The notes beneath the pieces are model-generated. The model ran no database searches. It had not been told where the DNA came from and saw nothing but the letters and a program-made list of their open reading frames with translations. Source: Haloferax marinisediminis (GTDB lineage Archaea; Halobacteriota; Halobacteria; Halobacteriales; Haloferacaceae). From it: a stretch of 64,000 nucleotides of DNA. The stretch is from positions 186,001-250,000 of the forward strand of contig NZ_WKJP01000004.1 in assembly GCF_009674585.1 (NCBI RefSeq), written 5' to 3'. This document shows positions 1 through 64,000 of the stretch, piece after piece. Both the position numbers and the translations under genes were made by a program. Position 1 is the first letter of the stretch. Every line of letters begins with the position of its first letter.

Positions 1-38
1 GGGGTTAGGTATTTTTTACTCCAGAGCTAACGTATGCC

Positions 39-554
39 ATGTCAGGCAGTATCGAAGAGCGCTTGCTGTTCGACGAGACGAACCTCGCGTTGCTCGAACG
101 CATCGAGTCTGACTTCGACGTCAGTCTCGAGACACTCTCGAACGAACTCGGCATCTCCAAATCGACGGTGCACTACCGACTGACGAAACTCCGTGAATCA
201 GGAGTCATTCGGCGAACCGTCGCCGAACTCGACCCCGTCGCATTCGGACTCGACATGGTCATGATAACCGAGGTATCGGTCGCACACGAGAAGGGGTATG
301 CCGACGAAATCGGCGAGCAACTCAAAGCGCTTCCTGGGGTCCAGCAAGTGTACTACACGATGGGTGATGCAGACTTCGTCGTCATCTCACGTCTCCAAAA
401 CCGCGACCAGATGAACAACCTCATCGACGAGGTCGTCAGCATCAAAGGCGTCGACGAGACGTCCTCACGGTTCGTTATGAAAGAACTGACCACCGACACG
501 GGTGTCTTTTCGAACCTCTCTTCGGCGATGCGTGCGAAACTCCTCGAATACTGA
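39..554 (+). CDS. Lrp/AsnC family transcriptional regulator
   Basis: 171-aa protein with the two-part Lrp/AsnC layout. An N-terminal winged helix-turn-helix lies at about residues 17-62, with the recognition helix around GISKSTVHYRLTKL. A C-terminal RAM (ligand-binding, oligomerising) domain follows at about 75-160. The length is normal for the family. These proteins usually sense amino acids or related small molecules and control nearby catabolic or transport genes. It lies just upstream of the amidase and hydantoinase genes in the same direction, so it is the obvious candidate local regulator; that link is inference from position. The ATG at 39 is near the window edge, and a T-rich promoter-like stretch (about 10-17) precedes it, which fits a leaderless transcript. 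Confidence 0.9.
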   Translation: MSGSIEERLLFDETNLALLERIESDFDVSLETLSNELGISKSTVHYRLTKLRESGVIRRTVAELDPVAFGLDMVMITEVSVAHEKGYADEIGEQLKALPGVQQVYYTMGDADFVVISRLQNRDQMNNLIDEVVSIKGVDETSSRFVMKELTTDTGVFSNLSSAMRAKLLEY

Positions 555-743
555 TGACTGGGGTGTCGTAGCGACCCGTCGCAGTCGGGGATTCGGTCGA
601 TTCCGTCGGCGAAGTTAAGAGGGTTGACTTGGACTCGTATCCATGGCAAGTCAAGACACGCCACAGCGACGCGTCCCCTCTCGGGGAGACGCCTCTCCGA
701 CGACACGGGTACGACGCCTCCGACAGCAGTGGGGTGAGTACCC

Positions 744-2180
744 GTGACCAAAACACTGCTCGACGAGATGCGCACCCAGGCCGAGCGTCTGGGGTTCAGC
801 CTGCCGGACGAACTGCTCACCGAAATCGCCGAGTCGACTCAGTCCGACTCGGACAGTGACTTCGAGGCGACTGTGAGCAGTGGAACCGACCGTGGTCACG
901 TCGCGGACGACGCTGAAAATGCCCTTCTTGCAGTCTACGACGAACCGCGTGTTCACACCGATTCTGGCATCCTCGCCGGCGTGACGGTCGCGGTCAAGGA
1001 CAACATCGCTGTCGCCGACCTGGAGATGACGTGTGGCTCAGCGGCGTACGCTCTCGTTCCATCGTTCGACGCACCAGCGGTCAGCCGCCTATTAGACGAG
1101 GGGGCGACACTCGTCGGAAAGGCAAACATGGAACCGTTCGCGATGGGCCCGACCGGTGAGTTCAGTGACTTCGGTCACGTGACGAACCCGCTAGACCCCG
1201 ACCGTGTTGCAGGCGGTTCTTCGAGTGGGAGTGCTGCTGCCGTTGCGGCTGGGACTGTCGACGTCGCTCTCGGAACTGACACTGGTGGGAGCATTCGAAT
1301 CCCTGCTGCCTGTTGTGGCGTCGTCGGTGTCAAACCTAGCCACCGACTCGTTCCACGGTACGGCTTCGTCGACTTTGCTCCGTCCCTCGACACCATCGGT
1401 CCCATTAGCACTGACGTACAGACAGGCGCGAAGGCGCTTGCGACGATGGCGGGTCCCGACCCACGCGACCCGACCGCTGCGAATCGACCTATGGACCCCG
1501 ATGCTGTCGACGAGACGCTCGACTCACCCGAGGGGTTGACTGTCGGTGTCCCAGACACACCGTTCGACCGGTCGGACGAGAGGGTCGCAGACGCGGTCCG
1601 CGAAGTCGTCGACCGACTCGAAGACCTCGGCATCACCGTCGAACCTGTCGAACTCGACCTTGGCGAGACAGAGTTTGCCTACCTCAGCATTGGGTCTGCA
1701 GAGTTCTCTTGGTTACTCGCTGGAAACGGCGTCGTCAGAGGACAGGGAACCGGCTACAGTGAAGAACTCCGAGACGCGTTCGAACGGGCCCGGAACGAAG
1801 GCCTCGGAGAACACGTGGCGAGACGAATTCTCCCGCCTGCGTTCCTCGATGCGACGACTGGTGGGGCGGTGTACGCGTCAGCGCGTCGCGAGGGAATCGC
1901 GTTTGGCGAGCGACTCGCAACCGTGTTCGAACAGGTTGACGCCATCGTCACGCCCACGCTCCGTTCGCTCCCCCCCGGACTGGGGGAGACGACGACCCGA
2001 GACGACTTCATCCCGCTCTTGGGTAACACTGCGCCGTTCAACATCGCTGGCACTCCAGCAGTTTCGGTTCCGGTGACGACGCTCGACGGCCATCCAGTAA
2101 GCGCGCAGGCAATCGCCCCGCAATTCGAAGATAGCCGTGCACTTCAGGTCGCCCGTTCACTGGAGCGCGTCGCTGACTGA
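744..2180 (+). CDS. Amidase (amidase signature family)
   Basis: 478-aa amidase signature enzyme, which hydrolyses a linear amide to acid plus ammonia in the cytoplasm. The Ser-cisSer-Lys triad is visible: Lys85 in VAVKDNI, the Gly/Ser-rich segment GGSSSGSAAAVAAG (cis-Ser near 159) and nucleophile Ser183 in DTGGSIRIPA. About 60 acidic residues precede the core. The start is a GTG at 744, preceded by a GGGGTGAG ribosome-binding-like stretch at 731-738. Only 55 bases separate it from the hydantoinase gene, so it probably acts on amides produced or imported with hydantoin-type compounds. It resembles GatA/AtzF in general form, but it lacks the GatB/GatC partners of a tRNA amidotransferase. The exact substrate cannot be read from the sequence. 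Confidence 0.88.
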   Translation: MTKTLLDEMRTQAERLGFSLPDELLTEIAESTQSDSDSDFEATVSSGTDRGHVADDAENALLAVYDEPRVHTDSGILAGVTVAVKDNIAVADLEMTCGSAAYALVPSFDAPAVSRLLDEGATLVGKANMEPFAMGPTGEFSDFGHVTNPLDPDRVAGGSSSGSAAAVAAGTVDVALGTDTGGSIRIPAACCGVVGVKPSHRLVPRYGFVDFAPSLDTIGPISTDVQTGAKALATMAGPDPRDPTAANRPMDPDAVDETLDSPEGLTVGVPDTPFDRSDERVADAVREVVDRLEDLGITVEPVELDLGETEFAYLSIGSAEFSWLLAGNGVVRGQGTGYSEELRDAFERARNEGLGEHVARRILPPAFLDATTGGAVYASARREGIAFGERLATVFEQVDAIVTPTLRSLPPGLGETTTRDDFIPLLGNTAPFNIAGTPAVSVPVTTLDGHPVSAQAIAPQFEDSRALQVARSLERVAD

Positions 2181-2206
2181 GTCTTCGCCGTCATAGTGTG
2201 AACGCT

Positions 2207-2215
2207 TTTGTATTA
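2207..2215 (+). promoter_or_regulatory. Probable TATA box of the hydantoinase gene
   Basis: TTTGTATTA is centred about 25 bases before the ATG at 2236. This spacing is expected for a leaderless haloarchaeal transcript and supports 2236 over the GTG at 2221 as the start. Confidence 0.45.
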
Positions 2216-2235
2216 GGCAAGTGTTGTCATGTACT

Positions 2236-3615
2236 ATGGCAATAGATACCGTGATTAACGGTGGGACAGTTGTCACTGACTCGGCGATGTTCGAGGCGAG
2301 TGTGGCGATGAACGACGGAAAAATCGTCGCGGTGGGCGATGCCGACTCGATGCCGGAGGCCGACGAGGTTGTCGACGCGACCGGCCTGTTGGTCATGCCC
2401 GGTATCATCGACCCACACGTCCACATCGACGACCAGTTCTCGGTCGACTCCTACGAGACTGGAACGAGTGCTGCGGCACTTGGAGGGGTAACGACGTACA
2501 TCGACTTCGCCTGGCAGGCATGGCTTGGTGACCTGAGTCCCTTCGATGCCGAGGGAACCCTTCTCGAAGGCGTCCGTCGAAAACAGAAGAAAGGCGAGAC
2601 TGCGCTCATCGACTACAGTCTCCACGGTGCAATCACGCGAGAGGACCCCGAGGTACTCGACGAATTAGCGGACGTCGTCGACGCGGGTGTCACGTCGTTC
2701 AAGATGTTCACGGCGTACGAGATTGGGCTCGGAAATGGCTTCATGAATCGTGTTCTGGAGCGCATCGCAGAACTCGACGCAGTCGGTGTCTTCCACACGG
2801 AAGACGCCTCGATTTGTGACGAACTGACGGCCCTGTTCCAAGAGGAGGGGAAGGGTGACCCAACGTGGTACCCGCAGTCGCGCCCCGACTATGCAGAAGC
2901 GATGTCTGCTGAGGACGCCGTCCGGATGGCACAAGAAGCGGGTGCGAAGTACTACGGCATCCACACGAGCAACCGAAAGGCTGCCGACGTACTCGCCGAC
3001 TTCCGTGGCGACGGGTCGATGGTCCGTGCCGAGACCTGTACGCACTACCTCGTGCTGGACGACTCGATCTACGGAGAACTCGGGAACCAAGCGATGATTG
3101 CACCGCCAATCCGCAAACCAGACGACAACGAAGCGATGTTCGAACACCTCCGCAACGGGTCGCTCGACGTCGTTTCGACCGACCACTGTGGCTACAAACT
3201 CGAGAGCAAGAACGTCGATAACTGGTGGGAGAGCACGTTCGGCGCGAACGGGTTACAAGCGAGCCTGCCAGTCGTTCACGACGAAGCGGTCAACCACCGT
3301 GGCTTTTCCTACCCATTCCTCGTCCGCGTCATGAGCACGAACCCAGCGAAAATCTTCGGCCTGCCGAACAAAGGAACACTCAACCCCGGGGCGGACGCCG
3401 ACGTCGTGTTGTTCGACCCGAACGAGACGTACACCATCACTGCAGCGGACAACGCGTCTGAAGCCGACTTCTCCATCTACGAAGGCCGTGAGGTTACTGG
3501 CCGCGTCAAGCAAACCTTCGTGCGTGGCGAACTCATCGCGAAAGACGGTGAAATCGTTGGAACACCCGGCCACGGAAAGTTCGTCGAGCGCACGCTCCCC
3601 GACTGGGACTTCTGA
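2236..3615 (+). CDS. Hydantoinase/dihydropyrimidinase-type cyclic amidohydrolase
   Basis: 459-aa amidohydrolase-superfamily enzyme that opens a five- or six-membered cyclic ureide (hydantoin, dihydropyrimidine or allantoin) to an N-carbamoyl acid. The binuclear metal site is intact: H61 and H63 in DPHVHID, the Lys to be carbamylated at 156 in SFKMFTAY, later His residues in FHTEDA and GIHTSN, and the catalytic Asp in STDHCGYK. The length fits D-hydantoinase, dihydropyrimidinase and allantoinase. The start is taken at the ATG at 2236 because a TATA-like box lies 25 bases upstream. A T-tract at about 3632-3639 could end transcription. The AllC-like carbamoylase at 16440-17681 could process its product. 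The substrate within the family is not decided. Confidence 0.92.
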   Translation: MAIDTVINGGTVVTDSAMFEASVAMNDGKIVAVGDADSMPEADEVVDATGLLVMPGIIDPHVHIDDQFSVDSYETGTSAAALGGVTTYIDFAWQAWLGDLSPFDAEGTLLEGVRRKQKKGETALIDYSLHGAITREDPEVLDELADVVDAGVTSFKMFTAYEIGLGNGFMNRVLERIAELDAVGVFHTEDASICDELTALFQEEGKGDPTWYPQSRPDYAEAMSAEDAVRMAQEAGAKYYGIHTSNRKAADVLADFRGDGSMVRAETCTHYLVLDDSIYGELGNQAMIAPPIRKPDDNEAMFEHLRNGSLDVVSTDHCGYKLESKNVDNWWESTFGANGLQASLPVVHDEAVNHRGFSYPFLVRVMSTNPAKIFGLPNKGTLNPGADADVVLFDPNETYTITAADNASEADFSIYEGREVTGRVKQTFVRGELIAKDGEIVGTPGHGKFVERTLPDWDF

Positions 3616-3669
3616 ACGCGCTGGCGACACCGATTTTTGTCAGTAATCGATACGTGTTACCGAGGAACA

Positions 3670-3680
3670 AACTTTTACTC
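3670..3680 (+). promoter_or_regulatory. Probable TATA box of the chaperonin-like gene
   Basis: AACTTTTACTC is centred about 28 bases before the ATG at 3703. The gene therefore seems to have its own promoter rather than depending only on readthrough from the hydantoinase. Confidence 0.4.
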
Positions 3681-3702
3681 TCTGAGAGACAGGTAGCGAT
3701 AG

Positions 3703-5490
3703 ATGAGTAGTCTTCACCAGAACGGTAGACCCGTAGCCGTTTCACCGGCGAGCGCTACCGAAGACGAACCAGTTCCACGGTTCCCTCACGCGAACTGTAT
3801 CGCCGTTCGGGCGATGGCGAACGTTCTCGGTAGTTCTCTCGGCCCTCGCTCTCACGATAAACTCGTCGTCAATCAACTCGCGAGCCAGACAGAACCGGTG
3901 AACCGAGGAGATGCACCTGTCGACGACTTCACGGTGACAGGAGACGGTGCAACACTCCTCGAAAAACTCCCAGTCGAACACCCGATTGCGCCTATCGTCC
4001 GTCGCATCCTCGGGCCAGAACGGCCCGGTGACACGGACATCGAAGGGCAAGACATCCCCGATGGTGTCACTTCGGCCGTCGTACTGACGGGGGCGCTTCT
4101 CGACGAGGCAGAGAACCTCATCGACAAAGGGCTTCACCCCCACGATGTCAGAGAAGGCTACGCAGTCGCCGTCGAAACAGCGTTAGACGTTCTCTCCGCT
4201 CAGACACGCCTGCTCTCGTCGTTCGACGACCAACGAGACGTCGAGCGGGCAGTCGCACGCTCGGCGATGACGGGAAACGATATCGGCGACCTCGCTGAGA
4301 CGTGGGCAGGGCTTGCAGTCGATGCGGTCGACGACATTGGCCGTCCCACAGAGAAATCCTTCGTCGTCCGGTGTCTCGGCGACGGTGAACTGACTTCGTC
4401 GAGACTCGTTCGTGGGGCAATCCTCGACAGGAACACTCGGGCGAACGACGAGATGCCCAGACGGGTCGAAGACGCGACAGTGCTCCTTCTCGACGGTCAC
4501 ACGACTGGTGGGCTTATCGACCCCAAGTGGGAGGAGGATGCTGTCTTCGACCTGCAGTCTCCTGAACAGTTGAAAGAAGTCCGCGAGCTCTACGCGTCTC
4601 GTCGCCGAGCGCTGGTCGACCACTACGTCTCGCTCGGCATCGACGTGGTCGTCACTCGCCTCGGGATAAACGGTGAGTACCAACGACTGCTGGTTGACGC
4701 CGGCATTCTCGGGATTCGTTCTGTCAGTCCGCTCGAGATGAAGCAAGTTGCACTCGCGACCGGTGCGAGCCTCGTTCAGAATCCGACTGACGTCGAAGCC
4801 AGTGACCTTGGCCACGCCGGTGTCGTTTCTATCGAACGAACGTCTCCTCGGCGGGGTCGCCGGAAGAACCGCTACATGACCGTGTTCGACGAGTGTGACG
4901 GGGCGAACTCTGTTACGATGGCCGTCCACGGCGTCTCGGGACAACTCGCAGACCAGGCAGCGACAGAAGTTCGGAAGGCAGCGGCCGCGGTGGCAGCGAG
5001 TAGAGGACTCGGGTCCGCACGACCGGGTGTGGTGCCGGGGGCGGGGGCAATCGAACTCCAGATGGCCGAAGCAGTCCGTGACCGTGCGACCCAACTCGAC
5101 TCACGTGCCCAACTCGCCGTCTTCGCATTTGCGGACGCCTTACAGGAGGTCGTCGCCGCGCTCGTTCGGAATGCTGGCTTCGACGCGCTCACCGTCCTCG
5201 CTGACCTGCGTGCTGCACAGGTCGGCGGCGAGATGGATGCTGGGTTCGTCCTTCCAGCAGGTGAGGTTTCCAGTGCGACGGACGCTGGTGTCTTCGACCC
5301 AGTGGCGTACAAACACCGAATGCTCGTCAGTGCAAGCGAAGTGGCGAACCTCATCCTCCGTGTCGACGATGCCATCGACGCCACATTCACCAAAGAACCC
5401 CTCGGGCCGGACGACGTGATTTACGACGACCGAGCTGAGAAACATCTGGATTACCTCGAAGAGAATCCCGGCACACGCTGGGACAAATAG
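3703..5490 (+). CDS. Divergent TCP-1/Cpn60 (thermosome-like) protein, probably ATPase-defective
   Basis: 595-aa protein aligning by eye along its whole length with group II chaperonin subunits. The matching landmarks are LGPRSHDKL at 46 (thermosome LGPKGMDKM), GDGATLL at 80 (NDGVTIL), AMTGN at 188 (AMTGK) and PGAGA at 445 (PGGGA). The nucleotide-handling residues are altered. The GDGTT motif reads PDGVTS at 119-124, and the conserved catalytic Asp of the intermediate domain falls in an alanine run (about 427-430). It also has an extra N-terminus of about 27 residues, insertions near 56-75 and 103-118, and no Gly-Met tail. A true thermosome is a cytosolic ATP-driven folding chamber; this copy may be a structural paralogue, a dedicated chaperone or a scaffold. 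It lies between the hydantoinase and deacetylase genes, all in one direction. The family is certain; the function is unknown. Confidence 0.82.
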   Translation: MSSLHQNGRPVAVSPASATEDEPVPRFPHANCIAVRAMANVLGSSLGPRSHDKLVVNQLASQTEPVNRGDAPVDDFTVTGDGATLLEKLPVEHPIAPIVRRILGPERPGDTDIEGQDIPDGVTSAVVLTGALLDEAENLIDKGLHPHDVREGYAVAVETALDVLSAQTRLLSSFDDQRDVERAVARSAMTGNDIGDLAETWAGLAVDAVDDIGRPTEKSFVVRCLGDGELTSSRLVRGAILDRNTRANDEMPRRVEDATVLLLDGHTTGGLIDPKWEEDAVFDLQSPEQLKEVRELYASRRRALVDHYVSLGIDVVVTRLGINGEYQRLLVDAGILGIRSVSPLEMKQVALATGASLVQNPTDVEASDLGHAGVVSIERTSPRRGRRKNRYMTVFDECDGANSVTMAVHGVSGQLADQAATEVRKAAAAVAASRGLGSARPGVVPGAGAIELQMAEAVRDRATQLDSRAQLAVFAFADALQEVVAALVRNAGFDALTVLADLRAAQVGGEMDAGFVLPAGEVSSATDAGVFDPVAYKHRMLVSASEVANLILRVDDAIDATFTKEPLGPDDVIYDDRAEKHLDYLEENPGTRWDK

Positions 5491-5567
5491 GTTCGTTGTC
5501 TGTCCGTTCTGCTCGAACTATCCCTCCGCAGTACGGCATATTCTCTCCAAATCTGACAACTCAGAAA

Positions 5568-5576
5568 ACACTTAAG
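5568..5576 (+). promoter_or_regulatory. Probable TATA box of the deacetylase-like gene
   Basis: ACACTTAAG is centred about 33 bases before the ATG at 5605. The start region shares TGTACTATGGCA with that of the hydantoinase. Confidence 0.35.
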
Positions 5577-5604
5577 CAGTCACAGTGGGAGTAGTATTTG
5601 TACT

Positions 5605-6444
5605 ATGGCACAGGCTACCGTATGTCTATCGTACGATTTCGACGCAGTATCGACGTGGTTGTGGTCCTATGGTTCGTGGGACATGCCAACGAGACACTCT
5701 CGTGGTGTGTACGGCGCAGAAGTCGGCGCCCCGCGCCTCCTCGATTTACACGACAAGTACGACGTCCCCGCGACCTGGTTCGTTCCCGGGCACACGATCG
5801 ACAGCTTCCCGGAGATTTCTGCTGAGGTGTGGGACCGTGGCTACGACATCCAACACCACGGGTGGAGTCACACGGGTCCTGCGACGTTCGAGAGTGAAGA
5901 AGACGAGCGAGCAGACGTCGAACGCGCTGTCGACTGTATCGTCGACCTAACTGGTCGAAAGCCGACCGGCTACCGCTCCCCGGCCTGGGACTTTTCGGAG
6001 CACACACTGGATATCCTCCAGGACATCGGTATCCAGTGGGACTCCAGTAAGATGGCATCCGACTTCACGCCGCATTGGGCGTACGGCGGGTGGAGTGCCC
6101 CAGAAGACGGACCATACGACCGCGGTGAACCAACTGATATCGTCGAACTCCCCGTCTCCTGGCAGCGCGACGACTGGCCACCGTTTACGTTCACCTGGGC
6201 GCGCCCGCACCGCATGGGCTACGTCAGTGAAGACTCGATCTTCCAGCGGTGGTACGACCAGTTCGACTGGATGTACGAAAACGTCGACAACGGCGTGTTC
6301 ATCCTGACGATGCACCCACAAGTCATCGGACAGGCCCACCGCATCATGCGACTCGAAAAGTTGATTCAGCACATGATGACGAAACCCGACGTCGAGTTCA
6401 AGTTGATGGACGATGTCGCCAACGAGTTCCGCGACAGCAACTGA
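5605..6444 (+). CDS. Polysaccharide deacetylase-family hydrolase (PuuE/allantoinase-like)
   Basis: 279-aa NodB-fold protein. The family motifs are present: the Asp motif YDFD at 10-13, the metal-binding His pair H85-x3-H89 within HHGWSH, the RSPAWDFS motif at 124-131, and a late HPQVIG loop. There is no signal peptide or membrane segment, so it works in the cytoplasm. Cytoplasmic members of this branch include the cofactor-independent allantoinase PuuE and related cyclic-imidase-like enzymes, rather than true cell-wall deacetylases. Given hydantoinases on both sides, a ring-opening amidohydrolase role is more likely than sugar deacetylation; this is inference from context. It ends 59 bases from the convergent MmgE/PrpD gene. 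Confidence 0.82.
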   Translation: MAQATVCLSYDFDAVSTWLWSYGSWDMPTRHSRGVYGAEVGAPRLLDLHDKYDVPATWFVPGHTIDSFPEISAEVWDRGYDIQHHGWSHTGPATFESEEDERADVERAVDCIVDLTGRKPTGYRSPAWDFSEHTLDILQDIGIQWDSSKMASDFTPHWAYGGWSAPEDGPYDRGEPTDIVELPVSWQRDDWPPFTFTWARPHRMGYVSEDSIFQRWYDQFDWMYENVDNGVFILTMHPQVIGQAHRIMRLEKLIQHMMTKPDVEFKLMDDVANEFRDSN

Positions 6445-6503
6445 GCACGGACACGACGACGAGAACCGCCGACCGAGCATTCAATTCTTTGCAGTCTCCC
6501 CGT

Positions 6504-7868
6504 TCAGAGCGGTGCGAGTACGTCTCGAACGCTCTCCTCGTCACGAAGTGACAACAACCGTTCGAACGTCGTCTCCGCCACCGACGTCGAGACAGAACGG
6601 GTCGCACAGTCGACGAACTTCGCTCTGAGTTCTGCTTCCGAGAGCGGCGTCTCCGGCGTTCCCGGTGGAATCGACTGTGTCTCTTCGACCGTCGTTCCGT
6701 CAGTCGTGGTGAGACGAACGTTCGTTCGATTCGATTTGTAGGGGAGCGATTCGTCCACCTCGAACGACACCAGCGCACGAACGCGTTGGACTGCCGCGTC
6801 GTCGAGGGCGTCGTCGGTGAACGCGTCGAGGTCGACCCTGTCACGAGTGGCGGCACACGCGACGGCGTACTCCATCGAGAACTTCCCTTCGAGCCCACTC
6901 TTCGGTTCTGGATAGACGAGCGCGTCGCCCGCGCCTCGTGACGTGACCACCTCGATTCGGTCGATGTCCTCGTGAGAGATACTGTGTGCTTCGACGAGCG
7001 TTTCGACGGCAGCGATGGAGGTATGCGTGAAATAACAGCACGGATACGCCTTGATGCTGATGCCCGTCTCGACGAGTCGCCACGGGTCGCCCGGTGGGTC
7101 TGCACGCCGTTCTGCTCCGTCCGCGTAGAGGTCCCAAAACCCACGAGGGCCGCTAATGGCAGTCTCTTCGGCAGTGAACCCCTCTGCGGCGAGGAGCGCC
7201 GCTGTGATGCCTGACCGACCGGCGAGTCCAGCGTGGAGTGGTTTCGTCATCGTCCCGAAGTTCCGCTTTAGCCCAGACGGCATCGATGCGGCGATGCCGA
7301 GTGCGACTTGGGTCTCACCGACGTCCAGGTCGAGCAGCGTCGCGGCTGCCGCTGTCGCACCAAACGTCCCGAACGTCGCTGTCGGGTGCCACCCGCGTTC
7401 GTAGTGGGTCGGACTGACCGGTTCGGCGACGTAACACTCGGTCTCGAACCCAGCGGCGAAGGCAGTGATGACGTCCTCCCCAGAGGAGTCGAGATGCTCA
7501 GCCAATGCGAGAATTGGGGCGACGAGTGGGACACTCGGGTGTCCGTCCATGGCCCACGAGAGGTCGTCGAAGTCGAGTGCGTGACCAGCGGTGCCGTTTG
7601 CGAGTGTGGCATCGGTGAGTGATGCCGTCTCACCCGTCCCGAGCACAGACACTCCGTCAGCAGTCGGGGTGAGTGACGTGGCAACGCTGGCGGCGCGGAC
7701 TCCTGCGTCGGCACGAACCCCAGCCAATGTGACGCCCACTGTGTCGACGAATGCCCGTTCGATTGTCTCGACAGCGTCGGGTGGAACGTCGTCGAACGTC
7801 AGGTCTGCAACGAACGCGGCGAGCGTTCGCTCTGGTTGCTCTGCGTGTACTCTCGGCGGAGATGACAT
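6504..7868 (-). CDS. MmgE/PrpD family protein
   Basis: 454-aa protein of the MmgE/PrpD family (2-methylcitrate dehydratase, cis-aconitate decarboxylase and many uncharacterised relatives). The N-terminal helical domain includes the typical TLANGTAGHALDFDD segment (about 90-105) and GHPSVPLVAPILALAE. The C-terminal domain carries SIKAYPCCYFTH (about 275-290), where the family usually has a Lys and an aromatic or His cluster. The length is normal. It is transcribed away from the hyuBA pair's right end and toward the deacetylase. PrpD-like proteins often occur beside amidases, hydantoinases and racemases in catabolic clusters, where their substrates are mostly unknown. No propionate-pathway partners (PrpB, PrpC) lie nearby, so methylcitrate dehydratase activity should not be assumed. 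Confidence 0.88.
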   Translation of the reverse strand: MSSPPRVHAEQPERTLAAFVADLTFDDVPPDAVETIERAFVDTVGVTLAGVRADAGVRAASVATSLTPTADGVSVLGTGETASLTDATLANGTAGHALDFDDLSWAMDGHPSVPLVAPILALAEHLDSSGEDVITAFAAGFETECYVAEPVSPTHYERGWHPTATFGTFGATAAAATLLDLDVGETQVALGIAASMPSGLKRNFGTMTKPLHAGLAGRSGITAALLAAEGFTAEETAISGPRGFWDLYADGAERRADPPGDPWRLVETGISIKAYPCCYFTHTSIAAVETLVEAHSISHEDIDRIEVVTSRGAGDALVYPEPKSGLEGKFSMEYAVACAATRDRVDLDAFTDDALDDAAVQRVRALVSFEVDESLPYKSNRTNVRLTTTDGTTVEETQSIPPGTPETPLSEAELRAKFVDCATRSVSTSVAETTFERLLSLRDEESVRDVLAPL

Positions 7869-8099
7869 ACGAACTCAGTTCGGAGTGAGTCGATAAAACG
7901 TTGTGTGCTTCTGTGGCACGGTGCCCGGCGCGAGGCCGGGCGTCGCTGGTTGTATCGCGATTCGTTGGGACGCGTCGTTGGTACTGCGAGTTCGACGCAA
8001 CAGTAGGTGTGCTAGCAGTTAACAAAAAGATTGTGTCAAATATTCACATGGTGGGGCTACCGGTCGAAGCGAGCGATGAGTACCGACGGAATCGACGGT

Positions 8100-9917
8100 T
8101 CAGGCAGACCGGAGCTCTGCGGTTGCTCCCACGTCGAGTTCACCGTCTTCGATGACGACACCGTAGTTTTCTCGGGCTTCTTCGACAGAGACGAGTCCAT
8201 CGAGGTAGTCTTCGTAGACCTGTTCAGAGGGTCGTTCGTGTGGGTCACCGTAGCCACCGCCACTCGCCGTTTTGATGAGAACTCTGTCGCCTGCTTCGAA
8301 TTTGTACCCGGACTCTTTCGAGTTGAGGTCGATGACTTCTCCGTTTGCTTTGATGTGCTTGAGGTCACCGTGTGTCCCCTCGCCACCGCCGAACAGACCG
8401 TGTGGACGGTAGGTGTTTCCGTCTCCTTCCATCGTCATCACCGCGTTCGTCAGGAAGGTCGACTCACGGACGATACCGTGTCCTCCACGGTGTCTGCCGG
8501 CGCCGTGGCCGTCCTCTCGGAGACTGTAGTGCTCGACACGCATCGGATGTGAGAGTTCGATGTCTTCGACTGGCCGGTTCTTCGTGTTGTGGACGAGTGC
8601 ATCGACGGCGTCGAGTCCGTCGGCGGCCGGTCGTCCGCCGTACGACCCTTCGTTCACTTCGAGGTACACCCAGTACTCGCCTTCGTCGTTCGTTCCACCG
8701 TAACTGACGAAGTACACCTGTCCGCACGTGCCGGCGCACACTTTGTCGGGAATCGCTTCGGCGAGCGCCTGGATGATGAGGTCACTCATCTTGTCCACTT
8801 GGTTGATGCGAGCGAACGCCGACGTTGGTGGCGTCGGGTTGAACATACAGCCCGGTCTCGCTTTCGGGTGTACCGGTTCGAACGTCCCGGAGTTCTGTGG
8901 GAGATACTCGTCGCGGACGAACGTATCCATCAGTATCGACCGAATCGTGAAGTAGATACAGACGTCTGTCGACCCGTGGAACGGGATGTTGTATCCGGTT
9001 GGCGTCTGGTCGGCCGACTTGCTCATGTCGACGGTGATGTCGCTCCCATCGACGGTCACCTCGACTGCGATTTTCAGACGCTTCCCACGGTTGCGGCCGT
9101 CGTCGTCGAGGTAGTCTTCTGCGTAGTACGTTCCGTCGGGAATCTTCCGAATCTCGTTGCGGAGGAGCGCCTCGGCGTAGTCCATGAGCGCCTCGCCCGC
9201 CTGCTGAATCTCTTCGAGACCGTACTTCTCGACGAGTGCGAGATATCGGTCTTTTCCGACGTTACACGAGGAAATCTGGGCTTGGAGGTCGCCGATGACC
9301 TCACGTGGCGTTCGAACGTTGTCTTGGATGAAGTTCCATATCTCGTCTACCCGCTCGCCCTCGTCGTACACTTTGGTCGCACGGAAGAGGCTTCCCTCTG
9401 CGTACATGTCTTCGAGGTCGATGGCAAGTCCGGGTGTCGCAGACCCGATGTCGAGGTGGTGCGCAGTGTTGGCCGCCCACGCGATGTGTTCTCCGTTGTA
9501 GAAGATGGGCACCGCAACCGCGATGTCGGGTGAGTGACTCGCTCCGTAGTGTGGGTGGTTGTGGATGAATACGTCACCCTCTTTGATTGCGTCTTCTCGT
9601 TCGATGCCGCGCTCTTCGAACGTTTTGTACATCCCGTCGAGATACCCGATGAGTGACCCGACGTGCATCGGTGTGGAGTCACTCTCACAGAGTTCGCGGC
9701 AGTCGGTCGTGAAGATGCCTGCACCCATGTCTTCGCTCTCTCGGATAATCGAGGAGTACGACGACCGGATGAGTTTGTAGGCCATCTCCTGGGCGATGGT
9801 GTCGAGTTCTCCGCCGATGACTTGCATCGTCACCGGGTCGATATCTCGCTCGCGGAGGATGTCCGCTGCGCTCGGTTCGTACGTGCTGTCGTCGCTATCG
9901 TGGCTTTCAGTACTCAT
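8100..9917 (-). CDS. hyuB: Hydantoinase B/oxoprolinase family subunit (first pair)
   Basis: 605-aa HyuB-type subunit. Recognisable segments are DPVTMQVIGGELDTIAQEM near the N-terminus, the family block around FIHNHPHYGASHSPDIAV (about 113-130, putative metal ligands), GLAIDLEDMYAEG, and a C-terminal GGHGIVRESTFL region followed by SGGGYGDP near the end. HyuB forms a complex with HyuA; together they hydrolyse or carboxylate a cyclic amide or ketone with ATP (N-methylhydantoinase, 5-oxoprolinase, acetone or acetophenone carboxylase). Its start lies one base beyond the hyuA stop codon, so the two are translationally linked. The real substrate is not readable from the sequence. Confidence 0.93.
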   Translation of the reverse strand: MSTESHDSDDSTYEPSAADILRERDIDPVTMQVIGGELDTIAQEMAYKLIRSSYSSIIRESEDMGAGIFTTDCRELCESDSTPMHVGSLIGYLDGMYKTFEERGIEREDAIKEGDVFIHNHPHYGASHSPDIAVAVPIFYNGEHIAWAANTAHHLDIGSATPGLAIDLEDMYAEGSLFRATKVYDEGERVDEIWNFIQDNVRTPREVIGDLQAQISSCNVGKDRYLALVEKYGLEEIQQAGEALMDYAEALLRNEIRKIPDGTYYAEDYLDDDGRNRGKRLKIAVEVTVDGSDITVDMSKSADQTPTGYNIPFHGSTDVCIYFTIRSILMDTFVRDEYLPQNSGTFEPVHPKARPGCMFNPTPPTSAFARINQVDKMSDLIIQALAEAIPDKVCAGTCGQVYFVSYGGTNDEGEYWVYLEVNEGSYGGRPAADGLDAVDALVHNTKNRPVEDIELSHPMRVEHYSLREDGHGAGRHRGGHGIVRESTFLTNAVMTMEGDGNTYRPHGLFGGGEGTHGDLKHIKANGEVIDLNSKESGYKFEAGDRVLIKTASGGGYGDPHERPSEQVYEDYLDGLVSVEEARENYGVVIEDGELDVGATAELRSA

Positions 9918-9918
9918 A

Positions 9919-12021
9919 TCAGTCTCCCTTCTGCAGTTCGATGGACCCGTTGGCCAGCACAGTTGCCGTCCAACCGGGATGTACGACCACCGTGCTGTCG
10001 AACTCGTCGACGATGGCCGGGCCGGAGATTACGTTTCCAACCTTCAGTTGTTCGCGGTCAAATCTCGAGACAGTCATCTCTGCCGGTGCGTCGGACGTAC
10101 CGAAGTACACGGTCGCCTCGGTCGTCTGGGCCGCCGAGGGGTCTTCGTCACCCTCGTCGAGCGTCGCCGGGACGTAGGATTGGATGTCGCCGACGGCCGT
10201 CACACGCAGGTTGAGAAGTTCGACCGGGTCCTTCTCGAAGTAGTGGCCGTACTCTGTCTCGTGTTTCTCCTCGAATCGTTCGCGGACTCGCGCGTGCCAG
10301 TCGCCATCGGTGCCGTCGAAGTCGACGTTCAACTCGTAGCCCTGTCCCTCGTACAGACAATCGACAGACTGACGGAACGTCCACTGCGATTCGTCGATTT
10401 CGTCTCGCTCGAGTTGGGCACGACCACGAGCGACCAGTTCGTCGAATGCCTCGTCGATGTAGTTCCCGTCGACTTCGTCGAGTGGGCTACTCACCGTCTG
10501 TTGGTAGTCGTACTTGACGTTCCCCGTCAGAAGTCCTCGTGCTGAGGCGATACCGGGAGATGGTGGGATGAGCACGGTACCGACTTCGAGTTCGTCGGCG
10601 ATGCTTGCGGCGTGCATCGGACCGGCACCTCCGAACGCGACAATCGTGTACTCACGTGGGTCGTACCCGCGTTGGACAGTCTGTTCGCGGATGGCGCGAT
10701 ACATGTTCGTGTTCGCCACTTCGAGTGTGGCGAGGGCGGCCCGTTCGGGTGTCTCGAATCGGGCTTGCTCGGCGCGGTCGCAGAGTTGTGTCTGAAGCGC
10801 GTCTCGCGAGAGGCTTGGGTCGAGGTCAAGGTTTCCACCGAGGAACGTCTGGGGGTCGATTCGACCCAGAACGACTTGTGCGTCGGTCGTCGTCGGTTGG
10901 TCGTTCCCTCGTGCGTAACAGGCTGGCCCGGGGTTTGCGCCGGCACTCTTCGGACCGACGTTGAATCCCATTGCACCGTCGAACCAGGCGATAGACCCGC
11001 CACCCGCACCAATCGTCGCGATGTCGAGCATCGGCGAAATCGTTGGGTAGCCACCGACAGTACTGTCACGGGGGTCGCGTTCGAGGACACGGCCGGGGAT
11101 AACTGAGATGTCGGCGCTCGTTCCGCCCATGTCCAACATAATGAGGTTCGGTTGACCGACGTTGTTCCCTTCGAACTCAGCAGAGAGAACGCCTGCAGCA
11201 GGCCCAGAGACGAGCGTCGTCACCGGCTTCTCAGCGACGTTTTGTACACTCGCCATCCCCCCGTTCGACTGCATAATGAGAACCTCGGCGTCGAACCCTT
11301 CCTCTGCGAGGCGTTCTTGGAGACGGTTGAGGTACGTAGACATCACGGGCTCGAGGCGTGCGTTGATCGCCGTCGTCGTAAACCGCTCGAATTCTCGGAA
11401 CTGGGCCACGACGTCGCTCGACGTCGAGACGTGAATGTCCGGATAGTGTTCGAGAATCAGCTCTTTCGTTCGGTTTTCGTGGTCACGGTTGAGGTACGAG
11501 TGAAGATAACAGACTGCGATAGATTCGATGCCGTCGTTTACGAGTTCTTCTGTCGCCTGCAGGACTTCGTCCTCGTCGAGTGGGGTGATAACCTCCCCGG
11601 GTGGATGGATTCGTTCTGTTACTTCCTTCCGGTGTCGTCGTTTGACGATTGGATTCTCTTGCCACGGGATGGTCTGCTGGAGAGAGAAACTGTGTGGCTT
11701 GCGGTGTCGTCCAATGTGGAGGACGTCGCGGAATCCTTTCGTCGTCAATAGACCTGTCTTTGCACCTTCGTTCTCGATGAGTGCGTTCGTTGCCACGGTT
11801 GTCCCGTGGAGAATTTGGTCCACTTCCGACGGCTCGATATCTGCAATTTTACATACTTCAGTGATGCCAGTGACGGTCGAGACGGACGGGTCGTCGGTCG
11901 AGGGTGTCTTGAAAATATATTCGTCGTCCCCTGCGACGAGGATGACGTCTGTATTCGTACCACCAACGTCAACACCGACACGGATTCCATTACCACTATT
12001 GCTATTGCTATGCATACCCAT
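9919..12021 (-). CDS. hyuA: Hydantoinase A/oxoprolinase family subunit (first pair)
   Basis: 700-aa HyuA-type subunit with an ASKHA (hexokinase/actin-like) nucleotide fold. The N-terminal phosphate loop is in VGVDVGGTNTDVILVA (about 15-30). Other family blocks are HGTTVATNALIE (about 80-90), VSGPAAGVL (about 265), MLDMGGTSADISV (about 290-305), AGGGSIAWFD and a GGAGPMHA motif near 480. It uses ATP to activate the cyclic amide in the HyuAB complex. It begins with ATG at 12021; a second ATG two codons later is equally possible. The next 12 or so residues (Asn/Ser/His-rich) are poorly conserved in the family. It diverges from the PH/SHOCT gene, and the 104-base gap carries its TATA box. Confidence 0.93.
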   Translation of the reverse strand: MGMHSNSNSGNGIRVGVDVGGTNTDVILVAGDDEYIFKTPSTDDPSVSTVTGITEVCKIADIEPSEVDQILHGTTVATNALIENEGAKTGLLTTKGFRDVLHIGRHRKPHSFSLQQTIPWQENPIVKRRHRKEVTERIHPPGEVITPLDEDEVLQATEELVNDGIESIAVCYLHSYLNRDHENRTKELILEHYPDIHVSTSSDVVAQFREFERFTTTAINARLEPVMSTYLNRLQERLAEEGFDAEVLIMQSNGGMASVQNVAEKPVTTLVSGPAAGVLSAEFEGNNVGQPNLIMLDMGGTSADISVIPGRVLERDPRDSTVGGYPTISPMLDIATIGAGGGSIAWFDGAMGFNVGPKSAGANPGPACYARGNDQPTTTDAQVVLGRIDPQTFLGGNLDLDPSLSRDALQTQLCDRAEQARFETPERAALATLEVANTNMYRAIREQTVQRGYDPREYTIVAFGGAGPMHAASIADELEVGTVLIPPSPGIASARGLLTGNVKYDYQQTVSSPLDEVDGNYIDEAFDELVARGRAQLERDEIDESQWTFRQSVDCLYEGQGYELNVDFDGTDGDWHARVRERFEEKHETEYGHYFEKDPVELLNLRVTAVGDIQSYVPATLDEGDEDPSAAQTTEATVYFGTSDAPAEMTVSRFDREQLKVGNVISGPAIVDEFDSTVVVHPGWTATVLANGSIELQKGD

Positions 12022-12040
12022 GGAATCATTCCCTTTCTAC

Positions 12041-12050
12041 GATTTATCTG
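12041..12050 (-). promoter_or_regulatory. Probable TATA box of hyuA (first pair)
   Basis: On the minus strand this reads CAGATAAATC, centred about 24 bases before the ATG at 12021, as expected for a leaderless hyuA-hyuB transcript. Confidence 0.45.
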
Positions 12051-12125
12051 TTTCTATCAAAATAGGCACACACAGTCGTCTATTTCCCAACCAATCGGTG
12101 ACTCACACACGCGAAAGAACCAACT

Positions 12126-12773
12126 ATGTCGGTATCCTCTCATGAATCAATGACCGACATCGAACGGCGTGACGGGACGCTTTCTGACGACGGAGACGAG
12201 TTGTCGACCCTTGCCGACCAAGCGGAGGGTGCGTCGGTCACGCCGGAGGGGCTCGCAGCGGTGACTGGTACGGGTTCGACTACGCTCAGAGATATTCTCG
12301 ACACGGACGAACTCCCACAGTATCTTCTCGAAGGGACGATGCTCGACATCGTAACTGGAGACGAACCGGCGCGAAAGATGGCGGGTCGAGACGGGTCGAC
12401 GTACACGCTCTTCACAGACCGTGCCGTCCACTTCGTCGTTCAGTATCCTGACCGACTCGACACACGAACCACACCGTACGAAACCATCCGTGCGGTGACC
12501 ATCCAGACGGTCGGCCAGAACATTCGGCTTCAGGTCGAGACAGCAGGCGTCAGTTACGTCGCGTACCCGTCGGCGACGTCGGTCGAAGAATGCAAAGCTG
12601 CTGTCGAGTTTGCAGAAAAGCAGGTGGAGGAATCGGCAGCCAGTGGTGACCGCGTCGGGAAGTCTGGTGAGGTGCTCGACGCCCTCGAACGACTCGCTGC
12701 TCTGCGTGACCGTGGTGCTCTCACCGACGAAGAGTTCGAGTCGAAGAAGGCCGACCTCCTCGACCGACTCTAA
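12126..12773 (+). CDS. PH-like domain protein with C-terminal SHOCT motif
   Basis: 215-aa soluble acidic protein. Residues about 75-165 look like a bacterial/archaeal PH-like (bPH) domain, with beta-rich stretches around YTLFTDRAVHFVVQYPDR and TTPYETIRAVTIQTVG. The last 30 residues form a SHOCT motif (LERLAALRDRGALTDEEFE), a short helical oligomerisation element common at archaeal C-termini. No enzymatic motif is seen. The start could be ATG 12126 or ATG 12150; the eight residues between them are not informative. It diverges from hyuA and is followed by unrelated small genes, so it is probably housekeeping sequence caught inside the catabolic island. Confidence 0.75.
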   Translation: MSVSSHESMTDIERRDGTLSDDGDELSTLADQAEGASVTPEGLAAVTGTGSTTLRDILDTDELPQYLLEGTMLDIVTGDEPARKMAGRDGSTYTLFTDRAVHFVVQYPDRLDTRTTPYETIRAVTIQTVGQNIRLQVETAGVSYVAYPSATSVEECKAAVEFAEKQVEESAASGDRVGKSGEVLDALERLAALRDRGALTDEEFESKKADLLDRL

Positions 12774-12860
12774 CCACCGCTTCGACCAACTCTGACCACC
12801 ACGGTCGTTCTGCGGTCCTCTTTATTACTACCCCCTGTGTCAGTTGGTGTGGCGAATCAC

Positions 12861-13292
12861 ATGTCCGAGACCCACGTGGCCGAACTCACGAACGAAGCGG
12901 AGTGGATGGATGCGTATCCCGTCCTCTCTGAACTACGCCCTGTCGACGAGGAGACGTACCTCCAGTATCTTCGGACGATGGCAGGAGAGGGCTACCGTCT
13001 GTTCGCTCTCTTCGAGGATGACGAAATCCTCGCTGTCGCTGGCGTCCGAATGTCGACTACCCTCTATCACGGAAAACACGCGTGGGTGTACGACCTCGTC
13101 ACTCGCGAGGACCGACGTTCGGAGGGACATGGTCGACGGCTCCTCACGTTCGTCGAAGACTGGGCAAGGGACCACGACTGTGCTGTCCTCGAACTCGCCT
13201 CGGGTCTCTGGAGAGACGATGCACACCGGTTCTACGAGGAACATACAGGGTACGACCGCTACTGCTACACGTTCAAGAAAGACCTGATGTAG
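12861..13292 (+). CDS. GNAT family N-acetyltransferase
   Basis: 143-aa GNAT protein. The acetyl-CoA pyrophosphate-binding motif is EDRRSEGHGRRLLTFVEDWA (consensus R/Q-x-x-G-x-G/A), preceded by the typical central strands (DDEILAVAGVRM). A C-terminal tyrosine-rich strand (YRYCYTF-like) closes the fold. The ATG at 12861 is preferred over the in-frame GTG at 12837 because homologous sequence appears to start at SETHVAEL. The acceptor substrate (protein N-terminus, small amine or amino acid) cannot be inferred. It is a single gene with no visible functional tie to the catabolic genes on either side. Confidence 0.82.
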   Translation: MSETHVAELTNEAEWMDAYPVLSELRPVDEETYLQYLRTMAGEGYRLFALFEDDEILAVAGVRMSTTLYHGKHAWVYDLVTREDRRSEGHGRRLLTFVEDWARDHDCAVLELASGLWRDDAHRFYEEHTGYDRYCYTFKKDLM

Positions 13293-13391
13293 GTCATACG
13301 AGAGGCTGTACCACTCTGCACACCCTGTGTTTGCCATCATTTTTCGGGCACACACTTATGATACCGTTCGTCGAAGAATTTGAGCAAGCAC

Positions 13392-13826
13392 ATGATTGAA
13401 CACATTCTCATTGCAATCGGTGAGAAACGGATGCACGTCGAGGAAGTAACCGAACACGCCGTGGAAATTGCATCTGCTGTTGGCGCTGACATCACCTTGT
13501 TACGTGTGTACCCGAAAGGTGAGTTCGAAAAACGACTGGAAGAGTTCAGTTACGACTCCGCAGACCCCACTGACATCGCGAAACGAAACTCGCAGGTCAG
13601 AGACGCAGCGCATATCGTTCGGGACGCCGGTCTCGAGTTGACGATCGCTGGTGTCGTTGGAAACCCCGGAACTGAGGTGGTCTCGTACGTGGAGGAACAC
13701 GATATCGACCACGTCTTCATCGGCGGGCGAAGGCGGTCACCGACCGGAAAAGCGCTCATGGGAAGTACCAGTCAGGAGATTCTCCTTGGCCTGTCGGTTC
13801 CGTGTACGGTGCTAAAGTTGGGGTGA
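13392..13826 (+). CDS. Universal stress protein (UspA family)
   Basis: 144-aa Usp domain protein. It starts with the core strand MIEHILIAIGEK and ends with the nucleotide-binding loop in IGGRRRSPTGKALMGSTS, matching the G-2x-G-9x-G-S/T pattern of ATP-binding members. The central segment IVRDAGLELTIAGVVG and the EHDIDHVFIGG strand are typical. An in-frame TTG four codons upstream is less likely than the ATG at 13392. These proteins bind ATP or AMP and modulate stress or transport functions; haloarchaea carry dozens. It sits immediately before the ABC ATPase pair, and Usp genes often neighbour transporters. Confidence 0.88.
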   Translation: MIEHILIAIGEKRMHVEEVTEHAVEIASAVGADITLLRVYPKGEFEKRLEEFSYDSADPTDIAKRNSQVRDAAHIVRDAGLELTIAGVVGNPGTEVVSYVEEHDIDHVFIGGRRRSPTGKALMGSTSQEILLGLSVPCTVLKLG

Positions 13827-13936
13827 CTGAATCCAAACATAACTGTTCTTAGAACCAACTAAACTGCCGAAAATGGGCGGAAGGGTTGGTGTAGTACCGG
13901 AATTCCCTTTTGGAGCACTGCTGCAATCGCCCCAAA

Positions 13937-13945
13937 AGTATTAAA
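13937..13945 (+). promoter_or_regulatory. Probable TATA box of the ABC ATPase operon
   Basis: AGTATTAAA is preceded by CCCCAAA (BRE-like purine/C context) and centred about 29 bases before the ATG at 13970. This supports 13970 rather than upstream codons as the start. Confidence 0.5.
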
Positions 13946-13969
13946 TTCGCTGTTATCGATTCGACTACC

Positions 13970-15118
13970 ATGGGTGCCGTAAACATGAGTGAGAATGCCA
14001 TATCTATCGTCTCACTCGAAAAGTCATTTTCCAACGAACAAGTTCTCAAAGGGGTAGATTTCTCGATCGAACCCTCGGAACTCTGTGTCATTGTCGGACC
14101 GAGTGGGAGTGGAAAGTCGACCCTCCTCAAGTGTATCGCTGGTCTCGTCTCCTTCGACAGAGGGGAGGTACTGATTGATGGGGCGAGCGTCGGTAGTATC
14201 CCAGTCGAAAAGCGAGACCTCGGCTACGTATTTCAGGACTTCGAGGAACGTCTGTTCCCGCATATGACCGTCGGTGAGAACGTCGCGTTTGGCCTTCGCC
14301 AGTCTGAAGAAAACTTCAGCGACGACGCAATCCAGCAGAAGATCGACGAATCGCTGGAGTTGCTCGCCATCACGGAGACGAAAGACACTCTCCCTTCGGA
14401 ACTCAGTGGTGGGCAGCAACAACGGGTCGAACTCGCACGAAACCTCGTCCGTGGGTGTGACATCATGCTCCTCGACGACCCACTAGCTGACCTCGACTAC
14501 AAACTTCAAAAGCGGATGGAGCTCGAGATTCGACGAATCCACGAGACGCTCGGAAGCACGTTCGTTTACGTCACCCACAATCAAGACCAAGCGCTCAAAC
14601 TCGCCGACAAACTCGTGGTCATCAATCAGGGAATGATCGAGCAGATTGGGACACCAGACGAGGTGTATCAGAACCCTGCGACAGCGTTCGTCGGTCGATT
14701 CATCGGTGACTCAGACCCGCTTTTAGGCGAGGTCGTCGGTACCGACGGTGCGAACGTTCGTGTCGACACGCCAGTCGGCGAAATCGTCGCAAAGCCACGC
14801 GGCGATACTCCGGACGTGGGGACGGAAGTTATGATACTCGTCAGACCTGAGGACATAACCATCGGTCAGGGGACTGCTGAACTGGACAACGACCTGCCGG
14901 CGACAGTCCAAGGGCGGACCTACACCGGGGAGCGGACCGAATTCACAGTGAGACTCGACGGTGACGCCGAGGACTTCCAGGTCGTCGTCAGTGGGAACGT
15001 TCCGCTCGAAGCGTTCGGGAACCGGACGAGAATTGGCTGGAACGCAGACGAGGGCGTCGCCTACGATACCCTCAGTGTGGTCGAGACTGTGACTGTCGAC
15101 GACCTCATGGAGGTGTAA
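13970..15118 (+). CDS. ABC transporter ATPase 1, with Asp in place of the catalytic Glu
   Basis: 382-aa ATPase of the spermidine/putrescine/iron/maltose-type importer class, with a C-terminal TOBE regulatory region (about 250-370). Counting from MSENA at 13985, the Walker A is GPSGSGKST at 38-46 and the Q-loop is FQDF near 84. The signature LSGGQQQR is intact, and an H-loop His is present in YVTHNQ. The Walker B block reads IMLLDDPLADLD: the residue after the Walker B Asp, normally the catalytic Glu, is Asp. This is the change seen in degenerate sites of asymmetric ABC pairs. It is followed after two bases by a second, canonical ATPase, so the two probably form a heterodimer serving the permeases at 20306 and 25043. 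ATG 13985 is an alternative start. Confidence 0.9.
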   Translation: MGAVNMSENAISIVSLEKSFSNEQVLKGVDFSIEPSELCVIVGPSGSGKSTLLKCIAGLVSFDRGEVLIDGASVGSIPVEKRDLGYVFQDFEERLFPHMTVGENVAFGLRQSEENFSDDAIQQKIDESLELLAITETKDTLPSELSGGQQQRVELARNLVRGCDIMLLDDPLADLDYKLQKRMELEIRRIHETLGSTFVYVTHNQDQALKLADKLVVINQGMIEQIGTPDEVYQNPATAFVGRFIGDSDPLLGEVVGTDGANVRVDTPVGEIVAKPRGDTPDVGTEVMILVRPEDITIGQGTAELDNDLPATVQGRTYTGERTEFTVRLDGDAEDFQVVVSGNVPLEAFGNRTRIGWNADEGVAYDTLSVVETVTVDDLMEV

Positions 15119-15120
15119 TC

Positions 15121-16317
15121 ATGTCTAACGCAAACCTCGACGACAAGACTGAACCGAAACAGCAAGCCACCATCGACGACCGAGAGAACGTGCTCAAGGT
15201 CGAGGGACTCACCAAAATCTACCCCGATGGCACCCTCGCAGTCGACGATATCGACTTCCAGATAAAAGCCGGCGACTTCTGTGTCATCATCGGTCCATCC
15301 GGTTGTGGTAAGTCGACGACGCTGCACTCACTCGTCGGAAAGATTCCCCCAACAGAAGGGAAAGTCATCCTCGACGGAAAAGACATCACGCACGCGCCAA
15401 CCTACGAGCGTGATATCGGTCTCGTGTTCCAGGACTTCCAGCTGTTCCCCCACCTGACGGTCGAAGAGAACATCATCTACGGGCTCAAGCGGATGGACCT
15501 TCCAAAGGACGTTATCGACGAACGTCTCGAGAACGTCCTCGAGATGATGCAGCTCCACGAACTCCGGGCGCGACCGCCGAAAGAACTGTCTTCTGGGCAG
15601 AAACAGCGGGTCGCACTGGCACGGAGTCTCGTGTTAGAGCCGAAACTCCTGTTGCTGGACGAACCGCTCGGGGACATGGACTACAAACTCCAAAAGCGAA
15701 TGGAGCGCGAACTCCTTCGCATCCACCGCGAACTCGACACGACGTTCGTCTACGTGACGCACGACCAGACGCAAGCGATGCGCCTCGCAGACCAGGTCAT
15801 CGTGATGAACGGTGGAAAAATCGAACACAGCGCACCTGTCGAAGAGGTCTACAACGAACCGAACACTGCCTTCGTTGCGGCGTTCGTCGGCGATTCGAAC
15901 ATGTTCGACGGTGAAATCGTCGGTCTCTCCGAGGACGAATCGGTCGCGACAGTGCAGACCTCGTTCGGCGAGTTCACCGTTTCGACCGCAAATCTTCACT
16001 CGCCACCCGCCGACATCGTCGGCAAGCGAATGCCCTTTGCGGTGCGTCCGCAGTTCGTCAAACTCGGTGGAGACACCGATAACACGCTCGAATGTCGCGT
16101 CGAAGACGTCATCTACCAGTCCGGCAGTGGGACGCAGGTCATCCTGTTCGCCGAGACGGACGAGGGTGAAGAAGAGATTCAACTGAAGTCAGAAGACTAT
16201 CTCGAAGTCGACGAAGACCGCGTCACGGTTGGATGGGACACCGAGAACACTATCATTCTCGAACGGACGAGTGTCGTCGATGGCATCGACCTCGACACCG
16301 ATATCCTCGGGAAGTAA
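15121..16317 (+). CDS. ABC transporter ATPase 2, canonical catalytic site
   Basis: 398-aa importer ATPase with all catalytic elements: Walker A GPSGCGKST (about 60), Q-loop FQDFQ, signature LSSGQKQR, Walker B LLLLDEPLGDMD with catalytic Glu, and H-loop in YVTHDQ. A C-terminal TOBE-like regulatory domain follows (about 260-395), as in PotA, FbpC and MalK. The first 20 residues are an acidic/Lys extension. It starts two bases after the stop of ATPase 1, so it is almost surely co-transcribed. No permease is adjacent; the likely partners are the PotB/PotC-like permeases and binding protein further right in the island. A T-rich stretch (CGTTTTTGC near 16350) may end the transcript. Confidence 0.92.
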   Translation: MSNANLDDKTEPKQQATIDDRENVLKVEGLTKIYPDGTLAVDDIDFQIKAGDFCVIIGPSGCGKSTTLHSLVGKIPPTEGKVILDGKDITHAPTYERDIGLVFQDFQLFPHLTVEENIIYGLKRMDLPKDVIDERLENVLEMMQLHELRARPPKELSSGQKQRVALARSLVLEPKLLLLDEPLGDMDYKLQKRMERELLRIHRELDTTFVYVTHDQTQAMRLADQVIVMNGGKIEHSAPVEEVYNEPNTAFVAAFVGDSNMFDGEIVGLSEDESVATVQTSFGEFTVSTANLHSPPADIVGKRMPFAVRPQFVKLGGDTDNTLECRVEDVIYQSGSGTQVILFAETDEGEEEIQLKSEDYLEVDEDRVTVGWDTENTIILERTSVVDGIDLDTDILGK

Positions 16318-16408
16318 CTGCGCGGACCAGTTCGCTCACCGTTTCGTCGACCGTTTTTGCTTCTGAACCTCATGCCTGTTAGTGACACCCGTGGTAAACT
16401 GAGACAAA

Positions 16409-16418
16409 GATTTATCTA
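16409..16418 (+). promoter_or_regulatory. Probable TATA box of the carbamoylase-LLM operon
   Basis: GATTTATCTA is centred about 27 bases before the ATG at 16440, fitting leaderless transcription of the carbamoylase gene. Confidence 0.5.
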
Positions 16419-16439
16419 TCATTTCGGACACAGTCTAGT

Positions 16440-17681
16440 ATGACAATCCGGTTAGATAGAGAGCGGTTCGTGGCGACGATGAAAGAGCAGGCCGAAATCG
16501 GTGCCACCGACGGTGGCGGCCTTCACCGCCTCACCCTGTCTGACGACGACAAGGAGATTCGTGATTGGTTCGCAGTGCAGATGGAAGAGGAGGGCCTCGA
16601 CATCCGAATCGACGAATTCGGCAACATGTTCGGTCGACGCGAGGGAACCGACCCCGATGCCAAGCCAGTTCTCGTCGGGTCACACCTCGACTCACAGCCA
16701 TATGGGGGGATATACGACGGTGCTCTGGGTGTCATCGGTGCGCTCGAACTCATCAGGACTCTCAACGACGAAGACGTCGAGACGACCCACCCCGTCGAAA
16801 TCGTCAACTGGACCAACGAAGAGGGGTCTCGATTCCAACCGGCGATGCAGGGAAGCGGTGTCTGGGCAGGAGCCCACTCGCTGGAAGAAGAGTACGCGAA
16901 GACGGACGCTGACGGAAAGGTGTTCGAAGAGGAACTGGACCGAATTGGGTACAGAGGCGACGTCCCAGCAGAGCCACAAGAAGCGTACGAAGCGTACCTC
17001 GAACTACACGTCGAACAGGGGCCGTACCTCGAAGAGAACGGAAAAGAGGTCGGCGTCGTCACCGGAATCGTCGGCTTCACGTGGGGTGCAGTAACCTTCT
17101 ACGGGGAGGCCGACCACTCAGGCCCGACGCCGATGCATTACCGGAAGGACGCACTCGTCGCGGCTGCGGATGTCATCACCCAGATTCGACGGATTCCGAG
17201 CACGCTCGGTGAGCGGACCGTCGGGACGACTGGCTACGTCGACGTGAAGCCGAACTCCATCAACATCATCCCCGACGAGGTGACGTTCACGTGGGGATTC
17301 CGCGACCCAAGCGACGACGTCATCGAAGAGGCGTATCAGCGCGTCCTTCAGGAGGCGGAATGGGCGGCAGAACGCGAAGGAATCGACTGGGAGTGGGAAG
17401 AGCGGATGCGTGCGCCTGCAGTCGAATTTGCTGACCAGTGTGTCGATGCGGTCCAATCGGCAGCAGATGCCCTCGAGTTAGACAGCATGCGTATCTTCAG
17501 CGGTGCAGGTCACGACGCCACGCACATGCACAGTGTCTGTGATACGGGGATGGTGTTCGCCCCGAGTGAGAACGGGAAGAGCCACAACGAATCCGAATAT
17601 ACGAGTTGGGACGACTGCTACGCGGCGGCGTCGACACTTGCGAACGCTGCGGTGACTCTCGCAGGCGGTGATGCGCAATGA
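16440..17681 (+). CDS. N-carbamoyl-amino acid hydrolase/allantoate amidohydrolase (M20 family)
   Basis: 413-aa M20-fold zinc hydrolase of the HyuC/AllC group, which removes the carbamoyl group from N-carbamoyl amino acids or allantoate, releasing CO2 and ammonia. The metal ligands are in place: H82 (GSHLDS), D93 (YDGALG), E127/E128 (NEEGSRF), H190 (ELHVEQGP) and a C-terminal His in GAGHDATHM. The dimerisation-domain His226 is in ADHSGPTPM. The length matches the family (about 410). The hydantoinase at 2236 would make its substrate. Its last codons overlap the next gene by four bases (ATGA), so they are translationally coupled. Confidence 0.93.
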   Translation: MTIRLDRERFVATMKEQAEIGATDGGGLHRLTLSDDDKEIRDWFAVQMEEEGLDIRIDEFGNMFGRREGTDPDAKPVLVGSHLDSQPYGGIYDGALGVIGALELIRTLNDEDVETTHPVEIVNWTNEEGSRFQPAMQGSGVWAGAHSLEEEYAKTDADGKVFEEELDRIGYRGDVPAEPQEAYEAYLELHVEQGPYLEENGKEVGVVTGIVGFTWGAVTFYGEADHSGPTPMHYRKDALVAAADVITQIRRIPSTLGERTVGTTGYVDVKPNSINIIPDEVTFTWGFRDPSDDVIEEAYQRVLQEAEWAAEREGIDWEWEERMRAPAVEFADQCVDAVQSAADALELDSMRIFSGAGHDATHMHSVCDTGMVFAPSENGKSHNESEYTSWDDCYAAASTLANAAVTLAGGDAQ

Positions 17682-18718
17682 GCGACCCCGAATTCGACCG
17701 ACTCGGTATCTGGAACTGGGAACGGCCAGACATTCGCGACGAGATTCGATACGCACAGTACGCCGAAGAGAAAGGATTCGACACGGTCTGGCAGGGTGAG
17801 TCACGTCTCGTTCGAGACGCGATGACCGTCATGGGAGCCTACTCACAGGTGACGGACCGAATCAAGTTCGCCCCCGGCGTGACCAACTGCTACACACGTA
17901 ACGTCGCGCTGATGGCGCAGACGTTCTCGACCCTGCACGAACTCTCCGATGGCCGGGCGATGCTCGGTATCGGCGCGTGGTGGGACCCGTTGGCGTCGAA
18001 AGTCGGCATCGACCGACAGAACCCACTTCGGTACATGTGGGAGTACTGTACGGTCCTTCGTCGCTTGCTCGACCTCGAAAACGTCACGTACGACGGGCAG
18101 TTCATCTCGGTCGACGATATCGAATTAGACCTCGTGCGGTCGGACGCGGGACCACGACAGGTTCCAATCTACATCGGCGCGACGGGGCTGACGATGAACA
18201 AGATGTCTGGCGAACTCGTCGGAAAAGGAGTCATCGACGGCGTCTACATGAACTACCTGATTCCGCCATCACACAACGAACAGGCGATGAAAGCGCTGAC
18301 GAAGGGTGTCGAAAAACAGGGTGGACACATCGACGACGTGGACCGTCCACAGTTAATCGCCGTCTCGATGGACGAAGACCGAGACGTCGCCATCGACAAC
18401 GCTCGTGGGCTGGTTACACAGTACATCGGCCAACAACCACACATCCGTGAGAACTGTGGCATCGACCCCGAAATCGGCGAACAGGTCGAACAAGAACTCG
18501 GTGGCTGGCCTGCCTCGGCCGAAGATATCGAACGGGCGAGTCGTCTCGTTTCGGACGAAGTCGTCACGAACATCGTGGCAGCGGGCACTCCTGAAGACTG
18601 TGTGCAGAAAGTCAGTGATTACTGTGACGCTGGCTGTACGGAACCGTCTCTGTACTCTCTCGGCCCGAACGTCGAGGAAGTCATCGACACGTTCGCAGCG
18701 TACAAGACTGCTAAATAA
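17678..18718 (+). CDS. LLM-class flavin- or F420-dependent oxidoreductase
   Basis: 346-aa TIM-barrel protein of the luciferase-like monooxygenase/MER superfamily. Typical segments are GFDTVWQGES near 35, a TDRIKFAPGVTNCYTRN strand-loop near 65, GRAMLGIGAWWDPL near 95-108 (the family G-x-G-x-W/G motif) and VPIYIGATGLTMNKM (cofactor phosphate region, about 165-180). In haloarchaea such enzymes may use coenzyme F420 as well as FMN. It overlaps the carbamoylase by four bases, so it belongs to the same pathway step series. It is not a close match to RutA, but its pairing with a cysteine hydrolase next door recalls oxidative pyrimidine opening. Confidence 0.85.
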   Translation: MSDPEFDRLGIWNWERPDIRDEIRYAQYAEEKGFDTVWQGESRLVRDAMTVMGAYSQVTDRIKFAPGVTNCYTRNVALMAQTFSTLHELSDGRAMLGIGAWWDPLASKVGIDRQNPLRYMWEYCTVLRRLLDLENVTYDGQFISVDDIELDLVRSDAGPRQVPIYIGATGLTMNKMSGELVGKGVIDGVYMNYLIPPSHNEQAMKALTKGVEKQGGHIDDVDRPQLIAVSMDEDRDVAIDNARGLVTQYIGQQPHIRENCGIDPEIGEQVEQELGGWPASAEDIERASRLVSDEVVTNIVAAGTPEDCVQKVSDYCDAGCTEPSLYSLGPNVEEVIDTFAAYKTAK

Positions 18719-18742
18719 CGACCCCTCAGCGGGGTTCCCCTG

Positions 18743-19372
18743 TCACTGTTCAGTGAGGTACGAGACGACTTCGTCGACGGGACGAACGTCTGCGTACTTC
18801 GCGTTCATGTCGAACAAATTCGACTCGTGTGGCTCGATCGCTCGGTCACCGACCGCTTCTTCGGGAACGATTGTCCGGTAGCCGTTCGCACAGGCATCGA
18901 CGACAGATGCGCGGATGCACCCACTTGTCGTACAGCCCGTGACGACGAGTGTATCGACTCCCCACGCGACGAGCATCGACGAGAGTTCTGTACCGTGGAA
19001 GCCGCTTGCTTGCCGCTTGTCGAGGATGTGGTCGGTGTCGGCGACGTCGAGTCTGTCGTCGATTTCGACCCACTTGGTTCCGGCTGCAAGTGTATCGAGT
19101 CGGGGAATCTTCTTCATCCAGATGCCGTAATCGGCACCAGTCTCGTGGCTGGTGATAATGCGTGTGAACACCACCGGCACGTCGTTGTCGTGGGCGGCTT
19201 CGAGCAATCGGTTGGTTCGCTCGATAACCGCAGTCAAGTCACCACCAAGTGGATTTTCGGGGTCAGTGAACCCCTTCTGCAAATCGACGACTAGCAGTGC
19301 TGGATGTGCCCCGTATCCGACTCGGGTGTCCATACTCGCCCGTTCGTACGTCGCACGCTTGTCCGAAGACAT
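18743..19372 (-). CDS. Isochorismatase-fold cysteine hydrolase (N-carbamoylsarcosine amidase-like)
   Basis: 209-aa cysteine hydrolase with the complete Asp-Lys-Cys triad: D30 (LLVVDLQKGF), K119 (ILDKRQASGF) and C152 (VTGCTTSGCIRAS). It belongs with N-carbamoylsarcosine amidase, nicotinamidase and RutB-type ureidoacrylate hydrolases. These act on amides or carbamoyl groups in the cytoplasm. The ATG at 19372 is chosen because upstream in-frame codons run into the divergent SDR gene and lack family similarity. It converges on the LLM gene, with only 24 bases between the stop codons. In this context a carbamoyl- or ureido-acid is the likely substrate. Confidence 0.88.
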   Translation of the reverse strand: MSSDKRATYERASMDTRVGYGAHPALLVVDLQKGFTDPENPLGGDLTAVIERTNRLLEAAHDNDVPVVFTRIITSHETGADYGIWMKKIPRLDTLAAGTKWVEIDDRLDVADTDHILDKRQASGFHGTELSSMLVAWGVDTLVVTGCTTSGCIRASVVDACANGYRTIVPEEAVGDRAIEPHESNLFDMNAKYADVRPVDEVVSYLTEQ

Positions 19373-19482
19373 ACCAGTAGAGTTCAACGAATGGCGATAT
19401 AACTCTTTCAACGGTGCGAACGATGCGTGAGGGGCCGAAAGAGGGAGTGAACACTTTTGCGAAATGGGTGTGTCTCTCACGC

Positions 19483-20238
19483 ATGGAGTCACTCGACGGA
19501 AAAACAGCGGTAGTGACGGGAGCAAGCAGTGGAATTGGACGCGGTATCGCGAAGGGGTTAGCCGAAGCGGGGGCGACAGTCGCGGTCAACCACCCGCCGA
19601 ATTCGACAGAGGCTGAAAAAGCCGCTACTGTCGTCGACGAAATCCGTGCGGCGGGAGGTGACGCATTCGCTCTCGAAGGAGACGTGAGCGATGAAGCGAG
19701 TGTCAGAGCGATGGTCGAGACGTTCGAGTCGGCACACGGTCCGGCCGACGTACTCGTCAACAATGCAGGCATCGTCACACAATCACCTCTCGCCGAGATG
19801 CCGGTCGAGATGTGGGACGAAGTGATGGCCGTGGACCTACGTGGGGTGTTTCTCGTGACGCGATTTTTCCTCCCTGGGATGCTCGACGCCGGGCGAGGAA
19901 GCATCGTCAACGTCGCATCGCAACTGGGTATCAAGGGTGCGACGGAACTGGTCCACTACTCGGCAGCGAAAGGAGGGGTCATTACGTTCACTCGAGCGCT
20001 GGCCCGTGAGATATCACCGACAGTACGGGTGAACGCCATCGCGCCCGGCCCCATCGAGACGGACTTGCTCGGTGACCTCTCTGAGGAGTGGCGTGCTGCG
20101 AAAGAGGCCGAACTCCCGATGGGGCGTCTTGGTCGTGTCGAAGACGTCGTTCCGACGGCAGTCTTCCTCGCGAGCGACGACAGTGCGTACTACACTGGGC
20201 AGACACTGAGCCCCGACGGTGGTGATGCAATGCACTAA
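19483..20238 (+). CDS. Short-chain dehydrogenase/reductase (SDR)
   Basis: 251-aa classical SDR. The Rossmann glycine motif is TGASSGIGRG (about 14-23), followed by the NNAG stretch VLVNNAGIV, the catalytic Ser in NVASQLG, and YSAAKGG carrying the catalytic Tyr and Lys. The C-terminal SDDSAYYTGQTLSPDGG is typical. The start is the ATG at 19483; longer in-frame readings extend into the intergenic promoter. It oxidises or reduces an alcohol/keto group with NAD(P). It is divergent from the cysteine hydrolase and followed after 67 bases by the ABC permease gene. Confidence 0.9.
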   Translation: MESLDGKTAVVTGASSGIGRGIAKGLAEAGATVAVNHPPNSTEAEKAATVVDEIRAAGGDAFALEGDVSDEASVRAMVETFESAHGPADVLVNNAGIVTQSPLAEMPVEMWDEVMAVDLRGVFLVTRFFLPGMLDAGRGSIVNVASQLGIKGATELVHYSAAKGGVITFTRALAREISPTVRVNAIAPGPIETDLLGDLSEEWRAAKEAELPMGRLGRVEDVVPTAVFLASDDSAYYTGQTLSPDGGDAMH

Positions 20239-20272
20239 GTATTGTCACGAATCGAGGCTGCTGGAACTGAGG

Positions 20273-20280
20273 ATTTATAG
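20273..20280 (+). promoter_or_regulatory. Probable TATA box of the PotC-like permease gene
   Basis: ATTTATAG is centred about 29 bases before the ATG at 20306. Confidence 0.4.
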
Positions 20281-20305
20281 TGGTGGACGGTCTTCTCCGT
20301 GTTAG

Positions 20306-21151
20306 ATGTCAACAAAAGCCGCGCGGACGAGCGAGGCAACCCAGGGGTCTGGCCTCGCTTCGTTCGTCGAACGAATCAACATAAAGCACGTCCTCATCGC
20401 GTACTTTGCTCTTGCAGCGCTGTACATCTACCTCCCGATTATCTCCATCATCGCGTTCTCGTTCAACTCTGGGGGGCTCACGTTCCCGTTCGTCGAGTTC
20501 ACCACCAGATGGTACTCTGAACTCTTAGCGACGGACGCGATGGTCGAGGCGGTTGGACGGTCACTGCAACTCGCAGTCGTGGTGATGATCATTACGACGA
20601 TTCTGGGAACGGCAGCGGCGCTCGCGTACCGCTATGACTTCTGGGGACAGCGTGGGCTGTTGTTCCTGCTCATCATCGGTATCATTACGCCGGGAATCAC
20701 CTACGGTGTCGGTGCGACCCTGTTCTTGAACGAGCTGCTCGGGCTCAGCAAAAGTCTCTGGTTGGCCGTCCCCGTGCACGTGGTGTGGACGCTTCCGTTC
20801 GCGGTTATCGTCTTGCTCGCGGGGTTCCCACCGAACCTCGCAGAGAACGAGGAGGCCGCACGCGTGATGGGTGCCGACAACATCACGGTGCTCCGGCAGA
20901 TTATCCTTCCACAAATCGCACCGACAGTGCTCGGCGCCGCCGTGTTCGCGTTCACGCTCTCGTACAACGAAGCGACGCGTAGTCTCCTCTTGCTGGGGAA
21001 CGAGAACACGATGCCGCTGGAGGTCTTCTCTATCGCATCGGCGACTCGGGCAACCCCCGACCTGTTCGCACTGGGAAGCATCACGACGATTGCCTCGACG
21101 CTTCTCATCGCCATCGCTGGCATTCTCGTCTTCCGTGGACGGAACAGCTAA
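20306..21151 (+). CDS. ABC transporter permease (PotC type)
   Basis: 281-aa inner-membrane permease of the binding-protein-dependent importer class, with about six hydrophobic helices: YFALAALYIYLPIISIIAF, a helix around VVMIITTILGTAAAL, one near LLFLLIIGIITPGI, and so on to the C-terminal LLIAIAGILVF. The EAA loop that contacts the ATPase is visible as ENEEAARVMGADNITVLRQI (about 180-200), with the conserved Glu-Ala-Ala and Gly. It resembles PotC, the second permease of spermidine/putrescine systems. Its partners, the PotB-like permease (25043) and binding protein (23576), lie 2.4 kb away beyond three minus-strand genes. Confidence 0.92.
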   Translation: MSTKAARTSEATQGSGLASFVERINIKHVLIAYFALAALYIYLPIISIIAFSFNSGGLTFPFVEFTTRWYSELLATDAMVEAVGRSLQLAVVVMIITTILGTAAALAYRYDFWGQRGLLFLLIIGIITPGITYGVGATLFLNELLGLSKSLWLAVPVHVVWTLPFAVIVLLAGFPPNLAENEEAARVMGADNITVLRQIILPQIAPTVLGAAVFAFTLSYNEATRSLLLLGNENTMPLEVFSIASATRATPDLFALGSITTIASTLLIAIAGILVFRGRNS

Positions 21152-21189
21152 TCTCCCAAGCTAAAAGTCGATTTTTCACTCCATCGCCG

Positions 21190-21600
21190 TCACTCGGTGA
21201 TGGTTATTTTCTGCACTCCGTCGCGTAAGGTCCGCACTTCGAGCGCTGCGAGCTCTTCGCGGGTGGCATCGAGCATTCCCACGTGATTTCCGGCGAGTTC
21301 ACCGGCCGGACTCTTGAAACACGTGGGCCCACATGCGATGAGTATCTCCTGTTCGTTCCGATACCCGGGGTACAGGAGTACGTCACCGCGAGATGGATAG
21401 ACTGTGTGGTTCTCTCGAGGAACATCGCCGAGGTCTTCGTCGTCGATGTTCACCCAGACCGCGTACCCGCTCCAGCGGACGTGCATTAGCTCCGACTCGA
21501 GTGGAAGGAGAGAGCGAAGTACCCGGACAGACTCGGGGGCTTCGTCTTCGAGCAACGTCATGGTGTAGGACTCGTCGCCGATGGTGAGTGTGAGCGTCAT
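21190..21600 (-). CDS. DUF3830 family protein (cyclophilin-like fold)
   Basis: 136-aa protein matching DUF3830, a small beta-barrel family thought to have a cyclophilin-like fold. Conserved-looking segments are SVRVLRSLLPLESELMHVRWSG (split around residues 25-45), VPRENHTVYPSRGDVLLYPGY (about 75-95) and GNHVGMLDATREELAALE near the end. The biochemical role is not established; family members occur in amino-acid and amide catabolic clusters. The ATG at 21600 is chosen; it lies five bases beyond the stop of the upstream SDR gene, so the two are one transcript. It converges on the PotC-like permease, with a T-tract (ATTTTTC, about 21171) between. Confidence 0.82.
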   Translation of the reverse strand: MTLTLTIGDESYTMTLLEDEAPESVRVLRSLLPLESELMHVRWSGYAVWVNIDDEDLGDVPRENHTVYPSRGDVLLYPGYRNEQEILIACGPTCFKSPAGELAGNHVGMLDATREELAALEVRTLRDGVQKITITE

Positions 21601-21605
21601 GGTGG

Positions 21606-22373
21606 TTACCGGGCCGTCCACCCGCCGTCGACACTCAGAATGTGACCGGTGACGAAGTTGCTCTCGTCGCTCGCGAGGAAGAGTGCGGCATCGGCGATGT
21701 CTTCGGGTTGACCGAAACGTGGCCACGGGGTCGACGCTTGCCAGTCCGCCAGTAGCTCGGGGTCGTTCTCACGCCACTCTGCGTTCTGGGCGGTCTCGAT
21801 GATACCGGGGGCCAGTGCGTTCACGTTGATCTCTTCTGCAGCGTAGTCGAGTGCCATCTGCCGTGTGAGGTTGGATACTGCACCCTTCGACGCACAGTAT
21901 GCCCCGCTGTTTCCAGCTCCGACGAGGCCCAGAATCGACGAGAGATTGATAATTTTCCCGTTGTCGCTCTCCCGGAGGTGTGGGAGTGCCAGCTTACAGC
22001 AGAGGAACAGTCCTCTGAGGTTCACGTCCATGATTTCGTCCCATTCGTCCAGCGGGGTCTCGTCGACGGTGTACTGGTAATAGATACCCGCGTTGTTGAC
22101 GAGGATATCGAGGCCACCGAACTCCGAGACGGTGGTGTCGATTGCAGACTGAATCTGCTCGGGGTCGGTTACATCCATCTCCACGAACGTGTAGTCGGCC
22201 CCGACTTCGTCGAGTTTGTCGAACACCGACCGCTCCGTATCGAGTTTGGGGTCCCGCCTGACGTCAGCGACGACGACACTCGCTCCTTCTCGTCCGAACG
22301 TTGCTGCGATTGCATTACCGATTCCAGAACTCGCTCCCGTCACGAGAGCGACTTTGCCCGCCAATCGAGACAT
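21606..22373 (-). CDS. Short-chain dehydrogenase/reductase (SDR), second copy
   Basis: 255-aa classical SDR with TGASSGIGNAIA at about 11-22, NNAGIYYQY, the catalytic Ser in NLSSILG, YCASKGAV (Tyr/Lys) and the C-terminal SDESNFVTGHILSVDGG. It is only moderately similar to the SDR at 19483, so it is not a recent tandem duplicate. The start is the ATG at 22373, with nine less likely codons upstream. It lies between the asparaginase and the DUF3830 gene in one minus-strand series, suggesting an asparaginase-SDR-DUF3830 operon. The substrate is unknown. Confidence 0.9.
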   Translation of the reverse strand: MSRLAGKVALVTGASSGIGNAIAATFGREGASVVVADVRRDPKLDTERSVFDKLDEVGADYTFVEMDVTDPEQIQSAIDTTVSEFGGLDILVNNAGIYYQYTVDETPLDEWDEIMDVNLRGLFLCCKLALPHLRESDNGKIINLSSILGLVGAGNSGAYCASKGAVSNLTRQMALDYAAEEINVNALAPGIIETAQNAEWRENDPELLADWQASTPWPRFGQPEDIADAALFLASDESNFVTGHILSVDGGWTAR

Positions 22374-22433
22374 GTGAACACACACCACAGGAAACAGCAA
22401 ATAGCTGTCGCCGAGGAGGCATACGGCTCCGCT

Positions 22434-23408
22434 CTACGCTTCGAAGAATTCACGCACGGATTCGTCGTCGTCGACGACACTCAGTGCGTACACGAGTTTC
22501 AAGCGTGCTTTCTGTGCTGGTAAGTCTCCACCAGACACGACCCCGTGCTTCGCGAGTGTCGCTCCACCCCCGCCAGTACCGTAGACGCCGCTGACGGAGC
22601 CTGCCCCACACCGAGACGTCACGACGACGGTGACGCCGGCATCGATAGCGTCTGCAATGGTATCCCCGAGTGCTGAGGTGACGTTTCCGAGACCGGTCCC
22701 CTCGACGACGAGGCCATCGACGCCTGCATCGACGGCACGCTCGACCTGTTCAGCGCCGACCCCAACACCTGACTTGACCATCTCGACGGATGCTGCTGGC
22801 TCTGTCACTGGGATGTCCACCGACCGACTGCCGGGCGCCCGGAAGAACCGCACACCGTCACGAGTCGTCACGGCAACCGGTCCCTTGTCAGGCGAACCGA
22901 ACGTATCCAATTTACTGGTGTGCTGCTTCGTCACGTCTCTGGCGGCGTGGAGTTCCTCGTCGAACGCGATGTAGACGCCGTCGACACCGGTGAGTTGTTC
23001 GTGTGCCGCGAATCTGACCGCTGTGAGGAGGTTTGCGGGTCCGTCCGAACTAATCTCGTCGGGACGCCGTTGTGCTCCCGTGAACACGACGGGTGCGTCG
23101 ACGTCGAGCGTGAGGTCGAGTGCGTAGGCTGATTCTTCCATCGTATCCGTCCCATGGGTGACGACGATTCCAGCTGCACCCGCGTCGACAGCATCGACCA
23201 CTGCCTCACGAAGGGCAGTGATGGTCTCGAAGTCCATGTCGAAACTCGGCCGCTGGGCGACTTCTTCGACAGTGAGATTCGCGTAGTTTTCGAGTTCAGG
23301 GACCGCTTCGACGAGTTCAGCACCGCGTTTTTGTGGTGTCGCACCACCGTCTCCCGACGTACTCGCAATGGTTCCACCTGTGCTGAGAACGACGATGTCT
23401 GGTCGCAT
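22434..23408 (-). CDS. L-asparaginase (type I/II, cytoplasmic)
   Basis: 324-aa asparaginase-family amidohydrolase. Both catalytic signatures are present: GGTIAS at 11-16 (nucleophile Thr13) and THGTDTMEES at 84-93 (Thr87, Asp88). The C-terminal GVYGTGGGGATLAKHG is typical of the small domain. The length is normal and no signal peptide is present. It releases ammonia from Asn or a related beta-amide. Inside this island it may instead act on a ureide-derived amide, since homologues vary in specificity; that is inference. It starts 167 bases from the divergent binding-protein gene and shares that promoter region. Confidence 0.9.
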   Translation of the reverse strand: MRPDIVVLSTGGTIASTSGDGGATPQKRGAELVEAVPELENYANLTVEEVAQRPSFDMDFETITALREAVVDAVDAGAAGIVVTHGTDTMEESAYALDLTLDVDAPVVFTGAQRRPDEISSDGPANLLTAVRFAAHEQLTGVDGVYIAFDEELHAARDVTKQHTSKLDTFGSPDKGPVAVTTRDGVRFFRAPGSRSVDIPVTEPAASVEMVKSGVGVGAEQVERAVDAGVDGLVVEGTGLGNVTSALGDTIADAIDAGVTVVVTSRCGAGSVSGVYGTGGGGATLAKHGVVSGGDLPAQKARLKLVYALSVVDDDESVREFFEA

Positions 23409-23496
23409 ACCACCAATCGACGAACGATGTCGTTAGTTCTTTCGCCGCCGCGGCCCGAAAACTGTAAGATTTCTGTCCGTATATTGTTCAAACTTT

Positions 23497-23508
23497 GGCA
23501 TCAATGCC
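23497..23508. promoter_or_regulatory. Inverted repeat upstream of the binding-protein gene
   Basis: GGCAT-CA-ATGCC is an interrupted palindrome lying between the divergent asparaginase and binding-protein genes, about 35 bases upstream of the latter's TATA box. It is a possible operator. It is short enough to arise by chance. Confidence 0.25.
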
Positions 23509-23541
23509 CGAAATTATCCAACGATTGGGCGACAATAGGTG

Positions 23542-23552
23542 AAAGTATAAGT
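23542..23552 (+). promoter_or_regulatory. Probable TATA box of the binding-protein gene
   Basis: AAAGTATAAGT is centred about 29 bases before the ATG at 23576. Confidence 0.5.
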
Positions 23553-23575
23553 ACGTTGCAGTCACAAATGGTATC

Positions 23576-25003
23576 ATGTCACGCGGTATCAGTAGACGTA
23601 ACTTCATGTTGGGCCTCGGCGCAACATCAGGAACGATGGCACTAGCAGGTTGCACTGGTGGTGGCGAAAACGGCGGGGGTTCCGGCGGCGGTAATGGAAA
23701 CGGTGGCGGCGGCGGTGGCGGTGACAGTACGACTACTTCTGGTGACTCGGGTGGTGCCGCTGGCGAACGCCCAATGCGCTGGATGGGTCCGGCGTGGGCC
23801 GTCCGCGACGGCCAAAAAGAGAAGTTCACCGAGATGACCGGCATCCCGATTGAGGTGACGACTGCTGACATTCCGACGACGCAGCAGAAGTTGCTCAGTG
23901 GTGACCGCGCGACGTTCGACGCGTTCTCTATCGACAGTTCCGGGGCGGGTGCGATTACCAAGGACAACAACGCCAGTCTAACGGTTCCGAAAGACGCCCT
24001 CGACAAGTGGGACGAAGAGAAGATTACTGAACTGTTCACGAACCCCGGAGAACGTGTGAGCTATCTCGGAGCACAGACCGACACGATTCTCGACGAACTG
24101 TGGGCCGACGACGGGAAGACAGAACTACTCTTCCCCCCACACGTGTACAACTTCGACGCAATCGGCCTGAATCCGAAACTGGTCGACGAGTCGGCAGTCA
24201 GCACGTGGAGTGCCCTGTTCGACCCACAGTACGAGGGGAAAGTGGCGATGGGTGCGACGTCAGCCATCACCATCCCCGAGGCACTGATGCACATGTTGGA
24301 CAACGACATGATCGAAGGGAACGTTGGTGACTTGAACGACCCGACGACGGACCAACTCGACGCTGCAGTCGACTTCCTCATCAAGGAAAAGGAGAGAGGT
24401 CAGTTCCGGTCGACTTGGGTCGCCTACGGGAATTCGGTCAACCTCATGGCCAGTGAAGAAGCAGTCCTCGGTGACATCTGGCAACCAGCCTGTCTCGACG
24501 TTCGCCGGGCAGGAACGCCCTGCACGTACGCGACCATGAGTGCTGGTGTCCAAGGATACCGCTACTGGTACGGTGGCATCGCTCCACTGAACCCCGGTGC
24601 AACGGACCGCAACAACGTCGATATGGTTCACACCCTCATCAACGACGTCCACTACGGCGCGTGGTTCCCCGGATACATCCAGGGCTGGGGCTACTCCGTC
24701 CCGCACTTCCCGAACAAGGAACTCGTCCGTGACGGTTCCGATGATTCTGGTCAGGGAATGGGTCCCGAGTACTACGACTGGGCGTACGAAGGCAAGGCGA
24801 CCTACCAAGCCGTCGACGAACCGGGGCTGTTCGACCCACAACAGTACGAGTGGTCGATGGAGGAAGGTGACCCGAGCTCAGATGGACAGGTGCGCAACAG
24901 TGGCCCTGTGGAAGAACGTATCGACCGTATCGGGTTCTTCCAAATCTGGCCCAGCAACGCCGACTACATGCTCGAACGGTGGAAGGACTTCACGAGCGCC
25001 TAG
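23576..25003 (+). CDS. ABC transporter substrate-binding lipoprotein (PotD-like, Tat-exported)
   Basis: 475-aa extracellular solute-binding protein. It begins with a twin-arginine signal (SRRNFMLGLG, Arg7-Arg8) and a lipobox ending at Cys26 (ALAGC), so it is exported folded and lipid-anchored outside the cell. A Gly/Asn/Ser-rich flexible tether of about 35 residues follows. The mature part looks like the PotD/Fe-binding group of type 2 binding proteins (RWMGPAWAVRDGQ start, LFPPHVYNFDAIGLN, central GKVAMGATSAITIPEA). It is followed after 39 bases by the PotB-like permease. Its ligand is probably a cationic or amide-bearing small molecule; the exact ligand is unknown. Confidence 0.92.
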   Translation: MSRGISRRNFMLGLGATSGTMALAGCTGGGENGGGSGGGNGNGGGGGGGDSTTTSGDSGGAAGERPMRWMGPAWAVRDGQKEKFTEMTGIPIEVTTADIPTTQQKLLSGDRATFDAFSIDSSGAGAITKDNNASLTVPKDALDKWDEEKITELFTNPGERVSYLGAQTDTILDELWADDGKTELLFPPHVYNFDAIGLNPKLVDESAVSTWSALFDPQYEGKVAMGATSAITIPEALMHMLDNDMIEGNVGDLNDPTTDQLDAAVDFLIKEKERGQFRSTWVAYGNSVNLMASEEAVLGDIWQPACLDVRRAGTPCTYATMSAGVQGYRYWYGGIAPLNPGATDRNNVDMVHTLINDVHYGAWFPGYIQGWGYSVPHFPNKELVRDGSDDSGQGMGPEYYDWAYEGKATYQAVDEPGLFDPQQYEWSMEEGDPSSDGQVRNSGPVEERIDRIGFFQIWPSNADYMLERWKDFTSA

Positions 25004-25042
25004 ACGAATACGGAATCAAATTTTTGGATACGATATCACACA

Positions 25043-25978
25043 ATGTCAGATAGCTACAGACCGACCGCAAGTTCGGAACAAGCAGAACAGCAACCAGAAG
25101 CCGAGAAAGGCATCCTCGAGCGACTGAAAGGGGTGCGTCTCGGAGAGGTTCAGGTACTTGTGGGACCAACTATACTGTGGTTCTTCTTGTTCCTGATCGC
25201 TCCGCTCCTCGTCATTCTCTATTACAGTTTCCTCACCTACTCGAGCTTCAACGTCGAGTTCACGCTGACGCTCGACGCGTGGGAGGCCGTCTTCCAACCG
25301 ACTATCTACGACGTCTTCATCCGCTCGCTGCTCATCGGCGTGGCCGTCACCGTCGTGACGCTCATCTTCGGATACCCGTTAGCGTACTACCTGCGCTTCT
25401 ACACCAGCCAGAATGGGGGTATCCTACTGTTGCTGTTCCTCGTCATCCCATTCTGGACCTCTGCAGTCATCCGTACCATCGGTTGGTACCCGATTCTCGG
25501 AAGGACCGGCGTGGTTAACAAACTCCTCATCCAATGGGGTCTCGTCGACGCGCCGATAGGGGCGCTCCTGTTCTCGCCATTCTCACAAATCGTCGGGTAC
25601 CTCGGGGCCTACATCGTGTTCATGGCAGCACCCATCTTCATCTCGCTCTCACAGATCGACGAGGACCTGCTGGATGCGTCCGAGACGCTTCGCGGTGACC
25701 CAATCGATACGTTCAGATATGTTACGCTTCCATTAAGTCTGCCAGGTGTGGTCATTGGCGTCATCTTCGTGTTCGTTCTCTCTATCGGGGACTTCACCAT
25801 TCCTCAGTTCCTCTCGGGAGGGAAAGGAACGATTACGACGCTCATCTACCTGTCTGTCAACACTGGTCTGAACTACCCCGACGCAGCAGCGCTCTCGATT
25901 GCGCTCCTCGTCATCATCTTCACTGTCGTCTACGTCCTGACGCGGTTCGTCGACATCAGTAAAATCGCACAGAGCTGA
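25043..25978 (+). CDS. ABC transporter permease (PotB type)
   Basis: 311-aa permease with a long, acidic cytoplasmic N-terminus and about six helices, starting at ILWFFLFLIAPLLVILYYSF. The EAA loop is represented by DEDLLDASETLRGDPIDTFR (about 205-225). PotB-like features are the large extracytoplasmic segment after helix 1 and the sequence VIPFWTSAVIRTIGWYPIL. It pairs with the PotC-like permease at 20306, and the ATPases at 13970-16317 supply energy. It is downstream of and close to the binding-protein gene, so probably co-transcribed. A short T/A-rich gap separates it from the convergent second hyuA. Confidence 0.92.
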   Translation: MSDSYRPTASSEQAEQQPEAEKGILERLKGVRLGEVQVLVGPTILWFFLFLIAPLLVILYYSFLTYSSFNVEFTLTLDAWEAVFQPTIYDVFIRSLLIGVAVTVVTLIFGYPLAYYLRFYTSQNGGILLLLFLVIPFWTSAVIRTIGWYPILGRTGVVNKLLIQWGLVDAPIGALLFSPFSQIVGYLGAYIVFMAAPIFISLSQIDEDLLDASETLRGDPIDTFRYVTLPLSLPGVVIGVIFVFVLSIGDFTIPQFLSGGKGTITTLIYLSVNTGLNYPDAAALSIALLVIIFTVVYVLTRFVDISKIAQS

Positions 25979-26033
25979 TCGGCGAGCCTCGTCTGTTCTT
26001 CCTCTTCTGTTTCGAAAAAATACCGCAGTGAAC

Positions 26034-28097
26034 TCAGTTTCCAGTCGTGAGTTCGTAGACTCCCACCTCGTCGAGTCGAGCGTGCCATCCCGGGTTGACG
26101 ACGATCGTCGTCGTGTCTTCTTCGATGATGGCTGGGCCGTCTATCTCGGCGCCCGATGGGACGAGTGACCCATCGTAGACCGTCGTTTCGACGAACCCAC
26201 CTGCTCGCTCGAAGTAGGCGTCGCGTGTCCCGGACTTCGCGTCCGACAGTTCATTGTCGGCCGAGAGAACGCCCTCCACGTCCGGTGGCGTGACCTTCCC
26301 GTAGGCGACGCTCTCGATGTTGATGAGGTCGACAGCGGTCTCTGGTTCGGCGTAGGTGTAGAGTTCCTCGTGGCGTCGGTCGAAGGCTTCACGGAGCTCA
26401 GAGAGCCACTCGTCGGTGATCTCTGTGGCCGGCATCTCGACTTCACACTCTTTGATCTGGTTCTGGTACCGCATCTCGAAGACACGCTTGAGACTGATGT
26501 CTTCGTCGCTGATTCCTTCTGTGCGGAGTTGCTCGACACCTTCGGCCTCCAGCGAAGCGAACACCGCTTCGAGGTCTTCGGGGTCGACGTCGGTGATTGC
26601 AGACGGGTAGGAGGCGAGCGTGTTGTGCTTGTAATCAGAGACGACCTCACCATACGCACAGAGGACGCTCGCCGTCTTCGGGACGAGAACTCTCCCGATG
26701 CCGAGTTCGTCGGCGAGCCCTGTTGCGTGGGCCGGCCCAGCGCCGCCACCACAGACCATCGTAAAGTCACGCGGGTCGTGACCCTTCTCGATGCTCACTT
26801 GGCGGATTCCGTCGACCATCGTCTTGTTGACGATTTCGAGAATCCCAGCGGCAGCAGTCTCGGTGTCGAGGTTGGATTCGTCGGCGATGTGTTCCGCGAC
26901 GGCACGCCACGAGGCGTCAGCGTCGATAGCCATTCGCCCACCGAGGAGTTCAGTCTGGTTGAGGTAGCCGAGGACGACGAGCGCGTCTGTCGTCGTTGGA
27001 CGCGTCCCTCCACGGTCGTAACAGGCCGGACCCGGGTCTGCGCCGGCACTCTCGGGGCCGACTTTCAACACCCCACGGTCCAACTGAGCGATGCTGCCGC
27101 CACCTGCACCGATGGTCTCGACTTGGAGCATCGGAAGTCCCATTCGATACCGCATGAGGTCGAAGTCCTTGCGAATCTCCGTCGACCCATCTCGTGTGAG
27201 ACTGACGTCGAAACTCGTTCCACCCATGTCGATGGTGATGACGTCCTCTGAGCCGAACTGGCGTCCAAGGTGAAGGCCTGCGGCCGGACCACCTGCTGGC
27301 CCGGAGTTGATCGCGTAAGCCGGCCGTGCCCGGAGCGACTCGCTACTTCCGATTCCGCCGTTCGCCTGGATGTACCGAATCTGTCCGTCGAATCCGTGTT
27401 CGTGGAGATACTCGTCGACCTGTTCGACGTAGTTGTCGAGCGTTGGTTTGACGTATGCGTTGACGACAGTCGTGCTCGTGCGGGTGTACTCACGTACCTG
27501 CGGAAGGACAGTCGACGAGACCGATGTGTACACGTCCGGGAGTTCCTCTTCGATGATTTCGACCACGCGTCGTTCGTGTTCTGGATTCGCGAACGACCAG
27601 ACCAGTGAGACAGCGACGGCCTCGACGCCTTCGTGTTTGAACCGTTCGATAGCCTTGTAGACGTCGTCTTCGTGGAGTGGTTCGTACTCGGACCCATCGG
27701 AGAGGATGCGCCCACGAACAGGCATCCGCAGGTAGCGTGGAACGAGCATCTCTGCCATCGGGTACTCCATGTCGTATCGGTGGCCGTCTTCTTTGTGCCC
27801 GAGACGAATCTCGAGTGAGTCCTCGTGACCCGCCGTACAGATGAGGCCGGTCTTCGCACCCGTGTGCTCGATAATCGCGTTCGTCGCCACCGTCGTCCCG
27901 TGGATGATGATGTCGATAGACGAGAGTAGTCCGGCGATGTCGGTGTCGAGGTCGTCGGCGACGAGTTCCAGACCATCACGGACAGCCTGTGATGGGTCTG
28001 ACGGCGTCGATGGGGTCTTGTACACGTTGAGCGTGTCCTCGCCTGAAAGGACGAAGTCGGTGAACGTCCCGCCGCTATCGATTCCAAGCCGGTACAT
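26034..28097 (-). CDS. hyuA: Hydantoinase A/oxoprolinase family subunit (second pair)
   Basis: 687-aa HyuA subunit with the ASKHA phosphate loop LGIDSGGTFTDFVLSG at 4-19, HGTTVATNAIIEHTGAKTG near 72, GPAAGP-like NSGPAGGPAAG near 265, TIDMGGTSFDVSL near 285 and CGGGAGPAHATG near 455. It is ATP-dependent like its family. It differs clearly from the first HyuA (only the family blocks are shared), so the pair probably serves another substrate. In transcript order it follows hyuB, the reverse of the first pair. The junction is TGATG, in which the A of the hyuB stop codon is also the A of the hyuA start. Confidence 0.93.
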   Translation of the reverse strand: MYRLGIDSGGTFTDFVLSGEDTLNVYKTPSTPSDPSQAVRDGLELVADDLDTDIAGLLSSIDIIIHGTTVATNAIIEHTGAKTGLICTAGHEDSLEIRLGHKEDGHRYDMEYPMAEMLVPRYLRMPVRGRILSDGSEYEPLHEDDVYKAIERFKHEGVEAVAVSLVWSFANPEHERRVVEIIEEELPDVYTSVSSTVLPQVREYTRTSTTVVNAYVKPTLDNYVEQVDEYLHEHGFDGQIRYIQANGGIGSSESLRARPAYAINSGPAGGPAAGLHLGRQFGSEDVITIDMGGTSFDVSLTRDGSTEIRKDFDLMRYRMGLPMLQVETIGAGGGSIAQLDRGVLKVGPESAGADPGPACYDRGGTRPTTTDALVVLGYLNQTELLGGRMAIDADASWRAVAEHIADESNLDTETAAAGILEIVNKTMVDGIRQVSIEKGHDPRDFTMVCGGGAGPAHATGLADELGIGRVLVPKTASVLCAYGEVVSDYKHNTLASYPSAITDVDPEDLEAVFASLEAEGVEQLRTEGISDEDISLKRVFEMRYQNQIKECEVEMPATEITDEWLSELREAFDRRHEELYTYAEPETAVDLINIESVAYGKVTPPDVEGVLSADNELSDAKSGTRDAYFERAGGFVETTVYDGSLVPSGAEIDGPAIIEEDTTTIVVNPGWHARLDEVGVYELTTGN

Positions 28098-29884
28098 CAG
28101 GCGTCACCTCCGGCAGTGGCAGTCTCAGAACCTGCATTTCTCGCTTGCCGGACCTTCTCTGTCTCTTCTTCGTCGAGCGTTCCATCGTCGTGCATGACGA
28201 CGCCGTACTCTTCGTACGCGCCGACCTGCGTGACGATTCCGTTTTTCACGTCCTCGACGACGTTTTCGACAGGGCGAGTCAGTGGGTCGCCCACGCCACC
28301 GCCGCCGGGGTTGTAGTTCCGACACCGCTCGCCTGGTTTCACACCGAAGATTGTGTTCTCTCGGTACTCTTCGATACTACCGTCTTCGTGTTCGTGTTCG
28401 ACGAAGCCGAGTTTCGGTCGTTCGAGTGAGTTGTACGCCCCAAGTGCGTTCGGCGTCCCGTTCTTTCTGCCTTCGCCCCACATGATTATCTGCATCTCGT
28501 GGCCTCGCGGTTCGACCTCCCACACTGTCCCGCACCCGCCACGCTGTCTGCCCGCTCCGCCGCTATCTGGACGGAGTGAGTACCGGTGGAGGATGAAGGG
28601 GTACATGTGTTCCATAATCTCGACGTCGCCGCTGGAGAGCGCACCGAAACAGCAGAGTGGGCCGCGGGAGTGCCACCCGTCCATGTTGTGGGCGGCCCCC
28701 GCCCCGCTGATAATCGAGGCGAGAACCATCGTGGTGTACGCCTTCCCTGTCTCTGGCTTCGTTCCAGCGACGTTGACACCGCTCGTGTGTCCCCACGAGG
28801 CGACAGCACGCTCTGGGACGGCCGCTTCCAGGGCAGTTCGCACTGCATCGGTAATCGTCTCGCTGGGTGTCGTGGTGCAGTTTACGTGCGGTGCCGGTTC
28901 TTGGGCGTTCGTCATCGTCCCCGGCTCGCCCACGTCGACAGTCAGTGGGCGGTACAGCCCTTCGTTGTAGGGAGGGTCGAGCTGCATGAACATCATGAAG
29001 CCAAGGTATACTCCGCTCATGGAGTTGGCTTCGTACGAGTTGATGTAGTACGGGACCTGTTCGGGAGATTCGAGTTCGATGTGTGCCTCGTCGCCCTCGA
29101 TGGTGACGTGTGCAGTGATATCTATCTCTCCGAGGCCGTGACCGGAGTCTTCGAGTGGTGACGTCCCGGTGTACGTCCCGTCCGGGATGGACTCGATTTC
29201 CTCGCGCATCTGCTCTTCTGCCCGGTCGAGTAGCCGGTCGAAACAGGTGTTGACGGTGTCGATACCGTAGCGTTCGACGAGTCGTTTCAGGTGGCGTTCA
29301 CCGATTTGAACCGCACCGTGTTGCGCGTTCAAATCGCCTTTCCAATCTTCTTCAGATCGCACGTTGGCGAGCAACAGGTCTCGAACGTCCTCACGCAGCT
29401 CACCAGCGTCCCACAGTTTAATCGGCGGAATTCGAAGTCCTTCGGCGTATATCTCGGTCGCTTCGGGGTTGTAGCCACTGGGAACTGGCCCACCGATGTC
29501 GGTTACGTGTCCCTTCGAGACGGTCCAGTACTGGAGTTCGTCGTCGACGAAGACCGGTTTGTACATACAACAATCGAGGATGTGACTCCCGCTGTGTGCG
29601 GGGTCGTTGTGATACATCACGTCCCCGGGTTGGACGTCGTCTGCGAACCGCTCGATTATGGCCTTGGTCGCGGGCATGAGGCTCCCGAGGTGGATGGGAA
29701 TGTCTTGGCCCTGAATGAGCATCTGCCCTTTTGCATCGAACAGCGCGTTCGAATAGTCCCGGGCGATGTTGAGAACACTCGACCGTGCTGTGTTCATCAT
29801 CGTGGTCGTCATCTCGCGTTGCGCTGTCTCCAGTGCACCCTGGACGACCGACAGGGTAATCGGATCGATTTCGCGGGTCATCAT
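28097..29884 (-). CDS. hyuB: Hydantoinase B/oxoprolinase family subunit (second pair)
   Basis: 595-aa HyuB subunit. The N-terminal DPITLSVVQGALETAQREM, the block MYHNDPAHSGSHILDCCMYK (about 105-125, likely metal ligands) and the C-terminal GGAGRQRGGCGTVWEVEP and NPGGGGVGDPL segments are diagnostic. Two adjacent ATG codons (29884, 29881) are possible starts; a TATA-like box is centred about 24 bases before them. Catalysis needs the HyuA partner, which overlaps it by one base. The racemase gene lies 62 bases upstream, so the likely unit is racemase-hyuB-hyuA, classically able to convert both stereoisomers of a 5-substituted hydantoin. Confidence 0.93.
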   Translation of the reverse strand: MMTREIDPITLSVVQGALETAQREMTTTMMNTARSSVLNIARDYSNALFDAKGQMLIQGQDIPIHLGSLMPATKAIIERFADDVQPGDVMYHNDPAHSGSHILDCCMYKPVFVDDELQYWTVSKGHVTDIGGPVPSGYNPEATEIYAEGLRIPPIKLWDAGELREDVRDLLLANVRSEEDWKGDLNAQHGAVQIGERHLKRLVERYGIDTVNTCFDRLLDRAEEQMREEIESIPDGTYTGTSPLEDSGHGLGEIDITAHVTIEGDEAHIELESPEQVPYYINSYEANSMSGVYLGFMMFMQLDPPYNEGLYRPLTVDVGEPGTMTNAQEPAPHVNCTTTPSETITDAVRTALEAAVPERAVASWGHTSGVNVAGTKPETGKAYTTMVLASIISGAGAAHNMDGWHSRGPLCCFGALSSGDVEIMEHMYPFILHRYSLRPDSGGAGRQRGGCGTVWEVEPRGHEMQIIMWGEGRKNGTPNALGAYNSLERPKLGFVEHEHEDGSIEEYRENTIFGVKPGERCRNYNPGGGGVGDPLTRPVENVVEDVKNGIVTQVGAYEEYGVVMHDDGTLDEEETEKVRQARNAGSETATAGGDA

Positions 29885-29903
29885 TGAGAATGACACGCAC
29901 ACC

Positions 29904-29913
29904 AATATTATAA
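29904..29913 (-). promoter_or_regulatory. Probable TATA box of the second hyuB
   Basis: The minus strand reads TATAATATT within this stretch, centred about 24 bases before the ATG at 29884. It gives hyuBA a promoter of its own besides any readthrough from the racemase gene. Confidence 0.5.
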
Positions 29914-29946
29914 CTAGCGGCCCGTGAGGGGCGAAAATGTGGCGTC

Positions 29947-30702
29947 TCAGTCGTCGGCCGTCGGCGACTCGTCACTGAACTGGAAGTGGTCTGGGTAGCC
30001 TCGCTGGAGTTTCGACTCGGGGCGCTTGTACGTCATCACTGAACTCGTAGACTTGCCGAGTGTGACGAGCGACTCTGCGAGAACGGCGGCTGCACCCACA
30101 CTGTCGATGACAGGGACTGGCAGTTCTGCTTCGAGTGCCTCGTCGAGGCCACCCATGCCCGCACACCCGAGACAGATAACCTCAGCACCGTCTTCCTCGA
30201 TGGCTTCCCAGCTAACCTCAAGAAGCCCTTCGATCGTCGCCTCCCGTGCCGTCTCCGTCTCGATGACGGTTAGGTCAGTACACCGAACTGACGCACAGTT
30301 GGATTCCATCCCCGTCTTTTTGACCGCGGCTTCGATGAAGTCACGCGCACGTGGAAGAATCGTCGCAACTGAGAACTTCGCACCGAGCATATTCGCCATG
30401 TACATCGACGCTTCGGCGATGCCAACGACCGGTTTGTCCGTCACTTCTCGACACGCTTCGATACCCGGGTCGCCCCAGCACGCGACGATGAACGCGTCGA
30501 TATCGTCCTCGGCTGTGAGAATCTCTTCGAGCAATCCAGGGACTGCGAGGTAGTCGTCGTAGTAGGACTCGATACTCACTGGGCCACGTTCTGGTGACAC
30601 GGCGATGATTTCGGTCGTATCTTGGGTGTACCTGTCTGCGACACGCCCGATGTTCTCTGTCATCTCGAGGGTCGTATTCGGATTTATCGCCTTGATTTTC
30701 AT
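29947..30702 (-). CDS. Aspartate/glutamate/hydantoin racemase
   Basis: 251-aa racemase of the Asp/Glu/hydantoin superfamily, a cofactor-independent two-cysteine enzyme. The first strand MKIKAINPNTTLEMTENI is typical of hydantoin racemase HyuE. The catalytic cysteines are probably in FIVACWGDPG (about 75-80) and EVICLGCAGMGG (about 175-185). It interconverts D- and L-hydantoins (or Asp/Glu) so that a stereospecific hydantoinase can use both. The ATG at 30702 is chosen; five upstream codons lie between it and the TATA box. It is directly upstream of hyuB. Confidence 0.9.
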   Translation of the reverse strand: MKIKAINPNTTLEMTENIGRVADRYTQDTTEIIAVSPERGPVSIESYYDDYLAVPGLLEEILTAEDDIDAFIVACWGDPGIEACREVTDKPVVGIAEASMYMANMLGAKFSVATILPRARDFIEAAVKKTGMESNCASVRCTDLTVIETETAREATIEGLLEVSWEAIEEDGAEVICLGCAGMGGLDEALEAELPVPVIDSVGAAAVLAESLVTLGKSTSSVMTYKRPESKLQRGYPDHFQFSDESPTADD

Positions 30703-30726
30703 GTTCCTCGCTAGCACGACACGCTC

Positions 30727-30737
30727 AAATTATAAAG
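30727..30737 (-). promoter_or_regulatory. Probable TATA box of the racemase gene
   Basis: The minus strand reads CTTTATAATTT, centred about 30 bases before the ATG at 30702. Confidence 0.5.
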
Positions 30738-30879
30738 CCGTTAGCGGTCGGAGAGGGGAGGAGAGAATCCGCGCCACTATCAAACCGACTCGTTTGGGAC
30801 GTGGGTGGTGCCTCTGACAGCAGTGACTCGGCTTCTCCCGGTTGGATATCTGATTGGCTATCTACTTGTGTTTACCTGT

Positions 30880-31437
30880 TCAGAGGTCAGACGGTTGTGT
30901 TCCAATACCCTCAGGCCACCCTGTTGGTTTGGCGGCCGTGGGCTGTGCGTGTTCCCGTTTCAAGACCATCGGGGTGCGTTTCAACGACAGCACGAGGACG
31001 TTATCCTGGTTGTACGTCCTGAGTTCGGTCGTGACGATGCCGACGTGTGGACGAGACGAACTCTCCCGTTTCTCCAGAACCTCGCTCTCGGCGAAGAGGG
31101 TGTCCCCGTGGTAGACAGGTGCGTGGTGTCGAATATCGTCGTATCCGAGATTTGCAGTCGCATTCGCCGAGACGTCGATGACGCTCATCCCGACGGCGAG
31201 TGCGATGACGAACGTGCCGTCGACGAGCCGCTCACCGAACTCGGTCTCGGCCGCGTACGCCTCGTTGAAGTGCATCGGGTTGAGGTTCATCGTGATGTTG
31301 GTGAACCACACGTTGTCTGTCTCGGTCACAGTCCGCCCGTAGGGATGCTTGTAGATATCTCCGACAGTGAAGTCCTCGTAGTATCGTCCTTCCCAGCCAT
31401 TCGCTAGTCGCCGTTCGTGGTCAGTCGCTTCGGTCAT
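30880..31437 (-). CDS. MaoC-like hot-dog dehydratase
   Basis: 185-aa single hot-dog-fold protein of the MaoC dehydratase family (R-specific enoyl-CoA hydratases, mesaconyl-CoA hydratase relatives). The hydratase motif area is TETDNVWFTNITMNLNPMHF (about 37-56), containing the Asn-x-x-x-x-H arrangement typical of the active site, followed by GTFVIALAVGMS. The ATG at 31437 is chosen; an in-frame extension of 66 codons upstream lacks family character and reaches into the CoA-transferase gene. It lies 85 bases downstream of the CoA transferase on the same strand. The two are likely co-transcribed and act on CoA esters. Confidence 0.85.
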   Translation of the reverse strand: MTEATDHERRLANGWEGRYYEDFTVGDIYKHPYGRTVTETDNVWFTNITMNLNPMHFNEAYAAETEFGERLVDGTFVIALAVGMSVIDVSANATANLGYDDIRHHAPVYHGDTLFAESEVLEKRESSSRPHVGIVTTELRTYNQDNVLVLSLKRTPMVLKREHAQPTAAKPTGWPEGIGTQPSDL

Positions 31438-31522
31438 GTGTGGCACACGTGAACACGCAGTCATCCTATACCAACGTTTGCATCGCTGAGCGTTCCACCG
31501 TTTGACGAGGGTGAGGTGGTCC

Positions 31523-32989
31523 TCAATCGAGGTACCAATCGAAGACTGTGGTAAGGTCGTGAGGAATGTGTCCGCCACCCTTGTCAGCCCGCTCCAGATA
31601 GTCGCGAAGGTCGTCCTGGAACGAGGGATGTGCACACTGACTGACCATCACGTCGGCGCGTTCACGAGGCGCGAGTCCCCGAAGGTCGGCGACGCCCTGT
31701 TCGGTGACGATAATCGAGAAGTCGTGTTCTGTGTGGTCCACGTGAGGAACCATCGGCACGATTCGCGGAATTGCCCCGTCTTTGGCGGTCGACCCGAGTG
31801 CGATGACGCCGATGCCACTGTTACGAGTGAAGTCACCGCTTCCACCGATGCCATTGGCGACGTGTGTCCCGGCGATATGGGTCGAGTTGACGTGGCCGTA
31901 GAGGTCGACTTCTAGTGCACTGTTGACGCCGATGACGCCGAAGCGGTCGATGAGTGCGGGGTTGTTGGAGACATCGGCGTTCCGAACGATGACGCGCTCA
32001 GCGTACCGCTCGATGTCGGCGAACAGGCGTTCTTGTCCCTCTCTGGAGAGCGCGAGTGAGGCCGCACTGGCCGAGACGAGTTTGTCGTCGTCGATCATGT
32101 CGAGGAGTCCATCCTGAATGACCTCACCGTAGTACGCGACTGTTCGGTCGCCGAAGTCGACGTCGTTGAACGCACCCATCAAGGCGTTGCCCAGACTCCC
32201 AACGCCGAATTGGAGATTCACCGACGAAGCGAACAACGGGTTTCGTTCGACTTCGTCCGCGAGAAACGCCGCGAGGTTGGCTGCAATCTTCTCGTCGGTC
32301 TCTGTGGGTTCTCTGAACGTGTAGGATTTGTCTGGTCGGTCAGTCCGAACGACCATCTCCAGTTTTTCGGGTTCGAAACTGATACGCGGCGAACCGATTC
32401 GGTCGCCCGGGGCGTTGAGTGGAATCGGTTCACGGTTCGGTGGGGTTGCCCGCGAATAGACGTCGTGGAGGAGTTGTAGTTCGAGCGGTTGTGCATCGTT
32501 GACTTCGACGATGAGTCGAGATGCGCTATGGACGTACGTCGGCGTGTGGCCGACAGACGTGGTCGGGATGAGCCAGTCGGGACCGACGGCGACTGCTTCG
32601 ACGAGTGCGACGTTAGGAGTGCCGTAGTGGCCGAAGGCGACTTCGTCGCCGAGTCGGGAGATGTGGCGGTCGTGGAACGCGATGTGGCCGTCGTTGACTG
32701 CGGTCCGGGCGGTGGGTGTGGCCTGATACGGGAAGCGTCGTTCGATCGCGTCGGCTTCGACCAGGGCGGTATCGACTTCACCCCCGACGCTGCCGCCACT
32801 GATGACGGTCAGTGACAGGTCTCTGTCGCTCGCAGCGAGTGCAAGCGGGACGGCTTTCGGGTATCCCGCCCTGCCGAACCCGCTCAATACGAGAGTGGCG
32901 TCGTCATCGATTAGCGCTGCTGCCTCCTCGGGAGAGCCGGTCGGAACTCCGTCGGCGATGCGGTCTGTGACTGGGAGGTTTCTGTTCAT
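31523..32989 (-). CDS. Acetyl-CoA hydrolase/succinyl-CoA:acetate-type CoA transferase
   Basis: 488-aa class I CoA transferase (Cat1/Ach1 group). The catalytic Glu is E289 in YYGEVIQDG, and GVGSLGNAL at 262-270 precedes it. The oxyanion and CoA-binding glycine loop is IGGSGDFTRN (about 389-398), and the C-terminal domain has IIVTEQGVADLRGLAPRER. It moves CoA between carboxylic acids or hydrolyses acyl-CoA. An AGGTGA ribosome-binding site lies just before the ATG, so this mRNA has a leader, unlike most neighbours. It is divergent from the acyl-CoA dehydrogenase gene. It probably activates the acid released by amide catabolism. Confidence 0.9.
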   Translation of the reverse strand: MNRNLPVTDRIADGVPTGSPEEAAALIDDDATLVLSGFGRAGYPKAVPLALAASDRDLSLTVISGGSVGGEVDTALVEADAIERRFPYQATPTARTAVNDGHIAFHDRHISRLGDEVAFGHYGTPNVALVEAVAVGPDWLIPTTSVGHTPTYVHSASRLIVEVNDAQPLELQLLHDVYSRATPPNREPIPLNAPGDRIGSPRISFEPEKLEMVVRTDRPDKSYTFREPTETDEKIAANLAAFLADEVERNPLFASSVNLQFGVGSLGNALMGAFNDVDFGDRTVAYYGEVIQDGLLDMIDDDKLVSASAASLALSREGQERLFADIERYAERVIVRNADVSNNPALIDRFGVIGVNSALEVDLYGHVNSTHIAGTHVANGIGGSGDFTRNSGIGVIALGSTAKDGAIPRIVPMVPHVDHTEHDFSIIVTEQGVADLRGLAPRERADVMVSQCAHPSFQDDLRDYLERADKGGGHIPHDLTTVFDWYLD

Positions 32990-33189
32990 CGTTCACCTGG
33001 GGTCCGCTCTGGTCGCGCGGGAATCCAGATACGGTGTCGTGTCTCTGTGCCACTCATCGGAATCACAGTACAGGTCTGACGGAAAATAGAATAAACGTTG
33101 TGTACAGATTCCAGCAACACGTTTCGGTCCACCACTCTCCAGAGACACGACCGCCCGAGTTCATGTCGGCGAGACCTAACGAGCCCATA

Positions 33190-33200
33190 GGTTTATTCAA
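33190..33200 (+). promoter_or_regulatory. Probable TATA box of the acyl-CoA dehydrogenase gene
   Basis: GGTTTATTCAA is centred about 27 bases before the ATG at 33222. Confidence 0.45.
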
Positions 33201-33221
33201 ACCTCACTCCAACGGGGACCG

Positions 33222-34427
33222 ATGAAGACGGTAACTTCCGATAGCGTAGAGCTATCAGCACAACAGCGTCTCGTCAGAGATAGTATCCGGGATATCTGCG
33301 ATGATTTCGACCACGAGTACTGGCGGCAAAAAGACAAAGACGGCGAGTATCCTTCGGAATTCGTCGACGAACTCGGAGCGCACGGTTGGTTCGGTGTGCT
33401 GATTCCTGAAGAGTACGGTGGTGCCGGTATGGGCACGCCCGAAGTTGTGGTGATGATGGAAGAGATTGCTGCAGCAGGAGGTGGATTCTCTGCTGCACAG
33501 GCAATTCACGGTGGAATCTACAACTCGGTCCCCATCGTCCGCTACGGGAGCGAGGAGATGAAAGAAGAACTCCTCCCGTCTGTGGCGAACGGCGATACTG
33601 CGATTCAGTCGTTCGGGCTCACCGAACCGAATGCAGGGTCCGACTCGACATCGATCGAGACGTTTGCCAAAAAACAGGGTGACGAGTACGTTATCAACGG
33701 CCAGAAAATCTGGACCTCTCGTGTCGATGCGAGCGACTACATCGTGCTCGTCGCCCGAACGACGCCGAAATCGGAAGTCGAAAAGCGAACTCGCGGAATC
33801 TCGATGTTCCTCGTCGATATCGACGAAGCAGTGTCCGAGGGGAGTCTCGAGATGAAGGCAATCCCCAAATCGGCGAGCAATGCAGTCCACGCGTACGAAC
33901 TCTGGTTCGAAGACCTTCGGCTCTCTGCAGACCGACTCATCGGTGAGGAAGGAAACGGGTTTTACCAGGTGCTGGATGGTCTCAACGAAGAACGTCTCGT
34001 CATCGCTGCAGAGTGCATCGGGCTCGGCGAACTTGCAATCCAACGGGGTGTCGACTATGCAAACGAGCGGGTCGTCTTCGGCCGGCCAATCGGACAGAAC
34101 CAAGCGATTCAGCACCCGCTGGCGAAAGCGTACGCCGAGTTACAGGCCGCGAAGATGCTGACGTACAACGCCGCCGCCGTCGTCGACGAAGACACTGGTG
34201 CGGCAGTTGGGGCGCAAGCGAACATGGCGAAGTACTTGGCCGCAGAAGCGGCTTTCGCTGCTGCTGACGCTGCAGTGCAGGCACACGGTGGCTTCGGCGT
34301 TGCGACCGAGTACGACGTCGAGCGGTACTTCAGGGAAGCACGACTCACACGGTTGGTTCCCATCACCCAAGAGTTGGTGCTGAACTATCTCGGCGAGAAA
34401 GTCCTGGGTCTCCCCCGTTCGTACTAA
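33222..34427 (+). CDS. Acyl-CoA dehydrogenase
   Basis: 401-aa FAD-dependent acyl-CoA dehydrogenase. The FAD/substrate block is FGLTEPNAGSDSTSIET at 131-147, with INGQKIWTS at 158-166 and RLIGEEGNGFYQVLDGLNEER at 238-258. The catalytic base at the usual C-terminal position (Glu in IYEGT) reads Pro in LVPITQE. A Glu just before RLVI (E257) matches the alternative base position used by isovaleryl-CoA and long-chain dehydrogenases, which suggests a branched or long acyl substrate. It feeds electrons to ETF. It is divergent from the CoA-transferase gene (232-base gap) and upstream of the IclR regulator. Confidence 0.92.
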   Translation: MKTVTSDSVELSAQQRLVRDSIRDICDDFDHEYWRQKDKDGEYPSEFVDELGAHGWFGVLIPEEYGGAGMGTPEVVVMMEEIAAAGGGFSAAQAIHGGIYNSVPIVRYGSEEMKEELLPSVANGDTAIQSFGLTEPNAGSDSTSIETFAKKQGDEYVINGQKIWTSRVDASDYIVLVARTTPKSEVEKRTRGISMFLVDIDEAVSEGSLEMKAIPKSASNAVHAYELWFEDLRLSADRLIGEEGNGFYQVLDGLNEERLVIAAECIGLGELAIQRGVDYANERVVFGRPIGQNQAIQHPLAKAYAELQAAKMLTYNAAAVVDEDTGAAVGAQANMAKYLAAEAAFAAADAAVQAHGGFGVATEYDVERYFREARLTRLVPITQELVLNYLGEKVLGLPRSY

Positions 34428-34794
34428 TCATCGATGGTCTGTATCATCGACCACGTGCGAACACGAGAAGTGGAATCGAACGCTCTCGACTCGCACCACT
34501 GTGACCCCCACCACTCCACCGTTCACTCCTGCCGAATGGACTGGGCCACTGAGTGGTACCATTGTGGTCTCATCGCTGAAATCCATGCGTGGCAGTATTC
34601 GAGCGAAATCACATGTGTTGGAACACAACATGGCAACTGGCACACATTGTCACGGAACTCGTGTGCAGGATATCGCGTCGAGCAGCGTTCGGCAGGGGCG
34701 AATGGTGAGTGAGTTGATGAATTGCACAGTGTTCGAATCCAAATCTCGCTCGAAGATACTGTTAATACATGAGAGTTAATATCTAACGTTGCAT
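34428..34794. other. Intergenic region before the IclR gene
   Basis: 367 bases without a convincing gene. The only noteworthy structure is an inverted repeat, TGTGTT-GG-AACACA at 34614-34627 inside a longer imperfect palindrome, which could be a regulator site. An A/T-rich stretch near 34758-34785 precedes the IclR start and probably holds its promoter. Confidence 0.5.
34614..34627. promoter_or_regulatory. 14-bp palindrome, possible IclR operator
   Basis: TGTGTT-GG-AACACA is a perfect inverted repeat with a two-base spacer, extended imperfectly by CATG on both sides. IclR proteins bind palindromic sites near their own gene, so autoregulation is possible. It lies about 170 bases before the start codon. 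Confidence 0.3.
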
Positions 34795-35568
34795 ATGGAC
34801 GAAATCCCACACACTGATTCAAACCTGCGTTCGGTCGAACTTTCGTTCGGCATCATTGAACAGCTTCGAGGACGTGGGAAGACGACCCTTGCCGAACTTA
34901 CGGCTGAAACCGACCTGGCAAAGAGTACGATACACAGTCACCTCACGACGCTCACCAACCTGGGGTACGTCGTCAAAGAAGACAACGCGTATCGGTTGAG
35001 TTTGCGGTTCCTCGAACTCGGCGAAGAGGTACGAAATCTCCAACCTGAGTACAGAATCTTGGTCGACCACGTCGAAGCGTTGGCCGAACGGTTCGAAGAG
35101 CGAGCCCAGTTCATCGTCGAGGAGGAAGGAAAGGGTGTGTACATCTACAGGAAGACTGGGAGCCGTGCGGTGATGACCGACTCTGGGGTTGGCAAGCACA
35201 TTCCGCTTCATTCGACTGCTGCCGGGAAAGCAATCCTCGCGCACATGCCCCGCGAGGAGGTGCAAGAGATCATCGAACGACACGGCCTCGGTTCAGTGAC
35301 CGAGCACACGATTACCGATGAAGAGGAGTTGTACGAAGAGCTCGACGAAATTCGTGAGCGTGGGTACGCCTTCAACAGAGAGGAAAACCTCGCTGGACTC
35401 AACGCCGTTGGCGTGCACGTGAAGGGCGCTGATGGAACGGTGCTGGGGGCGTTGAGTGTCTCTGGTCCATCGTTCCGCCTCAAGGGTGCGCAACTGGAAT
35501 CCGAGATTCCAGACTTCATGCTCGGCCTCGCGAACGAGATCGAGTTGAATCTGGCGTACCCGCAGTGA
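34795..35568 (+). CDS. IclR family transcriptional regulator
   Basis: 257-aa IclR regulator. The N-terminal winged helix spans about residues 10-65 (recognition helix in TDLAKSTIHSHLTTL). The C-terminal GAF-like effector domain (about 75-250) contains HIPLHSTAAGKAILAHMP and GYAFNREENLAGLNAVGV. The length is normal for the family. IclR proteins control degradation of aromatic acids, ureides (AllR) and short acids, often as local regulators. It is the last gene of the catabolic island and probably responds to one of its intermediates. The ATG at 34795 is chosen over a TTG two codons earlier. Confidence 0.92.
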   Translation: MDEIPHTDSNLRSVELSFGIIEQLRGRGKTTLAELTAETDLAKSTIHSHLTTLTNLGYVVKEDNAYRLSLRFLELGEEVRNLQPEYRILVDHVEALAERFEERAQFIVEEEGKGVYIYRKTGSRAVMTDSGVGKHIPLHSTAAGKAILAHMPREEVQEIIERHGLGSVTEHTITDEEELYEELDEIRERGYAFNREENLAGLNAVGVHVKGADGTVLGALSVSGPSFRLKGAQLESEIPDFMLGLANEIELNLAYPQ

Positions 35569-37202
35569 CCTGGACCGGAGACAGGCGCCCCTCAAATTAC
35601 AGTAATAGGTCTGTAAATGGTATCACAGAGTCAATGAGATCTCTGAACAGTGTCGTGGTGTCCCCTCAAAATGAAGCACCGGAATCGGATTACAACAGTA
35701 GGGCTGTAATCGTTCGTGGTCAACAAAGCGAGCCTATCGAATGACGCCCATCGCTGACTGAGTAGCTTCCACATCGACCTTCTCCGTCGAGTGAGAGTTG
35801 TACTCCGTGGAGTCAGTAGATGTGTATATAATATACAATATACAATATCGTTGGGTGTTCGACCGACTGGCTATCTTCTGAGTTGGTAGAATGCTCGGCA
35901 CGGCTTTTCGCCGAATCAGCTAATTGTCTGTAATGCGCAATCTGTATAGCCAACAGGACTGCTCAGGTTTATTAGTGCGACTATGGTTGGATTCTGGATG
36001 TAAATTCACGAACTGTAGTGCTGTCCAATCGTGTGGTACACAGATATTTCTGTGAACGAAATCACTGGGCCGGTAGTATCTCGTCCAACTAACTTGACGT
36101 TGGGTCTCGACCATGCTACTATTGATATTGTATATTTCACACATTGGTGGCCACCACGAACCTCTGGTATGACACCCACCTCGTGGTGGTGTCGTTCAAG
36201 TGCTTCTAGCTCTCTAGCATCGAGGCTACTCGATCAAGCTGAACGAATTAGATTCCTCACGTCTCTTTCTCTAACCGGCTGTTTGGGAATTTCGACGATT
36301 CCGATTTGTGGTCTAAATATTCTGTGTCGAGTCTGTCACCGGAAGTTCGCCCGATTCATATGAAATGTGTCACTATTAGTTTTCTCGTAATCCGCAGCGA
36401 TGAACTGCAAAACATTACGATTGTACGCATGTAATTTCATCCTAAATCAACTACTGTGGTGGTGGACACTGAATAGCTTCTAGTCTCCTGATTGAGTATG
36501 TCATATGCATTCCCTACTATCTGTATACATCACCTAACCGTCCAGAACGAGTTACAGTACGAACGACCGTACTTCTCTAGCAAAGTAGAGTTCAAATATC
36601 ATTGACTGTACGATATTTCTGGCGAACGGCCATCAACTGCGAGATAGGAACTCTAGTCGATTTCGTAGCGTTTCGAGCGGACGTCGACCAATCGTTGGTG
36701 GGACTGCCGTGGTGAATCGTGCTCCCATCGACGGACACCACGGGCTGAACGTGCGAAACCGTGGAATACGAACTTGGCAGGTGAACAGTTTCCTCAACGT
36801 ACACTCCTCAGCACGCATAAACACGTCACGAAAATTGGGACGCTGGTCGCCCACTGGAACCGAAGTGCTTGCTAAAGTGGCGCCTGAGGAGGTCTTCCAC
36901 AACTGCTCACAAGTACGCATTCTTCGCGCTGGGTCTCGACTTACCAGTGTTACGACGCGCTCACTCGGTTGCGGTCACCAGTTCTGTCACACCGTTTCTG
37001 ATGTCGCCACTAGCAACAGAGTTGCGCTGTGTGAGCTACTCGACCCAAGAGCAACACGATTCACCACGGCGGCTGAATCTAGAAGTATAACAAACGGCGA
37101 ATTACACCCCCATCCAACAGTATCGAATAACCAACCGACTACTTATATTGGTTGAGTGATATTTACAGTTAGAAACGCCGAATTTCAAGCTGAAGTGTAA
37201 CC
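35569..37202. other. AT-rich 1.6-kb stretch without a recognisable gene
   Basis: No open frame here has the acidic composition or codon pattern of its neighbours. Short frames exist on both strands (for example 36709-37155 plus and 36592-36920 minus), but none resembles a known family. Runs such as ATATACAATATACAATATC near 35830 and generally lower GC mark it off from the catabolic island. It may be a decayed insertion or an old recombination junction between the catabolic and glycan regions. A TATA-like ACTTATATTG at about 37141 could serve the next gene. Confidence 0.5.
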
Positions 37203-39407
37203 ATGTCATCCAGATTAAACCGGATGGTTCTCCCGTCTCGTGCACAAACCGTATTGATACAAGTCACAGTAGTGGCGTTACTCTCGATATTCCTGGCAAG
37301 TTTTGAGTTTAGAACATCCGGCGCCCTTGCAGCGGGTGCACGCCTGGTGAGTGGTCTCGTACTCTTACTGCTCGTTCCAGGTGTCTTGTTGGTGCGGCTA
37401 CTCGATCTCGAAGTCGACCGTCTCAGTGAGATTCTGCTACTCGTCGTCGGTTTGAGTCTCTCGATTGTTTCGGTCCTTTCGGTCGTTGTCGGGACCGCCT
37501 TACCGATCTTGGGTGTCACAGCGCCGTTTTCGCTGCAACCAATCGCACTCCTTTTCACGGCCGTGCTGGTCGTACTTCTGGTGGCACAATCGCAGTCTGA
37601 GTACCAACCGATTCATTTCGATTGGCGTGCGTATTCGCCAGTGATTGTGTTCTACGCGGCAATCCCGATCGTCGCTGTTGCCGCCGCAGGTGCGATGAAC
37701 GAACTTGGTAATCCACTGTTGATGTATCTGTTCGTGATTCTCGTGGTTGCTGCTGTTCTCTTGCTACCGACGAGATTCGTCTCTTCGAATCTGTATCCTG
37801 CGACTGTTTTCCTTATCGCGCTCGGAACCTTCCTGCATAGGAACCTTCTCACTAGCGGAGTCGTCGGTGCGGACATCCAACTCCAGTATTTCATTGCCCA
37901 ACGAATTATCGAGACACAGGCGTGGTCACCGATCGCTAGTGGTCCGCTCATGGCATTACCAATGGTCAGTTCAGTCCCTGCCATCATCTCGATATTCACG
38001 GGCTTGTCGGTCGCGACCGTGTTCAAAGTCGTCTACGTCGGTGTGTTTTCTCTCGTTCCTGTTGGAATCTATTTCGTGGGACGAAAGGTGTTTGGTACCA
38101 ACGAAGGACTGTTCGGAAGTCTGTTTTTCGTGTTCTATCACGGAACGTTCTATTTCACCCCCGGAAAGCAACTGTTCTCAGAAGTCTTCCTCATCCTCCT
38201 CGTCCTGTTGTTCGTGACGGGCCGTCTTTCGACGTCCGGTGGGAAAGTTGCAGGACTACTCTTCACTGTTGGACTCATACACTCGCACTACGGCTCGACG
38301 TACGTGCTCGGCGGTTCGCTCCTCGCTGGGTTCCTTCTGCTCACAGTCGTCTCACTGATAGTCGACGACTTCGACCACGAACTCTCTCTGGCGTATCCTG
38401 TGGCAGTTCTCACACTGGGGACTGTTTGGTACAGCATCACGACGACAGCATTGGTAGAGTCGATCGCACAAATCCCGCTCTCGATCATCCAGCAAGTAGC
38501 GACCCTGTTGCAGGACCCCGTCGTAGGGAGTGGCGCGAGTTACGTTCAACAACAGATGGGCGTTCTCAGAGTCCTCAATGTGCTGGTCTATCTCACGTTG
38601 ACGGCGTTACTGGGTCTCGGACTCGTATGGCGCGTCGGGAAGAACGCGGCCGACATCAGACGCGACGGGCGAACGATCTATCCTGAGTACACTGCGGTGG
38701 CGATACCGATGTTCTTGTTCCTCGCAGCGTCGTTCGTCATCATCGCCAACCTCTGGGCTGACCGAGTCTACCAGATGGTGTTGGTCTTCCTCGCGCCACT
38801 CGCGGCGCTTGGATTCCACTTCTTGTTCGTCGTCTTCGGCTCGGTACTCAAACGGCTCGGTAGCTCGATACATCCTCGCCCGCTGTGGGCACTGTTCGCC
38901 GTCGTTCTCAGCGTCCTCCTCGTGTTGAACTCGGGGGCCGCCTTCGCTGCTGCCGGGGACGCTAATACGTCCACGTTCGATTCGTCGTCAAACGATTACT
39001 CGTTCACCGACGAAGAGCGAGCAGGCGCATTCTGGCTCAAACAACACGTTGGCTTCTCTGACGAGGGGGCGTACAGACCTGGTGCTGTGGAATCTGAGAG
39101 TACAGTTACGGTCTACACCGACTCTGTGACGTACCAACTGTTCAGAAGCGTCATGCCGGAAGACTACTACGACGTTCGTGTCGAACGACTCCGAAGTCCG
39201 TGGGAACCAGAGTTCGACGAGAGCAGACTGGAGGAGGGGTACGTGTTCATCCGAAAGCGTAGCATCGCGGAGGATTCGAGTGGAGAGGTTCTCCCGATTT
39301 CACAGCTCTCTCCAGAAGACGTCTCTGCCATCACTGACTCGGGGACGATAATCTTCGAAAACGAGGATGTGACCATCGTCGAGATCGACCAGAGGCCAGG
39401 AGAGTAG
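37203..39407 (+). CDS. Large polytopic membrane protein (DUF2206-like), glycan locus
   Basis: 734-aa membrane protein with about 14-16 predicted hydrophobic helices from residue 15 to about 595, then a soluble, acidic, extracytoplasmic C-terminal domain (about 605-734). Features include LEVDRLSEILLLVVGLSLSI, a GADIQLQYFIAQRI loop (about 220-235) and HSHYGSTYVLGG near 360. The layout and the Asp-bearing loop resemble GT-C-fold glycosyltransferases and the haloarchaeal DUF2206 proteins found in surface-polysaccharide and N-glycan clusters. A role in handling lipid-linked sugars or polymerising repeat units at the outer face of the membrane is likely but unproven. It opens the glycan gene cluster. 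Confidence 0.75.
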   Translation: MSSRLNRMVLPSRAQTVLIQVTVVALLSIFLASFEFRTSGALAAGARLVSGLVLLLLVPGVLLVRLLDLEVDRLSEILLLVVGLSLSIVSVLSVVVGTALPILGVTAPFSLQPIALLFTAVLVVLLVAQSQSEYQPIHFDWRAYSPVIVFYAAIPIVAVAAAGAMNELGNPLLMYLFVILVVAAVLLLPTRFVSSNLYPATVFLIALGTFLHRNLLTSGVVGADIQLQYFIAQRIIETQAWSPIASGPLMALPMVSSVPAIISIFTGLSVATVFKVVYVGVFSLVPVGIYFVGRKVFGTNEGLFGSLFFVFYHGTFYFTPGKQLFSEVFLILLVLLFVTGRLSTSGGKVAGLLFTVGLIHSHYGSTYVLGGSLLAGFLLLTVVSLIVDDFDHELSLAYPVAVLTLGTVWYSITTTALVESIAQIPLSIIQQVATLLQDPVVGSGASYVQQQMGVLRVLNVLVYLTLTALLGLGLVWRVGKNAADIRRDGRTIYPEYTAVAIPMFLFLAASFVIIANLWADRVYQMVLVFLAPLAALGFHFLFVVFGSVLKRLGSSIHPRPLWALFAVVLSVLLVLNSGAAFAAAGDANTSTFDSSSNDYSFTDEERAGAFWLKQHVGFSDEGAYRPGAVESESTVTVYTDSVTYQLFRSVMPEDYYDVRVERLRSPWEPEFDESRLEEGYVFIRKRSIAEDSSGEVLPISQLSPEDVSAITDSGTIIFENEDVTIVEIDQRPGE

Positions 39408-39487
39408 CGGATTGGTGATGTAGTCACGCAGTTATTCACGAACATGTGAATATTCCGTTATATTTTCCTCATCCCCGATTGTCTATC

Positions 39488-40498
39488 ATGTCGATACTAG
39501 CCGTGAAATCCGAAACACATTCTCCACTTGTGTCGTACGTCGTCGCGACGTACAACCGGCCTGATGACTTGACCGAAGCGATTGATTCGATTCTCAGACA
39601 AGAGTACCGCCCCATCGAAGTTGTCGTAATCAGTAACTCGACAGACGAGACAGCGGAGTTGTTTAGTCGCGGAGGCCGGTTCGACTTGGACTGTGTCAAA
39701 CACTACAACCTACCTGGACGAATGGGTGTCCCGGAAGCACGAAACGTTGGGTTCGACCGTGCATCTGGAGAGATACTCGTCTCGATCGACGACGATGCTG
39801 TCCTCAAAAACCCCAACGCGACCGACACAATCGTCTCGAAATTCGAAGACAATCCGGACATCGGTATCCTCGCGTTTCAGTCTCGAAACTACTTCACCGA
39901 CGAGATCAATCGGAAAGAGATTCCAGACCCGCCAACGTTGGGTATGGACGCCACAGACGAGTTTCGGACCGCGTTCTTCATCGGCGTTGGAAATGCGATT
40001 CGACGGTCCACATTGGAGAAAACTGGAGGGTATCCAGCGAGCTTCGTCTACGGATTCGAGGAGATGGACCTCTCGTTTCGAACCCTCGACAACGGCTACG
40101 ACATTCTGTACACACCATCCGTCGTCGTCCACCACAAGAAGTCTCCAGAAGGTCGACGACCGGATAGAGAGACACAAGAGAGACTCGTTGGCAACCGAAT
40201 CAAACTCGCTTTCCGGAATCTGCCGTGGCGGTACGTCTTCTTTACGACGCTCATCTGGTCGGCGTACTCGCTCGTGTTGACCAAGCGACTCTCGTCGCTG
40301 TGGAGAATCGTTGGTCGTCTGTACGACGATAGAGACGAGTTACTCAACGAGCGACAGGTCATCGATGGAGAGACCATAGAGCGCATCAAATCGCGAAAGA
40401 CGATGCTGTACGGTTGGTGGTACGGGCCCCACCCGGGACGGATCGTCGGACCGAATGCAGACCCACGTCGACTCTTCTGGGAAGCAGAGAACATCTAG
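39488..40498 (+). CDS. Glycosyltransferase family 2
   Basis: 336-aa GT-A-fold transferase. The N-terminal strand-loop SYVVATYNRPDDLTEAI (about 16-32) binds the nucleotide. SIDDDAVL (about 100-107) gives the metal-binding DxD motif. GYPASFVYGFEEMDLSFR (about 194-211) carries the catalytic ED motif, here EE-MD. No membrane segments are evident, so it acts on the cytoplasmic side, adding a sugar from an NDP-sugar to a lipid-linked glycan. The ATG at 39488 is chosen over an upstream frame with no similarity. It is convergent with the flippase gene, with 96 bases between. Confidence 0.9.
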   Translation: MSILAVKSETHSPLVSYVVATYNRPDDLTEAIDSILRQEYRPIEVVVISNSTDETAELFSRGGRFDLDCVKHYNLPGRMGVPEARNVGFDRASGEILVSIDDDAVLKNPNATDTIVSKFEDNPDIGILAFQSRNYFTDEINRKEIPDPPTLGMDATDEFRTAFFIGVGNAIRRSTLEKTGGYPASFVYGFEEMDLSFRTLDNGYDILYTPSVVVHHKKSPEGRRPDRETQERLVGNRIKLAFRNLPWRYVFFTTLIWSAYSLVLTKRLSSLWRIVGRLYDDRDELLNERQVIDGETIERIKSRKTMLYGWWYGPHPGRIVGPNADPRRLFWEAENI

Positions 40499-40594
40499 CA
40501 CTGCCACCGGTAGTTTCGAACGTGAGTGCCCGTTCGAAGACAGTCTCCCCCACGAGAAACGCCCAGCGGAGGTTACGTCCGGTGAGTAACCGTC

Positions 40595-42031
40595 TCACGC
40601 AGTGCCGGTGAAACGCGAACTAAGCATGGACAACGCTGGCGAGATAATCTGTCTTCGGATGTCGGGGACGACGAGGGAAACAGCGACGTAGAGGACTGCA
40701 CCGATTGCGACCTGAATAACAAGTATGGCAATTCCAGTAACTGGGACTGCAGACTTGATGGCGAGGAGCGACACGCCCATGATAACCGATGCGAACGTGT
40801 ACCACCCAAACAGCCGTACGGGGAACTCGAACGTAACGGACTGTCGGAGATATCGAGTGTGAAGTGCGGTGTTCACGAGCCAGGAGAAACCGGTCGCAAT
40901 GGCAGCGCCGACGAACCCAACTGTGAGTATGAGTATGGGGCTCAGAAGGAGGTTGATTCCGATGGAGATGACAGTCGCCTTTGCGGCCAAGTCTGGACGA
41001 TTGATTGCTCGCACGGAGATTCCGACGATGTCGTTGACCGACTGCACCAACTTCTCGAACATCAGTACGATGAGAACGAGTGAGGCGATGACGTACTCTG
41101 GTCCAAAGATATACTGGAGTATCTCTTCAGAGTAAATAATCGCGCCGACGAGTGCAGGAACAGAAGCGAAGACAGAGAAGGCGAGGGCTGTAGTAATGGT
41201 CGAGCCGATTTGGTCCACCGCCGAATCAGAGCTCCATCTGCTAATCTGTGGGAATATGGTGAGTGAAATCGAACTGCTCAGCATCAAGACGAGGAGCGTG
41301 ACTTGCCAAGCCACTTCGTACGCGCCGACGAACTGCTGTGCGAGGAAGAAGCCGATAATCGCAGTGTCCATGAACTGATACACTCGTCCACCGACAGACG
41401 TCACGATGTCGAACTTCGAATAGGCGAGGAGTGACCGCATCTGTTCCAGCGACGGACGTTCCAACCGAATCGAACATTTCGCGTACGCCCACACCAGCGC
41501 GACAGCGGAACTGATGATCAACCCGTAGATGACTCCCTCGACACCGTATCCGTTCGAGATGAGAACCGAACCGATGACGACCCACACCAATCGTCGACCG
41601 AGTTCGATCGGTGCTGTCTCTGCGACACGAAGCTCACCGCGGACAGCTTGGATGTACAACAAGGAGAGTTCTCGACCAACCACCGCGACGATGAGCAACA
41701 TCGCGAGATTTGCACCGAAGTAGCCATTCAGCCAATCTCGTGCGAGGTAGATTCCGATCGAGACGAAGACCAACAGTACGAGTTTGAAGAGGAGAGCCGA
41801 ACTGAGCTTTTCTCCGAAGTTCTCGCCTTCGCTGAGACGCTTTTCTAAGGCACCTCGCATGCCCATATCGGCAGGAATCGATAAGAGCCCTTGTGCAGCG
41901 AAGAAGAGGAAGAACGACCCCAGCTGCGACGCCCCAAGTACGCGGGCAAAATACGTAATTGCGGCAAACATGAGAACGGCTTTTCCCACTTTCGCGATGA
42001 AAAGCCTGAATGTAGACTCCCCGAGATCCAT
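40595..42031 (-). CDS. Polysaccharide flippase (Wzx/RfbX-like, MOP superfamily)
   Basis: 478-aa membrane protein with about 12-14 helices. It begins MDLGESTFRLFIAKVGKAVLMF-like, which is typical of oligosaccharide flippases, with FARVLGASQLGSFFLFFA near 30. It would move lipid-linked repeat units across the membrane for assembly outside. The ATG at 42031 is chosen because the longer frame (to 42148) adds 39 residues with no membrane or family character. It is the only minus-strand gene within the glycan cluster apart from the last GH16. Its promoter region is the 582-base gap shared with the DPM-like transferase. Confidence 0.9.
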   Translation of the reverse strand: MDLGESTFRLFIAKVGKAVLMFAAITYFARVLGASQLGSFFLFFAAQGLLSIPADMGMRGALEKRLSEGENFGEKLSSALLFKLVLLVFVSIGIYLARDWLNGYFGANLAMLLIVAVVGRELSLLYIQAVRGELRVAETAPIELGRRLVWVVIGSVLISNGYGVEGVIYGLIISSAVALVWAYAKCSIRLERPSLEQMRSLLAYSKFDIVTSVGGRVYQFMDTAIIGFFLAQQFVGAYEVAWQVTLLVLMLSSSISLTIFPQISRWSSDSAVDQIGSTITTALAFSVFASVPALVGAIIYSEEILQYIFGPEYVIASLVLIVLMFEKLVQSVNDIVGISVRAINRPDLAAKATVISIGINLLLSPILILTVGFVGAAIATGFSWLVNTALHTRYLRQSVTFEFPVRLFGWYTFASVIMGVSLLAIKSAVPVTGIAILVIQVAIGAVLYVAVSLVVPDIRRQIISPALSMLSSRFTGTA

Positions 42032-42613
42032 ACTCACAGAACAACGACAAAGGGTAAAACATCTGCGCACTGAGCGACATTTTTTTGTCGCAAAATCGGC
42101 CTGAATCTGTACGTCTGAGTGGTGGACCTGAATATGCGACCCGGTCAAGAGACGAATTGACTTTCAGCCGAGAGTGTCGAACAACCTCACAATGGCCATA
42201 GATAGATAGATAGACACGTGTGGAGACTGCCACTGGTGAATCTCGTCGCAGTACGTCGAAATTCACGGTCGTTTCGGGGCAGATTCGAGAACACTGTCCG
42301 AACGAAGCTCGACGTACAGACGAGACCACTCGACTGGACAGAACATATCCCATTGCAGTTCTGTATCGAAATGACTGAACTAGTTGATATTACGTCAATC
42401 AGTCGTGACATTCTACCAATCTATGAAAAAGATATAATTAGTGTATTGACAATCCTCTAACTACACCACAGTAACCCACCGCTGGCAGGCGTTGGTGTTC
42501 GCAAACTGATGGTGCCGATGACACGTAACTGGCACCAACAGCCATGCGGCTAAAAACGCAAACTCGGTTCACTGGCACCCAGACGTCCAATTGGTGATGG
42601 GTAATAGTCTACA
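42032..42613. other. Divergent intergenic region in the glycan cluster
   Basis: 582 bases between the divergent flippase and DPM-like genes with no convincing gene. It contains a short tetranucleotide run (four units of ATAG near 42198-42214) and a nested stem-loop: TGGTGCC at 42510-42516 pairs with GGCACCA at 42531-42537, while GTTGGTG at 42491-42497 can pair with CACCAAC at 42533-42539. AT-rich promoter-like sequence occurs near 42380-42460. Confidence 0.5.
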
Positions 42614-43933
42614 ATGTCAAAGTCTACATCGAAAAAACATAACAAGGCAGTCATCGGGTTCGTCGCAACGTCAGCGAACCTTGCGAAACTCACACAGAGC
42701 ATCGTCGACGCGACGAGCGAGGGGTATCAAGTTCTGGTTACGCCCGACTCGACGATCAGTGATCGTGAGCTGGAGTTCGTCGTGAAGTTAGATCCGCAAC
42801 TCGTGTCGCTTGTGCCGTCTGCGGACGAACGGGGTCCCCCATATCTGAGGCTCGTCGATGCTGCATCGGAGAAGGGGTCACGATTGTTCGTCTATCACGT
42901 CGATGACTCCCAATTTGATTCCAACGACATCGAGAGTGACTCGTTGCGGATGGGGAATGCAAACAACGCTACCATTCGAACGAATAACGAGTCGTTACGG
43001 AACGAAGAGAAGACGATTGCTGCAATCCCAGCACACAACGAAGAAAAAACCGTCGGTGAGGTCGTCCGCGATGCGGTCGCGTACGTCGACGAAGTCCTCG
43101 TCATCGACGATGGAAGTAGTGACGAAACCCCTGCTGTCGCGCGCGCGGCGGGTGCGACAGTCATCGAGCACGAACGAAACCGAGGATACGGGGGCGCGCT
43201 CAACACCGCGTTTCGTGAGGCTGACGAACGCGGTGCGACGACGCTCGTGACGTTAGACGCTGATGGACAGCATAATGCTGCTGACATCCCTGCATTAGTT
43301 GAACATCAACGGGAGACCGACGCATCGATTGTCGTTGGGAGCCGGTTCGTCGATGGGGCCACGTGCAACGCTCCCCTATATCGGCGGTTCGGAATCAAAG
43401 TAATCAACGTGCTCACGAATCTGAGCATGGGTGTCGTCCGCTCTGAGTCGTGGGTGTCTGACACTCAAAGTGGTTTTCGAGCATACGACAGGCAAGCAAT
43501 CCAGTCCCTTGCAGCAGATAACACGATTGGCGACCAGATGAGTGCGAGCACGGACATCCTCTATCATGCCCATCACTACAATTACCGAATCGAAGAGATA
43601 CCAATCAGAGTGGAGTACGACGTAGAAGACGCGAACAGCGCGAACCCAATCTCACACGGGTGGAACCTCGTATCGAACATTCTGCGGACCGTCGAACGCG
43701 AACGACCAATGACCGCTCTCGGTGTTCCTGGCTTCCTTGCGACGGTCGTTGGGGTAATGTTCGGGTATTTATTCGTGGTCCAGTATCTAACGAATGGCCA
43801 ACTTCCTGTCGGAATCGCCGTGTTGTGTGCGTTGTTCACGTTGGCCGGGATGTTTGCGTGCTTCACCGGCATCATTCTCCACTCGATGAATCGTGTTCTC
43901 GAACCAAACGTCGGTACTGTTTCTCAGAGATGA
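42614..43933 (+). CDS. Dolichyl-phosphate-sugar synthase-like GT2 with N-terminal extra domain
   Basis: 439-aa protein. Residues about 135-330 form a DPM1-like GT2 domain: IAAIPAHNEEKTVGEVV, VIDDGSSDETP, LDADGQHNAADI (DxD) and SDTQSGFRAYDRQAI. Two C-terminal helices (about 370-430: GFLATVVGVMFGYLFVV and VLCALFTLAGMFACFTG) anchor it to the membrane. It would load a sugar onto a dolichol-type lipid carrier. The first 110 residues are an additional Rossmann-like domain with no family I recognise (GFVATSANLAKLTQSIVDAT start). It stands alone, 144 bases before the deacetylase gene. Confidence 0.85.
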   Translation: MSKSTSKKHNKAVIGFVATSANLAKLTQSIVDATSEGYQVLVTPDSTISDRELEFVVKLDPQLVSLVPSADERGPPYLRLVDAASEKGSRLFVYHVDDSQFDSNDIESDSLRMGNANNATIRTNNESLRNEEKTIAAIPAHNEEKTVGEVVRDAVAYVDEVLVIDDGSSDETPAVARAAGATVIEHERNRGYGGALNTAFREADERGATTLVTLDADGQHNAADIPALVEHQRETDASIVVGSRFVDGATCNAPLYRRFGIKVINVLTNLSMGVVRSESWVSDTQSGFRAYDRQAIQSLAADNTIGDQMSASTDILYHAHHYNYRIEEIPIRVEYDVEDANSANPISHGWNLVSNILRTVERERPMTALGVPGFLATVVGVMFGYLFVVQYLTNGQLPVGIAVLCALFTLAGMFACFTGIILHSMNRVLEPNVGTVSQR

Positions 43934-44077
43934 TTGGACAGCACGCAGACTATTCGTTCGAAGACGTTGGCGACTGGCTGACTCGGCCTTTCCGAGTGAC
44001 ACTCTCAATACAGATAGATGGACTGAGTTGGTGTCACACGGTTACCGTGAAGGATGACGTTTAACCCGCTTGTAACA

Positions 44078-45034
44078 ATGACATCTAAAATACATTCTCA
44101 ACCTGTGATGGAGCCCCAACCGGTGAACGCACTTAGTTTCGACCTCGAACACTGGTACTCTGCGACACTCGTCGCTGACGATACTACCGAGCCAGAAGAC
44201 CACATCGAACGCTCTACAGAGATCGTCCTCGAACTTCTCGACAAGCACGACGTCTCAGCGACTTTTTTCGTCGTCGGTCAAGTCGCTGCTGAGTATCCCT
44301 CACTCGTTCGATCGCTCGTGCAGAAGGGCCACGAAGTTGCCTCACACGGTCATACACACACACCGCTATTCGAACTCACGAAAGCAGAGTTCGCAGAAGA
44401 ACTCGAACAGTCTGCGAACGCGATTCGTCAGGCGACAGGAGTCGACCCAATCGGTTTTCGAGCCCCGAACTTCTCCATAACACCGAAGACAGCGTGGGCG
44501 TTCGACGTGTTAAATGCCAGCGAGTACAGATACGATTCCAGTGTGTTCCCCGTGAAGACACCACTGTATGGTGTTTCGGATGCACCAACTGCGCCCTACG
44601 TGGTGTCGTCTTCGCTGTCCCCGTTCGACGTTGGGATGGCTTACAGTGGGAGTGGAATCGTCGAGTTCCCTATCTCTGTCGTCGAGACACCACTCGAACG
44701 GTTCTCTGGATATGGGTTCCCAACGAGGATTCCGTTTTCGGGTGGATTCTACGCCCGTGTACTCCCTTCGATGCTTCTGCGACGGTTCGTCCGCCAAGTA
44801 AATCGACAGGGCCGGCCAGTAAATCTGTATTTCCACCCGTGGGAGTTCAACGAGCAGGTACAGATCGAGGGGCTCCCTATCCACAAGCGACTCGTGAGCT
44901 ACTACGGAATGGACAAGGCGATTCAGAAACTCGACAATCTTCTGCACGAGTTCGAATTCGACACAGTGCAGTCTGTACTGTCTCCTGAACTCACCGAGAC
45001 CACGGACAGAACGTCGACGACGCAGGTACACTAA
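44078..45034 (+). CDS. Polysaccharide deacetylase (NodB family), glycan locus
   Basis: About 318-aa NodB-fold hydrolase. The motifs are FDLEHWY (catalytic Asp), SHGHTHTPL (metal-binding H-x3-H), FRAPNFSITP (R-x-P) and a late YFHPWEF motif, as in PgaB/XrtA-type polysaccharide deacetylases of the DUF3473-containing branch. There is no clear signal peptide, so it acts in the cytoplasm or at the membrane on N-acetylated sugars of the growing polymer. Starts at 44054, 44078 and 44108 are all possible. It leads a tight series with the FemAB-like and GT4 genes (13- and 2-base gaps). This group is different from the PuuE-like protein at 5605. Confidence 0.88.
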   Translation: MTSKIHSQPVMEPQPVNALSFDLEHWYSATLVADDTTEPEDHIERSTEIVLELLDKHDVSATFFVVGQVAAEYPSLVRSLVQKGHEVASHGHTHTPLFELTKAEFAEELEQSANAIRQATGVDPIGFRAPNFSITPKTAWAFDVLNASEYRYDSSVFPVKTPLYGVSDAPTAPYVVSSSLSPFDVGMAYSGSGIVEFPISVVETPLERFSGYGFPTRIPFSGGFYARVLPSMLLRRFVRQVNRQGRPVNLYFHPWEFNEQVQIEGLPIHKRLVSYYGMDKAIQKLDNLLHEFEFDTVQSVLSPELTETTDRTSTTQVH

Positions 45035-45047
45035 CTCAAACGAAACT

Positions 45048-46115
45048 ATGAGCAAAACACAAACTCAACAATCTCAGATTACGGTCGAATGGTGCGACTC
45101 TCCGGCCGAGTGGGACAGATTTGTCGAACAACACAATGGCTCCCCGTACGCGCTGTGGGGGTGGGGAGATGCGAGTACACAGTACGGACACGACCGACAT
45201 TACCTCGTTGCACGCGAAGATGGCGAGATAGCAGGGGTACTTCCGCTCGTGTACATTCAAAGTCGGCTGTTCGGGTCCAAGCTCGTCTCCCCACCCTATG
45301 CGGAACGTGGGTCGATACTCACTTCGGGACACAGCACCGAGCGAGTTCGCGACGCACTCCTCGAACAGACCAAGAGCCTCGCACAGGAACTGGGTGTAGA
45401 CTACGTTAGTCTCCGTGGGTCTGACCTCGGCGACCCGGACGGATTCGACCACGAGCGACGGTTCGTGACCTTCGATATCTCTCTCGAAGGGGGTCCGGAT
45501 GCAGTCTGGGAGAGAATGGACGAGAATCGCCAACGCGGTATTCTCCAAGCGCAAGATGAATCGATCGTGTACGAAGAAGCCGACTCTCTCTCTGACCTCC
45601 GAGAGTACTACCAGTTGAACCTCGAGACGATGCGAGGGCATGGAACGCCACCACACTCGTTCGCGTTCTACCGCCTCGTCTGGGAACGGTTCTTCGACGA
45701 TGGCAATCTGAAACTCAGGCTCATCCGCAAGGATGGTGACCTCATCAACGGCGTACTCGACTTCTGCCTTGGGGACACCATCTACCAGTGGGGTGTCGTC
45801 TCAGACTACGAACATCGGTCGCTCAACGGAGGCAGCTTACTCCATTGGAAGTCCATGGAGTGGGGTGCTGAAAACGGATACCGGTCGTACGAACTTGGTC
45901 GGACACGCGAAGGGACAGGTGTCTACATGTTCAAAAAACGATTCGGTGGGAACAAAGTCTGGTACGACGATTACCACTACTTCCCCAACGAACGGGTTGC
46001 TCTCCCGGACCCAGATGACGACTCGTACGACCAACTAAAAGAAATCTGGAAGCGACTCCCACTTCCTGTCACGAGCTTCGTCGGGCCAACGTTCCGGAAG
46101 CAGATCTGTCTCTAA
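45048..46115 (+). CDS. FemAB/GNAT-like transferase of the glycan locus
   Basis: 355-aa protein of the FemAB-like (Acetyltransf_6) group with two GNAT folds. Landmarks are SPYALWGWGDAS near 30, the first GNAT core AGVLPLVYIQSRLFGSKLVSPP, and the second core LRLIRKDGDLINGVLDFCLGDTIYQWGVVSD, ending in YELGRTREGTGVYMFKKRFG. FemAB proteins transfer an aminoacyl group; relatives in exopolysaccharide clusters are thought to acylate or aminoacylate amino sugars. Coming right after a deacetylase, it may modify the freed amino group. It is separated by two bases from the following GT4 gene. Confidence 0.85.
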   Translation: MSKTQTQQSQITVEWCDSPAEWDRFVEQHNGSPYALWGWGDASTQYGHDRHYLVAREDGEIAGVLPLVYIQSRLFGSKLVSPPYAERGSILTSGHSTERVRDALLEQTKSLAQELGVDYVSLRGSDLGDPDGFDHERRFVTFDISLEGGPDAVWERMDENRQRGILQAQDESIVYEEADSLSDLREYYQLNLETMRGHGTPPHSFAFYRLVWERFFDDGNLKLRLIRKDGDLINGVLDFCLGDTIYQWGVVSDYEHRSLNGGSLLHWKSMEWGAENGYRSYELGRTREGTGVYMFKKRFGGNKVWYDDYHYFPNERVALPDPDDDSYDQLKEIWKRLPLPVTSFVGPTFRKQICL

Positions 46116-46117
46116 TA

Positions 46118-47308
46118 ATGCATGTAGTATACGTAATCGGGCAGAGTAGTGGGGGATTGCCTCACTACGCAGCAGAGTTAGCGAATGCGATGACGGAGCA
46201 CGCCGACGTCACAGTGCTGAAACCGTCTGTGACTTCGGCCGATGACCTGTTCGCTGAGGAAGTCGACGTTTTGTCTGTCTTCGAGCCAATCTCGATATCG
46301 ATGCCCGAGATATACAAACTCGACCTCGATCCACGTAAGGTCTATCGAGGTCTCTCCTCCTACGATAACATCGAGATCATTCGGGACCTCGATGCCGACC
46401 TCGTCCACGACCCAACGGGACTGTTTCCGCAGATGAAATTCTTCATAAAAATCCACGGAATCGACAAACAGTACCCGTTCGTCACGACGCGTCACGAAGT
46501 CCCGCCGAATCCATTTTCGCTCTCACGGCCACCAGTATTCGTCGAGAGTGTAGTCGACCTCTTGATTCCAAATCTGGACGAACAGCAATCGATCGTTCAC
46601 ACGAAGAGACAAAAGGAGGTGTTGGTAAACCGGGGGTACCCACAAGAGCTCGTACGCGTCATCCCTCACGGTGTGTACTCTGTATTCGGGAGTGCTCAGG
46701 AGAACGTCGCTGAACCTGAACCGAACACCCTGCTCTTCTTCGGGAATATCGTTCCTCCGAAGGGGCTCAATACACTAGTCAAGGCGATTCCACAGGTTGC
46801 ACGTGAGATTCCGGACGTGAAACTGATTATCGCAGGAGACGGAAAGATATCGAGCGACTCACAGCGAATCATCGACAACTACGAGAAGAACTTCGAAGTT
46901 CACAACAGGTTCATCGAAAACGACAAAGTGAACGAACTGTTCTCGCGTGCAGAAGTCGTTACCACCCCCTATCGGAGCCAGCAGGGAACGAAAGGTCACA
47001 GTGGCGTCGTTGCCACCGCATTCTCGTTCGGGAAACCAATCGTCGCGTCAACTGCGAGCGAATTCCCCGAACTCGTTGGTGAGTCAGGTGCGGGTGTTGT
47101 CGTTCCGCCGGACGACCCACACAAACTCGCGACTGCCATAATTGGCGTACTGAAAGACGACGAAGCGAGAGAAGAGATGTCGAAACGGAGTCTCGAAATG
47201 GCTGACCGACTCTCTTGGGAAAATGTCGCGAAGCAGTATCTGGACGTGTATCGGCAAATAATCGACAACCAGTCATCGGAAAAGCGTATTTATCCTGTGA
47301 GTACGTAG
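46118..47308 (+). CDS. Glycosyltransferase family 4
   Basis: 396-aa GT-B-fold transferase. The N-terminal acceptor domain starts with VVYVIGQSSGGLPHYAAELA. The C-terminal donor domain has LLFFGNIVPPKGLNTLVKAI (about 205-225), VKLIIAGDG and the sugar-nucleotide motif in YRSQQGTKGHSGVVATAFSF, followed by GKPIVAST. The E-x7-E motif is only partly matched. It is probably a cytoplasmic-face transferase adding a hexose to the lipid-linked repeat unit. It is part of the deacetylase-FemAB-GT4 operon; the GH16 lipoprotein gene follows after 54 bases. Confidence 0.9.
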   Translation: MHVVYVIGQSSGGLPHYAAELANAMTEHADVTVLKPSVTSADDLFAEEVDVLSVFEPISISMPEIYKLDLDPRKVYRGLSSYDNIEIIRDLDADLVHDPTGLFPQMKFFIKIHGIDKQYPFVTTRHEVPPNPFSLSRPPVFVESVVDLLIPNLDEQQSIVHTKRQKEVLVNRGYPQELVRVIPHGVYSVFGSAQENVAEPEPNTLLFFGNIVPPKGLNTLVKAIPQVAREIPDVKLIIAGDGKISSDSQRIIDNYEKNFEVHNRFIENDKVNELFSRAEVVTTPYRSQQGTKGHSGVVATAFSFGKPIVASTASEFPELVGESGAGVVVPPDDPHKLATAIIGVLKDDEAREEMSKRSLEMADRLSWENVAKQYLDVYRQIIDNQSSEKRIYPVST

Positions 47309-47362
47309 ATGGTGTACGTAGTTCGGCGTCAGGAGGTCTGACTCACCGACCTCAAACAGATA

Positions 47363-48208
47363 ATGACAGAGAATCAGTTGACCAAGCGTGATGTACTTCG
47401 AGGACTCGCGGTGGGGGGAACAGTCCTGACCGCAGGATGCGTAGGCTCCCCTCTAAGAAGTACGATTGAACAGAGCGAAGCGTCCACTCTACCGGATGTC
47501 TCGGTGGACCACAGTGACGTTGGTCCGCAATACGGCGCGGTCGATACTTCCCAGATGACGCTTGCGTTCGAAGATACCTTTGAAGATGACTCGTTAGACG
47601 AGTCTCTGTGGGGGACAGAGTATCCGTGGAAGTCACGGGTCCACAACTACAACGGGTACGCAGACCCCAATAATGTCTACATATCCATGGACACGCTCGT
47701 GATCAAAGCGGAGAAGAAACCACAGAACGGCAAGACGTATACGACTGGTGTCGCGTCTCCGCGAAGGGATTTCTCGTACGGATTCTTCGAGGCGAGTGTC
47801 AAGGTTCCACCAATTGCGACTGGGTTCTGGCCGGCATTTTGGATGACGCCAGTCGATGCGTGGCCTCCAGAAATCGACATTTTCGAATTTTTCGGGGACG
47901 ACCCGAGGGCTCACATGACGTATCACTATAATGACCTCTTGGGCCTGAAGAAGAAGGCTAACGGAGCAGCGGCGGTCCCTAATCCTAGTTCAAACTTTCA
48001 CACGTATGCAGTCGACTGGGCCCCCGAAAAAATCGTCTGGTACATCGACGGTCAAGAGCAGTTTAGATTCACGGGCCCGAGAGTCACACAAGACGAGATG
48101 CATCTCATCTTCAACTTCGGCATCGACGCATCGTTCCTCGGGACCCCGAGAGACGAGGACCTGCCAGAAGTGATGCAGATTGACTACCTTCGTGTGTGGC
48201 AACGATAG
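47363..48208 (+). CDS. Exported GH16 glycoside hydrolase (laminarinase-type), lipoprotein
   Basis: 281-aa secreted enzyme. The N-terminus has a Tat-like motif with only Lys-Arg (KRDVLRGLAVGG) and a lipobox at Cys26 (LTAGC), so it is probably anchored to the outer face of the membrane. The GH16 domain (about 65-280) has the beta-bulge catalytic motif E-I-D-I-F-E at 170-175 (nucleophile Glu170, Asp172, acid/base Glu175), typical of beta-1,3-glucanases, and the aromatic FWPAFWMTP just before it. Its role may be to cut or release the polymer made by the cluster. It is convergent with the larger GH16 gene, with 74 bases between. Confidence 0.92.
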   Translation: MTENQLTKRDVLRGLAVGGTVLTAGCVGSPLRSTIEQSEASTLPDVSVDHSDVGPQYGAVDTSQMTLAFEDTFEDDSLDESLWGTEYPWKSRVHNYNGYADPNNVYISMDTLVIKAEKKPQNGKTYTTGVASPRRDFSYGFFEASVKVPPIATGFWPAFWMTPVDAWPPEIDIFEFFGDDPRAHMTYHYNDLLGLKKKANGAAAVPNPSSNFHTYAVDWAPEKIVWYIDGQEQFRFTGPRVTQDEMHLIFNFGIDASFLGTPRDEDLPEVMQIDYLRVWQR

Positions 48209-48282
48209 CTACCTGTCTGCTCAGAAAATACTCCTCAGTAGCTCGTATCGCCTCTCAAAAAGGGCTCAGCCGACGACGAACG

Positions 48283-50532
48283 TTAGTTCGTAAAGTCGGT
48301 CTCAGTCCCGTCGTAGGTGGTTACGACGCTGCCACCGAAGGTAGACACGTCGACGACGCTACCACCGATTACCCAGTAGGCGTCTGCTCCCGAACTAACA
48401 GAGCCGAATGCCTTCCCGTTCTGGTAGTCGTCTGCAGTGTTCACGTTCGCGCTCCCGACCTCTGCAGCGAGGAGCTCAGCGTCAGTCTCGATAATGTAGT
48501 TGACCGTTCCGCTGCTGTCTGGCGAACGCTCCACGACGAGCAGATTCACGTCGGTTCCGTTTATCGTGACGTCGAGGTTTGCGTCAGCAGTGAGCGACTC
48601 GACCGTCCCGCTGAAGCGGTATTGGTCTTGGTCGCCGTCGACCTCTCCCGTAGCGGTTGCTCCGTCGATGGAGTCGGTGCTTTCGAGTGAGTCGGTCGAT
48701 TGGATGGCGTCACTCACCGAGACAGAATACGCCGTGGGCGACGTGGATGTGCTCCCATCGATCGTGATCACGTTCGGAAGCGGCTCCGGTTCGTTGTCTG
48801 GGTTCACCGGGCCAGTACGGCCAGCATCGACGAGGTTCTGTGGGTCGACCGCGCTGTCGTCGACGTACACTTGGAGTGGTCCGGTGTACTGCAGGTCGAT
48901 GATTTCTCCACGGAACCAGAAGCCGTCGCCGTTGAGTGAGCCACCGCTGACGGTTCCCCCAGCAATCGTTCCGTCTGCGGAGATCCATTCGTCGGATTCA
49001 CCGCTGGATTGCTCGTTCGGGTCGATCGAGATGTCGCCACCGCTCACCTCGAAGGCGTAGGTCACTTCACTGCCATCTCCCGAGCGAACCCACACGTAGT
49101 GTTCCGTACTCGTCGTGCTTCCAGACGTATCCGACGTGGAATCAGTGCTGGTTGAATCCGACGTTGAGCTAGTGGAATCGGACGTGGAACTCGTGGAGTC
49201 CGACGTGGAGTCGGTACTGGTGGTGCTGTCGGTCGTCGTATCAGTGGTCGAGTCCGAAGTCGAACCACTCGACGTGTCGTTCGTTTGCGTACCGGTGACG
49301 AGCGAGTCAGCGTCGACGGGTTGGTCGTCGATATAGACTTCGAAGGGCCCGGTGTAGGCGAGGTCGTTGACTTCTCCGAAGAAGTAGAATCCGTCGCCGT
49401 TGAGGGAGCCACCACTGACAGAGCCACCTGCGGAAGTACCGTCTGCAGAGATCCACTCGTCGGACTCACCGCTGGATTGCTCGTTCGGGTCGATGCGAAT
49501 CTCCCCACCCGTCGTGTGGAACTCGTAGGTGGCCTCGCTTCCGTCGGCAGAGCGAACCCAGATGTAGTGTTCGGTGTCGGTCGAACTGGTAGTGCTCGTC
49601 GAATCGGTGGTCGTCTGGGTGCTGTCGGTCGTTCCGCTTCCAGGGGCGTACTCCCACACACGGACCCAATCGACAACCATGGATTCGCCCCACGATTCAG
49701 ACCGGTCGGTAGTACCGATACGGTCGATGTGAATGTTGAGCATCATATAGAATGGTGCTCCGTTGTTCAGAGACGTCATTATCGTCGGGTCGGTTGTCTC
49801 TGCGACTTTGATACCGTCGACGTAGTGGACAACACGGTCTTCCATCCACTGGCAGCCGTATATGTGGAAGTCTTGTGAGAGGTCCTCTCCAACGTCGTAC
49901 GACGCGGGCTCGTCTTCGTGTGTCGAGGAGTCTCCTTTGACTCCCGACGACGAGTAGTGGATGTGGTGGTGCGAGACGTGGGTGTCGCCGTAAGAGTCAC
50001 CAGTTTGGAAGAGTTCGACGAAGTCGATCTCAGGCGGCCAAGACTCGTCGTTTGGCTTCGCCCAGAATGCTGGGAGGAACCCTACACGGTCGGGCATCTT
50101 GATTTTGGCTTCCCAATAGCTTCCCGGACCAAAGTACTGTTTTCCGCGTGAGTGAACGCCTCCTGCTTTGATGTCGTTGCCGTCGTGGGTTCCCGTCAGA
50201 TGTAGTTGATTGTTCCGTATTTCGACGTTCTCATCTACGATCCGCTCAGGCGACCCGTTCGTCTCTCTTCCCCAACCGAAACCGATACCCCAGTTGTTGG
50301 AGTCGAGCGTTCCAGAGTCGAAGTTGTCTTCGAGTGCGAGATTCCAATCTGCTTGATTCTGCGGACCACCTTCATCGACTACAGCGGAACCCACACCGAA
50401 ACTTCCTGCACCGAGTACCGTCATTGCACCGACACCGGACATTTTGAGGAGGCGCCGGCGGCCTAGTTGGAGGGAGCTACCGTTCGTTTCTTCGTCGGGG
50501 ACGTTCGGACGATCGTCGTCTCTCATTGTCAC
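48283..50532 (-). CDS. Exported multi-domain GH16 glycoside hydrolase with duplicated C-terminal module
   Basis: 749-aa secreted enzyme. A Tat signal (LGRRRLLKMSGVG, 23-35) lacks a lipobox, so the protein is released or held by other means. The GH16 domain spans about 60-297 with E-I-D-F-V-E at 168-173. Then come a Thr/Ser/Asp linker (298-320), module A (321-414), a second linker almost wholly of Ser, Thr and Asp (415-476), module B (477-568, closely similar to A) and a C-terminal beta-rich domain (587-749) of another type. The modules begin HYIWVRSADGSE or HYVWVRSGDGSE and may be carbohydrate-binding. It overlaps in activity with the lipoprotein GH16 next door. Confidence 0.92.
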   Translation of the reverse strand: MTMRDDDRPNVPDEETNGSSLQLGRRRLLKMSGVGAMTVLGAGSFGVGSAVVDEGGPQNQADWNLALEDNFDSGTLDSNNWGIGFGWGRETNGSPERIVDENVEIRNNQLHLTGTHDGNDIKAGGVHSRGKQYFGPGSYWEAKIKMPDRVGFLPAFWAKPNDESWPPEIDFVELFQTGDSYGDTHVSHHHIHYSSSGVKGDSSTHEDEPASYDVGEDLSQDFHIYGCQWMEDRVVHYVDGIKVAETTDPTIMTSLNNGAPFYMMLNIHIDRIGTTDRSESWGESMVVDWVRVWEYAPGSGTTDSTQTTTDSTSTTSSTDTEHYIWVRSADGSEATYEFHTTGGEIRIDPNEQSSGESDEWISADGTSAGGSVSGGSLNGDGFYFFGEVNDLAYTGPFEVYIDDQPVDADSLVTGTQTNDTSSGSTSDSTTDTTTDSTTSTDSTSDSTSSTSDSTSSTSDSTSTDSTSDTSGSTTSTEHYVWVRSGDGSEVTYAFEVSGGDISIDPNEQSSGESDEWISADGTIAGGTVSGGSLNGDGFWFRGEIIDLQYTGPLQVYVDDSAVDPQNLVDAGRTGPVNPDNEPEPLPNVITIDGSTSTSPTAYSVSVSDAIQSTDSLESTDSIDGATATGEVDGDQDQYRFSGTVESLTADANLDVTINGTDVNLLVVERSPDSSGTVNYIIETDAELLAAEVGSANVNTADDYQNGKAFGSVSSGADAYWVIGGSVVDVSTFGGSVVTTYDGTETDFTN
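48829..49104 (-). repeat. Module B of GH16 protein (copy of 49291-49572)
   Basis: This encodes residues 477-568. It is nearly identical to module A in its core (IDPNEQSSGESDEWISADGT in both), with scattered changes elsewhere. The DNA is likewise highly similar, so this is an internal direct duplication. Confidence 0.85.
49105..49290 (-). repeat. Low-complexity Ser/Thr/Asp linker repeats
   Basis: Tandem, imperfect repeats of a short unit encoding Asp-Ser-Thr-Ser-type steps (residues 415-476). The acidic, hydroxylated linker separates the two modules and could carry O-linked sugars. Confidence 0.75.
49291..49572 (-). repeat. Module A of GH16 protein (copy of 48829-49104)
   Basis: This encodes residues 321-414, the first copy of a roughly 92-residue beta-rich module. 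The Trp, Tyr and Asp residues and the GSLNGDGF(Y/W)F segment are shared between the copies. Confidence 0.85.
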
Positions 50533-51239
50533 AGATTCCTGAATGAGAGGGACACATAAGTATCTTTTTTGAATGAAATTGTAGATAACAGGAACTTAAT
50601 TGAACAAACATTGTATGTCTAGGATTATAACAAAACGAAAGTTGCTATTTTAAACACCAATTTAATTATATGTTTAATTTACTATCTATATGTTTATAAG
50701 ATGAATTAAACTATTTACTATCGTCGAATTTTGAATAGCTTTGTATTATGTTGAGAACATATTGTACCGCTATTTAGTCGGTTAGTTTCATATGTTGTAA
50801 ATCTGAACCCTCGATTTAGTATTTGGAATTTATACATTCTTTCTTCACGCACTGAATTGCTTTATTAATATATTAAGAATCATTACATTTTCAAAGAAAT
50901 TAATGTTAAGTCCGTCTTAACACCATTCTGCAGTCTTGACAATTCAGAAACTTTGCCCGATGTGTACTGTCATACCGTCTAGTGTACTCATCCAGTTGGG
51001 TAGTTGACATTCTGGGGCGCAAAAGAACCCGTTTGGGGCAGTTCCATAGGAAACTCATTTCATGAAAGCGCTGTTTTCTCCTCCACACACAGCATTGGAT
51101 TTACGGAGTCAGAATCTGAGACTTCGAACGAACTTCACGGGTCGCCACGAGAGCGTTAATTCGTTGGTTAGAATTCCGCTTTACAGCTCGTTGAGAATCG
51201 ACTGTAGCTTAATACGAAGCGCCCCCGAAGCGTTCGACG
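50533..51239. other. AT-rich intergenic desert
   Basis: 707 bases, strongly A/T-rich between about 50560 and 50900, with no credible gene on either strand. It must hold the promoter of the large GH16 gene (toward the left). GCTTAATACG at about 51207-51216 is a possible TATA box for the molybdopterin-domain gene. The composition change suggests a junction between the glycan locus and a different chromosomal segment. Confidence 0.5.
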
Positions 51240-51671
51240 ATGACCACGCCGATACTCGTTCGTGGGCACGAAGCAGTGCCGATCGACCGAGAGGTGTTGG
51301 CTGACCTCCCACGAGAGACAGAGAAGATAGCTATCTCCTGTGCATCGGGACTCAGACACGAGTCCAAGTGGTCTGGTTTTCCACTGGGTGCGGTCCTCGA
51401 ATTCGCCGATGCACCCCCCGAGACGACTCACATTGCCGTAACGAGTGCCGATGATTGTCACGTCTACGTCGCCATCCGAGATGCGCTTTCTGGACTCCTT
51501 GCAGTCGAACAGGATGGAAAGCCGTTGGAAGCACCTCGGCTGGTCGTCCCAGACATCGATGGGATGCGATCTGTCAAAGACGTCGTTGCAATCGAAGCAG
51601 TGAGTCTGGACTCGGGGACAGACCCCACTGCACTCGAACGGCACCCGAAAGTCGAGGACACTGACTCATGA
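51240..51671 (+). CDS. Small molybdopterin-binding-domain-like protein
   Basis: 143-aa protein resembling the small haloarchaeal proteins with an oxidoreductase molybdopterin-binding (sulphite oxidase/YedY-like) fold. The hints are KIAISCASGLRHESKWSGFPLG (about 30-50, carrying the single Cys that would bind the metal in this family), a VTSADDCHVYVAIRDAL segment, and RLVVPDIDGMRSVKDV near 105. It is much shorter than catalytic sulphite oxidases. It overlaps the downstream mobA fragment by four bases (ATGA), which supports a link with the molybdenum cofactor. Identification rests on general pattern and neighbour only. Confidence 0.6.
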   Translation: MTTPILVRGHEAVPIDREVLADLPRETEKIAISCASGLRHESKWSGFPLGAVLEFADAPPETTHIAVTSADDCHVYVAIRDALSGLLAVEQDGKPLEAPRLVVPDIDGMRSVKDVVAIEAVSLDSGTDPTALERHPKVEDTDS

Positions 51672-51952
51672 CGGGGATTTCACCACGTGAGGTCTGTGGC
51701 GTCGTTCTCGCGGGAGGTGACAGTACGCGGTTCGGCGACAGCGACAAAGCACTCGCACAGTTCGCCGGAAAACCACTCGTCTCCCACGTCACGTCGGTTC
51801 TCCACGCAGCGACGGGGGAACCGCCGATACTCGCGGCACGGACCGACGACCGGGCAACGATGCTCTCAGACGTACTCCCGAAACTCCCATCGATTCCGGA
51901 TGCGCCCGAGAGTGACTCTCCCAAGTTGTCGTGCTATCTCTTGCTAAAATAG
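51668..51952 (+). pseudogene. mobA: Truncated molybdenum cofactor guanylyltransferase (mobA 5' part)
   Basis: Only 94 residues of a protein that is normally about 190-200. The N-terminal nucleotide-binding motif is clear: GVVLAGGDSTRFGDSDKALA (residues 11-30), followed by GKPLVSHV. After about residue 80 the sequence no longer fits the family and ends in SCYLLLK, so the 3' half has been replaced. The break point is near 51905, and IS5-type transposase remains begin within 350 bases. Intact MobA adds GMP to the molybdopterin cofactor; this copy should be inactive unless the rest is elsewhere. Confidence 0.75.
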
Positions 51953-52098
51953 TCCGCCTCACTTCAGACGATCGTAGAAGACAATCGAAAACAGTCACCC
52001 AGTTACAACTTCGGGGGATGAAGTGGTTCGTGACTTCTCGACGACCACTTTGAACTTGAACCAAACCTGATGACAAGTCATCTTCACACTGACTTCGT

Positions 52099-52145
52099 TT
52101 CTCCGTAAATAGTGGGGTGTGAAGTTCAAATACCAGCGGTTATTC
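52099..52145 (+). repeat. 47-bp direct repeat, left copy
   Basis: Matches 61533-61579 at 45 of 47 positions, in the same orientation. The two differ only near the left end (CCGTAAAT here, CCGGAAAC there). Similarity stops sharply at both ends. Confidence 0.9.
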
Positions 52146-52250
52146 TGAGATGAGATGGTGTTTTATGCCTCCTGTGATTCCCGGAATGTCGCCAACGCGA
52201 TCGCTGTCGCGATAATTTAGATAACGACCGTTCCCATCCACAACTGTTCG

Positions 52251-52592
52251 TTAATGACCGTGCTCTACTCTTACTGAATCCTTGTCTGTTGGCCAGTGTG
52301 AGTCATTATACAAGTGTGTGACCGAGAGGCTGAGAAGGACACGCCACACGGCCATATCGAGTCGGTCGAACGCTTTACACAACGTTGAGGGGTACGGGAG
52401 CTCCTCAAGACCGATTACTCTTCGAATACGAGGCATTTCGATGAGGTCGTCAAGAAGCATCCGGTACGTCGTATTCTTCCGTCCTTTTGAGACAGAGCAA
52501 GACGATGTGCTGACAGAGTATGTACCGCCGTTTCGAGAACTTCGAAGAGTATCGTGCAACGGCTCGACAAGCCAACTGAATTGCTTGCTCAA
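52251..52592 (-). mobile_element. IS5-family transposase, N-terminal remnant
   Basis: 113 residues closely resembling the N-terminal third of haloarchaeal IS5-type transposases (usually about 270-280 aa). The diagnostic run is TTYRMLLDDLIEMPRIRRVI followed by LPYPSTLCKAFDRLDMAVWR and VLLSLSVTHL. The DDE catalytic domain is missing: the frame drifts after residue 90 and stops. It is oriented away from the SLC13 gene and lies just downstream of the truncated mobA, the probable victim of the original insertion. It cannot transpose by itself. Confidence 0.8.
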
Positions 52593-52772
52593 CGAACTGG
52601 AGCAACCGGGACTTTGGGAGGGCCTGCATTCCGCTACACTAACGGCCGAACCTGTAACTCTCTGAGGATTTCAACAGAGCCACTTCTCCCCGTTTCCGTT
52701 CTAAGTGTGGTGTCTCGTGGGGGGAGGCTGCTGTTTCGCCGCCTTGCACACTGCAGTCGTGATTTTGTCGCG

Positions 52773-54800
52773 TCACACTCCCCAGAAGAACACGATGCCG
52801 GCCGTCGTGACGACAGTCAGGATGAGCTGGAGCGGTGCACCGACGCGCGCGAAGTCGGTGAACTTGTAGCCGCCAGGTCCATAGACCATGAGGTTCGTTT
52901 GGTAGCCGACCGGGCTGAGTAGCGGCGTGCTGGCGGCGAACGTCACCGCGAGGGCGAACGCGAAGGCGTTGACGTCGAGTTGACCTGCCACCTCGACAGC
53001 GATTGGAAGCATCAACACGACGCTCGCGTTGTTGCTCACCATCTCCGTGATGATCGCGGTGCCGAGGTAAAACGTCGCGAGCATCGCTATCGGTGTGAGG
53101 ACGGTACTCCCGGCTACGATACCCGTCGCGATCAGATCCGCGGTCCCGGACGCCTCAAATGCGATGCCCAAGGGGATGACGCCCGCGATCAGGAAGATGA
53201 CATCCCAGTCGACGGCCTCATAGGCGTCCGCGGGGCGGAGAATACCGGAGAAGAGCATCGCCACGACACCGGCGAGGGCGCTGACCATGATGGGGAGGAC
53301 CTCGAGGGCGGCCAGTCCGACGACGCCGGCGACGATGCCCAGTGCGATGGGGATCTGTGTCCGGTCGAACTCCTCCCAGCGTCTGTCACTGAAGACGACG
53401 ATCTTGTTGTCTGCTTGGAGTCGGTCCAGAACGTCCTCGGTCGTCTGGATGAGCAATACGTCACCGCCCTGCAGACGCACGTTCCGGAGGCGCTGGCGAA
53501 TCACTTCGTTCCCCCGGCGGACGGCAAGCACGGTCGCGTCGTAGTCGCGCTCGAATCCAGCAACGCCGTTCCGTCTGTTCAACCACGCCCCGGGGAGCAA
53601 CACAATCTCCATGAGCGAAACTTCATCTTCGGCTTCCTCCGTTCTCTCCGTGCTCTCGTCGTCGTTCGTGTTCGGGTCGGGTGTCGCCGACGGTCGGCTC
53701 CACGCGTGGTGTTCGGGCACGAATCCTTCGGGGAGCGGTTCGTACCCATCCTCTGCGGCGTCGAGGAGTTCCGGCAGGAAGTCGAGGTGGTCGTCCCCGA
53801 TGACCTGTTCGAGCGTCTCCTGGCTCGCTCTTACGGAAAGGACGTCTCCGGCGTGGATCCGCTCGCTCGGGAGGCCTCGGACGATGCTGCGGCCGTTGCG
53901 CACGATCTCGAACACGTCTAGGTCGAGGTCGCCGCGCCGCAGCTCTCGCACCTGCGACCCGACGAGGTCGGAGTCCTCGTGGACGACGACGTCGGTCAGG
54001 TAGTCAGCCATCCCGAACTGGTCTGTGGGGGACCCTTCGGCGGTGATTCGGGCAGGTGTGAGATACCGCCCGACGGTCAGCAGATAGACGGTACCGACGG
54101 CCAGTACGACGGCCCCCAGTTGTGTGAACTCGAACAGCGAGAACGGCTCACCGGTCGGCCCAATCTGCGCCCAGATGGCGCTCGCGAGCAGGTTCGTCGA
54201 CGTCCCGATGACGGTAAGAGTCCCGCCGAGCATCGAGGCATAGGAGAGGGGAATCAGCAGCTTCGACGGTGAGGTTCCGGTCTTCTTGGCGAGGTTCGTG
54301 ACGACGGGGATGAATACTGCGACGATGGGCGTGTTGTTGACGAAGCCCGCTGACGGGCCGGCCAGTCCGACCGTCGCGAGGAGCTGTCGAAATTCACTGT
54401 CGCCCGCGAACGACTCTATCTTCTGTGTGAGGATCTGGATGACGCCGGTCTGTCTCACCCCCTCGCTGAGGATGAACATCGCCAGCACAGTGAGCGTCGC
54501 GGGGTTCGAGAAACCCGAGACGCCCTCCTCTGGGGAGACGCCCGTCCACGGACCGAGGAGGATGAGCGCGACCATCAGCGCGATGGCAGTCGTATCGATC
54601 GAGACTGGCTGGAGGACGAACAGGACGAGCGCGACGGTGACGACGGCGAGCACGACGACCACGTCAATCGAGACTGGCAACGCTACCGGGGTCTGCTGGA
54701 GGAGTGTTGGCGTCGCCAGTGCGAGAGTGTGCAGTCCGTTCGTCACAGAATCAACTATGTATGGGTACCAGTGGAGTCTACATAGTAGTACGGCTCTCAT
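52773..54800 (-). CDS. SLC13/DASS-type carrier with two TrkA-C (RCK_C) domains
   Basis: 675-aa membrane protein. It comprises an N-terminal half of SLC13/CitM-like helices (about 38-240), two soluble TrkA-C domains (about 260-345 and 400-465) and a second set of helices (about 475-675). The hairpin motifs SAGFVNNTPIVAVFIP (about 150-165) and TEMVSNNASVVLMLPIAVEV (about 592-611) are the two sodium/anion-binding SNT-like loops. GTSTNLLAS (about 200) is also typical. It probably moves sulphate, dicarboxylate or a similar anion with sodium; the TrkA-C domains may sense a ligand. The start is uncertain: a GTG at 54746 would give a leaderless protein of 657 residues. Confidence 0.88.
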   Translation of the reverse strand: MRAVLLCRLHWYPYIVDSVTNGLHTLALATPTLLQQTPVALPVSIDVVVVLAVVTVALVLFVLQPVSIDTTAIALMVALILLGPWTGVSPEEGVSGFSNPATLTVLAMFILSEGVRQTGVIQILTQKIESFAGDSEFRQLLATVGLAGPSAGFVNNTPIVAVFIPVVTNLAKKTGTSPSKLLIPLSYASMLGGTLTVIGTSTNLLASAIWAQIGPTGEPFSLFEFTQLGAVVLAVGTVYLLTVGRYLTPARITAEGSPTDQFGMADYLTDVVVHEDSDLVGSQVRELRRGDLDLDVFEIVRNGRSIVRGLPSERIHAGDVLSVRASQETLEQVIGDDHLDFLPELLDAAEDGYEPLPEGFVPEHHAWSRPSATPDPNTNDDESTERTEEAEDEVSLMEIVLLPGAWLNRRNGVAGFERDYDATVLAVRRGNEVIRQRLRNVRLQGGDVLLIQTTEDVLDRLQADNKIVVFSDRRWEEFDRTQIPIALGIVAGVVGLAALEVLPIMVSALAGVVAMLFSGILRPADAYEAVDWDVIFLIAGVIPLGIAFEASGTADLIATGIVAGSTVLTPIAMLATFYLGTAIITEMVSNNASVVLMLPIAVEVAGQLDVNAFAFALAVTFAASTPLLSPVGYQTNLMVYGPGGYKFTDFARVGAPLQLILTVVTTAGIVFFWGV

Positions 54801-55137
54801 CGCTCCGTCGCCGAACGCAGGTGGCGTCCGTCGGCCACCGGCAAGGTGCGTGCCGTGAGAACTGCTTTGTGACTGCTCGCCGTAGCGGCCGGTAGTGACA
54901 TGAACGATTCATTGGTCTTTACAGCTGGAATACGACAACAAGGTCTTCTACCGGAGCGGTCGGTTTCGACAGGATGAATGGTCTGTCGCGGGTGTCTCGT
55001 TGTAACCTGAACAGACCAACTTATACAAATTCAGGTAGTTCCAAATCAGGAGATTGTCACTTAGACAGACTCGTACAGAATGAATGGGGAGTGGAACAAG
55101 CATAACCGTCCAGCGACCCTCTGACTAGAGAGTCACA
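54801..55137. other. Divergent intergenic region with 29-bp repeat copy
   Basis: 337 bases between the SLC13 carrier and the CBS gene. It includes the left copy of a 29-bp repeat (54993-55021) immediately followed by TTATACAAATT, an A/T-rich, promoter-like stretch. No gene is seen. Confidence 0.5.
54993..55021 (+). repeat. 29-bp repeat, left copy
   Basis: Begins TGTCTCGTTGT and ends AGACCAACT. It matches 61425-61453 at 26 of 29 positions in the same orientation. Confidence 0.75.
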
Positions 55138-56346
55138 ATGGATATCTCTGAGATACTCTCCCCAAAATTTACGGAGTTCGATATCGGTACACCGCTCTCG
55201 AAGGTCGCCGGAGCGTTCGAGAATCAGGAACTCGATTCGGTCATGGTAACAGACGGTGACGAGTACTGTGGAGTCGTCAGCCGCCGACAGCTAGCTTCTT
55301 CGTCCAACCAGCCCTCGGCAAAGGTCGGCTCACAGGTACAGCACGTCCCGACGGTCGACCCCACCGAGGACGTCCGTGAGGTCGCACGGCTCATGATCGG
55401 TAGCGACGCCAAAACGCTCCCCATACTAGACGGCGACCGTGTTATCGGTGTGGTGACTGGCGATGCCGTGCTCGAGGCTGTCCGTCCGTTTCTCGACGCG
55501 GTGACTGTCGATGATGCCTACACAACGGAGTTGATCAGTGCGACCCCTGACACCACGATTGGGGAAGCACTCAATATGCTTCGGGAAGCCGGAATCGCCC
55601 ATCTCCCGGTCGTCGACGAGGGCGACCTCGTGGGTCTGCTGAGCCTGTACGACGTCATCGAGTTCACGACACGAGGCGGAAGCAAGAGCCAGGGCGGTTC
55701 GTCGAGTGGATTCGGTGGCCGCGGCGGTGGCGGACAAAATCGTGGTGGGTTCGGGGCGCGCGAAGGCGATGCCGACCGGATGCTCGACCTGCCAGTGCGG
55801 AATCTGATGTCCGATGCAGTCGCGACGGTCGAGCGGAGCGCGACGCTTGAGGCAGTCGTCGAGACGATGTTCGAGCGGGAGGTCTCTTCTCTCGTCGTCA
55901 CGGCCGACGACACCGACGAGCCGATCGGTATCATCACAAAAACGGACGTCATCGAGGCGCTCACCTGGGAGCGCGACGACCGGAACGCCGTCCAGGTGTT
56001 CGGTCTCGACCTGCTTGAGGGGATGGACTACGACGACGTCGCCAACCTGATCGAAAGTATGACCTCGAAGTACGCTGAGATGAGCGTGATCAAGGCCAGC
56101 ATCGAACTGCAGGAGCACAAGGAACAAAATCGGGGTGTGCCGCTGGTGCTCGCACGAATTCGGCTGGTCACCGACCGCGGCTACTTCACGGCCGATGGGG
56201 AGGGATACGGTGCCTCTCACGCTCTCCGACTCGCCGCGAACGCGGTCGAACGTCAACTGCTCAAGGGGAAGACCTACGGCGACTCGAAGAAGCATCCCGA
56301 CACTGACGAGCAGGCACAGCTCTACGGCTGGTGGCTTGGCGGGTAA
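55138..56346 (+). CDS. CBS-domain protein fused to an HPF-like ribosome-binding domain
   Basis: 402-aa cytoplasmic protein with four CBS motifs: about 8-52, 68-115, 125-175 and 219-275. A Gly/Ser/Arg-rich flexible stretch separates the third and fourth (about 181-210). CBS pairs bind adenine nucleotides such as AMP or ATP. The C-terminal 100 residues (about 300-398) resemble the beta-alpha fold of hibernation-promoting factor (HPF/YfiA), with SVIKASIELQEHKEQNRGVP and LRLAANAVERQLLKG. The combination suggests energy-dependent control of ribosome activity. A palindromic GACT-AGAG-AGTC lies just before the start. It appears monocistronic. Confidence 0.82.
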   Translation: MDISEILSPKFTEFDIGTPLSKVAGAFENQELDSVMVTDGDEYCGVVSRRQLASSSNQPSAKVGSQVQHVPTVDPTEDVREVARLMIGSDAKTLPILDGDRVIGVVTGDAVLEAVRPFLDAVTVDDAYTTELISATPDTTIGEALNMLREAGIAHLPVVDEGDLVGLLSLYDVIEFTTRGGSKSQGGSSSGFGGRGGGGQNRGGFGAREGDADRMLDLPVRNLMSDAVATVERSATLEAVVETMFEREVSSLVVTADDTDEPIGIITKTDVIEALTWERDDRNAVQVFGLDLLEGMDYDDVANLIESMTSKYAEMSVIKASIELQEHKEQNRGVPLVLARIRLVTDRGYFTADGEGYGASHALRLAANAVERQLLKGKTYGDSKKHPDTDEQAQLYGWWLGG

Positions 56347-56562
56347 TCGGATCGATGTCTACAACCAGATGAGTACCCGTTCTGGCTGACACATTCACAG
56401 AGATGCAAGGAGAAAGCCAGCCACTTCAGTCGTTGGTAACCTGAACGCACCCTTGGTGCTCGATGTGGTTGGCATCTCGGTGCCGTGCACTCCGCCCGCC
56501 GACGGACAGGAGTCGACGGCGCCCCTGTGAGTTAACCTCTTGCACACCTAATTCACACGGGC

Positions 56563-57924
56563 ATGGACGTAGTTGACCCGTCGACTGGCGAGCGAATCGA
56601 ATCGTACGCGGAACACACCCAATCGGGGGTCGAAAAAGCGCTCGATCGGGCGAATGCAGCGTTCGAAGACTGGCGCCTCCGGCCAGTTCGGGAACGCGAA
56701 GAACTGCTTGCAGCTGCCGGTGAGGTCCTACGCGAGAACAAACGCAAGTACGCCGAAACGATGACTCGTGAGATGGGAAAACCGCTCTCACAAGCTCTCG
56801 CAGAGGTCGAAAAGTGTGCGTGGGGCTGTGATCACTACGCGGAACATGCGAGTGCGTACCTGGAACCCGAGGGACACCCCAGTCCACCGGGAGCGGCGGT
56901 CGAAACCGTCTACGAGCCACTGGGACCAGTCCTCGCAGTTATGCCGTGGAACTTCCCGTTCTGGCAGGTGTTCAGATTCGCCGCCCCGTCGCTGACGGCG
57001 GGGAACGTCGGTCTGCTGAAACACGCCTCCAACGTCCCCGGCTGTTCGATGGCAATCGAGGAGGTGTTTCGCGAGGCTGGTTACCCCGAGGGAGTCTTCC
57101 AATCACTGTTGGTCCCGTCGGAGTTCGTCGACGAAATCCTCGCGGACGAACGCGTCCGGGCCGCGACACTGACCGGAAGTGGACCGGCTGGGAGGGCCGT
57201 CGCGTCGACAGCGGGCGAGCACCTCAAGAAGACAGTTCTGGAACTCGGTGGAAGCGACCCGTTCATCGTTCTCGACGACGCTGATATTTCGGCCGCCGCG
57301 GAGACCGGCGCGTGGGCGCGAAACCAGAACGGTGGGCAGTCCTGTATCGCAGCCAAACGATTCATCGTTCACACGGACGTGTATCAGGCGTTCCTCGACC
57401 GGTTCACCGAGGTGGTCTCGTCACTCACGGTTGGCGATCCGATGGACGAGGAGACCGACGTCGGTCCACAGGCCCGTCAAGACCTCCTGGAGTCCCTCCA
57501 CGGACAGGTAGAGGCGAGTGTCGAGGCGGGCGCACGAGTCGTCACAGGTGGTGAACCCCTCGACCGGCAGGGTGCGTACTACTCCCCGACAATCCTTGCC
57601 GATATCCCTGAGGGCTGCCCGGCCGACAGCGAGGAGACGTTCGGGCCCGTCGCCGCTGTCTACGAAGTCCCAGACGAGACCACGGCGATCGAGAAAGCCA
57701 ACGATACCGAGTTCGGTCTGGGTGCGAGCATCTGGACCGAAGACCGTGAGCGCGGCGAGCGACTCGCTCGACAGATCGACGCCGGTAACGTGTACGTGAA
57801 TCAGCTAGTGAAGTCCGATCCACGGGTCCCGTTCGGTGGGGTCAAGGAATCTGGCTACGGCCGAGAACTCTCGAATGCGGGCATCATGGAGTTCGTCAAT
57901 CGCAAGACCGTCTGGGTGGAATAA
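56563..57924 (+). CDS. NAD(P)-dependent aldehyde dehydrogenase (succinate-semialdehyde dehydrogenase-like)
   Basis: 453-aa aldehyde dehydrogenase. The catalytic Glu is in LELGGSDPF (about 227-235) and the nucleophile Cys in NGGQSCIAAKRF (about 255-266). Coenzyme-binding features are PWNFPFWQVFRFAAP (about 127) and LTGSGPAGRAVAS near 205. EMGKPLSQALAEVEKCAWG near 70 and the length put it with short succinate-semialdehyde dehydrogenases. Its stop codon overlaps the next gene's start (TAATG), so it is translationally coupled to the ThDP enzyme, which could supply its aldehyde. The promoter lies in a 216-base gap after the CBS gene. Confidence 0.92.
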   Translation: MDVVDPSTGERIESYAEHTQSGVEKALDRANAAFEDWRLRPVREREELLAAAGEVLRENKRKYAETMTREMGKPLSQALAEVEKCAWGCDHYAEHASAYLEPEGHPSPPGAAVETVYEPLGPVLAVMPWNFPFWQVFRFAAPSLTAGNVGLLKHASNVPGCSMAIEEVFREAGYPEGVFQSLLVPSEFVDEILADERVRAATLTGSGPAGRAVASTAGEHLKKTVLELGGSDPFIVLDDADISAAAETGAWARNQNGGQSCIAAKRFIVHTDVYQAFLDRFTEVVSSLTVGDPMDEETDVGPQARQDLLESLHGQVEASVEAGARVVTGGEPLDRQGAYYSPTILADIPEGCPADSEETFGPVAAVYEVPDETTAIEKANDTEFGLGASIWTEDRERGERLARQIDAGNVYVNQLVKSDPRVPFGGVKESGYGRELSNAGIMEFVNRKTVWVE

Positions 57925-59501
57925 TGAAGGCGTCCGACCTCCTCGTCAGATGCCTCGAAACAGAGGGTGTCGAGTACGTGTTCGGGCTCCCGGGAGAAGA
58001 ACTCGAGGGCCTGCTGTTCTCACTTCGAGATTCGGACATCCAGTTCATCCCAGTTCGACACGAACAGGGTGCGGCGTTCATGGCCGACGTCCACGGTCGG
58101 TTGACAGGCGAAGCTGGTGTCTGCCTCTCCACGTTGGGGCCGGGTGCCACGAATCTTCTCACGGGCGTCGCGGACGCCCATCTGGACAAGTCCCCACTTG
58201 TCGCGATTACGGGACAAGGGGGGCTCGAGCGCCTCCATCAGGAGAGCCACCAGGCCCTCGATATCGTCCACATGTTCGAGCCGGTCGTGAAGTGGAACAC
58301 ACAGATCACCGATGCCGAGATCATCCCGGAGTCAGTACGCAAGGCGTTCAAGCTCGCCGAGTACGAGAAACCCGGTGCGACCCACCTCGAGTTCCCCGAG
58401 GACGTTGCAGCACAAGAACTCGACGCAGAGCCTCTTCCAACTCGGCCACGTGTGCGACGGGCTGCCCCCGACGAACGGTCACTCGACCACGCCGTCGAAC
58501 TCCTCGAGAACGCAGACACCCCGCTGGTGTTAGCCGGTAACGGTGCCGTCCGAACGTCAACATCGAACCGGTTGCGCGAACTTGTCGACCACGCTGGGAT
58601 GCCCGTCGTTTCGACGTATATGGGAAAGGGAGCGGTCTCGGATCGTCTCGATAATTCGCTTATGACACTCGGTTCTGGACCGCAGTCCGAGGCGTCCACG
58701 GCAATCTCCCGGGCCGATTGTGTACTCGCAGTCGGCTACGACATCGCTGAGCACGACCCTCGCTCGTGGAACGCCGACCTCGATAAGGCCATCATCCACG
58801 TCGATCACGAGCCTGCAGAAGTATACCGACACTACAATCCTGACGTGGAAATTGTCGCGGACATCTCGACGGTCCTCCGAGAGCTACGGATGCATCTCGA
58901 ATCAGCGCCTGGGCCGGAGTGGTGCCAGGAACTGCGCGAGCGAATCGTCGCGGACGTGCAACGAAAACCCGAGTCAGACGACACATTCTCGGTGAAACGG
59001 ACGCTGCCGTTCCTCCGGGAAGTGATGGCCGACGAAGACATTCTGCTCTCCGACGTTGGGAGTCACAAGATGGCAATCGCACAGAATTTCCCTACCTACG
59101 AACCCAACACGTGCATCATCTCGAACGGGTTGGCAAGTATGGGAATTGCCGTCCCCGGCGGAATCGCTGCCGATCTCGCGACCGATGCGAACGTCGTCGT
59201 CGCGACCGGTGATGGTGGGTTTCTGATGAATGCAGCTGAGATAGAGACGGCCACCCGCCTCGACCTCGGTTATACGATTGTCGTGTACAACGACGACAAC
59301 TACGGCCTCATCTCGGAGAACCAGCTCGCACACACCGGTGAACACTTCGGAACCGAACTGACGAACCCCAACTTCGAACGATTCGCCGAGAGCTTCGGGA
59401 TCGATAGCTACCGGCCAGAGACATGGTCCGAGGTGGAGACCGTCCTCGAAAGTGTCGTTCCTGCGAACGAGATGTCCCTGGTCGAGATCACGCTTGGGTA
59501 A
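57924..59501 (+). CDS. Thiamine diphosphate enzyme, acetolactate synthase/2-oxoacid decarboxylase-like
   Basis: 525-aa ThDP-dependent enzyme with the three domains of the acetolactate synthase family. The N-terminal PYR domain holds the catalytic Glu in VRHEQGAAFMADVHGRL. The central domain starts near 190, and the PP domain carries the ThDP/Mg motif GDGGFLMNAAEIETA...NDDNYG (about 430-460). It is somewhat short (ALS is about 560-590), and no small regulatory subunit IlvH is nearby. Coupled to an aldehyde dehydrogenase, it more likely decarboxylates a 2-oxo acid to an aldehyde for oxidation to the acid than makes acetolactate for Ile/Val. That is inference from pairing. Confidence 0.88.
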   Translation: MKASDLLVRCLETEGVEYVFGLPGEELEGLLFSLRDSDIQFIPVRHEQGAAFMADVHGRLTGEAGVCLSTLGPGATNLLTGVADAHLDKSPLVAITGQGGLERLHQESHQALDIVHMFEPVVKWNTQITDAEIIPESVRKAFKLAEYEKPGATHLEFPEDVAAQELDAEPLPTRPRVRRAAPDERSLDHAVELLENADTPLVLAGNGAVRTSTSNRLRELVDHAGMPVVSTYMGKGAVSDRLDNSLMTLGSGPQSEASTAISRADCVLAVGYDIAEHDPRSWNADLDKAIIHVDHEPAEVYRHYNPDVEIVADISTVLRELRMHLESAPGPEWCQELRERIVADVQRKPESDDTFSVKRTLPFLREVMADEDILLSDVGSHKMAIAQNFPTYEPNTCIISNGLASMGIAVPGGIAADLATDANVVVATGDGGFLMNAAEIETATRLDLGYTIVVYNDDNYGLISENQLAHTGEHFGTELTNPNFERFAESFGIDSYRPETWSEVETVLESVVPANEMSLVEITLG

Positions 59502-59707
59502 CACGGAGGTCTATTCTGCTCCCTCCCTCTCGACGGCTATGACGAGAGAGCGGTAGAGATTCGGCAACCGGACGAGGATGCACGAGGCGAACTACGCGCA
59601 GAATACGCCGACGAACAGTGGTGTACGACAGTCAGACTGGCTGTTTCCTCCTGTCAACCATCGCGAGAGGCAGAGTGTATTTGCTATTGCATAGCCAATA
59701 TTTTAGT

Positions 59708-60184
59708 ATGACTCTCGACGTTCCGACCCCGAATCCTCCGTCTCTCCACGGGCCACAGCCCAGGGGTGAGTACGAAGCGATTGATAATCCAGTCAAGGAC
59801 CCAGAGGACGACTATCGCCGGGAAGAGATCGAGACAATCCTGACGAACGGCGCGTGGAACGATGCCTTCGAGGAGTGGGCGGCCCAGACTGGGCTGACCA
59901 CAGCTACCTTCGAGGTGGTCGTCGAGTACAACCTTATCGACGAGTTCGACTTCTACTGGGACGCCCAGACGGACGAGGTCGGCTACCAGTCACCGACGCT
60001 CCCGCAAGCGGCTCGTGACGTGCTCGACACCGAAGTCGTGGACGATATCGAGTTGGAACTCGACACCCTCGGCCGGACGGTCTCAGAAGTACTCGAAAAC
60101 GACTACCTCCTGCGTGACGACGAGACGTTCGGCTTCTTCGCCGACGACATATCCGAAAACACGTACGAGTCCCGTGAGGAGTGA
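59708..60184 (+). CDS. Haloarchaeal hypothetical protein
   Basis: 158-aa very acidic, soluble protein of no family I recognise. It begins MTLDVPTPNPPSLHGPQPRG, has a helical middle (EEIETILTNGAWNDAFEEWA) and a C-terminal segment with many Asp/Glu. The composition and codon use are typical for the organism, so it is probably a real gene. A promoter-like AATATTTTAG directly precedes the ATG at 59708. The 206 bases before it contain a short coding-like stretch (LDGYDERAVEIRQPDEDARG reading, about 59533-59592) that may be the tail of a lost gene. Its 3' end overlaps the antiporter remnant on the other strand. Confidence 0.65.
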   Translation: MTLDVPTPNPPSLHGPQPRGEYEAIDNPVKDPEDDYRREEIETILTNGAWNDAFEEWAAQTGLTTATFEVVVEYNLIDEFDFYWDAQTDEVGYQSPTLPQAARDVLDTEVVDDIELELDTLGRTVSEVLENDYLLRDDETFGFFADDISENTYESREE

Positions 60185-60420
60185 TCGGCGTATCTCACCG
60201 ACCTCACCGCTGTCGGCACCGGTTCGAATCAAATCGAGCACGGCACTTTTCTCCTCCTGCAAGACGCGTCGCTCGCCCATCATGAACTCTTCGCGCCCAA
60301 CTTCCGGGTTCGCAGCGAGAAGTCTTGGAATGACTGTTCGAAGCCGCTCTTTCTCACGTTCGTACTCCACCGTGAACGCCTCGTACATCTCCGTCGGAAT
60401 CTCACCATCTCCGTTCCATC
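60170..60420 (-). pseudogene. C-terminal remnant of a Na+/H+ antiporter (CPA1 type)
   Basis: About 80 residues resembling the cytoplasmic tail of CPA1/NhaP-type sodium/proton antiporters: EYEREKERLRTVIPRLLA, followed by REEFMMGERRVLQEEKSAVL and DLIRTGADSGEVGEIRRSLL. The membrane domain is absent: upstream sequence runs into the DUF5789 gene in another frame. The open frame continues over the hypothetical gene's end by chance. It is a decayed fragment, further evidence of rearrangement here. Confidence 0.5.
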
Positions 60421-60443
60421 GAAGACAGCGAGTGTCCGATGGG

Positions 60444-60701
60444 TTACGCGTCTCCCTCAGACTGATACGGTTCCCCGACCGCTTTCCGTGGAAGTACGTT
60501 GTGGAGTGCGGACTCAATATCAGCAGCCGATTCGAACGACTCAAGTGACGTCTCAGAAACCAATTTGCCCAGGTTTGTATCACCGTCGGCCAATATCAAC
60601 CTGACATCAGAGAGTTCCTCCGATGCTGTAGACCGTCCGATGGGATACCCGATTTCATCGAGCACGGTCGAAATATCACTGAACTTAATTTCGCGAGCCA
60701 T
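60444..60701 (-). CDS. DUF5789 family protein
   Basis: 85-aa small acidic protein resembling DUF5789, a haloarchaeal family of unknown role. It begins MAREIKFSDISTVLDEIGYP and contains LSDVRLILADGDTNLGKLV and a final FESAADIESALHNVLPRKAVG helix. The ATG at 60701 is chosen; the frame is open for 18 more codons upstream without similarity. Together with the gene 150 bases upstream on the same strand it makes a pair of related, diverged DUF5789 proteins. Confidence 0.7.
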   Translation of the reverse strand: MAREIKFSDISTVLDEIGYPIGRSTASEELSDVRLILADGDTNLGKLVSETSLESFESAADIESALHNVLPRKAVGEPYQSEGDA

Positions 60702-60853
60702 ACTCGCAGCTACGTCCGGAAAGGAGATAAGTGCCGTAACTGGTGTGACGAACATTCTCCGGTGATTGAGATTCTCGGCAGTGCTTTTGATCGGTGAAAT
60801 CTCCGTACTCGACGGAGATTCTCGCCTTGAAAAACGATATCGAGACTCCAGGG

Positions 60854-61186
60854 TTAGCGATGTATCAATCCCAGTAATCGGCTTCGAACGTCATCGGCGG
60901 AGTCGTACGTTTGGTTATCGGTTGGAGCAAGCACTTCTTCGAGGGATTCCGTCCCACCCTGGGTTTCTATTTCGTAGTCGCCATAGGCCTCGACCAATTC
61001 ATCCGTCGTGATTGGATAGTCCTGGGCTTCGAGTACCTCATCGAGGCCACCAAGGCGCCCATCAGAATCGCCGCTTATCGCTCGGTCTTCACGAGCTCGG
61101 TCACGTACTTCTTCTCGCTTCCGCTCTGGCTGTTGTCGCTGTTCGTCCTCTGGGTTCTCGTCTCGGCCACGTATGTCACCTGACAT
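60854..61186 (-). CDS. DUF5789 family protein, longer form
   Basis: 110-aa protein. The N-terminal half is a charged helix (about 1-40: Arg/Glu/Gln/Asp-rich, possible coiled coil). The C-terminal half is the DUF5789 domain: LGGLDEVLEAQDYPITTDEL, then EIETQGGTESLEEVLAP and YDSADDVRSRLLGLI. Function is unknown; such proteins are abundant in haloarchaea. It is upstream of, and probably co-transcribed with, the shorter DUF5789 gene. Confidence 0.75.
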   Translation of the reverse strand: MSGDIRGRDENPEDEQRQQPERKREEVRDRAREDRAISGDSDGRLGGLDEVLEAQDYPITTDELVEAYGDYEIETQGGTESLEEVLAPTDNQTYDSADDVRSRLLGLIHR

Positions 61187-61424
61187 CTTTTAAAATAGGA
61201 GCTCAATTCGGATAACTGTGTGGACGCTTGTCTGTGTGACCGCCTCGGGTACAACATACTTTTTGAAGAGCCGGATTCAAACGCTGATTCTGTGACCCGC
61301 ACAACTTCGGTGGATGGAAGTGTTGCGTGCCTTTTCACTGAACGGTGTTATTTTCAGGAGAAATGCAACTGAGCCTCTCTCGACGAGTTCGATGGTGGTA
61401 AGTGTCGGGCCTGTCCGACACCGC

Positions 61425-61453
61425 TGTCTCGTTGTGACTTGAAAAGACCAACT
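61425..61453 (+). repeat. 29-bp repeat, right copy
   Basis: Matches 54993-55021 at 26 of 29 positions, same orientation. Here it is followed by GC-rich rather than promoter-like sequence. Confidence 0.75.
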
Positions 61454-61532
61454 GGGGCTCACTGTCCAATTTGTTGGTTAAATCTATGCCCAACCCGAAA
61501 ATTGCTCAATGACGTCGAAGAGGAACCAATAG

Positions 61533-61579
61533 TTCTCCGGAAACAGTGGGGTGTGAAGTTCAAATACCAGCGGTTATTC
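61533..61579 (+). repeat. 47-bp direct repeat, right copy
   Basis: Matches 52099-52145 at 45 of 47 positions, same orientation. The sequence to either side is unrelated between the two copies. Confidence 0.9.
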
Positions 61580-61630
61580 CAACAAGTAGGTCACACGCTG
61601 TATTCAGAATGGATTCTATTCAATTAGTAG

Positions 61631-61860
61631 TTATCTCAGCAGACTCCGAATGCGGCCGAACAACCCCGTCTCGTCTTTCTCATCGGGCACATCGTGAGGG
61701 GAGTCGTATACGGCCACATCATCAGTGTCCGTCTCGGCGAGAGTAACACGGTCTAGTCCACCGTCGTCACCCCTTCTGAACCGGCGTCCGTTGGCTCGTA
61801 GTCGATACCGGGGTCACTGAGAATGAAATTGAGCCCATCGTCGGTTGGTTCAACATCGGT
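61631..61860 (-). pseudogene. Acidic C-terminal gene fragment with a frameshift
   Basis: On the minus strand, downstream of the SLC13 stop, two acidic coding-like stretches sit in different frames. The first contains DVEPTDDGLNFILSDPGIDY and ends shortly after; the second contains VTLAETDTDDVAVYDSPHDV and ends GLFGRIRSLLR at 61631. A one-base frame change near 61757-61765 would join them. No start codon fits well. It may be the tail of a lost gene or of a longer form of the neighbouring carrier. Confidence 0.4.
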
Positions 61861-61867
61861 TACGTCG

Positions 61868-63418
61868 TCAACCGAGGACGAGCGGCCAGAGAAACCGAAT
61901 GAGGAGGTATGCAATACCTGTCGTGAGGAGGATAACGACACCATCGAGCAACGCACCCGCACGGAGCATATGGTCGCGCTCTATGTATCCCGTTCCGAAA
62001 ACAATCGCGTTGGGCGGCGTTGCAACCGGTAACGCGAATCCATAGCTGGCAGCGATGGCACCGGTCACCGCCAACAGAACTGACGCGAGTTCCGTCGACG
62101 TACCGAGTGCTTCGGCATACATCGGACCGATGTTGATCAAAAGCGGGGCGATGATGGCTGCCATCGCGGTATTCGACGCCAACTCACCGACGACGACGAC
62201 CATCGTAATCATCACGAGAAGTACCACGACAATTGGTGTGCCTTCCAGTGACCCGAGTGTCACCTCAGCGAGCCACGCAGTGGCATTCGTGTCGGCCAAC
62301 GCGTTTGCCAACGAGATACCACCACCCAGAAGCAACAGCGTTCCCCAGTCGATATCGATCAGGTCATCCCACGTTGTCGCACCACTGATGACCAGTGTGG
62401 GTACAGCAAGCAGCCCGACGAGGACGTAAAACAAGAGTCCCTCGTGGCCGATTGTTCCGAAGACGTTGGTCTCTGCACCACCGAACAGTGTGACATACCA
62501 TGGGCGAGGTAGCACATCAGCAAACAGAAACCCGAATCCCCCGAGAAGCCACAAGGACGCGGTTACAGCGAAGATTGCGACGGTTCGGCGGCCCTGATTC
62601 GAGAGGGAGCCCATCGATTGAAGCTCACTCCGGGCGCGCGTCCGTGCATAGCTCACGTCGAACTGTTCGGGGGGATACACGACATACGTCAGAAGCACCC
62701 ACGCGACCGGAAGTGTGACGATTACCATGGGGAGACCGATTGCCAACCAATCGACGAAGGTAATTTCGTAGCCAAGTAGTTCGCTTATCTGACCGACGAC
62801 GATCACGTTTGGTGGTGTTCCAATCAGTGTTCCCACACCTCCCAGACTCGCTGCGTATGCGGTGCCAAGCAACATCCCAATCTGGAGGTTCGAAGCGCGT
62901 GACGAGGTCCTACCCTCGTCTAGTCTCGTGAGGTCCGTGACGCTCTCGACGATTCCGAGTACGATTGGGACCATCATCGCAACCGTTGCAGTGTTGGAGA
63001 TGAGCATCGAGAGAAGCGCTGTTGCGACCATGACGCCCAAGACCAGTCCTCTCGCTGTCGTTCCAAACCGGATGAGTATCGAATAGGCAATCCGTCGGTC
63101 GATATCGTGCGCCTGGAACGCCTCTGCAAGCATGAAACCAGCGAGAAGCAGAAAAATCACTGGGTTGGCAAAACCTGCGACTGCATCGCCAAAGTCTGGA
63201 TAAACGCCGAACACTGTCAGGACAATCGGGATAAGCAAGGCAGTGAGCGGGAGCGGAAGCGCTCCCGTAACCCAGAGTATTGCCGCAAAAACCATCGTCG
63301 CAATTGCGTACTGTCCAGCAACAGTAAGTGAGTCCGTCGTTGGGACTGTTGCGACAACCGCCGTGACTATCACGGCTGCAGCAATCATCATGAGCCGGAC
63401 AAATTTCTTCGATGACAA
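61868..63418 (-). CDS. SLC13/DASS-family sodium:anion symporter
   Basis: 516-aa membrane carrier with about 11-12 helices and no soluble domains. The repeated Ser-Asn-Thr motifs of the family are present: LLSMLISNTATVAMMVPIVLG (about 135-155) and GELASNTAMAAIIAPLLINI (about 410-430). GTPPNVIVVGQ (about 220) and a final ALPVATPPNAIVFGTGYI are also typical. It would import di- or tricarboxylates or sulphate with sodium. It differs from the TrkA-C-bearing SLC13 protein at 52773, so the window has two carriers of this family. A CAT at 63416-63418 gives the start. Confidence 0.92.
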   Translation of the reverse strand: MSSKKFVRLMMIAAAVIVTAVVATVPTTDSLTVAGQYAIATMVFAAILWVTGALPLPLTALLIPIVLTVFGVYPDFGDAVAGFANPVIFLLLAGFMLAEAFQAHDIDRRIAYSILIRFGTTARGLVLGVMVATALLSMLISNTATVAMMVPIVLGIVESVTDLTRLDEGRTSSRASNLQIGMLLGTAYAASLGGVGTLIGTPPNVIVVGQISELLGYEITFVDWLAIGLPMVIVTLPVAWVLLTYVVYPPEQFDVSYARTRARSELQSMGSLSNQGRRTVAIFAVTASLWLLGGFGFLFADVLPRPWYVTLFGGAETNVFGTIGHEGLLFYVLVGLLAVPTLVISGATTWDDLIDIDWGTLLLLGGGISLANALADTNATAWLAEVTLGSLEGTPIVVVLLVMITMVVVVGELASNTAMAAIIAPLLINIGPMYAEALGTSTELASVLLAVTGAIAASYGFALPVATPPNAIVFGTGYIERDHMLRAGALLDGVVILLTTGIAYLLIRFLWPLVLG

Positions 63419-63487
63419 TGGTCTGTACGTGTCTGTAATTCAATTAGTGTTCAAATATTTTCACCGATAGCGCACCGAGGAGCAGAT

Positions 63488-63679
63488 ATGGATTGGTTCG
63501 TCGATCGGACCGAGGAACTCCGCAGGACACCGGACAACGGTGGACCCCGTGAGGAAACCTACGCCCTCTTTTCGCGGAGTGGGTTCAAGCAATCGGTCGA
63601 AGAAGTGGCCGCAGAGCGTGATGACGTGCGGTTGTTCACCGTCGATAACGTCGTTGCAGTCTTGGACGGACAGCGCTAA
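63488..63679 (+). pseudogene. Fragment resembling the C-terminus of a DUF234-type archaeal ATPase
   Basis: 63 residues. The part EETYALFSRSGFKQSVEEVA with RDDVRLFTVDNVVAVL resembles the last strands and helices of the nuclease-like DUF234 domain that ends many archaeal AAA ATPases. The ATPase part is absent, as the SLC13 gene diverges immediately upstream. An ATG is present at 63488, so translation is possible, but it is best read as a remnant. It converges on the gene entering from the right, with five bases between the stop codons. Confidence 0.5.
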
Positions 63680-63684
63680 TTCGT

Positions 63685-64000
63685 CTACAATAGATTCAGT
63701 CCCGGCCCCGGGTACAAGCCTCGAGGAATTATCTGTTCATTCCGCGTGTCTTTGTAGCCAATTGGAACGACCGAGAGCACACCGACGTTAACGTTGATGC
63801 TCTGCTCCAGACCATCGACGAGATCATCGAGACCCTCAATGGACTCTTGGCCTTTCGCAGTCGCCTCGAATCGCTTCCTCGTCCGGTTCAGAATGCGAGA
63901 CGTTCGAGCAATCGCTCGCCCACTGAAGGTCGACGAGATGCATGCGAGTACACTGTCAGCCTCGTGCAGTTGTGGCTCGGCGTCGACGACAACGTTCCGA
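63685..64000 (-). CDS. Partial gene entering from the right edge, product unknown
   Basis: An open minus-strand frame of 104 residues runs from the window edge to a TAG at 63685-63687; the start is outside the window. It reads as a helical, charged C-terminus (SSTFSGRAIARTSRILNRTR, then SIEGLDDLVDGLEQSINVNV) ending in RGLYPGPGLNLL. The codon use is like that of its neighbours. I do not recognise a family. Confidence 0.55.
   Translation of the reverse strand, partial: RNVVVDAEPQLHEADSVLACISSTFSGRAIARTSRILNRTRKRFEATAKGQESIEGLDDLVDGLEQSINVNVGVLSVVPIGYKDTRNEQIIPRGLYPGPGLNLL

Follow-up and report, generated by a model that had tools for sequence, protein, structure and literature searches.

We describe a haloarchaeal group II chaperonin gene that co-occurs strictly with the genes of one Pot-type ABC transporter, in most cases directly beside them, and whose product (CPN), judged from its active-site residues and gene order, is most plausibly a transporter-dedicated chaperonin that probably does not hydrolyse ATP. 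The usual view of chaperonins is that of ATP-driven machines with a general housekeeping role. A family whose hydrolysis residues are uniformly replaced and which is inherited strictly with one transporter would, if this reading is true, mean that such a ring can specialise for one pathway and perhaps work without an ATP cycle of its own. The gene lies in the 64,000-nucleotide stretch analysed here (the window), on contig C4 (283 kb) of a haloarchaeal genome of 3.49 Mb, and genetically tractable haloarchaea offer a direct test ground for a dedicated chaperonin.

The chaperonin and its ATP site

The open reading frame at 3703-5490 (forward strand, as are all features below unless stated) is intact and full-length, encoding a divergent chaperonin of 595 aa with a Pfam Cpn60_TCP1 match (PF00118) of ~326 bits across residues 39-560, whereas the three canonical thermosome subunits on the main contig of the same genome reach 525-630 bits. 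CPN also falls below the curated NCBIfam thermosome cut-offs (306 vs 450 bits for NF041082, 290 vs 400 for NF041083 and 304 vs 671 for TIGR02339). Its best PDB relatives by phmmer are all group II chaperonins, the nearest solved ones being thermosomes and CCT, and Cpn60_TCP1 homology, a three-domain fold and a built-in lid region place it in the group II superfamily. Immediate neighbours are a hydantoinase/dihydropyrimidinase-type amidohydrolase gene (2221-3615; 354 bits to the NCBIfam D-hydantoinase model, cut-off 393) and a PuuE-like gene of the polysaccharide-deacetylase family (5605-6444), which bears out an earlier note on this DNA that had placed a full-length group II chaperonin relative between a hydantoinase and a PuuE-like hydrolase. 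A putative TATA-like element, cttttact, was recognised by eye ~30 bases 5' of the start codon; a promoter scan with sigma-70 models only was not informative.

For the ATP site, 15 family members were aligned with 19 canonical group II chaperonins from viral contigs (MAFFT), and the family was separately aligned with the host's own thermosomes; we take the nucleotide-sensing Lys and catalytic Asp columns to be established family knowledge. The catalytic Asp column holds Lys425 in CPN (4975-4977), with Lys in 14 of the 15 members and Gln in one against Asp in all 19 controls, and phmmer alignment to PDB chains gives the same column. The earlier note was thus right that the catalytic Asp is lost, but its placing of that position in an alanine run near 427-430 was rejected, as both HMMER and MAFFT alignments put the column at Lys425, directly preceded by Arg424 (invariant across the family) and with the alanine run (426-429) just downstream. 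Asn192 (4276-4278) stands in place of the nucleotide-sensing Lys (TGK to TGND; Asn in 15/15 members, Lys in 19/19 controls) and the Lys-Gly-Met of the LGPKGMDK loop is gone from the family, two changes that had not been listed before. For the phosphate loop, the reported change to PDGVTS is correct for CPN itself (GDGTTT to PDGVTS), and the family-wide constant is the replacement of the first Thr of GDGTT by Val or Ile in 15/15 members (Val122 in CPN; Val in 12, Ile in 3, Thr in all 19 controls), beside Asp120 and Gly121 (4060-4068 together with Val122), which are conserved in all 15; the residue before Asp120 varies (Pro, Phe, His or Tyr). The Gly-to-Pro change was rejected as a disabling mark on its own: Tyr or Phe occupies this position in canonical viral thermosomes whose catalytic set is complete. 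As a separate observation, viral-labelled IMG/VR contigs (L087-L117) encode complete group II chaperonins, many of them reading YDGTT or FDGTT for GDGTT.

Other parts of the site are retained, namely Asp81 (the canonical VTNDG Asp, 3943-3945; 15/15 members, 19/19 controls) and the GGG and NAG-D sites, with Gly446, Gly448, Asn490, Gly492 and Asp494 present in all 15 aligned members. By these alignments the ATP pocket shows a uniform, family-wide change on its phosphate side, with CPN having neither the catalytic Asp, nor an intact GDGTT loop, nor the sensing Lys, and the family is probably defective in hydrolysis. The proposal that the fold was kept and ATPase residues were lost therefore stands, as a conserved family-wide state and not as that of one decayed gene. 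In Methanococcus maripaludis, the lid of the group II chaperonin closes after the nucleotide sensing loop has recognised the gamma-phosphate (PMC8346469), so that the changes in CPN touch both sensing and hydrolysis positions. By its title, PDB 3j02 is a D386A group II chaperonin solved with ATP bound in a pre-hydrolysis state, so that, as far as the title goes, ATP binding without hydrolysis would be possible in this fold.

The AlphaFold2 monomer model, built from 34 sequences, has a pLDDT of 83.5 and a pTM of 0.79 and is disordered at 107-116 and at both ends; adding viral thermosomes had improved on an earlier model that was poor around the pocket. All Foldseek matches listed for it are group II chaperonins, the archaeal ones having target-normalised TM scores mostly of 0.85-0.88 and including ATP-bound D386A Mm-cpn, and the lid-region helix is both aligned and modelled (287-311). 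Instead of the two insertions noted previously, alignments revealed four that are family-wide: a 14-aa stem-loop insertion (residues ~60-73, 3880-3921; seen against PDB chains and the host's own thermosomes), an 8-aa insertion beginning PERPGDT before the phosphate loop (residues ~105-112, 4015-4038) that overlaps the disordered part of the model, a basic insertion around RRGRRKN (residues ~383-389, 4849-4869; RRxRRK in the family) and 4 aa ahead of PGAG (PGxG across the family). At the N-terminus the canonical PIFIL.EGT.R strand is absent, and the LxLRVDDAxDA strand at the C-terminus is retained, as is the stem loop. The missing Gly-Met tail was borne out by alignment and model, its place being taken by a family-specific tail (residues 561-595, 5383-5487) with a partly conserved C-terminal helix, modelled at 575-587, that ends NPGTRW in the closest relatives.

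Linkage to one ABC transporter

Comparing 22 window proteins with ~26 chaperonin loci revealed that one ABC transporter alone supplies the genes which accompany the chaperonin at every locus of sufficient flank; it comprises two ATPases, both PotA-like, a pair of permeases and a solute-binding protein that bears a Tat lipoprotein signal. In the window these five genes lie 8-22 kb downstream of CPN: ATPase A1 (13910-15118; PF00005 plus TOBE_2, with a start that probably lies 3' of the listed TTG), which is linked in those loci that reach far enough, ATPase A2 (15121-16317; from domain search and locus comparison), the PotC-like permease 1 (20306-21151), the binding protein (23576-25003; SBP_bac_8, Tat-type lipoprotein signal SRRNFMLG...LAGC) and permease 2 (25043-25978; from locus comparison, its Pfam score being just below the cut-off). 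The transporter is immediately adjacent to the chaperonin in most other members, and in ~12 loci the two permease genes flank the chaperonin gene, which runs on the strand opposite to theirs.

Across 384 genomes, the binding protein and permease 1 each occur in 15, the same 15 that carry the chaperonin and none outside (Fisher p 3e-27, a value that ignores genome relatedness). The binding protein is also found in 10/10 further chaperonin-positive genomes or records, with the G165 copy diverged to 41% identity, and a low-threshold scan for it left a gap between true orthologues and the next unrelated matches at 70-90 bits. Co-occurrence and adjacency with both binding protein and permease make the chaperonin a member of the transporter module; the co-occurrence is that of a functional or mobile unit and does not imply physical contact.

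The chaperonin family itself is monophyletic (SH-aLRT 100) on a long stem, and ~27 members were found, mostly on plasmids or secondary replicons. A family profile search recovered it in 16 of 392 Halobacteriales genomes and 10 of 95 genera, and it is also present on plasmids of Haladaptatus, Halarchaeum, Natronorubrum, Haloarcula and Halobellus; it was found in no other searched species of the source genus. Single-sequence scans of genome and viral contigs with CPN gave no match, and an alignment query did. This patchy distribution together with the plasmid location points to horizontal movement of the family.

Candidate role and competing explanations

Our reading, favoured tentatively, is that CPN, an accessory haloarchaeal chaperonin of group II type, is dedicated to a single solute-uptake module that moves horizontally and consists of the Pot-type ABC transporter and variable amide-hydrolysing enzymes. 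CPN would still form a lidded ring or oligomer, its ATP turnover would fall short of the normal rate, and some product of the module would have in it a private holdase or assembly cage. Since no other partner is constant, a transporter component is the most likely client, and the first choice would be the Tat-exported solute-binding lipoprotein, which would need to fold in a salty cytoplasm before export. Release would come when the client is handed over to Tat, the membrane or the permease, or through a mixed ring with ATPase-active host thermosome subunits, and not through hydrolysis by CPN itself. Several observations count against this dedicated role: binding proteins of other ABC systems need no private chaperonin to fold, the transporter of the window is 8-22 kb away with CPN between hydantoinase and PuuE genes, other accessory clades adjoin an enzyme gene (formamidase) and not a transporter protein, and the lost PIFIL.EGT.R strand could mean weaker ring assembly.

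Two serious rivals have to be weighed. The first, which we consider unlikely but worth keeping in view, is a ligand-sensing or regulatory ring in which the pocket would bind a nucleotide without hydrolysing it, or else the transporter's substrate or a breakdown product, and so gate or regulate the transporter. The selective loss of phosphate-side residues with GGG and NAG-D kept on the base/ribose side, the conserved basic pair R424-K425 with a conserved insertion beside the pocket, and the strict transporter link are all consistent with such a sensor, but that insertion is poorly modelled, Mg-ATP could still fit a pocket that keeps Asp81 and Asp120, and we know of no chaperonin acting as a ligand-sensing or regulatory ring. 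The second, to which we give a similarly low probability, is an ATPase-inactive specialised subunit that would enter a mixed ring with the host thermosome and shift its choice of clients. The retained LxLRVDDAxDA strand and stem loop and the three ATPase-complete subunits in the genome fit this, as do the adjacent pairs formed by other diverged haloarchaeal chaperonins in sugar or sugar-acid clusters (L028 9938-13285, L029 9965-13224 and L126 6872-10316), two of which, in L028 and L126, combine one subunit with and one without the catalytic Asp and so suggest mixed rings. The stem-loop insertion and the loss of the N-terminal strand, however, change likely ring contacts, and the family moves between genera whose thermosomes differ.

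The scaffold, storage shell or holdase for hydantoin/ureide enzymes proposed in the earlier note now looks improbable. It gains from the closest relatives (L014, L020, L021, L023 and L064), where the order of the hydantoinase, amidase, PuuE and HyuAB genes is unchanged, and more generally asparaginase-like, PuuE-like, HyuAB, hydantoinase and amidase genes do surround many family members; no single hydrolase is constant, however, and at the Haloarcula litorea locus the transporter is present while not one of these enzymes is encoded within 12 kb. The PuuE-like gene and an asparaginase-family amidohydrolase gene (22434-23408, reverse strand; both assigned from domain search and locus comparison) are frequent but not constant beside the chaperonin. 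As a constant partner the hydantoinase was ruled out by the genome search: its orthologue is present in 56 of 384 genomes, the chaperonin being absent from 48 of these, and among 15 chaperonin-positive genomes it is present in 8 (near the chaperonin in 6) and missing from 7. With the transporter as the constant partner, a storage shell or scaffold for the cluster enzymes is less likely than a transport role. The same closest loci also conserve the order of a GNAT acetyltransferase and a universal stress protein gene, which in the window (12837-13292 and 13380-13826) lie between HyuA and the transporter ATPases.

A functionless gene in decay would account for the one member split by a frameshift (L009/L023, G166:C1 ~2033000-2034618; a pseudogene or a sequencing error in an intact neighbourhood) and for fast evolution (41-51% identity outside close relatives), but is very improbable given the numerous intact copies across at least 10 genera and their identical active-site replacements. 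The gene is also under selection, as close orthologues differ at 58-60% of third codon positions against 18-24% of first and second ones, third-position differences being ~3 times the second-position ones.

Other accessory chaperonins and known systems

Transporter dedication may be one case of a wider pattern, as other haloarchaeal plasmids carry accessory chaperonins in separate clades. A formamidase (fmdA)-linked clade occurs on plasmids of five genera (L030, L031, L121, L122 and L123), in 3/5 with AmiS/UreI channel and CrcB genes nearby, and ends in a conserved (G)GYPWA(I/V)(G/S)H tail, mostly with a His-rich stretch ahead; a copied formamidase sequence as the source of this tail was rejected, there being no motif in common. 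Another clade, linked to sugar-acid ABC and mandelate-racemase genes, was found in Halomarina and Haladaptatus, where some of its chaperonins are paired, and further accessory chaperonins adjoin sugar or other ABC systems, glycoside hydrolases or acyl-CoA genes; around one Natrinema accessory chaperonin no catabolic or ABC context was found. Like CPN, the formamidase and sugar-acid clades are plasmid-borne and sit in catabolic or transport clusters, several members having no catalytic Asp, but they differ in partners and tails (GGYPWAIGH in the formamidase clade) and do not have the PERPGDT and basic insertions of CPN. The catalytic Asp is replaced in several accessory chaperonins and kept in others, suggesting losses in separate clades, with deep branching among these long branches uncertain. 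We would go further only with some doubt, and hold a little less firmly than the dedicated role itself the broader idea that haloarchaea repeatedly evolved pathway-dedicated, often hydrolysis-defective chaperonins that move with one cassette, CPN being a non-hydrolysing cage or sensor for one ABC transporter. Automatic labels such as 'TCP-1/cpn60 chaperonin family protein' and 'thermosome subunit' mask several such cases on haloarchaeal plasmids.

Set beside archaeal thermosomes (Mm-cpn, T. acidophilum and Thermococcus KS-1), CPN shares the three-domain fold, lid helix region, stem loop and C-terminal RxDD strand, as well as equivalents of Asp81 and Asp120, GGG and NAG-D, but departs from them in the changes of catalytic Asp to Lys, sensing Lys to Asn and first Thr to Val/Ile, the loss of KGM, the four insertions and the absence of the canonical N-terminal strand and Gly-Met tail. 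In eukaryotes, BBS proteins function in BBSome assembly. BBS6/MKKS, BBS10, BBS12 and CCT8L are diverged chaperonins with unusual substitutions at phosphate-binding positions and the catalytic triad (PMC2846930), and because of these examples chaperonins with an altered ATP site are not unprecedented as a kind. CPN has in common with them divergence with an altered ATP site, whereas it is archaeal, mobile and tied to an ABC transporter; given the archaeal origin, membership of the BBS clade is unlikely. In the open-access literature we found no description of a chaperonin or thermosome tied to haloarchaeal catabolic clusters, formamidase, hydantoinase or ABC transporters, and an archaeal, transporter-locked variant with an altered site appears to be new. 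Both CPN and the extra group II subunits of Methanosarcina acetivorans are cases of archaeal lineage-specific chaperonin expansion, a likeness of description and not of sequence, and we know of no catabolic or transport linkage for the latter. M. acetivorans has five group II chaperonin genes, and archaeal genomes have been stated to contain one to five, with five only in that species (PMC6420498). Several haloarchaeal genomes among ours (G261, G181, G206, G228, G263 and others) carry five or six Cpn60/TCP-1 genes, which contradicts that statement.

Follow-up and report, generated by a model that had tools for sequence, protein, structure and literature searches.

A single type I importer of Haloferax marinisediminis is quite likely driven by a heterodimer of two adjacent PotA-like ATPases, referred to as ATPase 1 and ATPase 2, with one of the two ATP sites being degenerate; we infer both the heterodimer, from the joint inheritance of the two genes and the composition of the locus, and the unequal hydrolysis. 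ATPase 1 has an aspartate in place of the catalytic glutamate and a normal LSGGQ signature, ATPase 2 has retained the glutamate and has an altered signature, and this combination (LSGGQ with DDP in ATPase 1, LS[A/S]GQ with DEP in ATPase 2) occurs in 24/24 haloarchaeal loci. The positions given below without a locus name refer to the window, i.e. the whole stretch of 64,000 nucleotides that was analysed.

Two unequal PotA-like ATPases

ATPase 1 is encoded at positions 13985..15118 of the plus strand (with an alternative in-frame ATG at 13970), and ATPase 2 at positions 15121..16317 of the same strand, leaving a gap of 2 bp. The two proteins are 40% identical across most of their length, and the domain models place in each of them an ABC domain followed by a TOBE_2 domain. 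Their best models are of the PotA/PhnT2 type, with scores lying under the curated cut-offs: as compared to the PotA cut-offs of 482 bits (NF006987) and 355.6 bits (TIGR01187), ATPase 1 is short at 288 and 280 bits, and ATPase 2 at 292 and 289 bits. No exporter-type membrane domain was found in either ATPase, the permeases being encoded by separate PotB- and PotC-like genes. The initial annotation, which had described two adjacent and different importer ATPases, is thus borne out, both proteins matching PotA/MalK-type models.

In a profile alignment, the LLDDP motif of ATPase 1 (D164, D165) stands opposite the LLDE of E. coli PotA, placing Asp165 (codon 14477..14479, plus strand; Asp in all 24 loci) on the catalytic Glu of PotA, as had been proposed from the Walker B motif. 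The PDB chain 8y5g_A has a Gln at the matching position. In the 20 rows compared for these motifs, ATPase 1 has kept its Walker A, Q and H residues. A structure alignment also covers 20 ATPase 1 rows, and the AlphaFold model of ATPase 1 (pLDDT 88.7) has E. coli PotA (8y5f_A) as top Foldseek match. The Q-loop stretch Q84-H93 of ATPase 1 (14234..14263, plus strand) is 2 residues longer than that of ATPase 2 and other relatives, the Q-loop spacing being 6 in 23/23 ATPase 1 rows of a 95-row set, and 4 in 24/24 ATPase 2 rows and in 39/48 other rows (the remaining 9 were unparsed).

ATPase 2 has LLDEP at Walker B, with Glu181 (codon 15661..15663, plus strand; motif reading) as the retained catalytic glutamate, and the signature LSSGQ at residues 156-160 (15586..15600, plus strand). 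The earlier description of this second ATPase as canonical consequently holds for Walker B and fails for the signature, the change of which had been overlooked. A PDB profile search with ATPase 2 as the query returned no match at E 1e-80.

Conservation and distribution of the pair

The 24 distinct loci comprise the window, 20 genome loci and those of Haloarcula litorea, Natronorubrum bangense and Halarchaeum sp.; the Halobellus limi locus matches G383 in length and coordinates, and the two enter the count as one. In 23 of these loci ATPase 2 has the signature LSAGQ, and in the window it has LSSGQ. The likeness to asymmetric exporters put forward in the initial annotation is supported, since LLDDP/LLDEP was found in 24/24 loci together with an altered signature in the partner (24/24), which is the arrangement described for such exporters; LLDDP is therefore conserved in the orthologous pairs, and LLDEP in both copies, which had been named as the opposing observation, occurred in 0/24 loci. 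A random Glu-to-Asp variant is rejected, no ATPase 1 orthologue with DEP being present in the 24 loci.

ATPase 1 orthologues (identity of at least 55%) occurred in 7 of the 195 genomes searched in the order, where the next best matches were at most 44% identical, and in 19 of the 391 genomes searched in the class (E limit 1e-78), i.e. in 21 genomes for both searches together. In PLSDB, ATPase 1 was found in 8 haloarchaeal plasmid records at 52-69% and ATPase 2 in the same 8 records at 58-78%, the next matches among those listed being at about 40%. A search of 294 genomes of the phylum gave no orthologue besides that of the window itself, in a sampling that says little on other classes.

In one genome, G376, the ATPase 1 gene is frame-broken, with LSGGQ and DDP both lying in the second piece. 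The frame breaks of this genome affect ATPase 1, AllC, PotB and the chaperonin discussed below (L148 5334-6460, 8016-9247 and 16915-17807; L174 6854-8616), which suggests an assembly error or a decaying locus in G376 only.

Both motif changes are rare. A DNA pattern running from the signature to a Walker B with DDP matched 5 places in 194 Halobacteria genomes, 5/5 inside ATPase 1 orthologues, and its DEP version had 116 matches in a set of 21 genomes. Being strict, the pattern covers a part of the ABC ATPases, the DEP version matching 5 places in the present genome vs 67 PF00005 matches. The corresponding LS[A/S]GQ...DEP pattern, where Ser stands for TCN codons, matched 3 places in 145 Halobacteria genomes, 3/3 inside ATPase 2 orthologues. 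As a background, we used 80 family-wide loci with no close orthologue among the matches listed: the Walker B Glu was present in 87/87 of their motif-readable ABC cassettes, among the matches listed, the Walker B counts being unbiased and the signature counts being biased by the generic signature pattern. When the genomes behind 50 bacterial loci were scanned for the DDP pattern, there were 2 matches: a rhizobial importer (see below) and a Streptomyces half-transporter that includes a membrane domain and is exporter-like by sequence, i.e. a member of the class in which DDP would be expected. The Haloferax genome has another tandem ATPase pair (L001 3262-5557), which served as a negative control and has two canonical copies; by eye, the permeases beside it look sugar-type. 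Single PotA-like relatives in L030, L034 and L035 (genomes G181, G118 and G082) were seen to contain one in-frame TGA each.

Common origin and purifying selection

In a tree of 95 ATPases, ATPase 1 (23 rows, SH-aLRT 100) and ATPase 2 (24 rows, SH-aLRT 99) are sister clades within a joint clade (SH-aLRT 100) that leaves outside the 48 other haloarchaeal and bacterial relatives; this tree comes from a quick search with SH-aLRT support only, retains the motif columns and has several long branches elsewhere. Its rows included 24 of the 80 bacterial-scan rows taken at random (a few of them archaeal), and neither L167, a copy of L154, nor the frame-broken ATPase 1 of L148. The sister clades trace the pair back to a PotA-like gene that was duplicated once, long ago, both changes being fixed before the haloarchaeal loci diverged. 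Hence, the 24/24 count reflects one origin long kept, not 24 events, and at this level the location of both changes in the same site is a one-in-two outcome. The weight of the same-site arrangement is in its match to the exporter pattern and in its persistence. Both ATPases are under purifying selection: in seven pairs each, dN/dS was 0.08-0.22 (ATPase 1) and 0.07-0.14 (ATPase 2). A decaying ATPase 1 gene was rejected as a candidate in view of this selection and of the motifs kept.

One set of permeases and binding protein per genome locus

The other putative parts of the importer are a binding protein and two permeases, all encoded on the plus strand of the window. The PotC-like permease (20306..21151) matches NCBIfam PotC with an E value of 3e-38 (under the cut-off) and PF00528 above the cut-off; the PotB-like permease (25043..25978) matches NCBIfam PotB with an E value of 7e-44 (under the cut-off) and PF00528 just under it (23.9 of 26.4 bits); and the extracellular solute-binding protein (23576..25003; PF13416, 1.6e-10) has by eye a Tat- and lipobox-like N-terminus. 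One binding protein, one PotB and one PotC lie near the pair in 20/20 genome loci, PotB being in two pieces in G376; PotC was inside the first fetched stretch in 16 genome loci, and for the remaining 4 it was in the stretch that follows. Haloarcula litorea has a compact gene order (permease, ATPase 1, ATPase 2, permease). In four annotated records and in the window, the two ATPase genes overlap or are separated by 1-2 bp. A separate transporter for each ATPase, which the initial annotation had set as the opposing case, was not seen near the pair in these 20 loci; two separate transporters are rejected on the single PotB, PotC and binding protein near the pair in each genome locus.

In an alignment of 18/21 binding proteins from the window and the genome loci, that of the window shares 59-85% identity with the other 17, so that the substrate is probably of the same kind throughout. 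The catabolic neighbours vary and include hydantoinase/oxoprolinase pairs, an AllC-like amidase, an asparaginase, DUF3830 and a CoA transferase (the last by eye). In the window, these include a HyuB/HyuA-type hydantoinase/oxoprolinase pair (8100..12021, minus strand; Pfam) and a hydantoinase/carbamoylase-family, AllC-like amidase (16440..17681, plus strand), neither of which is universal. From such hydantoinase and amidase neighbours, the substrate is probably a nitrogen-containing organic compound; the AlphaFold model of the binding protein (pLDDT 44.6) gave no substrate clue. A second HyuA/HyuB-type pair, labelled by eye, lies at 26034-29905 on the minus strand and flanks the importer genes together with the 8100-12021 pair. 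A DUF3830 gene (21190-21606 in the window; also in L141, L153, L158 and others) is present in 12/25 fetched stretches of this locus family.

A proposed motor with one degenerate site

In an ABC dimer, each ATP site is built from the Walker A, Walker B and H-loop of one subunit and from the signature of the other one. Owing to this composite geometry, Asp165 of ATPase 1 and the changed signature of its partner would come together in one site of a heterodimer. We propose that a motor composed of ATPase 1 and ATPase 2 would operate with the binding protein, PotB and PotC as follows. Site A (Walker A, Walker B and H-loop of ATPase 1; signature of ATPase 2) would be degenerate, with Glu replaced by Asp and LSGGQ by LSAGQ or LSSGQ, and it may bind ATP and hydrolyse it slowly or rarely. 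Site B (Walker motifs of ATPase 2 with Glu181; LSGGQ of ATPase 1) would be of the consensus type and do the work. By analogy with exporters, about one ATP would probably be used per cycle, site A staying closed on ATP. According to PMC7756269, every degenerate site encoded in the human genome has a changed signature, and Glu-to-Asp ranks second in frequency among the changes and goes with slow residual hydrolysis; recent studies suggest that the hydrolysis of one ATP suffices to reset such exporters (PMC7756565).

Several points go against a heterodimer with a degenerate site. First, Asp is a mild change, and the sites with Asp seem to be still slowly hydrolytic (PMC7756269). Second, in the asymmetric ATPase pair of rhizobia, it is the opposite site that has the altered signature. 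Third, judging from E. coli DppDF, the asymmetry of binding and the asymmetry of motifs need not coincide. In a rather unlikely alternative, the two ATPases do form a heterodimer and both sites hydrolyse usefully, Asp165 and the Ala or Ser of the signature being tolerated tuning changes. Asp165 retains a carboxylate, none of the 20 ATPase 1 rows compared has lost a Walker A, Q or H residue, and both ATPases of the DppDF heterodimer are able to hydrolyse (PMC12136057). Tolerated changes of this sort are at odds with the finding that neither of them occurs elsewhere in the same motif context (194 and 145 Halobacteria genomes, respectively) or is reverted in any of the 24 loci.

Less probable still, ATPase 1 or ATPase 2 might act as homodimers, either on shared PotBC permeases or with a transporter of its own for each of them. 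The E. coli PotABC structures contain two PotA chains, and some MalK-type ATPases, such as MsmX, serve several permeases. Against such homodimers, the locus has two distinct ATPase genes; homodimers of ATPase 1 would have Asp in both sites and those of ATPase 2 an altered signature in both; there is one set of permeases and binding protein per locus (20 genome loci); and ATPase 1 is accompanied by ATPase 2 in every locus read, the 8 plasmid records with the one also having the other. As for an ATPase 1 that is decaying, or has become a regulatory subunit no longer powering transport, the loss of its catalytic Glu and its frame break in one genome (G376) are outweighed by its dN/dS of 0.08-0.22 in seven pairs, its retained nucleotide-binding motifs and the broken frames of AllC, PotB and chaperonin that point to a problem in G376 only, making this the most improbable explanation of all.

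Comparison with known systems

One of the closest known counterparts of the proposed asymmetric importer is the spermidine importer PotABC(D) of E. coli (8y5f/8zx1), the best solved sequence and fold match for ATPase 1, which shares with it DYKL after the D-loop and the PotB- and PotC-like permeases. It differs in having one ATPase vs two in the haloarchaeal locus, the PotA equivalog and subfamily cut-offs are unreached by the haloarchaeal proteins, and the substrate apparently differs.

The heterodimeric or full-length ABC exporters with a degenerate site (TAP, TM287/288, BmrCD, TmrAB, MRP1) resemble the haloarchaeal pair by a Glu-to-Asp change in one nucleotide-binding domain (NBD) that shares its composite site with a changed signature of the partner NBD, the assignment of residues to each exporter being partly general background. 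Unlike them, the haloarchaeal system has importer permeases, a binding protein and separate ATPases with a C-terminal TOBE.

Among importers, RbsA and NupO have one degenerate ATP site, as reported in PMC11466899; they are type II importers with both NBDs in one chain, whose second Walker A has no Lys. DppD/DppF and OppD/OppF are importers with two different ATPase subunits, like the present one. In E. coli DppD and DppF, the motifs are functional and both proteins hydrolyse ATP, although only one of them bound the ATP analogue (PMC12136057).

The bacterial control revealed another asymmetric importer, an alphaproteobacterial one of the sugar type, in Sinorhizobium, Shinella, Gemmobacter and a Rhizobiales genome (L202 1093-2208 and its neighbour; also L203, L204 and L205; 3/20 plasmid matches were fetched). 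It likewise has two adjacent ATPases, one of them with DDP. In 4/4 loci read, ATPase A has LSNGQ, DDP and VTQD, and ATPase B has ISGGQ, DEP and VTHD; thus, unlike the haloarchaeal pair, the DDP copy also carries LSNGQ and VTQD, the partner has ISGGQ and the permeases are sugar-type. With the altered signature lying in the other site here, two-ATPase importers are asymmetric in more than one way, which weakens any claim that the same-site arrangement is required.

A linked chaperonin paralogue

The most surprising part of our findings is that the importer is linked to a diverged group II chaperonin, a thermosome paralogue encoded at positions 3703..5487 of the plus strand (PF00118, 3.7e-97). 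Its scores lie below the curated thermosome cut-offs (306 vs 450, 304 vs 671 and 290 vs 400 bits), and it is 32-34% identical to the three ordinary thermosome genes of the same genome. A TCP-1/cpn60 chaperonin gene is present at 24/24 importer loci, the G376 copy being frame-broken. A chaperonin search in 391 genomes of the class (E limit 1e-90) returned the same 19 genomes as the ATPase 1 search of 391, the two draws being alike in the genomes listed; this search followed the detection of the link, and genomes that are related do not count as independent.

In the alignment, the column of the catalytic chaperonin Asp, which we take to be the one in EDSL, QDAL and NDSV of the three thermosomes, contains D in 3/3 thermosomes of this genome; among the 24 paralogues, 22 have K there (Lys425 in the window, codon 4975-4977) and 2 have Q. 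The GDGTT motif was found in 0/23 readable paralogues, one further paralogue having a gap there. Judging from these residues, the locus would pair an ATPase with a weakened catalytic residue with a chaperonin that has lost one. We know of no ABC system paired with a chaperonin of this kind. As a guess, the chaperonin-like protein may help to assemble or stabilise the importer complex. We tentatively suggest, while leaning slightly the other way, that a dedicated non-hydrolysing chaperonin could be the obligate assembly or regulatory partner of the haloarchaeal importer with two unequal ATPases.

Significance

The view of the initial annotation that one degenerate site is rarely noted in importers needs a qualification: such sites are in print for RbsA and NupO (PMC11466899) and hence already known in importers, and it is the two-gene pair of the PotA/MalK type that is new as far as searched. 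Our literature search, the coverage of which left out most subscription papers, found no recognised degenerate site in a PotA/MalK-type importer pair, and no recognised link of a chaperonin to an ABC importer.

In PMC7756269, the advantage of a degenerate site is regarded as unclear and the origin of the pattern as enigmatic. A two-gene importer motor of PotA/MalK kin with a single conserved degenerate site would make this question testable outside exporters, and it raises the question whether one ATP per cycle is enough for import. In addition, the importer is so strictly accompanied by a chaperonin paralogue lacking the catalytic Asp that this points to a function not so far assigned to degenerate chaperonins in archaea.
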